Shown in pieces: positions 1 to 64,000 of a stretch of DNA of 64,000 bases (positions within the stretch are counted from its first letter, which is position 1; each line of letters starts with the position of its first letter). Below the pieces are notes generated by a model. It searched no databases. It saw only the letters and a list, made by a program, of their open reading frames with translations, and was not told where the DNA came from. The position numbers and the translations under genes are program-made. Location of the stretch: contig VRMN01000007.1 in assembly GCA_008690995.1 (NCBI GenBank), positions 868,001 through 932,000 of the forward strand. Direction: 5' to 3'. This stretch comes from Porphyridium purpureum. Taxonomy: Eukaryota; Rhodophyta; Bangiophyceae; Porphyridiales; Porphyridiaceae.

Positions 1-555
1 TCTTCTTAAAAAGTCAATGGACTGTAAGCACGCGCACAGCCTATTTTTTAGTATGTTTTTTACGCCTCGTGCGAGATGAATAAGCGCGTTATTTTAATGT
101 CGCGCTGGCGCAGTTGTGTACAGTGCGTACAGCGAACTCTCCAGAACATGTCGCGCGGAGCAGACGCCGGCGTGAGAGAGAGAGAGAGAGAGAGAGAGAC
201 GGAGAGGAAAGGAGGAGAGACGTATAGACTTGCGCTGTGGATCTGGAGAGGTGATACACCAAGAAGCACGGGCCCGTGGGCGGCGCGTTTCCAGTCGGTA
301 GAATATGGGAGGCGCAGAGTCGCGGTGGGTGGATCGAGACAGACAAGATGGTACGCTGCCGAGTCATAGGTTTGCGGTTTGTGTCTGGTTGCGCCAGGCA
401 GAGCGAGGCGTCTGCGCGCTCCGACGGAACGGGTGCGGGAAAGGAAGGTTGACCGTGATTTTGCGGAGGATGCGTCCTGTAATTTGTCTCTGTTCAGTGT
501 CTCTGAAACGTGATTGGCTGCGTGCGGTGATGTTGTGCTGATGTTCTGCCGCGCA
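1..555. other. No gene seen; GA microsatellite and cpn10 upstream region
   Basis: I recognise no coding region here. A GA-dinucleotide tract lies at about 174-200. The rest is GC-rich sequence leading into the cpn10-like region. The bases just before 556 read as a pyrimidine-containing stretch ending in CAG, which could be a splice acceptor for an upstream exon, but no donor or exon could be fixed. Confidence 0.5.
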
Positions 556-853
556 GAGCTCGTTTCGAAAGATCATTCCGCTGCTTGACCGCGCTGGTCG
601 AGAAGGCGCATGCAGAAGACAAGCAAAGGGTGGCGTGCCGCTTCCGGCTCCATGTCAGACCTGGCAACCACGGTGTCGTGAAAGTGTCCGTGGGGCCTGG
701 TGCGCGCGCAACGACAGCGGGCCAGGTGGTGGCAGTCGATCTGAAAGAGGGTGACAACGTGCTTGCTGCCTGAATACGGAGGCAACGAAGGTCGAGATCG
801 ACAAGAAGGAGTTTGTGATCTCAACGCGAGTGATGTGCTGCCAAACTCGAGTA
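556..853 (+). pseudogene. 10 kDa chaperonin (cpn10/GroES), frame-broken
   Basis: Cpn10 forms the heptameric lid of the mitochondrial or plastid chaperonin 60 ring. Family blocks appear in order but in changing frames: SFRKIIPLLDR, LVEKAHAEDK, VSVGPGARATTAGQVVAVDL, KEGDNVL, PEYGGNEVEIDKKEFVI, and an end reading DVL then AKLE and a stop. The total length of about 100 codons matches the family. At least four frame changes are needed, although the protein-level motifs are well kept. This looks more like indel errors, or a very young pseudogene, than old decay. There is no in-frame ATG at the start; a 5' exon joined at a CAG acceptor near 555 is possible. The family call is firm; whether the gene works is not. 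Confidence 0.75.
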
Positions 854-2274
854 GTCTCGCGCTTGCCCGTGGGCAGCCACAATGTTTGTTTTTGGGGAGG
901 AACGGACGTGAGAGTCGCTCTGCAGCGTACCTTTTGAGCCTTGACATGCGACTGATCAATGACGCGCTCGCCTGCCCTTTGACGCGGTTTTGCTCTAGGG
1001 CCCATGTTTCCTTGTTCTCTACGTAGCTACAGCTCTGGATGATCAACACTTGGCATTACAAAGCCCATTCTGACTTTGCTGCGCAGTCAATGACCACTTC
1101 CGTCAGTCCTGGCCACCGCGCTGCCGCTGCTCTTGGGTGCACTTTGCAAGCTGATTTGACCAGGAAACTCGCACCTCCGTCCTTGGCCACTCATTCCACG
1201 GGACGTCGAATCTGAGGAGCGCCTCGTCACGTTTGGTAAGGGCGGAACCACTAGAAAAGTACATCCCCGCTGGCCTTTTGTGAATGTAGCACGAAACACC
1301 GTTTGCCTGTCGCGCCCTTCATCTGGAATGGGGTATCTTTCGTCTTCTGCCGACTTCCAACCTCACATGCTCTGTTTCCACTCTGCGCGGTTTCTGGCTT
1401 CTTTCCAAATGTCTGGCCTTTTGAGTACTCGTCGCCAGAGGCATCTGCGCCGTGGTGCAAAGAGCGACAGTGGCTAGAGCGGCAAGCGCCAGCTCGCAGG
1501 TTTGTGAGATCTGGTGCGCCCTCGCACGTTCGGGATCTGCATTGACCTTGTTCGCCCCGAGCGCAGATAGCACAGATGAAGAGAGCTTCGTCTCGCTGCG
1601 CGCTGAGCCTGCTTCTGGACGGAAACTTTGTCGGGGCAGCAGCGCCTGGGCACGATGGGGGGCAAACACCGCCGTGAAGCAGGACAGAGCGCGCGGACGA
1701 GCAGCTGCACATCGCGTGATTGCATTATCGAGTAGGTACCCGTGCAGGGTGCGAAGACTGCCCAGACGGGAGATCTTCGCGATGACGTCATGGAAAACCG
1801 CGCATGTTCCACGGCGACAGATTGCGCGAGCCTGCGCTGGCGCCGAGCAGGTGGGTAAAGATTCAAGACGACATCCAAGCGCATGTAGCGCAGTCGACCC
1901 TCGACGCTCGCCCGGAAGCGTGTGGCCTGGCCTGAAGGGTTGGTGAAGCAGACGATGCCACCGAGCCGAGCACGTGATCCAGACGAACCAATGCTCAGCC
2001 ACGCGGCGTTGCGCGAACCGTGCGCTCTTGCAGTTGGCCTCCGCGCTGTAATGCTGCAACGTGCACGACATCGCGCACGGCCGTATTGCATTGTAAATGC
2101 ATTGCAATTCCTAAAAGTATGATAAATCTGCTGCATTTATTAAAATAGTACAGTGAAAACTGAACTTTCGCATTCCCCTTTTCCCCTGCAGATGGCCAGA
2201 GCGCGAGCAGGCAGGAGTGGGGAGAGCCGAGGCGTGGTGGCGCTGGGTGTGGCGGCGGCGGCGGCGGCGGCGGC

Positions 2275-2308
<34 letters not shown>

Positions 2309-3229
2309 AAGGGTTGAATTGCACGGCGTCCGCGCAGGAGAAACGCAGGGCACTGGTCCGGTGGAAGGTCGTTAATTGTCGCCTTTGGGACGCGCCGTTT
2401 TGGCCGCGGCACGTGACCGAGTGCGACGGCATGGACGGGTGAAGAGTCGAATGAGCTTGTAGTTTGTGTCAGAGACGCGCGCCGATCGGCAGGCAGCTGG
2501 AGTCCGCCGTTGGAGATCATCCGAAACGCTCAGACGCAAGCGGCCCGCGGCTGCGGGGACAGTTGTTGCGGAAATGCACGGACCGGCTGAGCGGGCAGGT
2601 CCCCTGAACGCTTTGGCGCCGGAAGAGTTTCGCGGTTAGTGGCGCACTCAGCCAAGGCACAGAGAGTCGCCGCGGAATGGCTGAAAATATTGGCAGTGCC
2701 GACAGCGGTAAAGAGGCGCGAATGACCCCTGCGCGGAAGATGCGCCACAGGAACCCGATGACAGTGGTTTGCCTTTGAAGGCAAGAGAGCGGTATGCATT
2801 GCGACCGTAAGGGAGAGAGAGGAGCGCAGCCGACTTTGGCCAGTCGCAGCGATAAGCGGAACTGTGATGCAGGCAAGAGTTTGCCCCGATGAGAGGACCC
2901 CAACACGTGACACTGAGCAAGAAAAACGAGACGGTCCCTGACCTGGATCCAAAAAATGAGGACGAACGCTCACCAAAATACAAAGACCGAGAAGATGCAC
3001 GTTGTCGCATCTGTACAGCGTCCACAGGCGCGGTGCAATGCCAGAGATGTCGCCAGCACCAGGGCCAAAGACGACGCCATCGCCAGAGCCGCAGTCAGCC
3101 TCAACACCAGCAGTAACCCCAGAGCAATGCAATGGCAAAAACTGTGCAGTAATGCTGTCGCGCTGTCGCCGCCAGTGACCGCTGTCCAAGTCCGGCACCG
3201 ATAGAGCGGCACTCAGCATCTTTCGGTGC
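854..3229. other. Long stretch without a recognised gene
   Basis: Many overlapping open frames run on both strands, up to 281 codons on the minus strand at 2530-3375, but none matches a family I know and none stands out from GC-rich background. A CGG/GCC triplet tract lies at about 2251-2310. Given the frame-broken genes around it, a decayed or error-ridden gene could be hidden here. Confidence 0.4.
2251..2310. repeat. (CGG)n triplet repeat
   Basis: About 60 bases of almost pure GGC/CGG triplets, interrupted once by GTGGCGG. In minus-strand frames it reads as poly-proline, poly-alanine or poly-arginine, which explains the low-complexity open frames there. Confidence 0.85.
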
Positions 3230-4170
3230 GCAGATATGCGCTGGAAGCACCACCACGCGGGCTGTTTACTGTGCCCATGGCTTGCAATGAGCCAGAATTT
3301 CTGCTCACAGATGAGCTCATTCTTCGCATTCTGTACGAGTATGTCCCATGAGCCATTCAATATTGACACTGTCATACGCGCCTTGATGAGGATATACGCG
3401 AGATGATCGAGGAATGTCCGCGTTCGTCTCCACGGCCGCGTGCCTCTACATGGACACGATGTACGAAAAGTAATGGAAAATCTCCATCCCCTTGAGCCTT
3501 AATCAATTGAATCGGTGACACAACGGGCGAGTCTGGCTGAAGCCGCAAATGGCCCTGCGCAACTTCGAAGCGGCCATGGTATCTGCAAGAAGCAATTCCG
3601 AAAGTTGATTGACGCCCGCGTGCTTGCTGCGCATGAGACGAAGACCAGGCAGCAAAGCAGGCGCGTGGTGCAAGTTCTGTCACAGTCGGCAAGCGCCCGT
3701 CGACTGCGACGACGACGAGTCTGCGTTGGATCAGGTGGTGTCGTCCGGTCTGCACCCGAGGGATTGAGCGAAAGAGCAAAAGACTCTTGTGTCTTCATTC
3801 TGCTGAGCCAAGTGGGCGCATGTCACGAAACGCGGTATACCGCTTTGTAATCTGTATGGCGAGACGCGTGGACCGGGAATCCCCGACGAAACTGTGCTAC
3901 GAGTCATGCACGAGTGCAAGGGAACGACATGCTGAGGTTCTTGAAAACCCAGACGCCGCATCCTTGAGCGATCTAGAAAGACGCAAACAAGCAGCATGCA
4001 AGCTCTGTACAACTCTGTCGTACGTAGTCCCAAACATCGTCCCTCCCGTGTACAAGGAGAGCCACAAGTACATTGCGAATCTAGAGAATGATATCACGTC
4101 GCGGCTGAAGATTCCGGCATCTATCGACACCGCAGTCGCCCGCAGACACGAAACAAGCGACAGGCGATGA
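3230..4170 (+). other. Coding-like sequence, unrecognised
   Basis: Plus-strand frames carry peptide stretches that look protein-like, though they change frame: LTDELILRILYEYVP near 3300, NGRVWLKPQMALRNFEAAM near 3520-3580, CKFCHSRQ near 3670, GIPLCNLYGETRGPGIPDE near 3830-3890, and an open frame at 3787-4170 ending in a basic tail. I do not recognise the family. The stretch lies directly upstream of the KDM5-like region on the same strand. It could be its N-terminal part or a separate gene. Confidence 0.35.
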
Positions 4171-5740
4171 AAAATCGCGTCCGAGGATGACATTCACTCA
4201 GGGTACATCTGACGATTTAGACGAGGTCCCGGAGGCAACCCGTCGTTCTATCCTCTTCTGAAGAGGAGTTTCAAGAGCCATCGGCGTATCTACGGAAAAT
4301 CAGCGCTGGCCAAAGAGTTTGGCATCTGCAAAATTGTTCCGCCAGACTCCTGGAAGCAACGGAAGGGCGACAGCAAAGCATCACGCTTGGGATAACATTC
4401 GTACGCGCATTCAGCCGATTCACGAGCTCATGCATCGGGACAGCAGTGTGAGGAGACCTTTGGCACGCTGAGAGCGAAAAGTGCACGGTGGGTGAATCTT
4501 GAGGTGGCCCGCAAACCCCGTTTGAGAAACGGTTCCTGGAGCAGCACCACACGTGTGAAGTGCGTCTGCGCGTAGCTGAAAAATATGGAGAACGGCTTGC
4601 GTACCTGGAGGCCGCTGGCACTGTAGGCCCCATTTCAAGCGCGTCACCAGTTCTCGTCGACGCGACCGCAGCCCACCTATACCTTGTACGCCAAATGACA
4701 TGGACCTCGAAAGATATCTACAACGCGGATGCAAGAGGTATGGCGGGTCATATCGCGTCAAAAGCGACCCGTGGAACGTGAATGCGCTTGCTCAATCGAA
4801 GCACATGCTGCTCACTGATCAGCAAGTACTTTGAGGATATGAATCTAAGCGGCGTACCCAGCCGTGGATCTACTTTTGGCATGCTGTTTCGACATTTTGC
4901 TGGTACACGGAAGACAACTATTTGTTCAGCATCAATCACTCTGCACGAAGGGAGCAGCAAGTTTTGTACCGGTGCCTGGCTGGGTTGTGAAAGTCCTGGA
5001 GCGCGCGTTTGAGCGTGCATGCAAAGGTTCACTCAAAAAGTCGAAGCGCGATCATTCGAACATACAACAACATGCTCACCATGGTGAGCCTGTCGCAGTT
5101 GTGGAAACAAACGTGCCGGTGCACTGGCTCGTGCACGCAGGCGAGTTTGTGGTCACTGCCTGCCGCATGCTTACCACGCAGGCTTCTTCCACGGGGTTTA
5201 ACTGTGCTGGAAGCCGTGAATTATGCGCTGCCGCTGGTTTCCGTACGGATTCAAGTGTGAGGAGCGCTACAAAAATGGCGGCAGCCAGCTCTGTCTCAGC
5301 ACGCAGCTGCTGGTGTACGTTCCCTGGAGCGAAAGAGGATAAGTCGCGCTCAAGAATACTGCAATCTCCGATGAGGAGCATGCCAGGCCCGCTAAGCCGC
5401 AGTTTGCTCTTGTTGGATGATGAGCGTGCTCTGCGTGCCGAGTGCCGGTATTGGTCTCTGCATGTCGCCACCTGAGGCCATGAAAGGTGATGCGGTGAAC
5501 CGCATATGCACGCACTGCGAACAACCTTGCGACTTTAGTGCGGTGCGGATCGAGATAGCGACGAGTGACGACGAAAAGCGGTGGGGAAACGGCGCGTCGT
5601 CAGGAGCAGGTGCAGGTATTGTACTTGTGCCTTGGAACACGGCATCCGCTTGGCAATACGACGGCAAAGGCGAGCTCGCTGAGTATGCCCATGCAGCAGC
5701 TCGAGGACGTCCTGGTGCGCGAATACGCGCACAAAAGCCC
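4171..5740 (+). pseudogene. KDM5/JARID1-like JmjN-JmjC histone demethylase, frame-broken
   Basis: KDM5 enzymes remove methyl groups from histone H3 lysine 4 using Fe(II) and 2-oxoglutarate. Three family modules follow in order. A JmjN block lies at about 4252-4370 (EFQEPSAYLRKISA, AKEFGICKIVPPDSWK). The JmjC core lies at about 4700-5290 (GMAGHIASKATRG, PWIYF, a CWYTEDNYLFSINH block, PVHWLVHAGEFVVTA, YHAGFFHGFNCAEAVNYAL). A C5HC2-type zinc finger start (CTHCEQPC) lies at 5507-5530. The blocks sit in different frames, so several frame changes are needed. The first iron-ligand histidine of the usual CWHxED motif reads as tyrosine (codon 4904-4906). If that is real, the copy is catalytically dead. 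I saw no clear PHD or ARID domain. Confidence 0.7.
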
Positions 5741-6620
5741 GCCGATGCCAAAGTCGCCTATGCATGCCAGCGAGAAGCGCGCTGCACTGCGCCACAGGTG
5801 CCACATTCGGATGCGCCGTGGGCATGCTTGCCGTCATCGTCGTCGAACTCACAGGACGCGGCGGAGCCGCTGCCGTGGAGACACCGGATGCGCTCGAGGC
5901 GCACTTGAAGTCTGCGTTCTCCGCGCACACGCATGTTGCCAGCCGGCGCAAGCGCCAGCTACGGTGCCATGCGTTTGTCTCTTGGATAAGGGGCATGCAC
6001 TGGTGGATCACTGCGTGGGCATGCTCTAAAGGGATTCTCAGCGTTCCATTTCTCGAGCGCGAACTATCACTCGCAACGCCGATGGCAAGCTGCGCGTATA
6101 CTTCCATGACCCGTCTCCCACAAGTCGAGCAGCCAGACCGGTTCTTCATGGCAAAGTACCCTTCGCGCGGCGCTGTTCCGCAAGGCGGGCTTCCGGACCA
6201 AGCTTCTGCGAAAGGGGTGGTGGGCCGCGAACGAAGACCTGTTCTCATTGCAACCGCACGGAGCGGCAAGACAAACGTGCGGGAATGGCCGATGGAAGCG
6301 CAGTTCAAGACGCAGTAGCGTACAGAGTAAAGCGTGATGTGACTTGCTCGGTTGGACTTGTTTTATGCGCAACGGCGAGAGCCAGTTTGTGTATGTGGTC
6401 TGGCAAACACAGCCGTGCCCGAGGACTAGTGGAGCGTGGCGTCGTACGCTATGCGACCGCAAACGTCCCATGGGTGGCGCGTGTAGCAGACACTCTCCGC
6501 TTTTCATGGCGCGGCTTGTCGCCACACGTCGCGTAACGAGTCGCGCCTGTCGCCGACGCCCACACAGGTTGCTGGTTGTCCGTCGCAGCGCGGATGCGTC
6601 GGCGGACTCGATGAAGTGCG
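5741..6620. other. No recognised gene between KDM5-like and AGA regions
   Basis: Plus-strand frames include protein-like pieces, for example RNADGKLRVYFHDPSP near 6070-6120 and FRTKLLRKGWWAANEDLFSL near 6190-6250. I cannot place them in a family. They may be a C-terminal extension of the KDM5-like protein or a separate broken gene. Confidence 0.35.
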
Positions 6621-6624
6621 AGTA

Positions 6625-7730
6625 TGGCTGACGCGATGGGGCGGCTGGTGGCTGTGGCGACATGGCCGTTTGGTGCTGTGGGCGTACGCGCGGCGGCTGA
6701 GTGCTGCTACGCGGCGAGAGTGCGCGACATCTGCCGTGGCTGTGGTGTGAGCGCGGTGGAGCTGGATGAGCGTGACTTCGGTCGGATATGGCGGGTTGCC
6801 AAACGAGTGGCGAGCTGGAGCTGGACGCGGCGATCATGGATGGCGCGTCTGGTGCACTGGGCGCAGCTGGCCCTTGCGCACTGCGCAATCGGCCATTTTT
6901 TACCGGCATGGCCTGGTCATGCAGCACTGCGAGCACGCCAGTCCTGGTCGGCGATGGCGCCGCGCTTTTGTGGTGCAGCAACTGTTGGAGCAATCCGGCC
7001 TTGATCGTGGATAGCCATCTGATGTCACGCGCGAGCAGCAGTCATAACAATTGCGCGACTGGATTCAAAGAAACAAGCCAAAATGGTCGGCTGTCGAGAT
7101 GGAGCGCGGCCCCTCATACGCCGCTCGTACCCGCGTCTGCGCATCATCGACATGAGCACACAGGGGAGCCCGCGCAGTGCCGCACATGTCTGGCTTCGAT
7201 GATGCGGACGCACTGCTGACGCCGCACGCGAGGCGGCGGTTAGTGGAGTAATTTGCGCTCACCGGAGGTGGACCCCGGGCACATCTGGATACCGTGGGTC
7301 TGATCTGCATGGACTCTGACGGGCAGCCTGGAGCGTAGGTTGTGCGACAAGCGGGCGCCAGTTCAAGCTGTGGACGCGGGTGACTCGCCAATGGTCGGGC
7401 ATGGGCCAGCCCGACAATGCTGCCGCTGGCGCCGCGACATGCTCGGGCGACGGCGATCACATTATCTTCTTCTTTGCCTGAGCTTTGCGCGTCGTTGAGC
7501 TCATGCGGCGGCCTCAGCGCGCAGTAAGCGTGCGAGCACGCCGCCAGGCGCATCTCTAACAGCGAGTCCAAGCACGCACGCGGTTCTGGCAGTCGAGGCG
7601 CGCACAGGCGCTGTTAAGGTACGCCACGCGCGAGAACTTTACGTTTGCTCGCTGGAGTGGCGGGCTGATGGATGCGGGCGCGACAGCTGGTGCGTGGTCG
7701 AGGAGCTGAGCTCTAGCAGCGAAGGCTTTG
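6625..7730 (+). pseudogene. AGA: Aspartylglucosaminidase (N4-(beta-N-acetylglucosaminyl)-L-asparaginase), frame-broken
   Basis: AGA is a lysosomal or vacuolar N-terminal-nucleophile hydrolase that cleaves the Asn-GlcNAc bond of glycoproteins. It matures by self-cleavage before a threonine. Family blocks run in order on the plus strand: an ATWPFGAVGVRAA block (family NTWPF) at about 6650-6700, VGYGG near 6780, GELELDAAIMDG at about 6806-6845, LVGDGAA near 6945, then HLDTVGLICMDSDG with the likely nucleophile Thr codon at 7291-7293. After that come RVGDSPM-like residues near 7390 and DNAAAGAATCSGDGDHIIF near 7415-7470. Frames switch several times between blocks, and some internal stops result. 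The threonine and its surroundings are kept. Taspase-1, a relative, fits less well because VGYGG and the RVGDSP pattern are AGA-like. Confidence 0.75.
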
Positions 7731-7849
7731 AGGAGCGGGCATCGCGACGCCGGTGGTGGACATCTTGCTCGCGCCGATCGGCGGGACGTGCCGAGTTCCA
7801 GATCCAGCTAAGTGGAAGCACACGTGCGTTTGAAATGACATTAGAGCTA

Positions 7850-9140
7850 CATTTATTCTTCTTCCTCGGCGTCCCGGCGTCGTCGTCGTCGTCGTCGTCG
7901 CGCCGCTCGCCGCCGTCCTATCCTCTTCGCCTTCGCTCGCGCTTTCTGGTCATTCCCCTCGCGTTGCCGCTTCACACCACGCACTGCTATTCCACTCTGC
8001 CTCCGTCTGATTCTGTCTGAAGGCACAATTCTTGCTGCAGAAATTCCAAGCCGGCCCTTCCTCTTCGCCTTCGCTCTTCCCCTCGTCTCCTCCTCCTCCC
8101 TCTTCTTCTTCTGTTTCTGCCACCATCCCCTTGATAAGCGAGGGCGCCAACGGCTGCGCCTGCTCGTCGCTGAGAGGTCGCTCCGTTCGCCTCGTCCTGC
8201 TCGTTTAGATCCGAGCCGCCTCCCTCGCTCTCCACCAGTTGGCTGTCGCCAATCCCACTGCCTTGCTCCACATCTGCATAGCCGAGCCCTCGTCCGCATC
8301 TCCTTCTGATCCTTTCGCCGTCGTGCCCTCCCTCATCCCTCCTCCTCCTCCTCTTCTTCTTCTCCTCCTCTTCCTCTCTTCGACCTCCTGCCCTGAGCCC
8401 CTCGGCTACTTCTTCTTCGCCCTCCCGCCGACTCCGGCGTTCTCCTCCCTCCCTCTCTTCCTCCTCCTCCCTCTCTGTCCCTCTCCTGGCCCTGCGTCTT
8501 CCTCTTCCGCGTCGTCGTCGGCTCTGTCCTCCCTTTCCTCGTCGTTGGCGTCCCGTCGTCCCCATTGTTGACGGACGCCCCGCCCGCACTCGACGCGAGC
8601 TTTCCGTACGGTTTGTTGAGAAGGCCCGAGTCCGCGATGCCAATGTCCCGCCGTCGCCGTCGTCGTCGCCCGACCTGTCAAGCGTCCTTTTCTCCCTTGT
8701 CGACCTCGTTGCCCTGCGCGTCTTGCCCGTCGAGCACTTCTGAGCGTGGGGATCGCGGCAGAACACGGCCTTCGCGGTAGTGCGGCAGCCGGGTGACCGG
8801 GCTGCTGAACAGGTCGAGGTTGTGGAGCCGGGCGCGGCCAGCACCTCGAGCGCGTCCATGGACCCGATCTTGTTCCTCTGCTGAGGTTGGAGCACCTCGG
8901 CCGCTTTGGCGCTGCGAGCAGGCGGGATGCCGCCCGTGAGGCGGTTATCGGAGAGCCTGAGCACGCGCAGCAAGCCCGAGCGGCGGCAGGCCCTCGGGAG
9001 CGAGGTGAGTCCGATGCCGTTCATGCTCAGCGTCGTGAGGCGCCAAACTTGGCGAGCCGCTGATCCTGGACGCCTTTGACCTTGCTGTCGAGGCTGATTC
9101 CTGAGCACCTGCGCGGGTTCCTAGCCGCAAACTGCCCGCC
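7850..9140 (-). pseudogene. ANP32-like acidic leucine-rich nuclear phosphoprotein, frame-broken
   Basis: ANP32 proteins are nuclear histone and phosphatase regulators with a short LRR domain and a long acidic tail. On the minus strand the LRR part reads LTTLSMNGIGLTSLP, LLRVLRLSDNRLTGGI, NKIGSMDALEVLA, then in a second frame LHNLDLFSSPVTRLPHYRE, which matches the ANP32 LRR-cap. Downstream, from about 8680 to 7850, there are runs of Glu/Asp/Arg codons in shifting frames, encoded by GAG/GAC-rich sequence (plus strand CTC and GTC repeats). These fit the acidic tail and basic end. Several frame changes are needed. The GTC tract near 7880-7905 is part of the tail. Confidence 0.65.
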
Positions 9141-9600
9141 GTGACACACTCCTCCCATCACATTCTGCTCCTCCATCCCGCCGCCCTCCACCGCCGCGCC
9201 CCACCCTCCTCCCTCCCTCCCTCCCGCGCCGCGATCCCAATCCCCCCCACCCTCCCTCACCCACCCCACCTCACCACCTCACCACCTCTCACCACGCCTC
9301 CCGACCGCCTCCCCTCCGAAACGCTCCACCACCACCACACCCTCCCTCCCCCCACCCTCCCGCCTCATCATCTACCATCCTCACCCCCTCCCCCCCCACC
9401 CACCTCTCCCTCACCCTCTTCACCCCCCCACCCTCCTCCCTCCCTCCCTCCCTTCCCTTCCCATCGTTCACCCAACAGATCCCTCCCCGCCTCGTTCTCT
9501 GTCACCACCCCTCTCACTCAACCACCACCACCACCTCAAATTTCACCCCACCCCCATACTACTACTACTACAACCACTATAGATTCCTAATTTACTGCTC
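9141..9600. repeat. C-rich low-complexity tract
   Basis: About 450 bases on the plus strand consist largely of CCCTCC, CCACC and CCCC runs. The minus strand is correspondingly G-rich, with many closely spaced G3-G4 runs able in principle to form G-quadruplexes. The open frames through it (149 codons, mostly Pro/Ser/His/Thr) are composition artefacts. Confidence 0.8.
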
Positions 9601-10059
9601 CTTCCTCACCCCCGTGTGTTGTTTTGGGTGACGTTCTCATCCGCATCCACCGGTGGCGCCCTGCGTCGCGCAAGCGCGGTGGCGCCGTGTCGGCTGCGAC
9701 ATACTAAAACGCGCGCGATTCGCGCAGCGCGCCACCGGTCGCCCGCGCCGCGCCAAAATGGGGAGGGAAAAGGACGCCAGCGGCATTGAGGCACACGCGC
9801 ACAGTGTGGCGGTGCGCTGCTGTGCGGGGGAGGTAGTGGAGGGGTGGTACACCTGCGTGATGGTGGTGCGGTTTGGGGGAGGGGGAGGAGGCAGTGCAGT
9901 GCGCGCGCGCGGTAAAATAGGTGGGTCGCGGAATGGCTGGGGAATGGCGACGTACGGATCGGTGCGTAGCAAACGCGGGTGTCGTTTTGTCATTGCAAAG
10001 GAATGCGCGGCGGGGGTGGGGGTTTCGGGGGGGAGGTTAGGAGAGGGACGACGACGAGC
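9601..10059. other. Nothing recognisable
   Basis: GC-rich sequence with long but low-complexity frames on both strands and no TATA box or coding motif that I can support. Confidence 0.4.
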
Positions 10060-10480
10060 GGTGCTGTAGCCACGCGGTACCCGCGGCGTACGTCCGTCCA
10101 CACACGCACGGGTCGCACCCGTTCCTGCAGCACTCCTGCGGGTTCTGGCGCGCGGCTCGGGGCCACCGCGCTGCGCGTCGGCATCAGCAGCGACGCCGCG
10201 ACGTCGCCGTCCCGTCGCCGTTCGCGACCACGTCGACGTCACCGCCGGCGTCGGCGTCGGCGTCGGGCCCGGGATCCGGCGCGCCAGCTGGTTCCGGGTG
10301 CTCCGCCTGGCCTCGCAATGCGGCGGATCACCGCCGCTACCGCTACCACTGCCCGCCGCGTACAACGCCCGACGCAAGCCGCACACGCGCGGCCATTGTG
10401 GCGGCCGCGTGCAGCAGCAGCAGCGGCTGCCGCGGCGCCCTGCCCGCACATCACGCCCGACATGGTCCCCACTGGTCCGT
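10060..10480 (-). pseudogene. Small oxidoreductase-like domain protein (OXLD1 type), frame-broken
   Basis: On the minus strand at about 10150-10085 one frame reads NPQECCRNGCDPCV and the next frame continues VWTDVRRGY. Together they match the oxidoreductase-like N-terminal signature, a CCxxGCxxCVWxxY pattern found in small mitochondrial proteins such as human OXLD1. The upstream minus-strand sequence is Ala/Arg-rich and could encode a targeting peptide, but no start could be fixed. A frame change falls inside the signature. The family's biochemical role is not known. This rests on one short motif, so confidence is modest. Confidence 0.4.
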
Positions 10481-10735
10481 GCGCCCTGCGTCGCTCCATA
10501 TCGAGTACCACCAGCGTCGTCGCCGTCGCGTCCGCGCGCCATCTACATACGCTTCTCTCTCGCCTCTGTCTCTTTCGCTCGCACACGCGCCGCAGCGTGC
10601 CTCGCTTCCACACACCAGCACACGGCTTCCCGCGCCTCCAGCCTTCTGCACGAGCGCGCAGCCCACTCGCCTCCACGCCAGCGGTAAAGCGCGTACAGCG
10701 GCGCGCGACGATCGAGCGTCGCGCCGCCGCCGCAC

Positions 10736-10744
10736 CTATAAAAG
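10736..10744 (+). promoter_or_regulatory. TATA box candidate
   Basis: The sequence CTATAAAAG lies about 430 bases upstream of the DJ-1/PfpI-like region on the same strand, in otherwise GC-rich DNA. It is a good TATA match. Assigning it to that gene is inference, and the gap is long unless there is a long 5' leader or an unseen first exon. Confidence 0.4.
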
Positions 10745-11167
10745 CGGGCGCGCTTTCATATCGACCACTCGCGACCCCCAAATTCATGCGCCAGATTCGG
10801 CATGAAACCGAGAATGACCGTAAAATTTCACCGTACGTTATACCTTGGCCCTTTAGGTAAAGCGCGCTGTTTTCATACGGAAATAAAATCCGCAGCGAAC
10901 GAGGTCAGTACAGTGAAGAGGTACAGGAAATCACCCGTTCTGGTGCGGCGCCGAGCTGCGCGCAATTGTGCGGGACTGCAGAGGGATGTGTGCGTGTGTG
11001 GTGTGCGGCACGCCCGCCGCCGGCACTTCTCTTTGAGCCGTGGTTTGACGCGCGCCCGCAAAGATCTCAGAGTCTCCTGCTATCATCCCCGAAACCTGCC
11101 CGCCCACGCCAAATGATAGTGGGATGGGCCGCGTCAGAAGCAGGTTCAACAGCCGGAGTCGCCAGCC

Positions 11168-11869
11168 ATGGCGGAACGCGCGCACGTGTTGAGCGTATGG
11201 GTTGCTGTATGCTGGCGTGACCCAGCTGGACCTGACCGCTCCGTTCGAGGGTTTGCGCGGGATGCCCGACACGCGCGTGTACGGATTGCCCAGCGCCAAT
11301 CAGGCCGTCGCGAGGATTACCTGGTATTGGTCGCAATGATACCGCCATGGGACTGCCCGCCGCTGGATGTCGTGGGGCGTGCCCGGCGGCCCGGGCTGCA
11401 TGGACGGATCGAAGACGCATCAACCTATCCTTCTGGGCGCACGCGCGCTCGGCGCGATTCAGACGTCCGTGCGCACGGGCGCGTTGGATTCAGCGCCGCC
11501 GCGGGCTACTTGACGGCTACCGTGCCACCACGCATTGGATGGCTATCCCACTGCGCGCATGTTTCCGGCGTCTGCGCTGATCCGGGCCAGCGTCGTCGTT
11601 GACCGCGACCGCATCACGGCGGGCGGCGTCCGTCCGGTTTGACTTTGCGCTGCAGATCGCGGCGCTCCTGCGCGCGACGCGGTAGCAGATCCAGCCTACC
11701 CATCGAGTACAACAATGACGGTTATGGACGCGCCGGAGGCGGCACACCGAGCACGGAGCACACAGTCGAGCGCGTCCTCGCCGCGCGCCGCGCTTTGCAG
11801 CTCGAGCGTCAAGCACGCTTGCAGGTGGTGATTGCCGCTCAGGCGTCCCACAAGACAGATCAGCAGTAG
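11168..11869 (+). pseudogene. DJ-1/PfpI superfamily protein (isonitrile hydratase-like), frame-broken
   Basis: DJ-1/PfpI proteins are class I glutamine-amidotransferase-like enzymes; this subgroup includes isonitrile hydratases. Blocks follow in family order in changing plus-strand frames: GVTQLDLTAPFEGLRGMPDT near 11215-11270, CPPLDVV near 11355, a GGPG piece near 11380, LLDGYRATTHW near 11508-11540, VVDRDRITAGGV near 11595-11630, FDFALQIAALLRA near 11638-11680, then PIEYNNDG near 11700. The end, HKTDQQ and a stop at 11867-11869, fits the usual C-terminal helix. ATG at 11168 is the best start. At least four frame changes are needed. The nucleophile-elbow Cys region, just before LLDGYRATTHW, is not readable in one frame. 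Confidence 0.65.
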
Positions 11870-11985
11870 CTGCGCGAACAAAAGGGGGCATCTGTGGGGA
11901 GAAGGAGCCAGAAGGAGACGTGCCGAGGTCAGCGGTCAAAGCGCGGAAGGGGTTGTGAAGCGTTGTGCGAAAGCCGCGCCAATGC

Positions 11986-14302
11986 ATGGCGCAGAAACAG
12001 CGTCGCTCAGTCGTAGCCATGGCTTGCGGGATAGCGCGTGGGTGCATGCATGCACGCCTGGCCGTGCTGGCAGGCGTCATGCTCACCGCTAGTGCTGTGG
12101 TGCACGCGGCATCCGATGGCGAGCACGCTCATCTGGAGCATGATGTCGCGCAGAATGCTGCGCTGGTATCGGAGCCGCAGCGCAAAGGCGCGGCGCATGA
12201 GACGGTCGCGCCAGACGACATGGCACTGGGCGTGAGTCACGATCAGCATCATCTTGGAGGCTTGACCACGCAGGCGGCACTGCGGAATGCCAGTGGGAGT
12301 GGGGCGTCGTCTGCTGCCACAGCTGGCGCCTGTGAGAATGCCGTGAGCGCACTGCGCTCGGCAGCGGACATGGCGGCTCTGGTCGTCGACGCGTCTGCTT
12401 TTGAGGTTCTGAATGCATCCTTCTCTGGTGATACGAGCCAGTTTGCGCGCGTCCAGTACGAGCCAGGTTGCCACCATTTGAGTTCCGTTTCTGCCACAGC
12501 ATGGCTGGCCATGAGCACGGGAAACGCGTCGCTGGCAGGCGTGACCGAGAACTTGTCGGAAGCCAGCTCGTCTGCGTTTGGCGGCCGCGCGCAGAGCAGC
12601 CCCGGAATCGAGGCCATTATTGGGAATGCACCCACGCTCGATTGCGCGGTGCTCAACTTTACGCTGGCCGCCCGGCGCGCGGGCGTGCTCGAGCTCGCGT
12701 ACGTTTTTGCTTCGGAAGAGTACAACGAGTACGTGGGCGTGGGCTTTATTGATGCGTTCGCGCTTTTCGTGGATGGGCAGAACCTCGCACTGCTGGCGGA
12801 CGGCGCTCCCATCAACATCGACTCGGTGAATCTCGTTGCAAATAATCTCTCCTTTGTCGACCACCCGCCGCTCGCCGCGTACGACGGCTACACAACGCTG
12901 CTGCACACGCAGCTCGTCTTTATCGCGCAGGATCGCGAGCCGCTCGACTTTTCTCTGCAGATTTGTGACGCGTGGGACGCCGCGTGGGACTCGGCGCTCA
13001 TGATCGTCGGAGAGTCCATTGGTGTGTGCGCACAGAACGTGTCGATCGTGTGCGAAAACGCGGAGACACCGGTCGTTCTAGAGTGCACCGGCAATGGCGA
13101 GGCCCAGCTGGATGAAAGATCGCTTGGCGCCGCGCGTGGCATGCTATGTGACACGCCTGTACCCGTGGTGCGCGTCGACACGTACGCAGACTCGAACCTC
13201 TTTCCGCTCGGCGTGAGCCGTGCTATCTTTGAAACCGCGCTCGGAGGATTGAACGGTACCGACTTGGCGTTTCAGAAAGCCGCCCAGTGCAGCGTGCAGG
13301 TCTCCGTGCTAGACACCACGCCGCCAGAGATTATAAGGTTTGGGGTCATGAACGCTGAGGGCAACGACGGGCCACGTCTGACGGGCTGCATGATTGAATT
13401 CGATGTGGTCGTGCGCGACGCATGCACCCGTACGTGGTGGACGATTGATTTCGGTGACGGCTTTTTCGCAGCTGGACCGGCGCCGCGCGCTGCAGAGCAC
13501 ACATACCTCCGCGCAGGGATATTTCGCGCCACGCTGCTGGTGCGTGACGAGGGAGGGCTCGTCAGCCAGGCAGCCATTGACGTGGAAATTGCCGGCGATT
13601 CGTGCAGCTTATTGCGCGGCTCCGGCACCTTACCCACGTGCACACACCGCGCGCTCGACACTCGCATCGCCCCGGGCCTTGAAAGTGCCCGCTGGAGTTC
13701 GGACCCGGACCGACCTGGCGTGCATGGACTGGGTGTACCGCTTTGACGTTGAAGCCCAGAACGGCGAAGACTCGGGTAACGTCAACTGTGCGTCTGAAAG
13801 TGAACGGCAAACGCCTACTAACGGGCACTACCAGCAACAGGCATGGAGTATGGGCGTGTTTCAGCTAGACGCTGCTGCTGTAGGCGAGACCGATATGCAG
13901 CTCACTACACCTCCTGAGCTGTCCAGTGCGAGCGTGTGTGCGCGTCTCGTACAAGACGAGCTTGATTCTGTTGATGAGCTGCACTTGTCCGGCAATGCTT
14001 TCTATCGCGGAGACCCGAATTTCCGCTTCTCTGCTGTGTTTCAGATCCGCGACGGCGCTTACCTCAGTGGATGTGTGCAGGTGTTTTTTGTGGTCCATCA
14101 AAGTATTGATGCATCGTTTGTTGACGACGACATGAATTCGCACCAGGTCTGTGTCGCCATGTTTGGGCAGTGCTCCGTGCATGAAAATTGTGGCTGTGGC
14201 GATAAAATGACTGGATGCCTTCGCACACAAGACATCGAGTGCGTTTGCCGTGACATTGCCCAAGGCCCGTCGTCGTGTTGCAAAGACACATGCGCTTTGT
14301 AA
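11986..14302 (+). CDS. Secreted choice-of-anchor-L / PKD-like protein, in two frames
   Basis: The first frame runs from ATG 11986 (or ATG 12019) to 13746. A hydrophobic stretch, MHARLAVLAGVMLTASAVVH, forms a signal peptide. Residues of about 110-330 match the choice-of-anchor-L domain known mainly from bacterial secreted surface proteins: LNASFSGD, ELAYVFASEEYNEYVGVG, FIDAFALFVDGQNLAL and SLQICDAWDAAWDSALMI. A PKD-like Ig fold follows (about 13330-13600; TIDFGDG, HTYLRAGIFRATLLVRD). The protein continues in a second frame from about 13690 to 14302 with LACMDWVYRFDVEAQNGED and a Cys-rich end (CGCGDKMTGC, CVCRDI, SSCCKDTC). A short intron or a single indel near 13,640-13,740 would join them; I could not choose. 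It is probably a cell-surface or cell-wall glycoprotein. Confidence 0.7.
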
Positions 14303-14887
14303 GACTCTACTTCTAGACGTGACGCGCTGCACAATCTTGTGTAAGCGGGCACGTCGCTTTCCATCCGAGATGGCGGATGTGTGGAACACATGTATGGCAA
14401 GAGGAGAAGGGTCGGTGCTGGATGAATACAGGGTCCCGAAGAGGTAATCCGGTTCCCGTGTCAACGCAATTACTGTGATGTGCTTACAAAATAATGAAAC
14501 AAAAGAGGGGAGGGGGGGAATAGATGGAGACTCTAGGGTCATTCTCGAGCTGGTATAACCTCGAGTGCTTCACGGCAGCGAGTCTGCCGGTAGATCTTCA
14601 TGTACAAGACTCGCTGCATGCAGCTTTGGTCAATGTCTACTTTCAGAAGCGTCACAGACTGGGTGGACTTGAGCGTCTCCTGCTCTGTGGCCAGGCAAAA
14701 AAGAGGAAGAAAGAGAGGAAAAGACATCTTCGAGGAAGTAAGAAAGCAAACAACGCGCGAATTGAATAAGGTGCCTCAATGCGTTCACTGAATAGCAAAT
14801 AACCGCAAGCCCCAAATTGCAGGCGTGTCTAGATGAATAGATTTAACCGAAATTACATCAGCTTGGAATTCTACGTGCAATAATGGA
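14303..14887. other. Convergent 3' region, no gene
   Basis: Intergenic space between two convergent genes. A G-run, GAGGGGAGGGGGGGAA, lies near 14505-14520. Open frames here are short (at most 81 codons) and look like background. Confidence 0.6.
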
Positions 14888-16471
14888 TCACTGTGGGCGT
14901 CCAACGGTTGCCCAAGAAGGCATCGCCGACAACAACGAGCGATTGCGAGGCACCGCAAAACCCCAGAAGCGACGATTATATCCAAACACAACTATGCCGT
15001 CAAAACTTCCCCGCCGAACACCGCCGCGCTCGTCGCCTTGAAGCCCGAGGTGTTTTGTGAGCGCACCAAAGCCATTGAATTCCAACACGATATCTGCGTC
15101 ATGGGGTGCGTGCTTGAGCACGTGGGACGGCGCGCGAAGTCGCACAGCGTGCGACAAGCGAGAGTAGAAATTGGTGCGGTACCGGTGCAGCTCAATTTGA
15201 CCGACCAGTTGCGCGTCGTCTGGATCGGTGCTCGTCCGAAATGGCACGTACTCGGAGCTCAGCTGCACTTGTGTGATGTGCTGCTCAAAGTAGAGTCCGC
15301 GAGACACCCCGTGCTCGCCAAAATTGCCCGTGCGGCTCATCTCTGGACGAATGCTATGTCTGCCGCGAAGCTGCTCCCGCGCACGCATCCAGTCATCCCA
15401 GTACATGCTGGGCCATTTGGGCTGCAGCTCGTCCCACAGCGGCCGCCGCAGCAGCCAGCCGAGCCCTGGGAAAAAGTCTGTGCGGTGAAGTGTACGCGCG
15501 TCGAACGCCAGCTCAGCGCGGCCATTATCGTTCCACGCGGATATCGTGAACACACTGTCGTCATGCGCCGTGGCTGTGCGCAGCGCAGCAAAGTACTCAA
15601 AAAAGTCGGGCGCGATCTCGAGGTCATCCTCCAGCACAATCACATCGTCAAATGCGAACGGCGCGCCGCGGTCTGGGTCAGCGCTGGCATCCTCGCTGCA
15701 GGAAGATAGATCGCCGAGCAACGTTTCAAGCGGTAGCGGCGCACGAGGGAACGGATGCAGCGCGCGTTGCGTGATCTCCAGGTCACATGCCGAGTGGTAC
15801 ACGGTAGACTCTGACTCCGAGTCGGCGTGCGTCTCGCGTAGTGCAAATAAACGCCACAGCGCGTAAAAGTAGTGCCTGCTCACGCGCATGTACGCGGCGT
15901 GCACTGCCGGGAAGGTGCGCACCGTCGCATCGACCTGCTGGTCGTGCACCCAGTGATGCACTCGCACAGAGCCTGAGACCTTGGCACGCGCCTTGGCGCG
16001 CTCAATCACCCGTGACACCTCGGCGCTATGTGCCGACACGAGCTGCAGGTCCTGCGACACAAACACTTCGAACGAATGCGCACAAAGCGCATTGCGCCAG
16101 CGCTGTCTGCTGCTAGCGGACGCGAGCGGATGGCGCTCAAGCAGCGCGCTCAGCGCCCGCTCCAAATATGCCGGGCGGTCGTATGCCAGCAGCAGCACCG
16201 CGGTGCGCGCGCCCTCACAGGACGAGCCGTTCGTGATCGACCGCGAATGCCGCCCGCATTGGAGCGCCGTCTCGGGAGGCCATAGAGACACGTCTACCGC
16301 ACCAAAGCAGTCTTGGAATGTGCGCGCTGCATCCAACACCTTCCACGCCAGCCGTGCATCCAAACTGGCCGCAGATCGAGAGCGTGACGAATCCGCTGGC
16401 GCCGCCGTCGCAGCCGCCAACATGAACATTAGCGTGCATGTCAAGAAACATGCCATCGCCGCTGCTGCCAT
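14888..16471 (-). CDS. MGAT1: Alpha-1,3-mannosyl-glycoprotein 2-beta-N-acetylglucosaminyltransferase (GnT-I, GT13)
   Basis: GnT-I adds the first GlcNAc to the Man5 N-glycan in the medial Golgi and so opens the path to complex N-glycans. The ATG at 16471 begins with a short hydrophobic signal-anchor (ACFLTCTLMFMLAAATAA), giving a type II membrane protein of about 527 residues; the frame stays open upstream without another ATG. GT13 hallmarks follow in order: AVLLLAYDRPAYLERAL, FVSQDLQ, the metal/UDP-binding EDDLEIAPDFFEYF, AWNDNG, RTDFFPGLGWLL, MYWDDWMR, and RPEMSRTGNFGEHGVSRG. There are no frame breaks. The C-terminal part from about residue 440 is less conserved, as is usual. POMGnT1 is the nearest alternative, but the block spacing fits GnT-I. 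Confidence 0.9.
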   Translation of the reverse strand: MAAAAMACFLTCTLMFMLAAATAAPADSSRSRSAASLDARLAWKVLDAARTFQDCFGAVDVSLWPPETALQCGRHSRSITNGSSCEGARTAVLLLAYDRPAYLERALSALLERHPLASASSRQRWRNALCAHSFEVFVSQDLQLVSAHSAEVSRVIERAKARAKVSGSVRVHHWVHDQQVDATVRTFPAVHAAYMRVSRHYFYALWRLFALRETHADSESESTVYHSACDLEITQRALHPFPRAPLPLETLLGDLSSCSEDASADPDRGAPFAFDDVIVLEDDLEIAPDFFEYFAALRTATAHDDSVFTISAWNDNGRAELAFDARTLHRTDFFPGLGWLLRRPLWDELQPKWPSMYWDDWMRAREQLRGRHSIRPEMSRTGNFGEHGVSRGLYFEQHITQVQLSSEYVPFRTSTDPDDAQLVGQIELHRYRTNFYSRLSHAVRLRAPSHVLKHAPHDADIVLEFNGFGALTKHLGLQGDERGGVRRGSFDGIVVFGYNRRFWGFAVPRNRSLLSAMPSWATVGRPQ

Positions 16472-17126
16472 GGCATAATCCCTGAGCGTTCCCCGCGTGT
16501 CGCGCGTTCGCCGCGCGCAGCTCGTCGCAGGCTTTGCGGCGTGCACGCGCGGCGCACGAGCGCCGCCGTCCAATTCGAAAACAACGGTACTTTACTCCTC
16601 TGAATCTTTCTTATACACAACCTTTCTCCCATTCCTTGCCACATGCCGTTCTCGTGACCAACAAGCATACGACTTTGACTCGACGTCTCGACACCGGCAC
16701 TGGCATCATCATGCTTCACGTTCAGGAGTTCGGAGGCTCGCCGTCATGTACACAGCACCAAGATGAACATTAATGAACGCCACACCCGGGTGGGCGTGTG
16801 CACGTGGCGAGATGGCATGAGCGCGGGTGGGAACACCACGTTGCTTCTGCCGACATAACTTCAATACCTGTCGCATACTTACCACATTAGATCAGCTTCA
16901 AATGTACAAAACGACCCTGCTGCGTGCAACCGCGCCAATAGCGTTTACCACCGGCTACATACATGTTTGGACACATTTCTGAACCACACCGCGCCACGCT
17001 AGGTCGTGCCATGTCATGTCACGCAAAGTCTCCCCGTACCGGATCTCTCCATGGTGGCTTTGACTTTTATGCAATCGCGGCAACTTGAACTTCTTCCTCC
17101 CTCTGGACGTTTCTCTTGCCGACACG
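16472..17126. other. Upstream region of GnT-I, no gene
   Basis: Lies between the GnT-I start and the ISCU stop, both on the minus strand. It holds short frames only. No convincing TATA box or RNA gene was seen. Confidence 0.6.
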
Positions 17127-17690
17127 CTACGCCGACGCCGACGCCGACGATGAGCTTGACACCGCGGAAACGGCCTCTGTCTCGGCGCTGGCCTCCATGG
17201 TTTGGCTTGCCTTGTGCAACTCCCGCTTCTTGAGCACGTCCTTCACGGCCGCCTTGATGGCATCCTCCGCGAGCATGGAGCAGTGCAGCTTGACCGGCGG
17301 CAGCTTGAGCTCGGCCGCAATATCCTTGTTCTTGATGCGCGCGGCTTCCTCCATCGGCATGCCGCGAATCATTTCTGTCGCGAGTGACGAGCTCGCGATT
17401 GCCGAGCCACATCCAAACGTCTTGAACTTGCTCTCCACAATATTGCCGTTCTCGTCGACGCGAATTTGCAGCTTCATGACGTCGCCGCACGCCGGCGCGC
17501 CCACGAGCCCAGTCCCCACATCCGGCGAGTTCCTGTCGAGACTCCCCACGTTCCTCGGGTTCTCATAGTGGTCCAGCACGTTCTTGTGGTACGTCCTGGC
17601 GCCTCCCGCGGCCGCCTGCGCGCAGCGGCGCGCCCACAAGCCCTCGCGGCCTGCAACTCCACCGCAGCCCGCTGCGTCCCGCACTGCCAT
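17127..17690 (-). CDS. ISCU: Mitochondrial iron-sulfur cluster scaffold ISCU
   Basis: ISCU is the platform on which the cysteine desulfurase NFS1 and frataxin build [2Fe-2S] clusters in the mitochondrial matrix. The 187-residue frame starts at ATG 17690 with an Arg/Ala-rich presequence ending near RTYHKNVLDHYENPRNVGSL. All three ligand cysteines are present: GAPACGD, FGCGSAIASS and KLHCSMLAEDA. The LPPVK motif that docks HSPA9/HSC20 is intact. The C-terminus has an extra Ser/Ala-rich tail (SSSSSASASA) not found in most ISCU proteins. A second, overlapping minus frame upstream reads like another presequence (MAYRMAARMAAARRW), so a spliced or alternative N-terminus is possible. Tandem GGTACAG repeats lie about 250 bases upstream. 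Confidence 0.95.
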   Translation of the reverse strand: MAVRDAAGCGGVAGREGLWARRCAQAAAGGARTYHKNVLDHYENPRNVGSLDRNSPDVGTGLVGAPACGDVMKLQIRVDENGNIVESKFKTFGCGSAIASSSLATEMIRGMPMEEAARIKNKDIAAELKLPPVKLHCSMLAEDAIKAAVKDVLKKRELHKASQTMEASAETEAVSAVSSSSSASASA

Positions 17691-17930
17691 CCCGCGCGCC
17701 GCCAGCGCCGCGCCGCGGCCATCCGCGCCGCCATCCTGTACGCCATCTGGTCTCTCCTCGCACCTACACTCTCACACCTCACACTCACGCCGCCACCTTC
17801 TTTCCTTCTCTTCCTCTCGTCTCCTCCCCGCTCCGCTGAAAAAAGTCGCCAGACGCTTTTAAAGGCAACCGAAATCATAAAACGGGCGCGTCTGCATATG
17901 AAACCTGCGCGCCCCGCTGGAATCGCCACG

Positions 17931-18112
17931 CTAGAGGTACAGCGATATGGTACAGCACGATGGGTACAGTGACATGGGTACAGCGATATGGTACAGCAAA
18001 ATGGGTACAGCAAAATGGGTACAGCAAAATGGGTACAGCGATGTACTGTCCTTGGATGGACGGGAGGAACCCTACAAGTACAGCTGTAACCCTAGCGGTA
18101 CAGCTGTAACCC
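17931..18112. repeat. GGTACAG tandem array upstream of ISCU
   Basis: Nine copies of GGTACAG occur in about 180 bases, most in a 14-base unit, AAAATGGGTACAGC, or a close variant spaced 14-15 bases apart. The distal part alternates with GTAACCCTAG (two copies at about 18085-18115), which resembles the plant telobox AACCCTA. The array lies between the ISCU 5' end and the 3' end of the heme-oxygenase-like gene, both on the minus strand, so it sits in the ISCU promoter region. Regulation of ISCU is inference. Confidence 0.85.
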
Positions 18113-18377
18113 TAGAGTAACGGTGTGTGCGCGCGCGCGGGGGGGATGGGGTGCGGCGGCAGCGCGCCGCGCCAGCCATGGCTGTGCCGCTTGCGTCCGG
18201 CGCGCTGGAGCATTGGTCTGCAGAGTGCGGCACGTTGCCGGAAGTTCTCAGAGCTGCTTGACACTCGCACCCGATCATTTGTGATCAGCCAACACGCAAG
18301 ATGTCGCGTGAACGTTCGAGCGCGTTGTGCAGAGCGTGCCGCTAAATGAGTCCGGTCCGCTTTCGCGCTTCTTCTTA

Positions 18378-19259
18378 TCATCTGCGCCCACGCGTAAATC
18401 CAATCACGGCGTTTGCGCATCCGCGCGCTGCGTCGGCAAGAAGCATGCCCTGTGAGGACGACACCGCGCGATACACTTTGACATTGCACGCAAATGCAGT
18501 CCGGCACGCGGCCACCACATCCTCCCGCGCATCGGACGAGTGTGGGCTTGCACGCGCGTTCTCGTCCAGAAGTACGCCCGCAGCATTGATTGTCTCGTAG
18601 ACACCCTCGATGAGAAGCTTGCGCCGCGGGGCTCCGCCTCCAGACGGCGGCGTAGATTCATACTGGAAAACATAGTGCCGCGGCGTGCCGGCCGGTAGGC
18701 GTAGGGCGACGCGCGTTGCAGTGCCCACCATTTGGCCACCGAACAGGTCTGCAAAGTAGCGGCAGTACATGTGCGCCAGCATCCGAGCACCATTCGTGCG
18801 CGCATCCTCGTCCGCGGCCGAGCGAATGGTACTGATGTACTCCTCCGTGGCCCGCGGCAGCGCCTGAGCCTTTGGCTCATCTGCTCCACTGACCGGGAGA
18901 TGCGCGCTTACGTCGCAAAGATCAAGCCTGAGCGCCGGCGCGCGCCGCAGCACGTCCTTGAACTTGTCCCACACGAGACGATTGGCGGGTGACGGAGAGC
19001 GGTCCAGCTCGGCCTCCATGGCGCCATACACCGCACACATGCTCTGTGTGAAACGGGCGTAATGCGCCGCAGACGCCAGAGACGCTGCGGTACCCAGCCC
19101 AAACACTTTCATATCATGCGCAGTGCGCAGCGTCGCGTCCAGTTGCGCAGAAAGCGACCCCGGCATCTTGTTTGCCCGCGACGTGCGAAGGATTGCCGCA
19201 CTTTCAGACTCCATGGACCGTGTCGCCAACTGGCCCAGCCGCTTGGCAAACGAGCCCAT
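18378..19259 (-). CDS. Heme oxygenase-like protein
   Basis: Heme oxygenases open heme to biliverdin, iron and CO; in algae this feeds bilin synthesis. The 293-residue frame starts at ATG 19259. The N-terminal half has LSAQLDATLRTAHDMKVFG and FTQSMCAVYGAMEAELD, which match helices of the heme oxygenase fold, including a possible proximal His in TAHD. The distal helix is clear: HMYCRYFADLFGGQMVGTA, equivalent to the family AHAYTRYLGDLSGGQ. Spacing is wider than in short plant HO1, and the region between helices is divergent. The N-terminus (MGSFAKRLGQLATRS) could be an organelle presequence. It may be an active HO or one of the HO-like proteins that lost activity. It is divergent from NOL12, with about 265 bases between them. 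Confidence 0.7.
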   Translation of the reverse strand: MGSFAKRLGQLATRSMESESAAILRTSRANKMPGSLSAQLDATLRTAHDMKVFGLGTAASLASAAHYARFTQSMCAVYGAMEAELDRSPSPANRLVWDKFKDVLRRAPALRLDLCDVSAHLPVSGADEPKAQALPRATEEYISTIRSAADEDARTNGARMLAHMYCRYFADLFGGQMVGTATRVALRLPAGTPRHYVFQYESTPPSGGGAPRRKLLIEGVYETINAAGVLLDENARASPHSSDAREDVVAACRTAFACNVKVYRAVSSSQGMLLADAARGCANAVIGFTRGRR

Positions 19260-19524
19260 TGAATGAAACGCAGACGCGTCGTTCCCAACACCTCACGCGC
19301 ACCGCGCCCAACAGGGGCCACGACTGCTGTCGTTGTGGCTGGCCGTCGCGTGATACACAGCGCCGGCGCCGTGTGCTCGCCGGAACGCTGCGCGTGCCTT
19401 GTGAACGCCAACCCGTGCCGTACAGTCGCTGCGCGACTTGGTCGTAGATTTCAGGCCGGCCGCGCGTTAACAACGCACGGTCAAGCAGAGGAACGCGGCG
19501 GCGGCTGAAGAACATCAGAACATC

Positions 19525-20347
19525 ATGGCGGTTCGCATGGCGCGGCCACGCGCGGCGGAAGCTCGCCGAGTCGCGGCGTGGGAGGCGGTGGGTCGTTCGC
19601 GCCCGGCGCGGGCGCGTGGAGCGCGGGCAACGCGGCGTGCAGACCGTGTTGTACGACGAGACGAAGCATTTCGAGTACGTGACCGGGTTTGCGAAGCGGA
19701 AGAACCTGCGCAGGCTTGACGCGCAGACTGAAAAGAAGGACCGTGCGCGAATTGACAAGATCGAGCAGCGCAAGCAAACGCGTGATGTGGCGCTCAAGCA
19801 GCGCCGCTTGCAAGTACCCAGGCTGCCGTCTGACTCGAGCGAGCAAGAGGGTAACGAGTCCGGTGGTGATAGCGGTGGCGATGGTGACCTTAATGGCAAT
19901 GACCAGGAGCGCGGCGCCATGCGCCAAGCACATGTACTTGAGCAGCGCACGTATGCCGACGCTGACGGTGATGGAGTGATTACGACAACCGTCAAAGCGC
20001 TCGGCAGCCGTGGTGTCGCTGAGCCCATCCCTGTGCTGACGAGCGACTCGTCCGAAGAATCAGTAACGACTTTGCCACAAAGAGCAAAGGGGGCACACAC
20101 GCGCGGCACGGCACAGGGAGAAGACAATGCTGTGGCATCAGAAATACAAGCGTCGGTCGCAACGGAAAAGAGTAAGCACGAAACCGGCCATGCTCGGGGC
20201 CCGGAAAAGCGCTCGCGCCCGAATTCCCGCAACCGCTTTCGGAGTTTGTCCAAACACAAGACAAAGGGAAAAGGCAAGGCTACGCTCAGCAAGGGCGCGG
20301 GCCGCCCGAGAACGAACGCTGTGCGCAAGTCGAGCGGGAGGAGATGA
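19525..20347 (+). CDS. NOL12: Nucleolar protein 12 / Rrp17 family ribosome biogenesis factor
   Basis: NOL12 (yeast Rrp17) is a nucleolar RNA-binding exonuclease-related factor needed for 5.8S/25S rRNA processing. The core, VLYDETKHFEYVTGFAKRKN followed by a Lys/Arg/Glu-rich helix (KDRARIDKIEQRKQ), matches the family core of VxFDEExRxEYLTGFHKRK. The rest is acidic and Ser-rich, then basic (KRSRPNSRNRFRSLSKHKTK), typical of nucleolar proteins. The core frame is open from 19448 but has no ATG before the core. The first ATG, 19525, is in a neighbouring frame, so a short intron or one indel near 19,530-19,620 is implied. The gene ends 57 bases before the stop of NOB1 on the other strand. Confidence 0.7.
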
Positions 20348-20404
20348 ATGGAGCTCTTAAAAGGGGCAACGCGTTGCGGGCGGAGCATATAAATCGATGC
20401 GGTT

Positions 20405-22113
20405 TTACTTTTTTTTCTTGTTCTTGCTGGCTGAGCCCGTCTTCCGAACAACATTGGGGTTGCGGCGGCCGTATCCGACGCGGATGTCTTCTGCGCGGTC
20501 GTACTTGGCGCCGGCATTGTATCGCGCATCTGGGTGTAAAGCGTCAAGTCCAGCCTTGCCCCTGCTCGCAGAAAACTTACCTTCCATGTGCTGCTTGTGG
20601 CGGCGCATCATCATCTGGTCCTCACTCAAAATCAAGTCCGTGTTGTTGCGGCCGCCTTGCGGAGTGGGGATGGCATACTTTGTGCCTCGCGTGCGGGGCC
20701 GGTATTTGGCACTGTAGTACAATGTAACTGCGCCAGAGCCATCGATACCGTACGCGACGCGCCGCAGCGTGGCATGACCGCACTCGCGGCAAAACTGCGC
20801 GTCGGGCGCCGGACAGAGGACGTTGCACGACTCGCACTGAAGTACGTATCGTTTAATACGCCGCACCGCGCGTCGCCCGTCAAGCGCAAGCACTTTGAGA
20901 CCCATTTGAAGCATCACATTTTGCATCGTATAGTCACTTGTGATGCATCCAACGCACGATGAGCCCCTGGCCGCGCTCACTTGCGGCTCTGCGCCCGAGC
21001 GCGGGTGCGCATCTGATGATTCTGGCTCCGCAGGAGCCAGTCCTAGATCGCGCTCCAAATGCCATGCCAGGTTGTCACTATGAATCCAGCCCTTTCCGTC
21101 ATCGTCGACCCCGTCGTCCTCGTCGTCATCGTCAGAAGCGTCAGAAGCGTCTGAAGCGTCTGAAGCGTCAGAGACTTCCGTCCCTTCCGAGTCGCTACGG
21201 TCACGAGTCTCCTCAGAGACCAGACCCGCTGCCGCGTCGCCAACGCTGTCTGTCCTCGACCCGGTCTCGTGCTCTGTTGTATCGCCACTCTTCCTGTTCG
21301 GAGAGGCGGCAGCACCGGCGTCTGCAGCTGTTGGGGCCACCGATTGGCTCTTCGAGTCCCGAGCCGAGCCACTCCCTCTTGAAGGGGTGCTCGCAACTCT
21401 GGCGACAGGCTTGTTTCGGCTTTTGCTCCGCACGGTCGTCCAGCCATCCTCGTCTGCTGCTACGTCGCCATTTCGGTCGGTGCGGTTGACAGGGCCAGCG
21501 CTGTCAGGCGACTGCGTTCGTGTCACCATATTAATCTGCACGCGCGGAGGCGCGTCGCGCAAATGGGCGTCTCCGTGCAGTTGGAGCTCGAGTGTGCACG
21601 CCAGAGCCAGCACACGCAAGTCTGTTCGCGACAAGCTCTTGTAGTCGCCGGACGCGCGCGCAAAGTCGCACACGCGCTTCATGGCGGCATCCGACGGCTC
21701 CATTTCGCGGACCCACGGTCGCATGAGGTCCGCGCGCAACCGCGCACGCGCGTCTCGCACCTCATGCTCGAGCACGTCGCGCACACTCACCAGCGCGATG
21801 CCTTCAGCCAGCGCATTCATACCCAGCCAGCCGGCGTCCCGCCGTCCGCCGCGGCATTTCCAGCTTGCACGTCCACGCTTTCCACTCGGAAGCCGAGCAG
21901 CTCATCCGCACCAATCCACGCGCCAGCGTCCAGCACAACATAATCCATCTGCGTGTGCGCCTGTGCCTGCGTCAGCGTGTCTGAGTGCATGCCGAGCGCG
22001 TCTCGCGCAACACACGCCGCGCTAAGCGTCTCTGGCGGGCTGCCGCCCGCAAATCCTCGTACCGCCGGCATGGACGACACAGCAGACACCTGCGCCGGAA
22101 CACCACCAGCCAT
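20405..22113 (-). CDS. NOB1: RNA-binding protein NOB1 (18S rRNA 3'-end endonuclease), in two frames
   Basis: NOB1 cuts pre-rRNA at the 3' end of 18S in the cytoplasm. The N-terminal frame (22113-21817) gives the PIN-domain start, MDYVVLDAGAWI, with the first catalytic Asp. The main frame (21820-20405) continues the PIN domain (SVRDVLEHEVRDARARL, SGDYKSLSRTDLRVLALA, with the second acidic site). An acidic linker follows (EGTEVSDASDASDASDASDD, then GWIHSDNL). The NOB1 signature (VGCITSDYTMQNVMLQMGL), the four-Cys zinc ribbon (CESC, CREC) and the C-terminal PTPQGGRNNTDLILSEDQ block complete it. The two frames meet at an ATGA overlap. Against other NOB1 proteins about 25 residues after GAWIGADEL look extra, so a short intron of length 3n+2 is the likeliest explanation. 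Confidence 0.85.
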
Positions 22114-22967
22114 GCTCGACGACGCTCTGCTGCCGCGTTTCCCCTCTCCTCACGCCGCCGCCAAACGCAAAAACCCGCCGCGTAGCGGTTTACCAGTCTA
22201 TCGGCTTATAGGCTTATCGGGTTATCGGTCTAAAGGTTTATCGGCGTAAACCGGTCTTGCGCGCCGCACCGGGATGCACAGCAAAGCGCTCGTCTTTGAT
22301 GTGCGTCTCCAAAATGCTATAAATGCGGCGTGGTCGTGGATGAAGTGTCGGGGTGTACTCCCAGCGGGAGCGGTCTACAGCACAATAGGCGCTCACTTGG
22401 GAGTGTGCGGAGTCACTTGTGAGTACCAACTTGGATTTGGTGTATCGCAGGCGTAAGGCGGACTGGAAGCAAGCCTTTTATCCACAGAATACACCTGAGA
22501 AGAGAGATTCCAAAAGCACATTTAAGTTGCATTTGCGCAGATTTTACATGAATCTCTTCCAGTTTTTTTTCCATAATTCTTTAGTTCGCACTCGCCTGCC
22601 ACGTGCATAAATACAGCACGCGGCGCTCTACGAGCAGTCCCAGTCCTCGCGCAAAAAAAGCGAAAAGGGTAACAAAGTTGAGGAAAAAAGTCTCATTGTT
22701 TCCGAATTGCTGAGTTCATCATTTGCCTACATTACCGCTTATCCTCATCAGAGAGAAACCAAGAAAACATGTCTTTCAACCCCCGCCATCGTCCTTCACA
22801 ACCGTCCGTCGGACTGCAGATGACCAAAGTCTGCGTTGGAGAATGAGGGTGTGCACATGGTCCAGTGTTAGCACCAGCAGTGTAAACAGCAGTCACGGTA
22901 GGCGTAGTGATCAGGCGCGTGTTCGGTGACCGCGGACCCCGGTCCCACCCTTGATCTTTGAGCTCCA
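22114..22967. other. NOB1 upstream region with short TTATCGG-type repeats
   Basis: At about 22186-22256 a run of imperfect repeats (CTATCGG, TTATCGG, TTTATCGG, TAAACCGG) lies 70-140 bases upstream of the NOB1 ATG. Similar words occur upstream of the PPR gene that starts at 40025 and in the gypsy LTR. Beyond about 22300 the sequence is moderately AT-rich and I see no gene. Confidence 0.5.
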
Positions 22968-25900
22968 AATGCCGGATTATGGATCCAGCATTTTGCACTG
23001 TACCCACAAACGACTATTTCAAGCATTCTTCTATTAAAACAGCCCTGGAACGAACACAATCTCACACAACAACGCTTTCTGTCATAGTATCAACGGGGTT
23101 CCGTCGTGCTATCGGAGCGCCAGAAGAAAGTTACTGCGGTTATGATGATGGACGACTGTGGCAACTTCCAGGTTCACGTGTCGAACAAGGCGCAGGCGCA
23201 GGCGCAGAGACAGGCAAAGGTCATGCCGCTGCCGATGGTGCTACGTGCTCGCAGTAGCTCGTGACCAACCGTACAGTGTGCTGCGCTTGCCGCGGTGGTT
23301 TTGCTGGTGATCGTAAGAGCGATCAAGACCGCGCTGAGACTGCTCTGAAGCACGGTACTGGCCATGGTGAGGCAGCTCCTGCACAAGTCGCGTCAATCGA
23401 ACACCACAGAGAGTGAACGCGTGCTCGACATGTGCACTGCAGGTGCGCATCGCCAACAGGGCATCCGCGCACTGAATATCGTATTCAGACGTTCTGGCGC
23501 GCCAACGTAGAGGCCAGGACAGCCGGCCACAAGGATGGAGACGACGGTCGAGTACGACCCGCAAGATACATTAGGCAACGGCATGGACCTGCCGGCGCTG
23601 AAAAGGAGTGCAGATGTACCCGACGAAAGGAATCAAAATGAAAGCCGCAGGTGAATGCACAGCGTAGATTCCGGGCTTCATGCAGCGCCAGGCAAAAACA
23701 AAGAGCGCACGCGGCGAGCAGCTGGCGCAAGTGCAGTGGTTTTCTTCGGTGATGCGGGGTTACGGAATGAATTGACTCTACTCCTGCGCGGTGAGGTCGA
23801 CACTAAGCTTGTCTATGTGTTCCGGATGCCTTCGACACAGGAAAGCGCGGACCGTGAGGCGGTATGGCTATTGTACTAAGAGCAGCACGCATTCGAGTGC
23901 TTTGTAGTCTCAGGAAATGGTGGGCTGTATCTTTGGTCTGCGGAACTCTGACATATCAAAAACCCTGAACGGTCCATTTATAAAATCAGAAGTCCAAAAC
24001 AAAACTTCGTCCGTCTCAATTCACCGTGTCTCTGTGGGTCCTGCGTTCTCTGCAATGCCGCTTCTCGCAGTCCCGAGCCGTATTAATCGGTAGATAGTTG
24101 AAATTGTTCTGTCCGACGCGCGCAGTCGCTTTCGTCCCAGCTGAATCATGGACGCAGGTACAAGACCAAGAGCCATCATCTTCTCGTAAAGCTCGTTAGC
24201 TTTGACTGCGTCAACGTCGAAGAGGTCAATTCCTTTCTCTTTCAGCTTTTTTGAGAGCGCGTGCAAAACCATGCGCCATTCAGAAAAGCGATTGCGCGTG
24301 CTCGTAGTGGGCATTTCGCTGCAGCGCAGCAACCGATAAGCACAAACGCGAAGCTCGTGAGTTCCGCACCACCAAAGACGCCAGGCTTCTCTCAGCGAGA
24401 TGCCTTTGGCGAGGACCAAGTCTTCCGGGACACGGTGGAACCGAGAACCACATAAATAAACGTTGGGCGAAAAAGCTGGTCCACTTCTTCCAGGTCTTTC
24501 ATGTTGCGACAGCGCGCCTGTTACCTGCAACTGTTGTACCTGCTCTGCAATATACGTGCGCCGCTCTTCGCCAAAGTCTTTCAGTTTTGCATCCAGCGAC
24601 AAGTTGCTGACGTTTGATTCGGGCAACACAAGGCCGGCAAGTTTGTCACTAATAAACGACTGCATGGCATCCACGGTTTCCCACCGCGTCTCTGCGAGTT
24701 CTGAAAGTAATGTCAATAATATCGTCGATACCGGAACCCCGCTTGCTTCGTAAATACTCTTTCGCAACGTTGTTCGCGAACCCCCAACAAGGGCTGAATC
24801 AAGGGCATTCATCATGGAGTGACTCGCTGGGCTAAATAGCGAGCTCTTGAAGAGTGCGTGTGGTGTCGGAAGGAGACCTTCCAGCCATCGCCGATAAAAA
24901 ATAATCTGCGCCACGAGCACATTTTGAAATGGGACCTGTAGCCCACATCCGGGGTCCGCCACAGCGGGAAATAAAAATCTTCGCGCACGCGCAACCTGCA
25001 CTCGGAAACTAGCTTCTCGAAATCACTCGTCTCGAAATGCTGGTGGCATTACTGCGAACTGTGGCCGATTCAGCGACAGCCCCGCGACCAGTCGGCCTAC
25101 ATGCTGATATCTCACTGGCTGATAATGTATGTAGCGCTCCTTTGCTCCTCCGATGGACCATTCTATTCGCAAAATAATCGAAAGTACGTTGTCGGAGCCT
25201 GCCTGCTCCTCGAAGCAATAGCTGGTCGCGCCTTATTGAAAGAAATGTGTCCCATGGCCTTCTGCGTCACTCCAGCTGAAGTTCTCACGTAGGCCTTCAA
25301 TGTCCGCGTGAGAGAGACAGTTTCGCATTGCACTGAGCACTCGCCGGCTCTGTGTCTCTTCAGGAAATAAAAGTGACTCTCCGCTTGCAGAGTATTCCAT
25401 GAGATAGAGCGCCAGCGAGAGAAATCTACACAAATATGGCCGGAGAGGGTTAGGAAACACGTGTTTCGGCTCACTTGAGCTGAAGTCATCCCCTTGGTCA
25501 AATTTCGTGTGATGGAACCGCAGCAGCAGCGCATCTTTCTTGATTGACATGTGCTCGAAGCGGATACGTTCCCAATTGTCGGATCTGCACAGTAAAGTCC
25601 AGGTCAACAGCGAAAAACAGTGAGAAAAGGTATCACCAGCATAAAGCGCACTGTGCACGTCACCCTCTACAGTGCCACCACGCACCTCCACGCGGTCCGA
25701 AATAGTTTCTTCGATGGCTCCTGATATTACTCTTCCAACCATCAAAACACTCATGGTGCTAGAGAAGAGCCCATACTCCATGAAACGCATCCCGTCCGAA
25801 CGAGCAAGCTCACCACGATCAACCATTCGCGCGTGCTCGCGCTTATGCGCCTGCATCGCCACCTTTGTTCTTGCGTTTTTTTTGCCGTGAACCAGTCTGG

Positions 25901-26576
25901 GTACGAGGCGCGTCCTTGCGTCTAGATGTCCTTCATACCGACACGAGCTGCCGCAACCGAGTCCGGTGCTAGGCCTCGTAAGTGCTCGCGCTCCAAAAAA
26001 GTGCATACCATCTTCTCGGTGATTAGCACCGGCGGCACCGGAAACTTATCGTCGTTACACGCCCATTGAGCGGACTCGGCAATCCCGAGCGCGGCCGTGT
26101 AGTGCTCCTGCTAGAATCCGAAAAATCGCGCTTGAGAATCTTTGGAGCCCTTTGCTGTCGAGCTCAAGAGCCTAGCCAGCTCACGCGCGTCCGTGCATCT
26201 TGGGGGCTCCTCAAGCGAGAAACTGGGCGCCACAGTGCGCTGGCCTTTTCGTCCCATCCTTTGTCAAGCCACCTTTGCTCCTCGCCCTACCACCTAAGTC
26301 CGCAACTGTGCTTAGACATTCACCGCATTTGATGTCAAGCCCATACTTTTGAATCGTAGTAGCGTTGAAACACGGTTAAATTTGAGGAAAGTGCTACTGT
26401 GATACACTGCGCAAATTGGAGTGAACCGCTTGCTTGAACCGTTTACGTTTCGTCCTCGCGGATTGGGCCTCTTTACGACGTGACGTGGGTACAATTGGGG
26501 ATGGCGTTTTCGACTAGACCATACTAGAATCGCTTGCTTCATTATCAAAATTCTGCGGACGCAGAATCCGGCATTT
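22968..26576. mobile_element. Segment bracketed by inverted repeats, containing a tyrosine-recombinase remnant
   Basis: AAATGCCGGATTATGGATCC at 22968-22987 is matched in inverted orientation at 26552-26576, with 12 identical outer bases and about 17 of 20 overall. Between them lie a plus-strand region without a recognised gene (about 23100-23900) and minus-strand tyrosine-recombinase-like sequence (24021-26006). No clear target-site duplication was found. Either this is one DNA transposon about 3.6 kb long with short terminal inverted repeats, or the repeats belong to small nonautonomous elements and bracket the segment by chance. Confidence 0.4.
24021..26006 (-). mobile_element. Tyrosine recombinase-like (Crypton-type) transposase, decayed
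   Basis: The minus-strand reading has peptide blocks of the large tyrosine-recombinase family found in oomycete, algal and other protist transposons: LLTWTLLCRSDNWERIRFEH, LLLRFHHTKFDQGDD, KHVFPNPLRPYLCRFLSLAL, then in another frame SIGGAKERYIHYQPVRYQHV and HVGRLVAGLSLNRPQFAV. These correspond to the catalytic Arg region, the central strand and the C-terminal Tyr region. The downstream frame at 25001-24021 adds a 326-codon C-terminal part with no family I can name. The element is broken in a few places and part of the active site is not recognisable, so it is a fossil. Crypton is the best guess; no reverse transcriptase was seen nearby. Confidence 0.5.
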
Positions 26577-27295
26577 AGTTAAAAGAAAAAGGGACGTGCA
26601 AACGACGGATAATTCCCATTCTGCGATGTATTTGGTATATGTTTTACGCCAAAGCATAATTATGCCCACCTTCAAATTCCTGATGTGAAATCCGGCATTT
26701 AGTATTCAGAATATAAGAGAAATCCGGTGTTTAGAGGACTGGTGTTTTCGTGGATTGTGCCCGTTGTACTTGAGTAAACCGCACGTCTGCGTTTGTGCTG
26801 TGGCGGCTTTCTGCTCCTTCGCTGTGTGTGCGCCTTTCGCCGTACGTGTGTGTCTGCGCGGCCCGCCTTGGCCCGCTGTCACTTCGGGAAGGGGAGATTC
26901 CTTTACAGAGCGAGCCGTGCACGTCTTAGACGCGCAGCTGCATCGAACGGATGTGTATGCGCGGGGGAGTACGCACCTCCGCATGTTTTCGAGATCCGGA
27001 GGTGCGTTCGCACCTGAGATATTTTCACGTGTTTGACGCGCATGGCGTGCGGCACAGCGCAAAAGGCCAGCGTAGCCAGAAGTTTAAAAAGAGTTTCCAT
27101 GGCTTCCCAATAGATGTAGTATTTTTTTCATCTTTCGTTCTCGGTAAGAGGTAGCGTCGGTGACTAAAAAGTCCTTTTGGCTTTTTAAGCTATCCAGCGT
27201 CATTAGGTCAAACATTTAATAGTAGTTTAAGCCCATTTCTTTACTACTAATCCACGGTGGTGCAGTATGTACGTATAGTAAAGTAAAATGGGACC
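26577..27295. other. AT-richer flank with extra copies of the inverted-repeat end
   Basis: Two further copies of the end sequence occur here, AAATCCGGCATTTAG at about 26688-26702 and the variant AAATCCGGTGTTTAG at about 26720-26734. This suggests truncated or nested nonautonomous relatives. No gene was recognised. The base composition is clearly lower in GC than in the genic parts. Confidence 0.45.
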
Positions 27296-27368
27296 ATGGA
27301 TTAAAAGTGTTCCGGTCCGAGAGACGCCCTGGATGTACAGCTAGAGGTACGGCGCCTTAGAATTGTTT

Positions 27369-27415
27369 GAGGTACAGGGTTTTTTTTGCCCACGTGGTTT
27401 TTTACCCTGTACCTC
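27369..27415. promoter_or_regulatory. 12-base GTAC-core inverted repeat in the copia LTR
   Basis: The arms GAGGTACAGGGT (27369-27380) and ACCCTGTACCTC (27404-27415) are perfectly complementary around a T-rich loop that contains a CACGTG E-box. It lies about 210 bases upstream of the TATA box, so an upstream regulatory role in the LTR is plausible. The GGTACAG core is shared with the ISCU upstream array. Confidence 0.6.
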
Positions 27416-28125
27416 TGGTTTGTGCATTGTTGTCTTTCGCCCCGAGGAGCCGAAGTCGCGTGTCCGAGGGAAGCAGGAGCCGCTTGGCGGCCGGCCAGCA
27501 CCCATTGAGCCGCTTGCTGACGTGGCTGGCTGTGGCTTCGTTCTGTGGAACGAACGGAGGAAAGCCCAGCCTTTTGGGAGAAATAATTTCTCCCTTCCGC
27601 GTCAAGGACAGCAAGGACGGCGGGGTATATAATGGGCGCGGGCCTGTGCGGTTCCCCGGATTTTCTTGAGAGCGGAAGAAGTAGAGGAAAAGGGAGTAGG
27701 ACACAGAGAATAAAGGAAGAGTTGTTCTTTGGTGTCGGGTGCCTGGGCGTGGTCGTTGGAAGGCGTGGGGCCTTTTGCTGAGCCTGTGTAGCAGAGCCAG
27801 CAGCACATCGTGTCTGGGGGGTTTCGGTGCTCTTAGAGCACTGAAGGCAGACGGCGGCTTTGTCCGTTACGACACCCTGCCCCTGTCGAGACCGGTGCTG
27901 TCTGTGCCGACGCGAAGGGCAATAGTAGAGGCCCTATACGTTGGATTTTCCACGCCCCGGGTATTCGTCGTCTGTGTTGTGTGCGTCGTGTAGTTGTGTT
28001 CTCTGTGCTGTGTGCGTCGTGTTGCTGGGGTTCGGTCATCTGAGAAGGGTTGTGTCATCCGGGTTCGTGCGCTTGTCATCATCAAGCGTGCGAGAATTTA
28101 AAGTGGTATCATCGCATCGGCGAAG

Positions 28126-29082
28126 ATGGATTCTGAGGGAATGGACGTGCAGGGCCTGCAGGGCGGCGCGTCGTGGATTGAAGCTTTCAACCAGCTTCAT
28201 GCTCGTATCGGAGGACAAGAAATGATGATTGTGCAGCTGCAGGAGGGAAATCGCCTCTTGCAGGAGATGCTGCAGAATGTGATGCATCAGGCATCTGTGT
28301 CAGCTGGTCCCGGCGAAACGGAAAGGACCGTTGCATCGCTGATTGGACGCAGCTTGAGAAAATACGACGGACAGCGCGACAAACTCGTTGTGAACGAGTG
28401 GTTGTCGAGGATGAAGCAAGACTTGGACATGTGCATGCCAGCTGGAGCGCTGGAGTCGCAGAAGGTGATCGTAGCGTCGCGCTTCTTTGAGAAGGATGCC
28501 GCGCTGTTGTGGGCAGCTCGCCCTGAGGAACAGAGGATGGCATTGGCCGAGTCCGGTTGGAATGCGTTCGCGAACTTCGTGAGGACGGCATTTGAGCCGC
28601 CGCAGGCATACCTGACTGCTCGAACGAACTTGTATCAGCTGAAGCAGGGCAAGATGACTGTTGCTGAGTTTGAGCAGCGCCTGAGGATGGTGGCCCTGTC
28701 AGTGGATAGTGTGACGGATGCCGAGCTCAACACCATCTTCACTCTCGGCCTGAAGGAGAAGCTTCGCCTTGAGGTGGCGCGTCAGGACACGAAGACGCTG
28801 GAAGAGTCGCTGAGGGCGGCGTTGGCTGCGGAGCAGGTTGGTAGGTTTGGAGGAGACATGAGGGAGGCTTTTCATGGCGCCTCTAGTCCAAACTACCGGA
28901 ACAGCTCGTCGTATGCCGGGACGGCGCCAATGGATTTGGGCGTCGTGGAGAAACGCCAGCCGGAGAAGCGCAAGCATGCGGACGTGGGCAAAGTCAGATG
29001 CTACCATTGCGGGCAGCGCGGCCACATCAAACCCAATTGCCCAAAGCGGAATGGGCACTTGGCGGGAGGCCCGGAAAACTAA
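28126..29082 (+). CDS. gag: Copia gag
   Basis: A 318-residue capsid/nucleocapsid polyprotein of the copia element. The middle part matches the retrotransposon gag domain (WLSRMKQDLDMCMPAG, LLWAARPEEQ, FEQRLRMVALSV). A CCHC zinc knuckle lies at the end (CYHCGQRGHIKPNC). The start ATG is 22 bases after the primer-binding site. The pol frame overlaps the gag end in another frame, as expected for families that use frameshifting to make pol. Confidence 0.9.
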   Translation: MDSEGMDVQGLQGGASWIEAFNQLHARIGGQEMMIVQLQEGNRLLQEMLQNVMHQASVSAGPGETERTVASLIGRSLRKYDGQRDKLVVNEWLSRMKQDLDMCMPAGALESQKVIVASRFFEKDAALLWAARPEEQRMALAESGWNAFANFVRTAFEPPQAYLTARTNLYQLKQGKMTVAEFEQRLRMVALSVDSVTDAELNTIFTLGLKEKLRLEVARQDTKTLEESLRAALAAEQVGRFGGDMREAFHGASSPNYRNSSSYAGTAPMDLGVVEKRQPEKRKHADVGKVRCYHCGQRGHIKPNCPKRNGHLAGGPEN

Positions 29083-32000
29083 AACCTCGAGGGAGAAGTT
29101 GGGAGGTGCACTCGAGGGGAACGGAACCTCCCGGGATGGGCTTTGTAGGTGAGGTCTGGCGCGCTGATGCGGCGTCGAGGTTGCTCTACAAGCGTGGAAC
29201 TTTAGATGGCGAGTCTGTCCAATTTCTGGTGGACAGCGGAGCATCGCACAATTTTCTTGGATCTCGCTTTGTCGGCAGATTTGAAGGGCGCGAGAACGGA
29301 ATGGTCAAGCTTGCGGGTGGGCAAAGTGTCTTAGTGCATGGCCCGGTGTTGCAGCATGTTGATCTTGGGTTCTGGAAAGGGCCGGTCAAGTTTTATGTCG
29401 GACCGCTGCAAATGGATGCAATTCTCGGGTGGGACTGGCTGAGTCGCGTGAACCCGAGGATTGATTGGCAGAGGGGTTCGATGGACTTGGGACTTAAAAA
29501 TGTGGAAGATTGTGCGATGGTGAATGTCGTGGACGCTCTTTCCGAGTCAAGCGGAAATCAAGCGTGCGATGGAGAAGAGGAGAGTGCCAGTGAAGAGGTC
29601 GAAGGAAAGATGGCCGGGATGGAACATGCGTTGACTCACATGCCGATGCGGGATGATTGTGAGACGTGTGTTGTGGCCAAGATCAAGAGCCGACCAGCAA
29701 GAAGGCTGGAGAAGGACTTGTCCACTTTGTCGTTCAATGACGAAGTTGGGATCGACCTGGTGGAGCCCGGACGTAACGTGGAAGCCATCGATGGGGCGAA
29801 GTACATACTGACGCACATCGATAGAGCGACGAGGTGGGCCACACTGGCAGGATTGAGAGCCAAAACGCATACGGCGGTTGCTGAAGCTTGGACAAGCGTG
29901 CAAGCCGGGCGAGGATGGCCAAAGGTACTGAGGACAGATGATGGAAACGAGTTCAGGGGAAATGTGAGCAATTTGGTACGGGAGAATCTCGTGAAGCATG
30001 AGATTGGGGTCCCACATAGACCAAATAGCCACGCTGAACAGGAACGTTTCCATCATACTTTGAATCAGGGGGTACGAGCAAATCTCCTGCAGTCTGGGCT
30101 GGGAAAGCGGTGGTTTCTGCATGCCGCTCAGCATTTCGTCTTCATGTTCAATCGGCTGCACCCAGACAAGAGGTCTGGGAAGTCTCCGTATGAAATGAGG
30201 TACGGTGAGAGATGGAAGCGGGGGAAGGTAGCAGTACCATTTGGGTGCAAGGTGGTTTTCAAGAATGATCAACCTGAGAACAAGTATGCACCCAGAGGAA
30301 AGATTGGAGTCCTTGTTGGAGTTGCGGAGCATCCGCTGGCAATCTGGGTCCTTCCTCAGGAGGAGTGGACGAGTGCGGCACCGAAGCTGACTCGCACTCA
30401 GGACTTCAAGGCGTTCCCTGAAGTGTTTCCAATGCGGACTTTGGAAACAAGGGATGACGAGGAGGTCTCGGCACGTGAGGGTGAAATCGACTTTCACTCT
30501 AGGCAGGAAGAACCGGATAGTCAAGAGACTATGGTGTTGCCTACGAATACGGCCGAGGCGCGTGTATCCGGGAACTTGGAGGAGGGTGTTCCCCTACCTA
30601 TTGGAAGAAGGGGGAAACGAAAACCCAGGGTATCTTGGAGCCGGGAAGAGGATCAGGCCATCATGGATGGCTTACGGCTCTTTGGCTGGGGGAAGTGGGA
30701 AAGAACTCTGCAAGAATACAAGGCAGTGTTCCGCGATTCAAGAAACGGAAAGGATGTGCGAGCCCGGGCTCATAATATGGGCCTCTCGGAGGAAAATTGG
30801 AGGCAACGCGCAGGAGTTGCTCCAGAAACACCGCAATTGAACTTGACAACTTTGTTGCAGACGAGCCAAGCTCTGGCTTCTTCGGCTGGAAGAGAAGCCA
30901 TGCAAAAAGAAGTGGACTTGATGATCCGATTCAAGGTATGGGATGAGCAACCTATTTCAAGGGAAGAAGCTCTCAAGGTCCCAGGCGCACGATTTGTGCG
31001 GACACACTTTATATTCGGATTGAAGTTCGCTGAGCTTCCGGAGGAGTTTCGCAAGGTCAAGTGTCGGCTTGTTGCTGGTGGAAATAGGATTTGGGATGCC
31101 TCAGGGAAGGTCACTCAGGATGTGTTTGACTATGAGGTGCCCGCGGGCCTGTCTGCGATCAGAATGCTGATAGCTTTGGCCGCTATCCTAGGATTGAAGA
31201 TCGTATCGTTCGATGTGACGTCGGCGTACTTACACGCTGACTTGTCAGGACCACCGACGTTTGCCATGTTGCCCCGACACGTTCCAGGAGGAGGTGATGG
31301 ACTTGTCGTTCGCTTGAGGAGGGCGCTTTATGGCTTGCCAAGAAGCGGGTCTGACTTTTCCCAGGATGCCCGCAGAAGACTTCAAAAGTTCGGGTGGGAT
31401 TTGATTCACGGCGAGAAGAACGTATACGTGAAAAAGATGGCGGGAAGTGCATCTGTTGCACTCCTAGCCTTGTATGTCGACGATGGTCTGCTCGCGTGTG
31501 TCGAGAAGGATCGGGGTGAGATATTTCGAGAGTTGAGGTCAGAGTTCCTCATTGAGAAGGAGCCGGAAGTCCTCTCGGAAGGAGCCCCGTTAAGGTTCCT
31601 AGGACTCACGATCTCGGAGTCGGCGACACGGTTTTCGTTGGGTCATGATCACTACCAAGCTTTGGTGGTGAAGGAATTCGAAGAAGAACTTGGGCAGGTG
31701 CTGCGAGCGGTGAAGTCACCAGGTGAGAAGATGAATGCTGACGCTGTATTGGATGTTCAAGTCGAACATGGGTATCTGAAAATACGCGAGCATGTTGGGC
31801 GGCTGCTGTGGTTGGCCAGGACGGTCAGACCGGATCTCTCCTACGCAGTTGGAGTGGTGGCTCGGTACGTGGATAGCTGGAACGTAGCAGCTGAGAGACT
31901 CCTGGTTCGCGTCATGCAATACTTGAAGGTTCCTCGTGAACTGCTTGAGTATTTGCGGATGACGTCATTGAAGGTCGGTGACGTAAGCGCCTTGGGCTAT

Positions 32001-32498
32001 GCTGATGCCGACTTTGCTGGATGCCCGGAAACGCGCAAGTCAACGTCTGGAAGAGTGACGTACTTGGTCGCGGGTGGAAACAAGTATCTGGTCGACTGGA
32101 GCTCCAGAAGGCAACGCTTTGTGAGCTCTTCGACCTCTGAGTCTGAGATGGCCGCTCTGGAAGAAGCGGTGCAGTTGTCTCTGTTTCCGGCATTGTCGGT
32201 TTTTCGAAGCGTGCAGGAGGGTGATTATGTGTTGACCCTGCTTTGTGATAGTCAAGTTGTTCTCCGTGCGGTCGAGATGGGCTATTCGCCAAAGTTGCAT
32301 CACATGGCAGGGACGAGAGCCACGGACTTGGCGTGGATACACCAAATTTGCGAGAAGCAAAAGTTGGTGAGATTGGAGTATGTGAGGACGGGAGAAAACG
32401 TGTCCGACTTGATGACAAAGCCTTTGTTTCTGGAAGGTCACAGCAGGTGTTGGAACATGTTGCGCGTCCCTCAGATCGAAAGGAGGAGCATGGATTAA
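28998..32498 (+). CDS. pol: Copia pol with an inserted Myb/SANT-like domain
   Basis: A polyprotein of roughly 1,150 residues in copia order. Protease has FLVDSGASHNF. The integrase zinc region and DDE core carry HIDRATRWATL and LRTDDGNEFRGN. Reverse transcriptase has VSFDVTSAYLHADLSGP, LYGLPRSGSDF and LYVDDGLLA, and RNase H has LGYADADFAGCPETRKSTSG. Between integrase and reverse transcriptase, at about 30615-30800, sits a Myb/SANT-like helix-turn-helix domain: WSREEDQAIMDGLRLFGWGK, then WERTLQEYKAVFRDSRNGKD. The frame looks whole and its stop falls just inside the downstream end repeat. The first methionine is not certain because pol is probably made by frameshifting from gag. Confidence 0.92.
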   Translation: MLPLRAARPHQTQLPKAEWALGGRPGKLKPRGRSWEVHSRGTEPPGMGFVGEVWRADAASRLLYKRGTLDGESVQFLVDSGASHNFLGSRFVGRFEGRENGMVKLAGGQSVLVHGPVLQHVDLGFWKGPVKFYVGPLQMDAILGWDWLSRVNPRIDWQRGSMDLGLKNVEDCAMVNVVDALSESSGNQACDGEEESASEEVEGKMAGMEHALTHMPMRDDCETCVVAKIKSRPARRLEKDLSTLSFNDEVGIDLVEPGRNVEAIDGAKYILTHIDRATRWATLAGLRAKTHTAVAEAWTSVQAGRGWPKVLRTDDGNEFRGNVSNLVRENLVKHEIGVPHRPNSHAEQERFHHTLNQGVRANLLQSGLGKRWFLHAAQHFVFMFNRLHPDKRSGKSPYEMRYGERWKRGKVAVPFGCKVVFKNDQPENKYAPRGKIGVLVGVAEHPLAIWVLPQEEWTSAAPKLTRTQDFKAFPEVFPMRTLETRDDEEVSAREGEIDFHSRQEEPDSQETMVLPTNTAEARVSGNLEEGVPLPIGRRGKRKPRVSWSREEDQAIMDGLRLFGWGKWERTLQEYKAVFRDSRNGKDVRARAHNMGLSEENWRQRAGVAPETPQLNLTTLLQTSQALASSAGREAMQKEVDLMIRFKVWDEQPISREEALKVPGARFVRTHFIFGLKFAELPEEFRKVKCRLVAGGNRIWDASGKVTQDVFDYEVPAGLSAIRMLIALAAILGLKIVSFDVTSAYLHADLSGPPTFAMLPRHVPGGGDGLVVRLRRALYGLPRSGSDFSQDARRRLQKFGWDLIHGEKNVYVKKMAGSASVALLALYVDDGLLACVEKDRGEIFRELRSEFLIEKEPEVLSEGAPLRFLGLTISESATRFSLGHDHYQALVVKEFEEELGQVLRAVKSPGEKMNADAVLDVQVEHGYLKIREHVGRLLWLARTVRPDLSYAVGVVARYVDSWNVAAERLLVRVMQYLKVPRELLEYLRMTSLKVGDVSALGYADADFAGCPETRKSTSGRVTYLVAGGNKYLVDWSSRRQRFVSSSTSESEMAALEEAVQLSLFPALSVFRSVQEGDYVLTLLCDSQVVLRAVEMGYSPKLHHMAGTRATDLAWIHQICEKQKLVRLEYVRTGENVSDLMTKPLFLEGHSRCWNMLRVPQIERRSMD

Positions 32499-32668
32499 AA
32501 GCGTTCCGGTCCGAAACCCCCTGGGTGTTTGTCGTCTGTGCTGTATGCGTCGTGTGGTTGTGTTCTTTGTGCTGTGTGCGTCGTGTTGTTTGGGTTCGGT
32601 CATCTGGGAAGAGTTGTATCATCCGGGCTCGTGCGCTTGTCATTATCAAGCGTGCGAGAATTTTAAGC

Positions 32669-33051
32669 GGACCGTTTGTAAATCGAGTTCTTAAACCGCG
32701 CGCCGAGGAACCGAGGAACCGAGCAACCGAGGAACCGAGCAACCGAGCAACAGATAAAGCGGTGCGCGGCTGGCGTGTTGCGCGTGGCACATGCCCCGCG
32801 CACGCAGGGATGATGGGGAGCCCGTGCTGCGGCACGCACCAGCTCCGCGTGCGCCGCTCCTTGCTGGGCGCGTGGCTGCGGTTGATTCGGCCTCGTCCAG
32901 GAACGACTCGTCGGAACGCTTCATTGAAAAAGGTCGGATGAAAACTCTTTTCTCGTGGGAGCGTGGATTGCGGATAGCAGGCGCGCAATGAGGCTAGGAA
33001 GCCAGCGCGCACGAGTTTCCTTTTATCAAGTGCGGGAGCTCTCTGTCATGA
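32669..33051. repeat. Intergenic region with an ACCGAG minisatellite
   Basis: At about 32705-32755 there is a run of AACCGAGGAACCGAGC-type units of 8-9 bases (GAGGAACC and GAGCAACC alternating). The rest is GC-rich intergenic DNA down to the stop of the DUF1772 gene, with no recognised gene. Confidence 0.7.
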
Positions 33052-33612
33052 CTACGGAATCGGAGTATACCGCTCCGCCGCACGATGTTGACCGCCACCG
33101 CCACCGTTGACGCGCAGCGCGATGATGATCAGCAGCGTCGTTGTGATAAGCGCAAACGCTGTGCGGATGGCATTCCACTTGACCCACGGCGCTTCAAATT
33201 GGACGCGTGCCGTGCGTAGCTCTGCGTCGCTCATCAGGTCGAGTTGCATGTGTTTGAGCGCATTGTTCAGCGGGATGTTGATTGTCTTGGTCGGCCACTG
33301 CACACCAAAAATGTACAGAGCGGTGGCCAGCGCGCCAAGCATGCGCACAACCATGTCACCGCTGCCAAACACGCTTACGCCGCCCGCAATAAGAAGCGCC
33401 GGGATCGAGCTAAGCCACACAAACATAAACACTGGCTGGTTGTTCTGGATGACGCCGTCCATCACCTGAAACGCGCGCAAGAAGGCTCGGTCGTCGAGCG
33501 TCGCGATGCCTGGCATCACCACAATCGCAAATGTAAACACCAGCCCGCCTACCAGCGAACAGAGCACTGTTGAAATGACGAGCGAGCCACAAAGCCAAGC
33601 CTGCGTCGTCAT
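33052..33612 (-). CDS. DUF1772 family membrane protein (anthrone oxygenase-like)
   Basis: A 186-residue protein from ATG 33612; the frame extends upstream but without an ATG. It has about four hydrophobic helices. The family motif region is clear: QWPTKTINIPLNNALKHMQL, then SDAELRTARVQFEAPWVKWN, IRTAFALITTTLLIIIALR. DUF1772 proteins include fungal anthrone oxygenases and many uncharacterised bacterial and eukaryotic membrane proteins. The reaction here is unknown. It ends in a Gly/His-rich tail (NGGGGGQHRAAER). It is transcribed in the same direction as the PPR gene downstream in coordinate order. Confidence 0.8.
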   Translation of the reverse strand: MTTQAWLCGSLVISTVLCSLVGGLVFTFAIVVMPGIATLDDRAFLRAFQVMDGVIQNNQPVFMFVWLSSIPALLIAGGVSVFGSGDMVVRMLGALATALYIFGVQWPTKTINIPLNNALKHMQLDLMSDAELRTARVQFEAPWVKWNAIRTAFALITTTLLIIIALRVNGGGGGQHRAAERYTPIP

Positions 33613-34216
33613 TGCAAACGAGCGCCAAAACGGATGCCCCGCGCAGACGACACCCCAACCCACAGACTAAATCAAGAAGACGCGCCTCGTCTCTCGAGCC
33701 CCTCGTGTCTTTTCCGCTAGAGGAACACGCGCGCGACTCGGCACGCGGCGCTCAATCAATCGTCGCGATCTTGGGTCCTTCTGTTCGACCTGCGGCTTCG
33801 TCCAGTTCTACTCTTTCCGTTTGGCAAGGAGCTCGGCGCACGCTCGTCATCCCCGCCACGACCGGGCGCCGCAGCCTGATTTATACGCTGGCACCGTAGG
33901 CCAGGGCCTCGAGCTCGTAACGAGACGGGCTTTCTGCGCTGGACACCGCCCGATTTCTCCCTGCACGCGCGTCGAAATCGGAGCGCGCGCGCAACGCAAT
34001 AGAGAGACGCGGTGTAAGCAGGCCAAACGGTCGCTGCTGCATTGGCGCGCGGCCCGCACCATACGGCCAGGAACACCGTAGCTGGTCCGGCATGCCGCCG
34101 CGCTGGGTGGGCGCCACGCCGGGTCCTCAAGGCGGCTGCTGCGCGAGCGTGAGGACGCGAGATTCTTTCGTGTGAAAATTCACAGGTGGGCTTTGCGTCA
34201 CTTGCGTCCGTGGCGG
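33613..34216. other. Intergenic, nothing recognised
   Basis: GC-rich sequence between the DUF1772 start and the stop of the first PPR-like gene, both on the minus strand. No motif or gene is supported. Confidence 0.6.
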
Positions 34217-36460
34217 TCAGCGCCGGGCCGCGAGAACGTCCTGAAGCTCACGCACCTGAGCTTGGAGTTTTCGGATGTTTTCTGATTTTCGTCGGTCTCG
34301 CAGAGCCGCCTCGTCACGTATCGGCTCAGTGCGATCACCTTTCAATGGGAAGCCGCGACAGATGATGATGTCGAGATCTGCTTCGCACGGACGCAACTCG
34401 GGGCGGTTTTTAACGGCCACGTAGCGCTGTAGAATGTCAAGCAGCTCGGCAAGCAGGGCTGCGGAAAGCTGGGGCGAGTACGCATTTCTCAGCAGCGTTG
34501 CAGCTAGTGCCGAATAGGTCATGTACCCCAACGGACGGCGCTGACGCCGTGCGTACAGCGTGCGGAAGATACCGACGGCGTCAGCCAGCTGGCCGGCCAT
34601 CCCCAGCTCGTACAAGTACGCCGAACAGACATCCATGTCTGCCGCAAACGTACGCGCGCAGAAAGTCTTGAAAACCTTTGTGCTCAGATCAAACCTTCCG
34701 ACCCGCGCAAACGTATGGATGTACACACTAGCTGCAAACGCTGCCACATGAGGGTCCACCATGTCCACGGGCTCATTACTAAGCACCAGCTGCACCGCCC
34801 TGTCGATTGCATCTTCACCATCTTGGACGCTTTGCTCCACTAACGCTTCGTACGCGAATGAGCGCAGAATTCGATTGGCGCTCTTGCTGCCGTGCTCATG
34901 GTGACATGTATCTGCAATGCGAAGGGCCAAAGATAGCTGACCTGTGCACGCCGACATGTATACGACGTAGCTCGCCATGAGTGGATCTTCGAGCCGCCAA
35001 TAAAAGAACACCTTCTGCGCGCTCTCTGCCACGAGCTTCGGTTCGAGCTCCGAGCCATCCGCGAACCGCACACGCAAGTATAGAGTATGAAGATAGTCAC
35101 GCAGAAGGGGCACTCGATCTCGCAGGTTGAATCCAATGTTACGCGCTGCAGTGACAATCTGACACAAAGGGAGCAGCTCGCTGGACGCGCCTCGATCCGC
35201 GCAAATTTCAAGGTACTCATAAATGAGATTAGCATGCAAAACATTGCGCATCTCGATAGTCCGCAGCATGTGTGTCCGAGCCTCTTCTAGACAGCCACCG
35301 CGAATCAAGACACTCGCTAGTGCGAACAATACTTCTTTCGATGGAACCGTTCGATTCTTGTCGTACACGCGCATGATCCAGCGCGCCTCGTTCGTGATTT
35401 CATCAGCACCCTCCTGGTTGCTTCCTGCAGCGTCCTTGTCGAGATGTACCAATCGAGCTGAAGTGAGATGGCACGTCTTGGCACCAGCTTCGAGAAGCGG
35501 TTTGGAGAGGATACGCTTGATCTCAAGAGGTGTCGCGCGCAGCGAGCGCCACACGCGCCATGCACAATCAGGCAGATCTAGCATGAGAAAGTGGCGCATG
35601 AGTTCCAAAAACGTTTCCGGCATATGCATCGAATGTCCGTGCAGGGCTCTCATCTCTGATACGGTCTGCAGCATGAGCTCATGACGCCCGCACTGACCAA
35701 AATAGACCGCAAGATGACGATACACCACACGGCTAAACGTGTGCTGGCGCTCAGTCTGCATGTACCGCACGACTGCGCGCAAAATGTTGACCTTGTAACC
35801 CGCCAAGCGCGCCAGCGGAATCAGCAACAATACCTTCTGATCGTCGAGCGCCGCGCGATCGGCGCGCGCGCGCTGCAGAGCGCGAATGGCGAGCTGCAGT
35901 CGCACAGACCCTGGCACGTCGTGCGTCTTGCGTGCGATGCGCAGCAGAAATGAAACGGTCCACTCATCGTACGGCGCGCATCCTCGCTCGGCAAGCACGC
36001 GCCGAAGACGCCGCATGCAGCCGTCCTTCTTTTCCAAAACGTAGCGCAAGCGATTGTTCAGTCGTCGTGTGTTTGCATTGAATTTATCCGGGTCAAAGCT
36101 TTTTCGCGGCAGCTTTCGCGGCGCTCGCGACTCATTCCGCTTTGCCAGCTTTTCACGCTTGCGCCGAGCCTTGTAATGCAATGCTCGTGCTCCATAGTAC
36201 TCAGTTGCGCTCCCAGCTGCGTAACCAAGCGGAGCCCCGTACGCGCTTCGCAGAGGGTGCGCTACTCGTCGCAGCATCTGCCCAATGCCCACATGCACGG
36301 CGGTGTCGATGCCGTGCTTCATTGCCGTGAAGAAGGCGAAGGAGCGGATCTCACGGTGCGCTGCAACGACACCGGACGGTCCGACGTTCGCTCGCACCTC
36401 CGCAGCATGTGTGCATCGCCACACGGACGCGCAGAGCCGCCGAACCGCGACCACATTCAT
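34217..36460 (-). CDS. PPR-like organelle RNA-binding protein, paralog 1
   Basis: A 747-residue protein from ATG 36460 with an Arg-rich, acid-free N-terminus (MNVVAVRRLCASVWRCTHAA) that fits a mitochondrial presequence. Helical pair repeats resemble pentatricopeptide repeats: SKEVLFALASVLIRGGCLEE then ARTHMLRTIEMRNVLHANLI, and CSAYLYELGMAGQLADAVGI. It shares a collinear architecture with the genes at 37242, 50387 and 53166: a block of LRIARKTHDVPGSVRLQLAI type, then an ALQRARADR block, then LMRHF or IRHF-type blocks, then the C-terminal YELGxAG motif. PPR proteins bind organelle RNA and guide its processing; the target here is unknown. A coiled-coil-like end (LQAQVRELQDVLAARR) closes it. Confidence 0.75.
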   Translation of the reverse strand: MNVVAVRRLCASVWRCTHAAEVRANVGPSGVVAAHREIRSFAFFTAMKHGIDTAVHVGIGQMLRRVAHPLRSAYGAPLGYAAGSATEYYGARALHYKARRKREKLAKRNESRAPRKLPRKSFDPDKFNANTRRLNNRLRYVLEKKDGCMRRLRRVLAERGCAPYDEWTVSFLLRIARKTHDVPGSVRLQLAIRALQRARADRAALDDQKVLLLIPLARLAGYKVNILRAVVRYMQTERQHTFSRVVYRHLAVYFGQCGRHELMLQTVSEMRALHGHSMHMPETFLELMRHFLMLDLPDCAWRVWRSLRATPLEIKRILSKPLLEAGAKTCHLTSARLVHLDKDAAGSNQEGADEITNEARWIMRVYDKNRTVPSKEVLFALASVLIRGGCLEEARTHMLRTIEMRNVLHANLIYEYLEICADRGASSELLPLCQIVTAARNIGFNLRDRVPLLRDYLHTLYLRVRFADGSELEPKLVAESAQKVFFYWRLEDPLMASYVVYMSACTGQLSLALRIADTCHHEHGSKSANRILRSFAYEALVEQSVQDGEDAIDRAVQLVLSNEPVDMVDPHVAAFAASVYIHTFARVGRFDLSTKVFKTFCARTFAADMDVCSAYLYELGMAGQLADAVGIFRTLYARRQRRPLGYMTYSALAATLLRNAYSPQLSAALLAELLDILQRYVAVKNRPELRPCEADLDIIICRGFPLKGDRTEPIRDEAALRDRRKSENIRKLQAQVRELQDVLAARR

Positions 36461-37241
36461 GTGCAGCGCCCCACCAACATGAGCCTTTCTGTTCTACTTG
36501 CCACTGCCGTCGGTGCCGCCCAACCCACATCGGGGCGCTGGGTACAACCCGATATGGCCGAACGCCAGCTTTGGCAGCGCACGTGCAGAGAAGCTACGGC
36601 TCGCTAGCTCGCGCGACGCCTGAAGCGACGGAACAGGGCCAGAAACCGCAGAACGTTTGTCGAGCTTTCTTCTCCAGCTGCTGACGCAAAGTTTCTAGAC
36701 GCACAGGAAAGTGGACATTTATTGCTTGCTACATCAACAGCTCCCAGATGGCCGGCAAAGTGCCCTCGGCATGGCGAAAGCTGACGAATCTCCAAGATCT
36801 GCCATGGGTCGCAACCTGAGAGACGCCCGCTCTCTACAACTGGTGAGCAAGTGACGCTGCGGACCTGCAACCCTTGAACGCCCGGACCAATCCGTCAAGT
36901 CAAGCGAATCCAACGCCAACAATCGCACCAACCACGGCAGGCGAAAAGCATGATCGTTTCCGTCGAGCTTTGCCTGATGCTTTGCGTGGTTTTTCAGCTT
37001 TTGTACAGATGCTGTCTAACAAGCACGCGAATTCAATGGAGGAAGCAGTTCTGTCATCCAGCTCCTGTCCGCCTTGCATTCGTGTGGTGCTCGCATCATA
37101 CTGGCTGTCATTCGGCGGGCTGCATGGCGACGCGCGTTATTGTGAACGCATTGCGACACAAGACTGTGAGCGCAGCTTCGGACGAAAGTCGTGGCACTGG
37201 CACGGGTGTCGATTCTGCAAATATCGCCGCGACGCACAAAT
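36461..37241. other. Intergenic between PPR paralogs 1 and 2
   Basis: The upstream region of paralog 1. Short frames only (up to 143 codons on the plus strand, overlapping the gene end). No TATA box, RNA gene or repeat of note. Confidence 0.6.
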
Positions 37242-40025
37242 TTAGGGGCTCTGGTCACGAGTCGCCAGTAGCTGCCGTAACCGCTCGGCAACTCTGGTGA
37301 GTGCCATCTTGGGGTCAGCTTGCACGGTGATTTCTTCAAGCACGCGGTCTATCTCCGACCGCTCCGTCTGTGGGAGGGACGCGCGGGTCTTTGTTTTCAC
37401 AAGGCGTTTGATTTCCACCGGTTGTGGCGACTCTGACAGGATACGAATACGCTCATTCACGTCATTCAACACTTGCATTAGCACTTCATTAGTGAGCACT
37501 TGCGTAGGAGTCGCAGTCACGTCATGGTCGATTGCCGTCAAGCGCTTCTGCGCAAACGAACATGCGGCGAGGACCACTGCGCCTATCGAGATGTATACAC
37601 GCGGGGCGAGCGCGGATGGGTCATTCGCGCGCTGCTTTACAGACTGGAACACAGCCGCAGCGTCTGCGGCTCGCCCTGCGGCGCCCAGCTCATACAACAT
37701 TGCCATATGAACCTTTCGCGCGTGTGCACTGTGCTGCGTGGCGAATGTGTCATAAGTCTCGCGGAACGCATCAAGCCGTCCCGCACGGCCAAGCGCGTGA
37801 CAAAGTGCTGCGCCCAGGTCGGCATTGCCAAATAAGACGTCATTCTTTTCCTTGTGCTGCACAAACACAGTCGGGAGCAGCTGCTCGATTCCGCACAACG
37901 CGACCAAAGCGTCGTAGACGGCATCGCGTAGCGGTTTCTTATTGGTCAGAGCTCGTGCGTGGTATTCACGCACTACGGTGAGAACCATCGTCGCATCGCG
38001 GGCACGTGCGGCCAGGCACGCGGTGCCATTCGCGAACTCCTGATCTCGAGCGTACATGAACCAGTGCATATAAACGCGGCGGGCCGCATGCGCGGCTTCG
38101 ATGGCTGCCGGTCCGTCGAAATGTCGCTTGGTAACAGCCATGTGCAAAGTGTTCATGTACAGGCGCAGCACTTCTCGGCGCTCCACTTCCAGAAAGCCCA
38201 ATCGTGGCCGGCGCACGAAAGTTCCGTGGCTCTGCTCTTCTGTTGGGGGCAGAAAGCCACTGCTAGCACACAACAAGTCGGCAAAGGGGAGCAGCTCGTG
38301 AGCTTTGGCGGGATCTTCAGCGCACGCTGCAATGTACATCTTACTCTGATTAATGTCCAATCTGAGGTCGGATTGCAGCAACCAATGCATGTGGGCTCTC
38401 GCTTCGGCCAATTGACCTGCGCGAATCAATACCGATGAGAGCAAGGTGAGCTCGAGCGGATCTGGTTTGAAACGAACGTCTTTGCTGTCACGCTGTTTAA
38501 GTTCTGTCCCGATGTCGTCGCGACTTTGTTTCGAGTTTCTCTTTGAATTCTCTTCGTCTGAGTCCACGCTTGCCCGAGATCCTGCTTCCACTTTCTCACG
38601 CACGAGCCCTCGCTTTTTCGCGCGCGGCTCTGATGCATGATTTGCCTCTGCTTGAACCTCAAATTCTGGCACGTACTTTGGAAGTTCACTTGTGGGCTTG
38701 CGTTCGTTGTCGCGTTCGTTGTCGCGTTCGTTGTCGCGTTCGTTGTCGCGTTCGTTGTCGCGTTCGTTGTCGCGTGGTTTCCTCACTGGAAGCCAGTCTT
38801 TTCGAGTCAGACGACGATTGTCTCCGGATTTGCCGCCGCCGGTATCACCTGACTTCTCCAGCGCTCGCAAGCGCTGTGACAGCCAGCGTGCCTCGTCTAG
38901 CATTTGGACAGGTGCATGATCATTAAGCGCGCAGCACCGCACACCCCAGCGAAGCAACGTGGCATCAAAAACCACAGGGTAGGGCGGCGCTCGCTTCTTC
39001 TTACCCGAAGCCGAAATACCGCGCAGGGTGCGCCAAATGTGCCATGCAGCATCCGGCTCTTTGTGTAAGAGAAAGAACTCCATGAGCTCGATAAAGCGGC
39101 CATTTGAACATAGCTGAGGATACACGCGCAGAAACTCATGCAGAGAGTCAGTGAGCAGATTGTAGCGCTTGCAGAAGCCAAAATGACGAATCAGCTCACG
39201 GTAAACAAGTGGATGCAATGGGGCTCCGTGAAACCACACGCGTTGCTGTTCAAGCATGGCGTTCTTGAGCGCAATCATTACGTTCGCCTTGCGTAAGGGC
39301 AAGGCGAGTCTGCTGACCTGCATGAAAGTATACCATTCGCAGGGCACGCGGTCCGCGCGGGCATTCTGCAGTACACGAAGCACGAATCGAAGTTTGAAGT
39401 GTGCCCTACGTTCAGGAAATTTGTGCGCGATTCGAAGCAAGAGCTTCACAGCCTCTGCGTCGTACGGAACCGCACCTGAATGGCCCACAATGGCATTCAC
39501 AAGCGCAAAGTCATAATGCTTCCGTCCCAGAAGCATTTTAAGCGCGTCGTTCCGTTTGACACTAGCACTGATCGTGAATTTGGTGGGGCTTTCGCTTTGT
39601 TTGCGACGTGTCGCACGGCGAGTCTCAGTCATCGAGTCTCGCGCAGTGTGTGCGCCTCCAATAAGGCGAAGCACAGACTTCCTGCTCCGCTTGACGCGCA
39701 CGGGCTCCATCGGCATTATTTGGAGCTTGGCTTCATAGTCATCACCTAGCATTCCTCTCCCGGTCGGCATGTTCAAGCGCTCAATCAACAGGGACCACGT
39801 GCACAACTCGGCACGCGGCGCGACCCGAGGGGCTGCAGAGTGCGTTCCATCGATTCCAACTCGACAAAGACCGCCGTGCATCCACAAGCTGCGCGCGCCG
39901 AACGCGCGGCAAAGGCTGCTTCCAAACATGCTGCGGCTTTGCGCCGGGACGTCCGCGGCGCACCACGCTCGCCTCAGGGCCCATCGCTGCATCACACGTC
40001 CGCCACCGCGCAACTTCAGCGGCAT
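37242..40025 (-). CDS. PPR-like organelle RNA-binding protein, paralog 2, with DNER repeats
   Basis: A 927-residue protein from ATG 40025, the longest of the four paralogs. Its N-terminus is Arg-rich (MQRWALRRAWCAADVPAQSR near residue 11) and fits organelle import. PPR-like repeats include LELTLLSSVLIRAGQLAEAR and MAMLYELGAAGRAADAAAVF. An insertion after about residue 400 carries six tandem RDNE units and charged linker sequence absent from the paralogs. That insertion accounts for most of the extra length. The C-terminal region ends in a helical segment (LTRVAERLRQLLATRDQSP). Function is inferred from family only. It lies about 800 bases from paralog 1 on the same strand. Confidence 0.75.
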   Translation of the reverse strand: MPLKLRGGGRVMQRWALRRAWCAADVPAQSRSMFGSSLCRAFGARSLWMHGGLCRVGIDGTHSAAPRVAPRAELCTWSLLIERLNMPTGRGMLGDDYEAKLQIMPMEPVRVKRSRKSVLRLIGGAHTARDSMTETRRATRRKQSESPTKFTISASVKRNDALKMLLGRKHYDFALVNAIVGHSGAVPYDAEAVKLLLRIAHKFPERRAHFKLRFVLRVLQNARADRVPCEWYTFMQVSRLALPLRKANVMIALKNAMLEQQRVWFHGAPLHPLVYRELIRHFGFCKRYNLLTDSLHEFLRVYPQLCSNGRFIELMEFFLLHKEPDAAWHIWRTLRGISASGKKKRAPPYPVVFDATLLRWGVRCCALNDHAPVQMLDEARWLSQRLRALEKSGDTGGGKSGDNRRLTRKDWLPVRKPRDNERDNERDNERDNERDNERDNERKPTSELPKYVPEFEVQAEANHASEPRAKKRGLVREKVEAGSRASVDSDEENSKRNSKQSRDDIGTELKQRDSKDVRFKPDPLELTLLSSVLIRAGQLAEARAHMHWLLQSDLRLDINQSKMYIAACAEDPAKAHELLPFADLLCASSGFLPPTEEQSHGTFVRRPRLGFLEVERREVLRLYMNTLHMAVTKRHFDGPAAIEAAHAARRVYMHWFMYARDQEFANGTACLAARARDATMVLTVVREYHARALTNKKPLRDAVYDALVALCGIEQLLPTVFVQHKEKNDVLFGNADLGAALCHALGRAGRLDAFRETYDTFATQHSAHARKVHMAMLYELGAAGRAADAAAVFQSVKQRANDPSALAPRVYISIGAVVLAACSFAQKRLTAIDHDVTATPTQVLTNEVLMQVLNDVNERIRILSESPQPVEIKRLVKTKTRASLPQTERSEIDRVLEEITVQADPKMALTRVAERLRQLLATRDQSP
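38702..38775. repeat. 12-base tandem repeat encoding (RDNE)n
   Basis: Six near-perfect copies of GTTGTCGCGTTC on the plus strand, read on the minus strand as Arg-Asp-Asn-Glu inside PPR paralog 2. The unit length is a multiple of three, so copy-number changes keep the frame. Confidence 0.9.
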
Positions 40026-40894
40026 GGCCCCGCGCGCATCGCGTGCACAGCGCGCAAATGTGATTGAGAAGCACGCAAACGGTTAATGATCTAATGGTTA
40101 TACGGTTTATCGACTTGGACCGCTTTAGCTGTTCCATGGGTTCGGTCCGGGTGTGCGCTTGAGTTCGAGCACGAGCGTGGGGTACGGATGCACGCGACGG
40201 TTCTCGAAGCGCACTGCTGACGCTTTCTTGCGGGTTTGCGCTGTGGCGCCGTCGCGCCGTCGCCAGGGGGTAAGTGGAATGGTATAAGAAGGCGGCGGGG
40301 CCAGGGTAAGGGAGCTCCGCCGCCGTGTAGCGTTTGGGTAGGCGTGTAAAGTTTCCGTGCGTTGTTTTTGCTTTTAATAAGGAGTGCACTATCTATCTGC
40401 AAAGTGATTGCTCGGACAAAGCATTGTGCGCCATAAAATCCAGTACTTGTGGCGCAGATGCGACGCATTCACGCGGTATTTTGAGAAATGCCACGAGTAT
40501 TCGAGTGCTCCGCACGAGTTCCTCCTCTCGGAAATCATTTGCATAGAGCAATCTCGCGAGGGCAACGAAGGTATGAAAATTAAGGCAGGCACGGTTAACT
40601 TTCGCAAAGTGAGGAAGAAGAAAAGGGCAAGAAAGCTGCGGAGTTGGCTAGTGGTGTTTACTGTGAAAATAATTAGCCTGAATCGGCCACAATATTTTGT
40701 ACCAAAAGCTTTTCTTCCTGCTTCCGTGTCCTCTGTCACCCCGGGTCAAAAATGCTGAACACGAAGTTTCCGTCGCATAATCAGCGGTCAAATGCGGCTG
40801 ATGTTCGCACAAGGCGAGCACGTTTTTGATGCGACTGGTTTTCTACAACAAGCTCCCGTTTTTCGCGTGGAAACCTTTATTGTCAAGGGGAAAC
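40026..40894. other. PPR paralog 2 upstream region and LINE flank
   Basis: At 40081-40120 the words GGTTAATGAT, GGTTATACGG and GGTTTATCG lie 55-95 bases upstream of the PPR ATG, similar to those upstream of NOB1. The remaining sequence to the LINE C-terminus shows no gene I can support. Confidence 0.5.
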
Positions 40895-43636
40895 CTATGA
40901 GGAACGTGAGTGTTCCGCTGGTGCAGGGGAGGCAAGAGCTGACCGGCCTCCAAGGGCAGGACCAGATAACTTGGCATGTTTCGGTAGCCGGGTGGCGTCG
41001 AATTGGTGGAGCTCACGTGTTGCCTTACGAGTCTGGCCGACGAGAGTGCCGCAATTTGCGACGGAGATGACTCCGCTAGAGTCAGCCGGCGCCCGCGTAA
41101 GAGCCTGAGCGTGAAGGCACACAGTGTGTGCTACGGTGGTGACCGCGATTTGACGACGGGCAGCGCAAACGGCGGCATTATATCTGACACTACCAAGCGA
41201 GTGTCCGGAACGACAAATGAGCCTTCGCAAGAAGTTCCGCGCTGCTCCGCTGAGCGCCCCCAGCGCATCAACTTTAAAGACATCATGTTCTTCATCACGT
41301 CGCATCGGGTGTTGGATACCTTTCCGTTTCACCTTTTCAGCCCAGTTTGCGGCTGTCTGTGCGGTGGTAGTCCCGAGCGTCGAGGCCAGCATGCAGCAAG
41401 TGAAAGTCGCAACAGTGACGTCAACAACCGTCGTTGGTCTCGACGGATGTACTTTATGTACCCGTAGGTCACCGCGGCGCTGCATACCTTGCTCAGTGCG
41501 TTCTAGAACTGGCTCCACTGCCATTCGGTCATCGAATGCGCGCGAATACTTGTTTAAAATATCGCGAATGACATTGTGTCGGGCGGTCTTATCAAGAGCC
41601 GTGGAGCACAGCATACGCACAGCGGCCTGTGCCGGCTGCTCAAAGGGCGTGCGCCATCCAAAGCGCAACCCGGCGGCCACGTGACATTCCAGTGGGGACA
41701 GGCGGAGAGTACGGGTCGGCGGCGCATTCAGCTACGCTCCCGCCCCAGGTAGCTTTGCCGTCTCGAGATATGGCTGGAGCGCCCGAGACAGCGAGCCTTG
41801 CAGGGCCTCCTGTGTCTTGGCGTCTCGAACTGCGCAGAGCCCACGTTGCATATTAATCAGGTGGTCGGGGCCATGCTGCGCCCGCCATGCTAGTAGTGCC
41901 GCATGCATGTCCGGAAACATACTCTCGTAGACAGGTACGTGCGCCCACTCCACCCGCTGCTCGTCATTCAACAATGCGGGCAGGTCGGCGCCGATGTCTG
42001 ATAGCTTCACTGCCCACGCTACGACCATGGACAGAGTCCGAATAGCACAGGCCACAAATGTTGGGAGCGCTACGTCGCTTGTGAGCCTCACGCCCGCGCC
42101 ACCTTGCGCTGGCGGCAGCCTGAGCCACGTCTCGTAAATATTTGTATGAGAGGTAGAGGCACTAGGAAACCCCAACAGGCGCTGTCGGTGTTGTGCCATA
42201 GCTCGATCCAGCGCATCGCAAGCTGCCTGGGCAGCTTGCCGCGGGACCAGTCGAATGGTATGCATAATTTTGCACACATTGAGGCTCCATGACAGTAAAA
42301 ACCATTCGACATGTGGGTCGTCCAACGTGGCGAGTGCCCGCAGTTGGTCGAGAGCTCGTTCACCGCTGCAGCGACCGAGCTATTCACGTACGCTGTCGAA
42401 CCGGCAAGCGGGACTCCGAGTGAGGAGACCCCACTTTGTCGAAAGACAAGGTCTCCTGGCACTAAAGCGTGCGTTAAAAGCACGTCTTCGCGCGGCGCAT
42501 AGATTTCGTAGTTGGCGCAGTTCACAAAGAGGCCATACCGCGGGCCGTATTGGCTGAATACTTCGAGAATTGCGCCAACTTGGCGGAGTGAGACCATGCT
42601 CGAGCCATCGCCTAAGTACAACGACAACGGGCGTAGAAAGGTCTTCGGCGCGTCGGGCAGCTGCTCAAGGAATTGAAACAAGGCCGAGCCGAACAGGGCA
42701 GGGCCAAGCGGGTCGCCCTGTTGAACACCTTGCGAGGACCAGTACGTTCGGTTATCGCTTGTAATCTATGGAGATCTGGTTCCATAGCTTGCCGTCGTCC
42801 AAGGTAGAAGCCACGGTAAGTGCCAGTGCATGGCAGCGAGAAGGTGGCTACAGTCTATTGAATTAAATGCGTTCGAAAAATCGAGCTTCAATAAACGCTT
42901 ATGCACCGGGGCTCGTAAGATCAGCATGCGGGTAAGTCGTACTAGAACTGCCGCCCCGTCGCGAACCTCAACTCCAGCCTGGAGGTGCGCAGCGTTCGAC
43001 CAGATATTTTGGAGGACCGGCACGGCACGCACATTGAGAACCCGTGCGGTAAGGCGGCAGAGCAGCGAGTCAATGCCGGGGCGGGCGGCCTGCCCATTGG
43101 AGCGCTTCCCGGCAGTCGCCTTTTTCGAGCATGATGAGTCTAGCGAGGTTCGCTAAGTTGGGCGGGAGTAGATTACTACCGCCTGCCCGCCAGTCGACGT
43201 AGACCGTAAGAGCGTCGACAAATTCATCTCGTACAGTGCCTAGCAGGAATGATGCTACGCTGGAGCAGGTGAGACCGTCTGGGCATGCGCTTGAGTCCTT
43301 CGCAAGCAAACCTTGCATTTGGTGAAGGACCTCACTTGCCTCCACTTGCAGTTCAAATACCCGGGCGCCGTCGGGCACGATCGGGTCATCTGCCGGCGGG
43401 TGAAGGCGTTCGGCAAGAGCCGAGAATCGCGAATCGGTTGCATCGAACGCAGCTGCCTGCACAAATGCATCGACGGCCTTTCCGCCCCGGCCTGCTTCGG
43501 CGAACTGGCGTGAGCGTTTTATCGGCGTAGAATCCGTTCGTTGGCCAAAGCTGTCAATAGCGCGGTCGGTCAGTTCTGCGAAAAGTGCAGCGGCTGCGGA
43601 GCAAAAGCGCGAAATGCGCGTGTCGAAAATACTCAC
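40895..43636 (-). mobile_element. RLE-type LINE (non-LTR retrotransposon), decayed
   Basis: Minus-strand pieces form one polyprotein in order. 43636-43070 gives a conserved region before the fingers (FELQVEASEVLHQMQG, DSSACPDGLTCSSVASFLL, ANLARLIMLEKGD). 43032-42766 gives the RT palm start (LLKLDFSNAFNSIDCSHLL). About 42750-42690 gives GVQQGDPLGPALFGSALF, and 42681-42088 carries the usual YxDD block as YLGDG. 42325-41732 gives thumb and connection sequence. 41680-40895 gives the restriction-like endonuclease end (RHNVIRDILNKY, RRGDLRV, TTVVDVTVATF). Frames shift at least three times and the active-site Asp pair reads Gly-Asp, so this copy cannot be active. An R2/CRE-like RLE clade is likely. 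Confidence 0.75.
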
Positions 43637-44127
43637 AACACTTTGTCAGAACGCACGTCATAGCCAGACTGTACCTTTGAGCCAAATCCATACAAGCAGT
43701 CGCGCCCCACTTCTCAGATTAAGTTGATCATGACCCAACGTATCAGCAGGGCAAGATCGCATATCAGAACAGGGCTGATTCGCGTGCATGCGTGTCCACG
43801 AGGAAGATAGTGCGATCTACACATATGTGTGCGGCAGTGCCGTCGGGTATAAAACAAGGACCACTTGTGGAACAGCGCAAGTGTGAAAAGAGAAAAAAAA
43901 GAACAACAAGAAAGAAGTTTGTAAAAACAAGAAGAGGTGTGGTAATTCGCAGCATTGCCTGGAGTAGAGCTACTCGGTAGTGCAACATCTTTGTGCGACC
44001 CTTGGAGAAACAGGCTCCCGTTCGAGCAGACCTCGCGCCTGGAGCCGAACCAAGCAGTAGCACACCTCCCGTTCGGGAAGACCCCTTGCTTGGAAGTGTA
44101 AACAACCAAAACAAGAACACGTGTATT
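43637..44127. other. LTR-like or promoter-like segment splitting the LINE from its zinc-finger part
   Basis: A plus-strand TATA box (GGGTATAAAACAAGG near 43847) is followed by A-rich sequence, and an AATAAA word lies near 44182. This resembles a solo LTR inserted between the zinc-finger ORF and the LINE RT. I found no target duplication or TG..CA ends that agree, so this remains a suggestion. Confidence 0.3.
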
Positions 44128-44613
44128 TCAACAGCGCGCACCCACGGCGGTGACGGCCCCGACTTGGGCTTCGTCATTATCAATAAACGAAAGTATCAGT
44201 TTTGGAAGTGCAAATAGAGCGCGCACGTCATGCGACCGGAGCCAGTGGCATAAATCCGGCACGGCAGCAAAAGCGGCTTGAATGCTGGGCCATGCTCCGC
44301 CTGATAAGGGCGAATGAGCAATGGCGTCGAGAAGTGCGTCCGAGAGGGCGACAGAAAAGCCCGGCTCAGAGTAGTGCGGTGCCGGAGGTGTCGCGTGCGT
44401 ACGCCGAGGCGCGCCGTCACGAGTCTCGGAGAGCGGAAGGCTATGCTTCTTCTTGTGATGGTATTCGAGTCGGTTTGTCATCGCTGAAATTGACGTGCCT
44501 TCCAAAGCAAATGAGCAGGCTTTGCAAAATCCCACGATTTGGTCCGGCGTAGGGCTGCGACCGAACACGAAGGTTTCGTACTTGGCCGCGCGCATGCCAA
44601 GAACAGCCGACAC
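44128..44613 (-). CDS. Zinc-finger protein fragment, possibly the LINE N-terminus
   Basis: A 161-codon frame starting at 44613 with a Cys2-His2-type finger of BED-like spacing: FCKACSFALEGT, then NRLEYHHKKKHSLP. RLE-type LINEs carry N-terminal zinc fingers that bind target DNA, and this frame lies upstream of the LINE on the same strand. The remaining sequence (ALSDALLDAIAHSPLSGG) is unremarkable. It may instead be a separate gene or fragment. The end of the frame probably runs into inserted sequence rather than a native C-terminus. Confidence 0.4.
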   Translation of the reverse strand: MSAVLGMRAAKYETFVFGRSPTPDQIVGFCKACSFALEGTSISAMTNRLEYHHKKKHSLPLSETRDGAPRRTHATPPAPHYSEPGFSVALSDALLDAIAHSPLSGGAWPSIQAAFAAVPDLCHWLRSHDVRALFALPKLILSFIDNDEAQVGAVTAVGARC

Positions 44614-47600
44614 GCGGAGCGGCGTCCCCCAATCCGGGAACGTCGCAAAGTACGCCTCGCTGGTGGCCGCTAAGCCTGATGGTACCGCGAGTACCGTGGA
44701 CTACGCGGCCTACTCGCTTGTTGCTCTCGCCAAAGCAGGCGTGCGCGGTAAGAGAACCTACCGCCCTGCTTGTCTGCCTCGCTCAAAGTTGGAAACTTCC
44801 TGTGCTCCGGCATATCGAAGCGCGGTGGCCCGTCTACTTGCCTGATTCGCCTGCGAGACTCTCGAACTCGCGCCTGGCGAAAACTTACGTTGCGCGCAGG
44901 TACCGGGTAGAGTAATTTCATTTACGCCCGACTGGTGGCACCCGGTAAAACGCCTCGCTGTAGCGTTCTGCCGCGATTGACTTCGCGTGCGCACCATGGC
45001 TGGCGCTTGTAGTTAAACGAAGCGGGCACCTGAGGGGACGCGGGCTGCGTTAGGTTACGACGGGAGGGACTGCGGAATATGTTTAGATAGATCGGGGGTT
45101 GGCAAGTAGGTGAGCACACCAAATCGCCACCTTTACTCCCTCCTCAACCTAAAGCAATTCCTTCCCTCTTTTTATTTTAATTTTTATTTTTATTTTTTTA
45201 ATTGTTGACGGTAAAGTGTGAGGTTACAAAATCGAAGAATGTAACGGGAAGAGGGAGTGTAGAGTGTTTCAGGGCAGCTTTATGTGCTCTTGATCATGAA
45301 GTCAAACGGCCACAGCCTCTTGGGTCAGGACCATCTGTGCACGACCGTTGCAAGTTAAAGGGTATATAACTAGCTCGTAGCACAGCCTCCCGTCCAGTCC
45401 GACAACAAAGAGAGAAGGGCAAGAGAGAAGCCCAGTTAAAAACATTCACGAAACCTTTGCACAAAGGAGCAGGGTGTCAGAGTGGCGACGCTCTCTTCAC
45501 AGGTTGAGTACTCGTTGTTTTTATTGAACACGCCATCGGTTACACAACGATGAACAGCTACGTCCTTTCCCCGCTTCGCACACACTTACGTGTGCGGACA
45601 CTTGAGACATCATAAAAGCAATGTTCACGCTCTCTCACCGGCCCCTTCCTTAACCTCTAAAGTAAATCATCTCTCGCGCCGCTCCGCGCGCTCGTGCCTC
45701 TTATACTCGGAGCTCTGCATCCACAAAAGACGAAAATTTCATCGCAATCGCTGCTCATCATCCGCGAGTGCGCGGATCATCATGTCGTAGAATCCGGCCT
45801 TGTTGCTTAACGGTTACAATCGGCTCCCCTGACCGCTGTCGCGGGGAAGGTTGCCGACGTCTACGTGAGCTGACTTTTCTGGGCACCTTTTGTTTGTTCT
45901 CGTCACCGTTGTGTCTCTTTATTTTGGACCTGAACGTGCCCCGGAAACTGGCACGCTCGCGTATTTATACGTCTAAGCTACGACCCCTTGGCACATTTTG
46001 GCCGGGTTTCAAGCGTCATACGTCTGCACTTCGTCAGGCGCGACTCCTTGTTTCGGTGCCCCTTCGTTCAACACATGATAGTTGAAACCGTGCGAACTAA
46101 CGTCACATCAAGTAGCCTCACTCGAGGCGACATCTTCCACACTTTCCAGCTTCTTGCCATTTCCCTTCCTTCACTGGGGCAAGCAAAGATTCCTTGCCAT
46201 TCCGTAGGCACGGCTCGAGGCAGGCCGACACATTTGACGGGATGATTACTCATCAGCGGTGAGCGCCTCGTTTTCTATTACATTGAACCTGTTTAGCGTG
46301 TTCGCGACAGCCGATGTTCTCTCTCCTCTGCCACGGAGGTGACTGCAGTGGTTTGGCGATCGCCTCATTCTTTCACGCTTCGTGCGTACGACCAGTCGAG
46401 GACTTTGCGCTAAAGCGCTCGCCCATCCGCATCTTTAGCGCCCTCGGCAGCCCTCCTGTGCCCAGTTCCTCCTATGCACAAGCGATATTCAATGTTTGCA
46501 TTTTTGCTCTTTTTCGCCCTCGTCGTCGTGCGCATCTGGCGAGCGAGTCTTTGTGACGAATGCAGCTCGTCCGACCGAACGGCTGTACCTTCCGACCGGT
46601 CGGTGCGACGCCGGTAGCCCTATGGGCGAGCAAGTGCGTGCTGAAAACGGCACGGTTTTGGAGAAGGGCACCGAGCCCGGAGGATAGCTTGTTGGCTTGC
46701 ACAAGGGGGCGCGCAGCCCGGACACAGGTTTCAAAGCACGCTTGGGCGCAGAGGTTTTTTCCGGCACCGGGTTTCCTCGAGCGGAACGAACGTGTATAAA
46801 TACAGCGGCAACTAACGCACTTAGCAACTGTAGAACCTCGTTTTCGGGCAGAGTACAAGGATAAAAGAGGCGGACGAACAAGTCGTTTATGTCAAAAAAC
46901 TGATACTCTCGACTTTGATAGAGACAGCGCATCAGTGCCGGGCGGCACGATCCGGCTGTCTCACCGAACTCAGTGCAATTACCGAATTTCACGACAGTCT
47001 TCGCCCAAACCCTCGCAGACTATACTTACGCGAGTGAACCAGCGCCCACTTTCAAATGGGCTTACGCCAGGGGCGGATTTTCACAAGCTCGTGGAGGCAC
47101 CGTGAGAGCCGTGTCAGCGTGGGCATAGGCACAACGTGCGCCCGTGGCTAGAGATGGCAGTGTTGAAGCATCACAGCGAAGCCGAGCTAGAGCGTGCGGC
47201 TCTGGAGTGCAGGAGGGCAAACGGCGAACCCAACAAGAGTGTGTCGATCATGCTCCCGAATTCGCTCTCAGACACGATGCACGCCTCTCCCGAGGTGCGA
47301 AGGAACTAGGTCGAAGGACCTCTGGAGTGAGAGGCATCGTATGAAAGAGCTGGACGTGCGACGTCCGTCGTTTAAGCTGTCTTATAGAAAACAGCAGCCG
47401 TAAAAAGGAGAAAGGGAAAGAAAGAACAAAGAGGGTGCATGACTTCAAGTGTAAACGCCGAGCGCTTGCACCGCAAAAGGACTCGCAGAAGCCCAGAGGA
47501 TCCAGGACTTCGAAGCATGGTCCTTTTTCCCATACATATAAACTTTCGTTTCACTGTTGGGTTCGAGAAGTAGGAATTGAAATTGCTCAAGGAGGACGGC

Positions 47601-48370
47601 TGCAGGACCAAGTTCTTTTTGCTCAGCTCTTCATACAGTCATCGAGCCTGCAGGCTGGCAGCGGAGCTAATCCAAATACGTAGAAGAGTGTGCGGGTGTG
47701 TGTGGACGTGTTTGTTTGAGATAGAGGTTCGCCGCTGCCTGAGGAGCAAGTTCGATGAGAGCAGGGGCTGATGTAATCGTGCTCGCCACCTACAGCGTAC
47801 ATTGCGGTCTAGTTTTACTCGTTAGGGAGTGGTTGTGGTTTACTTGCGGACAGGCTGGGTGATAAATACCCTGATGCGGGAAGAAGTCATTCTGTGTGAT
47901 TAGAGAGAGCAAGAGCGGCGGCGGAACAGCCGGCGCTCTGTAAAAAGGCTCTGCACGTAACCAAAACCGATCGCGCTAGGATAGGCAGTGAGAGAGGGAG
48001 GGCTGCCAGGCCGCAAGGCGTCCGCGCCAAGGCGCGGAATCCCCAAATTTTCTCTTGCACAGCAGAGACACACACAAGCGCAGGTACGACAGCACTTTCA
48101 CATGAACTCGAAAGGGGACCTGTACTTCCGACTAGATGGCCGGCGTTGAAGTCGCTGCCGCCCGACGGCGGCATAAAACCTGCTCACGGGCGTTGAAGCC
48201 AATGCCCAAGTGACACCGACGCGACACACGCGTTCTCGCCGCGCCAGATCGTATGGGGGTACAGCGTGACACTCGTTGGCGCTGTACACCCGGAACCAAA
48301 CTCGTGCGCGCGCGCTGTGCAGCCGCGAGGCGAAGGGGGTGGGGGGCGCGGTGTACGCGTCGTGAACAAG
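44614..48370. other. Long region without a recognised gene
   Basis: TATA-like boxes occur at about 45360 (GGGTATATAACTAG, plus) and 46793 (GTATAAATACAGC, plus) and, on the minus strand, near 45965. A poly-T/A-rich patch lies at 45170-45205 and a short hairpin (CACACTTACGTGTG) at about 45581-45594. These features suggest remnants of LTRs or other elements, but no coding domain is recognisable. Open frames up to 171 codons look like background. Confidence 0.4.
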
Positions 48371-50104
48371 ATGCCGTGCGGTATCTGTGGCGCTGTGGAC
48401 GTGGACGTGCGCGTGCTTCCATGCGAGCACACATACTGCGTGTCGTGTCTGCTGGAAGTGGCGCGGCTGCCGGACAAAGGCGCGCTGCCGCCCACGCAGT
48501 CGACGCCGCCGACGCTGAAGAAGCCGCGCAAGCCGGCCTTGCCGCATGCTGTGAAAGGTACGGAGAAGCGCGGGTTTGCTCCTTGTAATCAAGGCCCGTT
48601 CGGAAATAAGCATGCGGGGCTGCCGCGTCCAGTGTCACTTGTTGACAAAGTATCCAGGAAAGCAGAGAAAGCCGGAATAGCAGGGACAGATGCTGGTGTC
48701 ACGGAGCGGACGACCGAATTGACAGAGGCACAAGAAACGGCGCCTGGGTTGACGCACACAGGCGATGGCGATGCGAATGGATGTTGCAGCAATCCTGTCA
48801 ACGGTCGGCGCACGCCAGCAGTGGATAAAGTTGTGCTGCTGCAGGATTCTTCTGTTCCGCCAGTTGTCCAGCAACCTATGTCGCATGACGTCGACGAGAC
48901 TCAAAAAGCGCCAGCGCCTTCTGACTTTGAGCCAGGTGGGGAACCCGATGCGCAGCCAGTACTCAAACGTGCTCGGCACGAAGGTGCGCCGCGGGAGAAC
49001 CAGGAGTTCGAGAGCCAGAACCAGAACCAGAACCAGACCCGTGCACATGCAGATGTACAAGCGTGGGTGGATCAAGCCAAAAAGTTGATTGAGAGGAGAG
49101 AATTCAAGCAGGCGCACGAATTCCTGCTGCGAGCGGCCCACTCGGGTGACGTATTTGCGCAACGTGTGTTGGGTATCCTCTACGAGCGCGGAGAGGGCGT
49201 ATCTCGGAATGGGCAACCGAACCCACACAAGGCTGTGAAATGGTACCGGACCGCAGCTGATGCAGGAGACCCTGAGGCACAATGCAACCTTGGTGTGTGC
49301 TTCTCCAAAGGGGCTGGCGTGGCTCAAAGCATGAGTGAGGCTGTGAGATGGTACCAAAAGGCTGCTGCGCAAGACCACGAGATTGCGCTTTACAACCTTG
49401 GGTTGTGTTACGAGCATGGCAACGGTGTGCCCATGAACACGACATTGGCGATCCATCGCTTTCGCAAAGCAGCAGAGCTTGCCGATATGAGCGAGCTGGG
49501 TGACGGCGCGTCTGAATTCTACTATGGTTGGTGCTTTGAACGTGGCATGGGTGTCGAAAAGAACGAGCGCGAGATGATTCACTGGTACCGCAAGGCGGCG
49601 GCAAAGAATCATAAAGATGCGCGCAAGAAATTGGTCGCGCTGCGTGGTCAATCAAGCGTACTTCAGCAGCGCGATGTATCATTGGGTGCCGAAATGGACA
49701 GCGTGGCGCAGTATAATATTGCCATAGGCTACTTGAAAGGCATCGGCAGGGCCAAGAATATACGCAAGGCCGTGAGCTGGTTTAAGGCAGCTGCCGAGCA
49801 AGGACATGAAAAAGCGCTCTATAATCTAGGCTTGTGCCACGAGTCTGGCGACGGTGTACCAGAAAGCAAGAAGGAAGCCGTAAAATACTTTCGACGTGCC
49901 GCGGAGGTTGCCGAAAAATGCAAGGAGGGCGACGGTGAGTCGGAATTTTACTATGGCTGGTGTTTTGGGGATGGTACAGGCGTCAGAAAGAGCAAGGAGG
50001 CAATGATTTACTGGTATTGTAAGGCTGCAGCAAAGAATCACGGAGACGCTATAGAAAGGTTGACGGCACTGGGTATTTCGTGGAAGGAACGCCTCGAACG
50101 GTAA
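48371..50104 (+). CDS. Sel1-repeat protein with an N-terminal half-RING
   Basis: From ATG 48371 the protein has about 577 residues. It opens with CGICGAVDVDVRVLPC and EHTYCVSC, the first six zinc ligands of a C3HC4 RING finger. The final CxxC pair is missing, because a Pro/Lys-rich linker follows directly. The C-terminal half holds about six Sel1-like repeats (AVKWYRTAADAGDPEAQCNL, AVRWYQKAAAQDHEIALYNL, MIHWYRKAAAKNHKDARKKL, AVSWFKAAAEQGHEKALYNL). Such repeats form TPR-like scaffolds, often in ERAD or signalling adaptors. Two halves of the repeat region are similar to each other (EFYYGWCFERGMGV and EFYYGWCFGDGTGV), so an internal duplication is likely. E3 ligase activity is doubtful with the incomplete RING. 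Confidence 0.8.
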   Translation: MPCGICGAVDVDVRVLPCEHTYCVSCLLEVARLPDKGALPPTQSTPPTLKKPRKPALPHAVKGTEKRGFAPCNQGPFGNKHAGLPRPVSLVDKVSRKAEKAGIAGTDAGVTERTTELTEAQETAPGLTHTGDGDANGCCSNPVNGRRTPAVDKVVLLQDSSVPPVVQQPMSHDVDETQKAPAPSDFEPGGEPDAQPVLKRARHEGAPRENQEFESQNQNQNQTRAHADVQAWVDQAKKLIERREFKQAHEFLLRAAHSGDVFAQRVLGILYERGEGVSRNGQPNPHKAVKWYRTAADAGDPEAQCNLGVCFSKGAGVAQSMSEAVRWYQKAAAQDHEIALYNLGLCYEHGNGVPMNTTLAIHRFRKAAELADMSELGDGASEFYYGWCFERGMGVEKNEREMIHWYRKAAAKNHKDARKKLVALRGQSSVLQQRDVSLGAEMDSVAQYNIAIGYLKGIGRAKNIRKAVSWFKAAAEQGHEKALYNLGLCHESGDGVPESKKEAVKYFRRAAEVAEKCKEGDGESEFYYGWCFGDGTGVRKSKEAMIYWYCKAAAKNHGDAIERLTALGISWKERLER

Positions 50105-50386
50105 AAGAGGATTTTTGAATTTCTTTCTCTAAACAGTAGAGATATACTTCATGCGTTCTGAATCTGCCGTTTGCTCGCGTGCGAACGCCACGCGCACTGC
50201 GAGACATCCGACTTTGTCATGTACGGTAAAAGGGAGGCACGCATGCATTTGAAACTCGCACGAAAATGATCCCGAATGTCCCTCATGGCTTCTATTGATA
50301 CTTCAACTCCTGCATGCATGTGTGCGTCCCCGTAGCTACGAGAAAGCCCACCCGGATACTTGGACACGGGTTAGTTCTGATCGTCC
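50105..50386. other. Convergent 3' spacer
   Basis: A short space between the Sel1-repeat gene (plus) and PPR paralog 3 (minus). Nothing recognised. Confidence 0.6.
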
Positions 50387-52522
50387 TTACACCTGTCCCT
50401 GCATCCATTTGCGCAGCTGCTCTGCGCCACGCCCGTTAGTCCACTGTATTTGCTCCCTTTTAGGACCCGGATCAGGTCTCGCTGGTTCTTCCTTGGTTCC
50501 ATTTTCCCCTACGAACAATGTTCCGGCACCCTTGTTCCCATCCAATTGCTCACCCGTGAGGTAGTATACGTACGCCAGCAATCGAGAATCCTTGATTCTG
50601 TACCGTGTGACCAAGCGCCGCGCAGCGTCGGCCGCGGCATCAACTTCGAGCCGCCCATCATTCACAGACGCACCCAGCGCGCTCAGGTATGCTCGCAGAA
50701 CACGCATGCGCTCATGCGCGTCAGTTGCTAAATGAAGCGCTGGATGCGCAAGAACGTCAGCCAGCGGCAGCAGCTGGTCTGCCTTGAGGCGACGCGAGCA
50801 ATGTGGCAGGTAGTGGAAAATCTTGCCCTCGTGCAGCGTATAACCCAGCTCTATTATCCAGTGCATGGTTGCACAAGCCTCAGCAAAATCGCCACCATTG
50901 ATGTAGACCGATGTGAGTGCATGCAAGTCCGTGCTCCGCGGGATTATCGACAGCTGGCGATACTTCGATACTATGTACCTGGCCTCATCGACCAAATCGT
51001 CGCGCCAAAAGCAAACCGACACTCCGCAAGCCAGTAGCTCGCCATCGATCACAACGCGTTGCGCAAAGCGCGGCTCATGCAGCAGCTTCCAGATCTCATA
51101 CGCTTTCTCCCCATCCCTGTGTTTCAAAAACGCAAGCAGCACGGCCGTAAAAGTCTCAGTGTCCGCGGTACCATGTACACGCACCTGCTCCTCAAACATC
51201 AATCGGACGAGCTGAGGGCGGTTGCAATAGCTGAAATGCCGGATGAGACCTTTGTAGGCGAAGTCGTCCAACACAGATCCCTGCGCCTGAATGAGGTTCT
51301 TCACGGCTAAAACTGAGTTCACCTTGAGACGACCTTTAGCCAGCGGCAGAAATTGCGCAAGTGTGTACGAGTTGAGCCTTGCTCTGTCCGCGCGGGCGCG
51401 CTGGAGCATACGCAGCGCGAATCGATAGCGCTGAAACGCACTAGCGTCTTTCTCCGGGGCATTCCGAGCTATACGCAAGAGAAAGTCCAGCGTCCACCGG
51501 TCAAACATCACGGCGCCGGCGGCACGCACAGCGCGCCGCGCATCGCGCAGATCTGCCTGCTCATTTAGGAGCACACTGAGCTTCCCGTTCAACGCCCGGG
51601 TGGCACTACGCTCCTCTTGTGAACGCCGTATCAGCGATGCTTCCTCCGGAAGCTCGAGATTGTAGTTGGCTGCCTCCGCTCCCGCTTTTGATGACGCCGA
51701 CCGCGCACCGATGTGCCGCGCGTGCAGGCCGGGCTGCAGCGACGCATAGAATGGCGCTGGCAATAGCCGCAGCCGCACCGGGCGCGGCTTCAAAGACGCA
51801 CACAATTCCAGCAGGCGACCCACGCGCATCACGCCAGTCCTCACCATCCAATGCTTGCGAACAACCTGGAGTATACACGCTGCTAGCCTCCCGCCGCCTC
51901 TATCTGCCAAAGCGCCGCTGGTTCTGCCGAGCTCGCGGCGCCGCGCGTTTGCCTGGCTGGCTTTACTGGCAACTGTGAACACTATCGTCGCTCCAAGCGC
52001 TGCACGCACGGCTCGCTCGTCGCGGAAAACGATGAGCGGCGCGTCGCCGTGCGGCTCGTGATTCAGCTGGTGCAAGCGCGCAACTTGCAAGCCGGGCCGT
52101 GGGGTGACGTCGGGGCAGTCAGGGCCAAAACCGCGAGGAATGGCAAGGCGCGTAGTGCCAGCTCGGTGGCTGTCGCACTTGCACGAGATGAGTCTTCGAG
52201 GAGCAGAGTCGGCAGCGGCGCGATCGCGCTCAGGTCGCGCTCTGTCGGCGTCGCTGGGCGCGCTTGCGCAGAAGCCAGGGATGTGCACGGGTCGGAACCG
52301 TGCATACACGAGTATGGTACTTGATGTGTGCGCGTCTGCGCGCGGGAGGTGAGAATCAGCTGCCATGGTATAATCGTTTGCATCGGTGACACGTTGTCTA
52401 CGGGACCTTGCGTTGAGAATTTTTTCCTGGCGTCCACGTTTCACGTGGCCAAGTTGAGCAACTAAGAGCGTGGCGCCCGATCTGCTTGTCGCTAAGCAAT
52501 CTGGTGCTGCGACGACTCGCAT
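50387..52522 (-). CDS. PPR-like organelle RNA-binding protein, paralog 3, short form
   Basis: The frame opens with ATG 52522 (711 residues). The first 225 residues show no similarity to the paralogs, and a second ATG at 51847 begins a better import signal (MVRTGVMRVGRLLELCASLK), so 51847 is the likelier start. Shared blocks include WTLDFLLRIARNAPEKDASA, FALRMLQRARADRARLNSY, LIRHFSYCNRPQLV and DLHALTSVYINGGDFAEACA. The protein stops shortly after the block RLLAYVYYLTGEQL, about 250 residues before the end of its paralogs, and ends instead in a charged tail (GPKREQIQWTNGRGAEQL). It lacks the YELGxAG C-terminal motif. This is either a real short form or a truncated copy. Confidence 0.7.
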   Translation of the reverse strand: MRVVAAPDCLATSRSGATLLVAQLGHVKRGRQEKILNARSRRQRVTDANDYTMAADSHLPRADAHTSSTILVYARFRPVHIPGFCASAPSDADRARPERDRAAADSAPRRLISCKCDSHRAGTTRLAIPRGFGPDCPDVTPRPGLQVARLHQLNHEPHGDAPLIVFRDERAVRAALGATIVFTVASKASQANARRRELGRTSGALADRGGGRLAACILQVVRKHWMVRTGVMRVGRLLELCASLKPRPVRLRLLPAPFYASLQPGLHARHIGARSASSKAGAEAANYNLELPEEASLIRRSQEERSATRALNGKLSVLLNEQADLRDARRAVRAAGAVMFDRWTLDFLLRIARNAPEKDASAFQRYRFALRMLQRARADRARLNSYTLAQFLPLAKGRLKVNSVLAVKNLIQAQGSVLDDFAYKGLIRHFSYCNRPQLVRLMFEEQVRVHGTADTETFTAVLLAFLKHRDGEKAYEIWKLLHEPRFAQRVVIDGELLACGVSVCFWRDDLVDEARYIVSKYRQLSIIPRSTDLHALTSVYINGGDFAEACATMHWIIELGYTLHEGKIFHYLPHCSRRLKADQLLPLADVLAHPALHLATDAHERMRVLRAYLSALGASVNDGRLEVDAAADAARRLVTRYRIKDSRLLAYVYYLTGEQLDGNKGAGTLFVGENGTKEEPARPDPGPKREQIQWTNGRGAEQLRKWMQGQV

Positions 52523-53165
52523 CTTAGCGCGATAAATTAGCAGGATCTGCTAAGGCACGATTTTCTGGGAACCGCACGTCTAGTAGCTGGATGACGCGTT
52601 CGTTACCATGATTGCAGGGAAGCTGCGCATCGACACTTGTAGAAACGCGACAAATTGAAAGTTGGATTTTCCCCGTGCACATGAATCCTCCATCATTTCG
52701 GAGCGAACCGTGTCGTCGAGCACGGTTGTTCTTTTCCAAGGAGAATCAAGCGAATAATCGGAGACATGGAGGTCGACATGGGAAAGACGCCAGAGCCTAG
52801 TTCCTGAGCTGATGGAAGGCTTTGCAAATATCGCGTTCACGCCATCTTTCGTGGCAACATGAGGTACTGTGCTGCGTTCCTGTATTTTGAGCTAGCGCCT
52901 GAAAGGAAAAGCGCGGCCCAAATTCAAAAGCACGCAAGTCCAATTGCCAAAGCGCACACACCTCATACACTGGAAACCAAGGCTCGAAACGCGGAAGGAT
53001 CTGCAAGAAAACCTTGGATTCGGAGCATTCCACATGCTTTCGCGCTCATCTCGTGTGTGCTTCTCTTCATTTCGTCGCGCACTTCGACAACTGCGCGCGA
53101 CAGACATTCAAGGTGCCGAGAAAGAAACAAGAAACAAGCTCTTGCTTGCGCTGTGTGGATATCCA
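52523..53165. other. Spacer between PPR paralogs 3 and 4
   Basis: Moderately GC-rich, with short frames on both strands and no recognised motif. Confidence 0.6.
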
Positions 53166-55535
53166 CTACGGGGATGCGCTGTTGTTACCACTGAAAGAGC
53201 GGGCTTGTGACGCCCGAAGCTGCTGCCGAATGTGCTGTAGTTTGGCTTTGACCAGTCTCAAGTAATTTGTCGGCCTTTGAAGGTGCTGCTGCTTCGCTTC
53301 TTGGCGGGCGCGCCGCTTGCGCTCGGACTTGCGAATCTTAAGTTTGTCGCCCTCGAGAATTTCACGGATCATATCTTCCCGAGTTCGCTGCTTTTTCACC
53401 TTCTCGGTCTGTTTTGGGACTTGCGGTTTGTCCTCCCGTCCTACAAAGTCCTTCAGATGCTCAATCATTCGATCCACCGTGGACAAAGACAGCGCTGCAT
53501 CCGACGGGGCATGATTGCCACTTCTGCTCATCGGAAGGTTCTCGAGCACAATCTTTCCAAGAAGAGCAAATGTTTGGGGATTGGGTGCCAATGTGTCCTT
53601 GTTGCGCACATCAAGCAGTGATTCGAACACAGCAATCGAATCCGCGGCGTGCCCCGCCTTGCCAAGTTCCTCCATGTATGCGTTTGAAACAGCAACATCA
53701 CCGCCATAGTCACGCTGAAAGGCATCGAACAGCTCCCTGCATATGTCCAAGCGACAAAGCCGGCCAAACGAGTGGATGTACTTGATAAAGAAGGGAGCGG
53801 TGCACGAGGCATTCAGTGGCTCAATGCCTTCAGCCTTGCACATGAGCGCCAGCACGGCAGGTAGACGTGATTCCTTGATACCATGCTCGACTAGCGCTTC
53901 CAAGGCAAATCGATTCAGGAAGTAACGTACAACTGCTGAAGCTGCTGGTTCCTTGCCGCGAAGGTGATCAAGCTGCGCGTGTGCCGCTTGTAGAGCTACA
54001 TCAATATTCCCTGCTCGGCACGCAATGGAGACAATGTAGCTCGATAGGACCTTGTCCTTGAATTTCCAAGTCTCAAAGATGCGAAGCGCACACTCAGCCA
54101 CGTCGCTGATCGATTCGGCTAGCCGACCATTCGAAATATTCAAGGATAAAGCTTCAAGGTACGCGCGCAAAAACATGAGTCTTTTCTTTTCGTCACTGCA
54201 CAAGCGCACTGTGTCAATCAAGACATCGCTTAGGGGCAACAGCGTATCGCAAAGCGAATGGTTCGTCGATTCTGCCTTTAAACACGCACGAAGATATTCG
54301 TACAGCTTGAGCTCGTGAAGGACGTAGTCCGAGCGGGCAATCCATTGCATGTATTCTCGCGCGACGTCAAATTGCGCAGCACTGATGTACACTGACATGA
54401 GGATTTGCAGCGTTTGTAAATCTGGTGTGACATTGAGCTCCTTGTACTTGGTTGAAATCCACTCGGCCGCGCGAACGTCGCCCGCCTTTGCACAGATCAA
54501 TGCGCCAGTGCTCAGCAGCTCAGCGTTGACCACTGTCACCTCCGAGAGCACGGGCGAATGCAACATATTCCACACCTCAGTCGCAGCAGCAGCGTGGTCC
54601 TCACGCAATAAGAAGCGCAACAGAAAGCTTGCAACTGCTGGTGTGCTGGACTGATGAACACGCATCATCTCTATGACTGCTTCATCCCGGAGCTCACGTC
54701 GATCGCAATGTTCCCAGTGGGCAACAAGCCAGTAATACGCGTCTGGTTTCAAGTCTTGCGGCTTCTCCATACGCTCCTTAATCATACGCACCAGTATGAG
54801 AATCAAGGTCACCTTGCGGCCTTGCTTAGCCAGTGCCACAAAGTGAGCCACAGCGTACGAGTTGGGCACAGCTATGTTGTGCTTGCGAGCTTGTTGTAAC
54901 ATGCGCACGGAAAACAGGAGTCTGGCATGAAATGGAAAGTTCGACTTGAGTCCAACACACATTTCGCGCCTTGTCATGCGCCTCGCGAGGACAAACGATG
55001 CGTCCAGTACAAATGAAGTGAACGGCACCCTCGTCGTTTGAAGCAGCTTGCCGATTTTCTGAAGGCCTCCGACTGCTTTCGGATCGGTGATCGCAGCAAA
55101 CAACGTCTTCCCTAGCGCGGCGCTCTGGGTCTGTTGAGCCTGTCGGTCGTCAATTTGCTGCGGAGATCTACTGATGGTTGTCGCCGAACGGGACAGTCTT
55201 GTAGAGTTAATTGAAGCGCCTTTTCCACGTCCTGGCCTCGACGTTGTCGCCGCCTCCTCGGACGTCTCTGAGGCATGGGCATGATCTTTTCTGGAAGATG
55301 ACAAGACAGGACCGCTTGAATTGCGATCACTGGCAATGTCCCGGCCTCTGCCCTGCGAACTCGCAGTTTCTTGGTTTCCGTCTGACTGATCGTTTGCTTG
55401 ACCGCATACGGTTGCGCGACCTGGCGCAGTTCGCTTCCGCGCTCCCGCAAGTCGCTGCGGGAAAAGAGCGACGCATCGCCACTGTGGAACGCTGCCACGC
55501 CCCCACGTCGAAATTGCGGTCAAACCGGCGACCAT
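53166..55535 (-). CDS. PPR-like organelle RNA-binding protein, paralog 4
   Basis: 789 residues from ATG 55535; the frame is open further upstream to 55766 but has no earlier ATG. The N-terminus (MVAGLTAISTWGRGSVPQWR) fits a mitochondrial presequence and is followed by a Ser/Gln-rich low-complexity linker. PPR-like helix pairs include LQTLQILMSVYISAAQFDVA, REYMQWIARSDYVLHELKLY, KDKVLSSYIVSIACRAGNID and SNAYMEELGKAGHAADSIAV. The C-terminal end is strongly basic (KIRKSERKRRARQEAKQQHL), fitting RNA binding. It is collinear with paralogs 1 and 2 over the whole repeat region and with paralog 3 over its N-terminal two thirds. Confidence 0.78.
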   Translation of the reverse strand: MVAGLTAISTWGRGSVPQWRCVALFPQRLAGARKRTAPGRATVCGQANDQSDGNQETASSQGRGRDIASDRNSSGPVLSSSRKDHAHASETSEEAATTSRPGRGKGASINSTRLSRSATTISRSPQQIDDRQAQQTQSAALGKTLFAAITDPKAVGGLQKIGKLLQTTRVPFTSFVLDASFVLARRMTRREMCVGLKSNFPFHARLLFSVRMLQQARKHNIAVPNSYAVAHFVALAKQGRKVTLILILVRMIKERMEKPQDLKPDAYYWLVAHWEHCDRRELRDEAVIEMMRVHQSSTPAVASFLLRFLLREDHAAAATEVWNMLHSPVLSEVTVVNAELLSTGALICAKAGDVRAAEWISTKYKELNVTPDLQTLQILMSVYISAAQFDVAREYMQWIARSDYVLHELKLYEYLRACLKAESTNHSLCDTLLPLSDVLIDTVRLCSDEKKRLMFLRAYLEALSLNISNGRLAESISDVAECALRIFETWKFKDKVLSSYIVSIACRAGNIDVALQAAHAQLDHLRGKEPAASAVVRYFLNRFALEALVEHGIKESRLPAVLALMCKAEGIEPLNASCTAPFFIKYIHSFGRLCRLDICRELFDAFQRDYGGDVAVSNAYMEELGKAGHAADSIAVFESLLDVRNKDTLAPNPQTFALLGKIVLENLPMSRSGNHAPSDAALSLSTVDRMIEHLKDFVGREDKPQVPKQTEKVKKQRTREDMIREILEGDKLKIRKSERKRRARQEAKQQHLQRPTNYLRLVKAKLQHIRQQLRASQARSFSGNNSASP

Positions 55536-57650
55536 ACTGGCGCTGCGCGGGGCGCGCGGACAAGGCACGGAGAAGTTTGGCCGATGAGTTCTGCATGCGG
55601 TCCAACGCAGCCGACGCGTCAGCTCGATTTGTGCAAGCAAGCGAGACTGCTGCGCGCTCACACGAACAGATGCCCTGACAAAAATGCGACCCAGCTCCAA
55701 ACTGGTTGCTGCTCGAACCGGCTGTGAGGATCGTATGCGCGGTCCGTGCCCGAGTCGTGATTTCAAGCGCGCGGAGACGAAGGGTGCGGCCGAGATGCAG
55801 CGATGCGCTGCGGCATGTGTGGAGTCGGGAGTAACGTAAAGAGAACTAGCATGCTTGAGCGGGACGCGGTGTTGGTCGAGGCTGTGGCTGTTCTGGCAAT
55901 AATGCCCAAACGCTCTACTTTTTCGTCGGGTACTATAGGATGGAATTAGAGTTAGATTCTGGTGTCGTCTGTAGCCTGGAGGCAGTGAAGGAGACGAGAA
56001 AGAACTCCTGGAGAAAACCCGGCTCTGGAAGACAGCTGGTATCGTTCACTCTGAGTCTGCTTCTGGAAGAGTGGATGAGTGGTAGAACCATAGGACACCA
56101 GCTTCAGCCATTAAAGATACAAGCCTTTCGTACCTCTAATTAACCGAAGCCATCCTACTTCGACATTATCTTAGCGGCAAACCATGGCGCGAAGAAAGCC
56201 ACTCATGAAGGAGCTAGAATTTCCTGAGCTCGCTGAAACCCTCGTTAATGCAGCGTCGCGTTTCATCCCATGCCAGACGGCCCTTTACAGGTTCGCTGAC
56301 ATATTCAAATGCCCCTCACGCAGCTTTCGCTCGCTGGCGTCTCACCTTGAAAAGCTTCAAACATCGCGCACGTCAAATCTACTCAGACTAGCATCCGCTT
56401 CAACTTCATCATGACACTCTATTCTTCCTCTTCCTCATCAGCTTCTCTCGACTGTCTGTCCGCCAACATTAACCCTTGCGAGGAGCGTGTCCCTCCAGCT
56501 GACCATGGGCGACTTTGAAGCCGCAGTGATGAAGATTGAGTACTGACAGTTGTAACTCTGTCTTGTCAACCAATTGTTGCCCGTGTGGACCTTGACATTG
56601 TCCTTCAAAAGAAAGCGACACCACGCTCCCAGTGAATGTCAACAAGATTATCAAAAAAGCCCAAAAACCGGTGAGAACCTAGGTCACCATCGGATTAAAG
56701 CTGCTTTCCATTACGTAAGCTCGAATCGGAAGCCCTTTATTCATCTGAGGTCTTCCATCATTCTCCCACAAGTGCTCATTCCAGCAAGACGTTGTTCCAT
56801 CGGATGATATTTTCAGTGCGGTGAGGACCTCGTCATGATAGATTAGTTTTATTTTTTTCCCCTTGGCGTCCTTCAGTGAAATGCTAAGAACCGATACGCG
56901 TCCTGGTGTGAGACCAAAGTCCTTGCTTTGGGTAGTGAACAATCTCAATACCTCCGGAAAAGAACCAGCCGTGTTGCTTGCTATCGCAGGGAAAGGTTAT
57001 GTGCTCATGGATACGTCTAATCCAAGTCTTTTAAATCTACACGCCAGTGTGGAACATGATGGGTCCCCTGCTGTGTTCGGGACTTTCCGTAATAATCCTT
57101 GCAAGACACAATGTGAACATGTTGTAAGCAAATGCGCACATGACTCCTTCAACCTCGACAATAAAAGTCGTCCCTAGACTCGGTGTGCAATGCTCTCCCG
57201 GCCGAAATGTCCAACGAATGCCGGTCCGTATAAGTGTCCCTTCTTTCTCTCAACACTTGTACTGAAAGCTCTTCTTTTCAATCTGAAGCAGCAGCCCACA
57301 TGTCACGAACCGTGCTGGCCCAGGACACAGCGGCACACCCAACAGCAAGCCAAGCGGCACACGCACGCACACAAGCTGGACAATCCACGCAACCAAGAGG
57401 AAACACAAGACACCCGCAGCCAACTGGACCTGCGGCAGGCAGGAAACCCGGAACCAACGACGCTCACGCACGCTGTTCACACGCAAACAGCCAAGAGCAC
57501 TCACACACGGGACCGACAGAACCAACCAAGAGCAGACACACGGGAAAGACACAGCCAACCAAGAGCACACGCACGGAGCAGGCACAGCCAACCAAAAGCA
57601 CACACACGGAAGACGCGCGTAACGGGGGAACCAGGCGTCCGCTGCCCAAC
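55536..57650. other. Paralog 4 upstream region and unassigned sequence, with a tandem repeat
   Basis: No gene recognised. Short frames occur at 55940-56143 and 56679-57177 without family likeness. At about 57505-57620 an imperfect tandem repeat of about 30-36 bases (units containing CAGCCAACCAAGAGCACACG) is present. It produces the Thr/Lys/Pro-rich plus frame there, which I regard as non-coding. Confidence 0.5.
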
Positions 57651-57889
57651 CGGGATCCCGTTCGGCCACACCTTACGGTGATCCGGGACCCGGGGAGGCG
57701 TTGTGGGCAGCCGGGGTTAGCCGGAGGAGGTTGCCTCACCTTTCGGCTTCAAACGGCCTATCACTCCTTTATCCGCCCCCGCCCACGTACCACCCCCGGA
57801 TCCGCTTCCGAACAAGGACCGTCTAATGACGCCTTACCCCAGGGCATCCGCGAACCTTCCCCGTTAAACCCCCCGCTCGCTCGCTCGCG

Positions 57890-57960
57890 CTGTACTCCCG
57901 CCGTACCCCCGCCGTACCCCCGCTGTACTCCCGCTGTACCCCCGCTGTACCCCCGCTCCC
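57890..57960. repeat. 12-base tandem repeat CCCCCGCTGTAC
   Basis: About five or six copies of CCGYTGTACYCC-type units. Read on the minus strand the unit contains GGTACAG or GAGTACAG, i.e. the same GTAC-core motif as in the ISCU upstream array. Confidence 0.8.
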
Positions 57961-58430
57961 TCAACAGGTACCCAAGGCCCGAACACGCTTCCTTGAATAC
58001 ACCTGTTTTTACTTAGATCCACCTTCACCCTTCTGTCTCCCGACCCCCCTCTCCCCTCCTTGGTTGCCGACCCGCGCGTCTTTTTATACCCATCGCGACC
58101 ACTGTACCCCCGAGGTACAGTGCCTTGCTGTCGCTGAGTCTAGAACCTTCCAGAAGGTTCCAGCCACCGCCTGGCTGTACACCCATTCCATACTGGGTGG
58201 TCATCGCGCGTCTGGTCCCTAAGGGAAGGGGCCTTCAGGCCTACCACGCGCCCCCTTGTACACCTACAGTACAGTGGGTCCGGCGCGACCAGGTATCCGG
58301 CCACGGACTATGGCTATTTTTTAATCATTTCCTTAACACACGGGCTACTCCCGTGACATCCCACCCTCTCCGCTTCCCAATGTCAGGTATCACATGGTCC
58401 GAAGCTTCCGGAGAGTCACTTCATACTTAC
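57960..58430 (-). mobile_element. LTR-like remnant with heat-shock and TATA motifs
   Basis: On the minus strand the order is: a perfect four-unit heat-shock element (GAACCTTCCAGAAGGTTC, 58143-58160), then about 60 bases on a TATA box (GGTATAAAAA, rc of 58081-58090). Between them a 9-base inverted repeat with a GTAC core is seen (CACTGTACC at 58100-58108 and GGTACAGTG at 58114-58122). The same order is found in the neighbouring gypsy LTR, although the sequences otherwise differ, so this looks like a solo LTR or fragment of a related older element. Its outer ends are not fixed. Confidence 0.45.
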
Positions 58431-58731
58431 TGTTACCAATGCTGTGCCTTTTTTTACTCTCTGCGTCTTCTTCTTACCTCTTCTCTCTCCGAGCAAGACC
58501 TGACCGGCTAGTCCGGGCAGGCGCGTCGCCTTTTTATACCCTTACTTCCGCCAGGGACAGCAAGGCGCCAAGAGAAATGACAATGCAAACCATTGGCATT
58601 TCTGCGCGCGTCTAGAAGGTTCTGGAACCTCTAGAAGCTTCTAGAAACGGTTAAACGGTCTACCGGTTTAACGGCTTACCGGTTTCGGATTAACCGAACC
58701 GTTCTAGGTGACTGGGGTCGAACGGATAACA
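58431..58731 (-). repeat. Gypsy 3' LTR with heat-shock element modules
   Basis: It contains two perfect heat-shock modules, GAAGGTTCTGGAA (58615-58627) and GAAGCTTCTAGAA (58634-58646), and a minus-strand TATA box (rc of TTTTTATACC, 58531-58540). Spacing from heat-shock module to TATA is about 75-105 bases, the arrangement expected for a heat-inducible promoter. CGGTTTA/TAAACGG words fill 58646-58700. Confidence 0.9.
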
Positions 58732-58850
58732 TCTCCCCCCCTCTTGGCTCGACGTCTCGGCGAGACTTCAAACTAAGTTGCATTCTTGGCTCGAGGAACC
58801 CGCGCTCCGGGAGAAAACCTCTGCCTAGCAAACTTCTCACAATACCCAAG

Positions 58851-61800
58851 TCATTCAGAGTCAGACTCTTCGATAATTTTCAACAAGTCTGGCTCAGAAT
58901 CGGACGCCGGCATTTCGTCGGGTACTTCTTCATCATTTTCCCCTGCCATGTAGTCTTCGCGTCCATAGTATGGCTTCAGATGTTGGATCGGAAAAACATC
59001 ATGACAAGCCACACCCTCAGGCAAAACCACTCGGTAAGCATGCGAGCTTACCTTCTCAATGACAGGCACCGGACCAAGAAACTTTGGTGCCTCCAAATCA
59101 CTCTTGTTCGGCCGCAGTTGCGGCGCCGTGACCAACACTTGATCACCAACTTGAAACTCCCGGGCATCCTTGCGTCGATCGAAGAACTTCTGCATTCTCC
59201 CCTGGGCTTCGATCAAATTGTCGCGGACTTCTTCATGGACTTTGCACAGGCGAAACCAGTGCTCCGCCATGTCCTTTGTCTGTCCGTCGCGCGCAGGCCT
59301 CCACCCTTCGCTCGGTGGAAACCAAGGATCCCTTCCATATACCACTTTGAACGGCGCGAATCCAGTGGCACTGCTTGGTGCAGAGTTGTACGCAAACTCG
59401 TACAACGGCAAGTCTCGCACCCAGCCACTATTCGTCGCCATTAACTTGAGCATTTCCCGAATCACGCGGTTCACTCGCTCAGTTTGGCCATCTGTCTGCG
59501 GGTGGTTGGCGGTAGACATTGCCAACTTCATGCCCACCCGCTTGCTCAGCTGCTGCCAAAATGTTGACGTAAACAGCGGATCTCGGTCCGATACAATCGA
59601 CTTGGGGTATCCGAAGCGGCTCACGACGTGCTTCACGAACAAGTCAGCGCAACGCTTTGCTGTCAAGTCCTTGCGCGTCGGGATGAACAGCGCCATCTTC
59701 GAATAGCGATCCACCACAGTCATGATTGCATCACAGCTGCCTTCGCTCCGAGGCAGCTCCGTCACGAAGTCCATCGAGATGTCGACCCAAGGTCCTTCTG
59801 GGATCGACAAGGGCTTCAGCTTTCCAAACGACCGATTCTCTGACTTTGTCACTTGGCATGCATGACAAGTCTTCACAAAACGGCTCACGTCTCGCTTCAT
59901 CTTTGGCCAGTAGAAGCGAGTTATCAAAGATGCATAAGTTGTGTCCGCTCCACGGTGCCCTGCTGTCGGGATATCGTGGTGGAGCTGCATGACACGCTCT
60001 CTGAACTTCCTCGGCACGCAAACGCGATTCCTCAAGTACAAGAGCCCAGCTTCGGTTCGAAAACCTTGGTGGGTCGGTAAATCTCCCATCAAAGTACCAA
60101 AGTCTGGGTCACTCGAGTACGAACCCACGAATGCCTGGAAACCCGTACCAAATTCATCACACCGAACTTGGTACTCTAGCGCGTGCAACTCCGGCTTCCT
60201 CGACAAAGCATCGGCTACCACGTTCGACTTTCCCTTCACATAGTCGATTGTGATATCAAACTCGGCCAAAAAGTCCAACCACCGTGCTTGCCGGCCATTC
60301 AGCTCCTTCTGCGTCATCAAATGTTTCAACGCCTCATGATCTGTGTGAAGCACAAACTTTGCCCCGTACAGATAAGGTCGAAACTCTCGCAGACAGTGAA
60401 TGACGGCCATGAGCTCACCTTCATAGCTGCTGTACCTGGTCTCTCGGTCCAGCAGCTTCCTCGACGTAAACGCGACCGGTCTGCCTTCCTGTGCCAGCCA
60501 TCCCCCCACCGCGACTTCGGAGCGGTCCGTGTACACCTCAAATGGCTTCTCAGGGTCTGGCAAGGCCAACACCGGCGCTTCCGTCAACATCCCGACAATC
60601 TTCTTGAAGGCCGACTTGCCTTCATCTCCCAGCTCGATCAGCTGCTTCTTCGACTTTGCGTTCTGCAACAGCGAAGTCAGCGGCGCCACGACGGTAGAGT
60701 ATCCTTTGACAAACCTGCGAAACCAGTTTGTCATTCCCAAAAAGGATCTCAACTCCGTCACCGTCTTTGGCACGGGCCAATCTCTCAAAGCTTCCACCTT
60801 CCGTGGATCCATCTTCACGCAACCGTTTCCCACAATGTTCCCCAGGTATTCGACTTCAGAAACGAAGAAGCTGCACTTCTTGCGCTTCAAACGATACCCC
60901 GCCTTTTGCAAGCGCGACAACACTTCCTTCAGGACCTCGCCGTGCGACTGCCAATCCTTGGTGAAGACCAAAATATCGTCCAAGTAGACAATGACGGTCT
61001 TGTCCAGCAGATCTGCAAACAGCTCGTTCATGGCCCTCTGAAATGTTGCCGGCGCGTTGCAAAGACCAAACGGCATCACACGGAACTCGAACTGTCCGTA
61101 CCTGGTCTGGAACGCGGTCTTCGGCACGTCCTCTCTCCGAACACGCAACTGGTGGTATCCCGATGCCAAATCCAACTTTGAAAAACAATGAGCTGCGCCC
61201 AGTCGATCCAGCAACTCATCCATGTTTGGCAACGGATACCGGTCCTTCACAGTTGCGTCGTTCAACGCCCGATAATCGACGCACATCCTCATGCTGCCGT
61301 CTTTCTTCTTCACGAGCAGCACGGGTGCTCCAAACGGGCTCTGACTCGGCTGGACGAATCCTTTGTCCAGCAAGTCATCCAAAGTCTCTCGGAGGACTTT
61401 CAACTCCGCAGGGCTCAGTCGGTAGACCCTGCCCACTCTCACAGGCTTTTCATCTTTCAGCCTAATCACATGCTCCACTGTTCGGCTCTCAGGCAGCCCT
61501 CGCGGCTCCTCGAACAGATTTTCGAAATCATTGAGCATCTTCTTCACAGAGTCAGCTTCTTTGCGCTCCACTGAACAGGGCTCCTCCCTTCCTTTCAGCA
61601 CGCCGAGGTAGCACTCTTCTACCTCCTGACTCTTCAACAGCCGACGGAGCTCTTTCCGCGGCACCAGCATCTGCGTCATGCTCCAGGCCTTCTTCTCTCC
61701 GTAGGCCAACATGCCAGACTGCCAATCAATCACTGGGTTCTCCCGCTTCAGCCACTCCATGCCCAAGATTGCGTCTTGTCCCGCAATCCGGCAAATGGCA

Positions 61801-62342
61801 AAGTTAGCGGTTCCTGAGTACCCATCGCTCAGTGTAAACTTGACATTGGAAACTTCTCCGGCTGTCTCCAATACAGACCCGTCTGCCAGGGTCACATGAT
61901 CTCTCTTCCACGACGCCTTCTGCTTCAGGCCGTCGGATTTCAGCACAAAGTCCACGCTCATAAAGTTGTCCGTCGCGCCACTGTCGATCAAAAACGTGGC
62001 CTCTCCGTCGGACTTGTGCACTTTTCCTCGAACTCGAAGAAGCATGGCAGCTCCCATTCCTCCAAGTTCCTTGATCACGGGCTGATTTGCGCTCGAGTTT
62101 CGCCCACAAGGTGTCGGACAGCCAGACCTTGGCTTACCAAGGCCACCACAGCGGTCTCCATTGCCGCCCCTAGAGGTCTCGTAACGTCTGCGAGCCTCCT
62201 TTCCCTCTGACTGTCCGAGGAACCTCTCTACTCGAGCTCCTCGTTTTTTGACTCCAGCGAGTCTCCCTCCAGCTGCTGGATAGTCTTCCTTGCCTCGGGA
62301 CACTTCCTGGCGATGTGTCCCGGCCTTCCACAATTCCAGCAT
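58851..62342 (-). CDS. pol: Gypsy pol
   Basis: A polyprotein of about 1,160 residues in gypsy order. Protease has FLIDSGATDNFM. Reverse transcriptase has VLLVKKKDGSMRMCVDYRAL, FSKLDLASGYHQLRV and VIVYLDDILVFTK. RNase H has PFEVYTDRSEVAVGGWLAQE and HTDHEALKHL. Integrase has a zinc region (HHDIPTAGHRGADTTY, CHACQVTKS) and a DDE core (DISMDFVTELPRS, SIVSDRDPLFTSTFW, ANHPQTDGQTERVNR). The C-terminus keeps the GPVPVIEKVSSHAYRV block and ends in an acidic tail without a chromodomain. The frame looks whole. Confidence 0.95.
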   Translation of the reverse strand: MLELWKAGTHRQEVSRGKEDYPAAGGRLAGVKKRGARVERFLGQSEGKEARRRYETSRGGNGDRCGGLGKPRSGCPTPCGRNSSANQPVIKELGGMGAAMLLRVRGKVHKSDGEATFLIDSGATDNFMSVDFVLKSDGLKQKASWKRDHVTLADGSVLETAGEVSNVKFTLSDGYSGTANFAICRIAGQDAILGMEWLKRENPVIDWQSGMLAYGEKKAWSMTQMLVPRKELRRLLKSQEVEECYLGVLKGREEPCSVERKEADSVKKMLNDFENLFEEPRGLPESRTVEHVIRLKDEKPVRVGRVYRLSPAELKVLRETLDDLLDKGFVQPSQSPFGAPVLLVKKKDGSMRMCVDYRALNDATVKDRYPLPNMDELLDRLGAAHCFSKLDLASGYHQLRVRREDVPKTAFQTRYGQFEFRVMPFGLCNAPATFQRAMNELFADLLDKTVIVYLDDILVFTKDWQSHGEVLKEVLSRLQKAGYRLKRKKCSFFVSEVEYLGNIVGNGCVKMDPRKVEALRDWPVPKTVTELRSFLGMTNWFRRFVKGYSTVVAPLTSLLQNAKSKKQLIELGDEGKSAFKKIVGMLTEAPVLALPDPEKPFEVYTDRSEVAVGGWLAQEGRPVAFTSRKLLDRETRYSSYEGELMAVIHCLREFRPYLYGAKFVLHTDHEALKHLMTQKELNGRQARWLDFLAEFDITIDYVKGKSNVVADALSRKPELHALEYQVRCDEFGTGFQAFVGSYSSDPDFGTLMGDLPTHQGFRTEAGLLYLRNRVCVPRKFRERVMQLHHDIPTAGHRGADTTYASLITRFYWPKMKRDVSRFVKTCHACQVTKSENRSFGKLKPLSIPEGPWVDISMDFVTELPRSEGSCDAIMTVVDRYSKMALFIPTRKDLTAKRCADLFVKHVVSRFGYPKSIVSDRDPLFTSTFWQQLSKRVGMKLAMSTANHPQTDGQTERVNRVIREMLKLMATNSGWVRDLPLYEFAYNSAPSSATGFAPFKVVYGRDPWFPPSEGWRPARDGQTKDMAEHWFRLCKVHEEVRDNLIEAQGRMQKFFDRRKDAREFQVGDQVLVTAPQLRPNKSDLEAPKFLGPVPVIEKVSSHAYRVVLPEGVACHDVFPIQHLKPYYGREDYMAGENDEEVPDEMPASDSEPDLLKIIEESDSE

Positions 62343-63031
62343 TTGAGCTCGGTACGAACACGCCTCTGACCCTGCACATGTCCCAGCTCCATCGGGACAG
62401 GTCCTTCCTGCGCTGCGCGACCGAAAAATGGCGTCCTCACACTTGAATCACGCACGCCGCGGGTCGCATGAATGGCGTCGTCCACGACCACCGCCACCTG
62501 CGCAGCCTCCGCGAACGTACTCACTCCTCGCTTGTACACTTCCAAGCGGACCTCGGGCTTCAGACCCCTCACAAAGCGGTCCATCATTTCTGCGTCCGAC
62601 AAGTCCGGAATCACGAGTGCCGCGTCCTGAAAAGCCGCCACATACGCATGGGCCGGGCCTTTCTGCGAAAGACGCGTCAACTTGTCCCTTGCACGCCTGA
62701 TCGAATCCTGCGGCGTGAACCGAGCACTCACGAGGGCAGCAAAATCATTCCACGTCGTGGGGATCTCCTGCGGGTAGCGCTCGCAGTTCAGAACCCACCA
62801 ATGAAGCGCCTCTCCCTCGAAGTAGTCTGATGCCAAGTCCACAGCACGCCTCTCCGCAAGCAGACGTTTCTCCAAATCGTCCGGGTGGATGCTCTCCAAC
62901 AACCGGCCCAAGATCTTCTTTCTCGCCTGGAACAACCACGTCTTCACAACCAGAAGGTCCCTCTTCCCGTCGAACCTCATCAGACGGGCCTCCTTCGGGC
63001 CACGTGGTCCCAGCGTCTCCGAATCAATCTC
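62228..63031 (-). CDS. gag: Gypsy gag
   Basis: The frame opens from 63055 but the first ATG is at 63031 (MEIDSETLGPRG). It is a retrotransposon gag protein with the typical capsid block (YFEGEALHWWVLNCERYPQE, FTPQDSIRRARDKLTRLSQK, MDRFVRGLKPEVRLEVY) and one CCHC knuckle (CWNCGRPGHIARKC). The end overlaps the pol frame by about 110 bases in another frame, so pol is probably made by frameshifting. Confidence 0.92.
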   Translation of the reverse strand, partial: EIDSETLGPRGPKEARLMRFDGKRDLLVVKTWLFQARKKILGRLLESIHPDDLEKRLLAERRAVDLASDYFEGEALHWWVLNCERYPQEIPTTWNDFAALVSARFTPQDSIRRARDKLTRLSQKGPAHAYVAAFQDAALVIPDLSDAEMMDRFVRGLKPEVRLEVYKRGVSTFAEAAQVAVVVDDAIHATRGVRDSSVRTPFFGRAAQEGPVPMELGHVQGQRRVRTELKCWNCGRPGHIARKCPEARKTIQQLEGDSLESKNEELE

Positions 63032-63602
63032 CATGCTTTCTGGAAACAAGCACACTCAACGACGACAACGACACAAACAGCGAGTCTCCGCTGCTCACAC
63101 TCTCGAACAGCTGCGCGCAACACGAACGGGCTTCGATTGCCCTCACGAACACGAACCGACACACGAAGCAGTCCTCTCACTCACACACACGCACAGCAAT
63201 CCGCTCACGCACACACAACAAAGCACACAGCAATCCTCCTCTGTTGCGCTGGATGGGGAGCGGCCCGGGCCTTTGCACTGGGGCGGGGATTATAGATGCG
63301 ATCTTGTATGGAGGTGTTCGGCGCCTACCTTCGCAAAGGTGGTCGTGCGACACTAAGATGAATCCTAGTGAAGGCTGACCGTTACGGCTCTTGCCTACTA
63401 ATACGTGCTAAGGCAGAGAGCGAGTCCGCCGTCAAGGCCTAGGCCTATCGTACAGCCAAGACTGAGACCCGCTTCCACCCGTCGCACCCTCCGGATCGAC
63501 TTACTCGAACCCCCTTACCCGCAGACTCTCCCACCCAGGCAACCCCAGAGAAACTCTAAGAGAACCTTAGAGCAACCCCAGGTAACCAGCGATGATACCA
63601 AA

Positions 63603-63899
63603 TGTTACCAATGCTGTGCCTTTTTACTCTGCTTCTTCTTCTTACCTCTTCTGTCTCCGAGCAAGACCTGACCGGCTAGTCCGGGCAGGCGCGTCGCCTT
63701 TTTATACCCTTACTTCCGCCAGGGACAGCAAGGCGCCAAGAGAAATGACAATGCAAACCATTGGCATTTCTGCGCGCGTCTAGAAGGTTCTGGAACCTCT
63801 AGAAGCTTCTAGAAACGGTTAAACGGTCTACCGGTTTAACGGCTTACCGGTTTCGGATTAACCGAACCGTTCTAGGTGACTGGGGTCGAACGGATAACA
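63603..63899 (-). repeat. Gypsy 5' LTR (promoter copy)
   Basis: Almost identical to the other LTR, including both heat-shock modules (about 63783-63814) and the TATA box (rc of about 63699-63708). Transcription would start near 63670 and run leftward through gag and pol. Confidence 0.9.
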
Positions 63900-64000
63900 C
63901 TTACAGCACATGCCAATGCTTGACGCGTCCGGCATCCACGTCTCAAGCTCGATGTCGCCCGTGCACTGGCCATCGGCTTCGTGTGCCCGTCTTGGCATCG
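63900..64000. other. Flank of gypsy insertion; possible host exon edge
   Basis: Only 101 bases are visible. On the minus strand they read GDIELETWMPDASSIGMC and then a GTAAGTATG sequence that continues across the target duplication into the left flank. This looks like an exon end with a consensus splice donor, but the piece is too short to name a gene. Confidence 0.3.

Follow-up and report, generated by a model that had tools for sequence, protein, structure and literature searches.

The window (the whole 64-kb stretch of DNA analyzed here) carries on its plus strand a Ty1/copia LTR retrotransposon (Pseudoviridae): the pol order is protease, integrase and reverse transcriptase (RT), the latter of the RVT_2 type (by Pfam, with rve under its cut-off), and LTRs and a 5-bp target-site duplication (TSD) are present. 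The features of the element and of its target site are as follows (window positions):

27278..27284, minus strand: target word of the window copy, ACTTTAC read outwards (GTAAAGT on the plus strand), 6 of the 7 bases of ACTGTAC
27285..27289: 5-bp spacer between the word and the TSD
27290..27294: 5' TSD, GGGAC (3' copy CGGAC, one mismatch)
27295..28103, plus strand: 5' LTR, starting CATGG and ending AAAG, its edges placed from the TSDs of other copies and the internal repeat
27335, 27372 and 27406: three one-mismatch copies of ACTGTAC in the 5' LTR, ahead of the TATA-like sequence
27626, plus strand: TATA-like sequence in the 5' LTR
28104..28115, plus strand: TGGTATCATCGC, abutting the 3' edge of the LTR, primer-binding-site-like in sequence and taken by us to be the primer-binding site
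28126..29082, plus strand: gag, with Retrotrans_gag, Ty3_capsid and a CCHC knuckle (Pfam)
28998..32498, plus strand: pol ORF, 1166 aa, in the -1 frame relative to gag, its stop codon within the 3' LTR
29196..29447, plus strand: aspartic protease, pol aa 67-150 (PF13650 / PF13975)
29790..30023, plus strand: integrase core rve, pol aa 265-342 (E 2.4e-4, below the Pfam cut-off)
30627..30800, plus strand: predicted Myb/SANT domain in the integrase-RT linker (Pfam match 30627-30776)
30990..31682, plus strand: reverse transcriptase RVT_2, pol aa 665-895 (Pfam, 62.1 bits)
32479..32488, plus strand: polypurine tract AAAGGAGGAG
32489..32667, plus strand: 3' LTR, with an internal loss of ~630 bp relative to the 5' LTR
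32668..32672: 3' TSD, CGGAC

A simple repeat search had returned an LTR of 155 bp, a value ruled out by the ~800-bp LTRs of other copies and arising because the 3' LTR of the window copy is internally deleted. The LTR of the family spans CATGG to TTTAAAG; its CATGG...AAAG ends are not the usual TG...CA, and a sister family (see below) has CGTGG...CCAAG. At one locus (L108, contig C43:4078880-4080171) LTRs of the family stand in tandem with an identical 16-bp spacer, flanked by two full copies. The gag of this copia element (28126-29082) matches Ty3/gypsy-type capsids (Retrotrans_gag 41.9 bits, Ty3_capsid 34.1 bits). Elsewhere in the window, a Ty3/gypsy-type element with long open frames (pol 1163 aa, gag 275 aa) occupies 58851-63055 on the minus strand, and four long minus-strand ORFs (34217-36460, 37242-40025, 50387-52522 and 53166-55766) look like paralogues by eye, with an LQRARADR-like stretch in common; no Pfam match up to E 0.01 was found for 34217-36460 and 37242-40025.

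Between rve and RVT_2, the pol ORF encodes RVSWSREEDQAIMDGLRLFGWGKWERTLQEYKAVFRDSRNGKDVRARAHNMGLSEENW at 30627-30800. A Myb/SANT domain between a copia integrase and RT was the core of the original prediction, and the peptide was found present and in frame. In the profile search proposed with it, PF00249 passed its cut-off (24.4 bits) on the 120-aa linker (27.5 bits, E 3.5e-6) and, for the window copy, in a six-frame scan of the genome (22.16 Mb, 46 contigs; 28.7 bits, E 3.5e-5), but stayed just below it on the whole 1166-aa ORF (23.7 bits). Among solved structures, TRF1 was the best match of the linker alone (phmmer against PDB, E 0.001), and a telobox/TRF-type domain was the best match (5e-9) of a joint profile that combines this linker with those of other copia groups and two non-copia ORFs (see below). 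The telobox-like part is not YKAVFRDSR, to which the likeness had been ascribed, but NGKDVRARAHNMGL, which directly follows it: the counterparts of this stretch in two Myb ORFs of the genome that lie outside copia are VDLKDRARSLRL / VDIKDRCRNLKL, and the joint profile pairs it with the region of the last TRF1 helix. The telobox helix has the consensus VDLKDKWRN, which is absent from the window linker, where KDVRARAHNMGL takes its place. In the window linker, both this consensus and the third tryptophan are degenerate. AlphaFold models of the linker from one and three input sequences consisted of low-confidence helices (mean pLDDT 50 and 53) and none of the 33 Foldseek matches of the first model had E <= 0.001, so the fold assignment rests on the sequence profiles; by these profiles, the location of a Myb/SANT domain of the TRF/Myb kind in copia pol is confirmed. 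No chromodomain was among the Pfam matches of the window pol up to E 1.

At least 15 full copies of the linker, at least 96% identical, stand in open frames of 1188-1217 aa, and three further Myb-linker copies are frame-split; the DNA genome searches scored the best 40 of 49-53 candidates, and the copy counts are lower bounds. Amino-acid relative to silent changes per site over 15 copies came to 0.43 in the Myb stretch (only 10 changes), 0.35 in the integrase part and 0.13 in the fetched RT part; the open frames and the ratio of the Myb stretch agree with the claim that the domain has been under selection. The proposed survey of other copia copies found Myb-like linkers not only in copies of this family (hereafter the Myb family) but also, at the same pol position, in three further copia groups of the same genome (L069/L070, L071 and L074/L076, on contigs C1, C43 and C45), whose RTs are only ~40% identical to that of the window element; for L071 the RT side alone is visible, the open frame beginning just ahead of the Myb-like domain. 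Singly these linkers scored 14-20 bits in Pfam, below the cut-off; their joint profile matched c-Myb (E 5e-6) and the telomeric factor trf1 (E 5e-5) in PDB, and a profile built from them only matched the window linker at E 1.9e-14.

Outside copia pol, Myb ORFs were found at L072/L073 (contigs C10 and C2; 17.7 and 18.3 bits, under the cut-off) and L075 (contig C1; 34.7 bits), carrying the telobox-like VDLKDRARSLRL / VDIKDRCRNLKL; the L072 type is present at two places in the genome. Because a profile of these non-copia ORFs matches the window linker (E 1.3e-14), the copia linker domain may plausibly derive from a host-type Myb gene, and the ORFs themselves are possible donors of the domain or possible host binders of ACTGTAC. 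At the protein level, a search with the linker region retrieved three proteins, all from Porphyridium purpureum, and one with the Myb domain alone retrieved no candidate. The RT region gave 24 matches, with P0001 belonging to the Myb family and P0002 and P0003 to the sister; a Myb scan of eight of the 24 pointed to P0004 only (P. purpureum; 16.8 bits, below the cut-off). For 13 others Myb is absent from the precomputed Pfam lists, which can miss the domain, since they omit it for P0001 too.

The sister family (e.g., L034) is close to the window element in its enzymes (protease 60%, integrase 74%, RT 70% and RNase H 72% identical) and differs in the linker: no match to the Myb domain was found there, and the sequence reads LDRRIDALRAREAELEKEIEALKVRV with a leucine every seventh residue, which is leucine-zipper-like by inspection. 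The simplest history would be an old Myb linker that was replaced in the sister.

Insertion sites of the Myb family were collected from the edges of copies and solo LTRs in two genome searches (best 40 of 49 candidates each). An exact 5-bp TSD was seen in 16 of 26 site rows, and C18s adds one more. After removal of duplicated flanks (C40 and C41, with the flanks of C33; C3b, with the 5' flank of C29 and the 3' flank of C3a) and of half-sites whose LTR edge was missing or internal (C25s left, C40s left, C2a right), and with C20 and C1t added, 25 independent sites remained, seven of them one-sided. The word ACTGTAC was first spotted by eye in 3' flanks, before the systematic scan; in a scan of all 7-mers by offset over 24 sites, ACTGTAC at offset 5 came top with seven sites, against a maximum of three in 200 shuffles that keep base content only. 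At a spacer of 5 bp beyond the TSD, the word was exact at seven of the 25 sites, matched at six or more of its seven bases at ten (the window copy among them) and at five or more at 15, while any other spacer from 0 to 30 bp gave at most two, three and five sites, respectively. Under a null taken from the window with its two retroelement stretches excluded (0.00023, 0.0024 and 0.020 per site for the three grades), the binomial p of the enrichment at spacer 5 was ~1e-20.

The word always reads outwards, on the 3' side at six of the ten good sites and on the 5' side at four (window copy included); the four 5'-side cases, whose flanks were examined after the word had been spotted, fit the mirror-image expectation. 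Outside the word the flanks of the ten good sites are unrelated (largest pairwise identity 45%), and one of them, C20, has no matching duplication. In leave-one-out scoring, spacer 5 was the best of 31 spacers for 11 of the 25 sites, and at 8 of the 15 sites outside the word definition it was in the top three. At 10 of the 25 sites fewer than five of the seven bases match, and C1s, C25s and C1t, each with one side known, match zero. Irrespective of spacing, exact ACTGTAC lies within 50 bp of 11 of 23 Myb-family sites. Of the seven exact sites, five extend the word to AACTGTAC, in agreement with AAC(T/G)G, the core of Myb sites in animals. The proposed map of insertion sites revealed insertion at a fixed distance from a word, ACTGTAC in register 5 bp beyond the TSD, as a preference and not as a strict specificity.

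The sister family behaved differently in register. Among 19 of its 21 sites (C43_3087 and C3_6 were dropped, their LTR start missing), exact ACTGTAC lies within 50 bp of 11 (expectation 0.019 per site), with distances and orientations that vary; at spacer 5 the word was found at none of the 19, even allowing two mismatches, and no sister site ranked spacer 5 first. An unrelated copia with a 1426-aa frame (gag_pre-integrs, rve and RVT_2; no Myb match) served as control: of its 28 loci, five lacked an exact tail and the remaining 23 yielded 19 distinct 3' flanks (the one side used), with ACTGTAC at spacer 5 in none, exact ACTGTAC within 100 bp in none and within 300 bp in two. Attraction to ACTGTAC is common to the Myb and sister families, whereas the exact register accompanies the Myb linker; since sister sites also lie near the exact word, the attraction does not need a Myb domain.

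By analogy with chromodomains, the original prediction was that the Myb domain could steer integration to telomere-like or promoter-like sites. The insertion map bears out a sequence preference that fits such steering, with the Myb domain as the reader being what we infer from it. Telomere-like targets were not found: the word is ACTGTAC, not TTAGGG / TTACTCTAGGG-type repeats, and some target sites lie within ACTGTAC-rich repeats. Telomere-like sequence was seen elsewhere in the genome. Two of 20 contig-end stretches of 250 bp (L088 and L091, at the ends of contigs C8 and C44) carry TTACTCTAGGG / TCTAGGGTTA-type repeats, and the TTACTCTAGGG / TTAGGG-type arrays there and at L202, in the flank of a sister copy on contig C3, are candidate telomere or subtelomere repeats of the alga. 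At L112 (contig C1:2394291 onwards) a Myb-family copy ends inside gag and is fused directly to a GTTACTCTAGGGTTAGGG-type repeat, as if telomere-like sequence had healed a broken end. On contigs longer than 500 kb, the nearest contig end is no more than 100 kb away for 9 of 17 Myb-family insertions, 5 of 22 sister insertions and 4 of 16 insertions of the unrelated copia family, counts that support no conclusion because contig ends need not be telomeres.

ACTGTAC occurs 12 times in the 64-kb window against 3.3 expected from dinucleotide shuffles, and 11 of the 12 copies are outside ORFs of at least 180 aa. A NifU-like gene and a heme-oxygenase gene each have a copy upstream on their own strand, at 274 and 161 bp, respectively, and of eight Myb-gene loci two contain the word, in one case upstream of the ORF; these are too few for a claim. 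ACTGTAC is likely a putative promoter or chromatin element, and the suggestion of promoter-like sites holds as to the over-representation of the word and its position mostly outside ORFs, its promoter role being a deduction from these. ACTGTAC is flagged here as an over-represented word in a red alga.

Our preferred reading is that the Myb linker probably reads ACTGTAC and docks the integrase, setting the cut edge 5 bp from the word. A captured single Myb/SANT repeat in the linker would bind ACTGTAC in chromosomal DNA, and the integration complex so docked, its Myb domain presumably staying on the integrase, would perform strand transfer with a 5-bp stagger, the edge of the cut lying 5 bp away from ACTGTAC. 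With a 5-bp TSD and a 5-bp spacer, the word centre is ~11 bp, or one helical turn, from the cut centre. The intasome would present two integrase ends that are equivalent and both place a Myb domain on flanking DNA, and one good word would suffice; because either integrase half could dock, the word may lie on either side of the element. As a best guess, the sister would be tethered by a host protein on ACTGTAC, and its register-free landing near the word would be as expected if such a tether is present. The wider proposal, on which our judgment is evenly divided, is that of a self-reading LTR retrotransposon whose sister swapped the reader for a zipper-like stretch and became loosely addressed through a host protein. 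If true, copia integrases would have in this linker an address tag of natural origin that can be exchanged.

A host protein could also explain the Myb family itself: sitting on ACTGTAC, and perhaps of the Myb/telobox kind, it would pose the integrase, with the Myb domain of the element contacting protein or chromatin in a SANT-like manner. That the Myb-less sister is drawn to ACTGTAC too (11 of 19 sites within 50 bp), that the word is over-represented in the window and that telobox-like Myb ORFs outside copia pol exist (L072/L073, L075) all speak for such a protein; yet base-pair accuracy of the register in the Myb family, with no register in the sister, is easier to obtain by direct contact, and the best matches of the linker resemble DNA-binding Myb/TRF domains and not histone-binding SANT domains, so we regard this explanation as unlikely. 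Considerably less likely still is that the catalytic or C-terminal domain of the integrase sets the register and the Myb domain serves, say, nuclear import or LTR transcription. Integrases do have weak sequence preferences, and because of the three one-mismatch words in the LTR ahead of the TATA-like sequence the Myb domain could act there. However, the sister integrase, 74% identical, lacks the register at all 19 sites, and the contact zone of an integrase does not usually reach a 7-bp word at a distance of one helical turn.

It is hardly credible that word and insertions are associated only because copies landed in ACTGTAC-rich repeats or because flanks were duplicated. Some sites are in word-rich repeats (an array next to C40s; repeats at C29 and at C1), and duplicates among the flanks were merged (C33/C40/C41; C3b), but the ten flanks counted after this merging are unrelated outside the word, as noted above, and the spacing is exact, with other spacings low in the same flanks. 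Direct reading of ACTGTAC by the Myb linker remains the explanation we favor. With a natural family that shows apparent direct sequence reading beside its integrase, and a close sister that differs in the module and in which the register is absent, it can be tested directly whether the integrase-RT linker is an address module that can be swapped, and sequence-directed integrases gain a natural point of departure.

In most descriptions, LTR retroelements select their sites by way of host proteins or chromatin marks. Telobox Myb proteins (TRF1, TRF2 and TBP) provide the best solved-structure matches of the linker; it differs from them in an altered recognition-helix region (KDVRARAHNMGL) and in its word, which is ACTGTAC and not of the TTAGGG type. 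Among integrases, the C-terminal targeting domain of Ty1 binds the Pol III subunit AC40 and that of Ty5 binds Sir4 (PMC9673352, PMC5911963). Ty1 and Ty5 have in common with the Porphyridium element that the domains follow the copia order and that a targeting segment lies on the C-terminal side of the integrase, before RT; theirs is a short peptide acting on a host protein, whereas the Porphyridium element has a folded-type DNA-binding repeat and an exact word. The CoDi-A Ty1/copia elements of diatoms, with a putative chromodomain at the integrase C-terminus (PMC2774666), are alike in being copia integrases with a captured domain and differ in that domain, the Porphyridium pol carrying Myb with no chromodomain match. 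A GalEa-like copia clade has been reported in Porphyridium cruentum (PMC3587641). Among the matches listed from open-access titles and abstract starts there was no report of a Myb domain in LTR pol.

The R2 non-LTR retrotransposon uses a Myb domain to help find its target, which is a set distance away from the cut (PMC10499050). The Porphyridium element resembles it in having a Myb domain and a fixed interval between target and cut, here as a preference and with reading by Myb presumed; R2 is unlike it in having no integrase or LTRs, in target-primed reverse transcription and in an added zinc finger. What appears to be new, by comparison with these systems, is a copia integrase-side targeting module that is a DNA-binding-type domain, together with an insertion register exact to the base pair.
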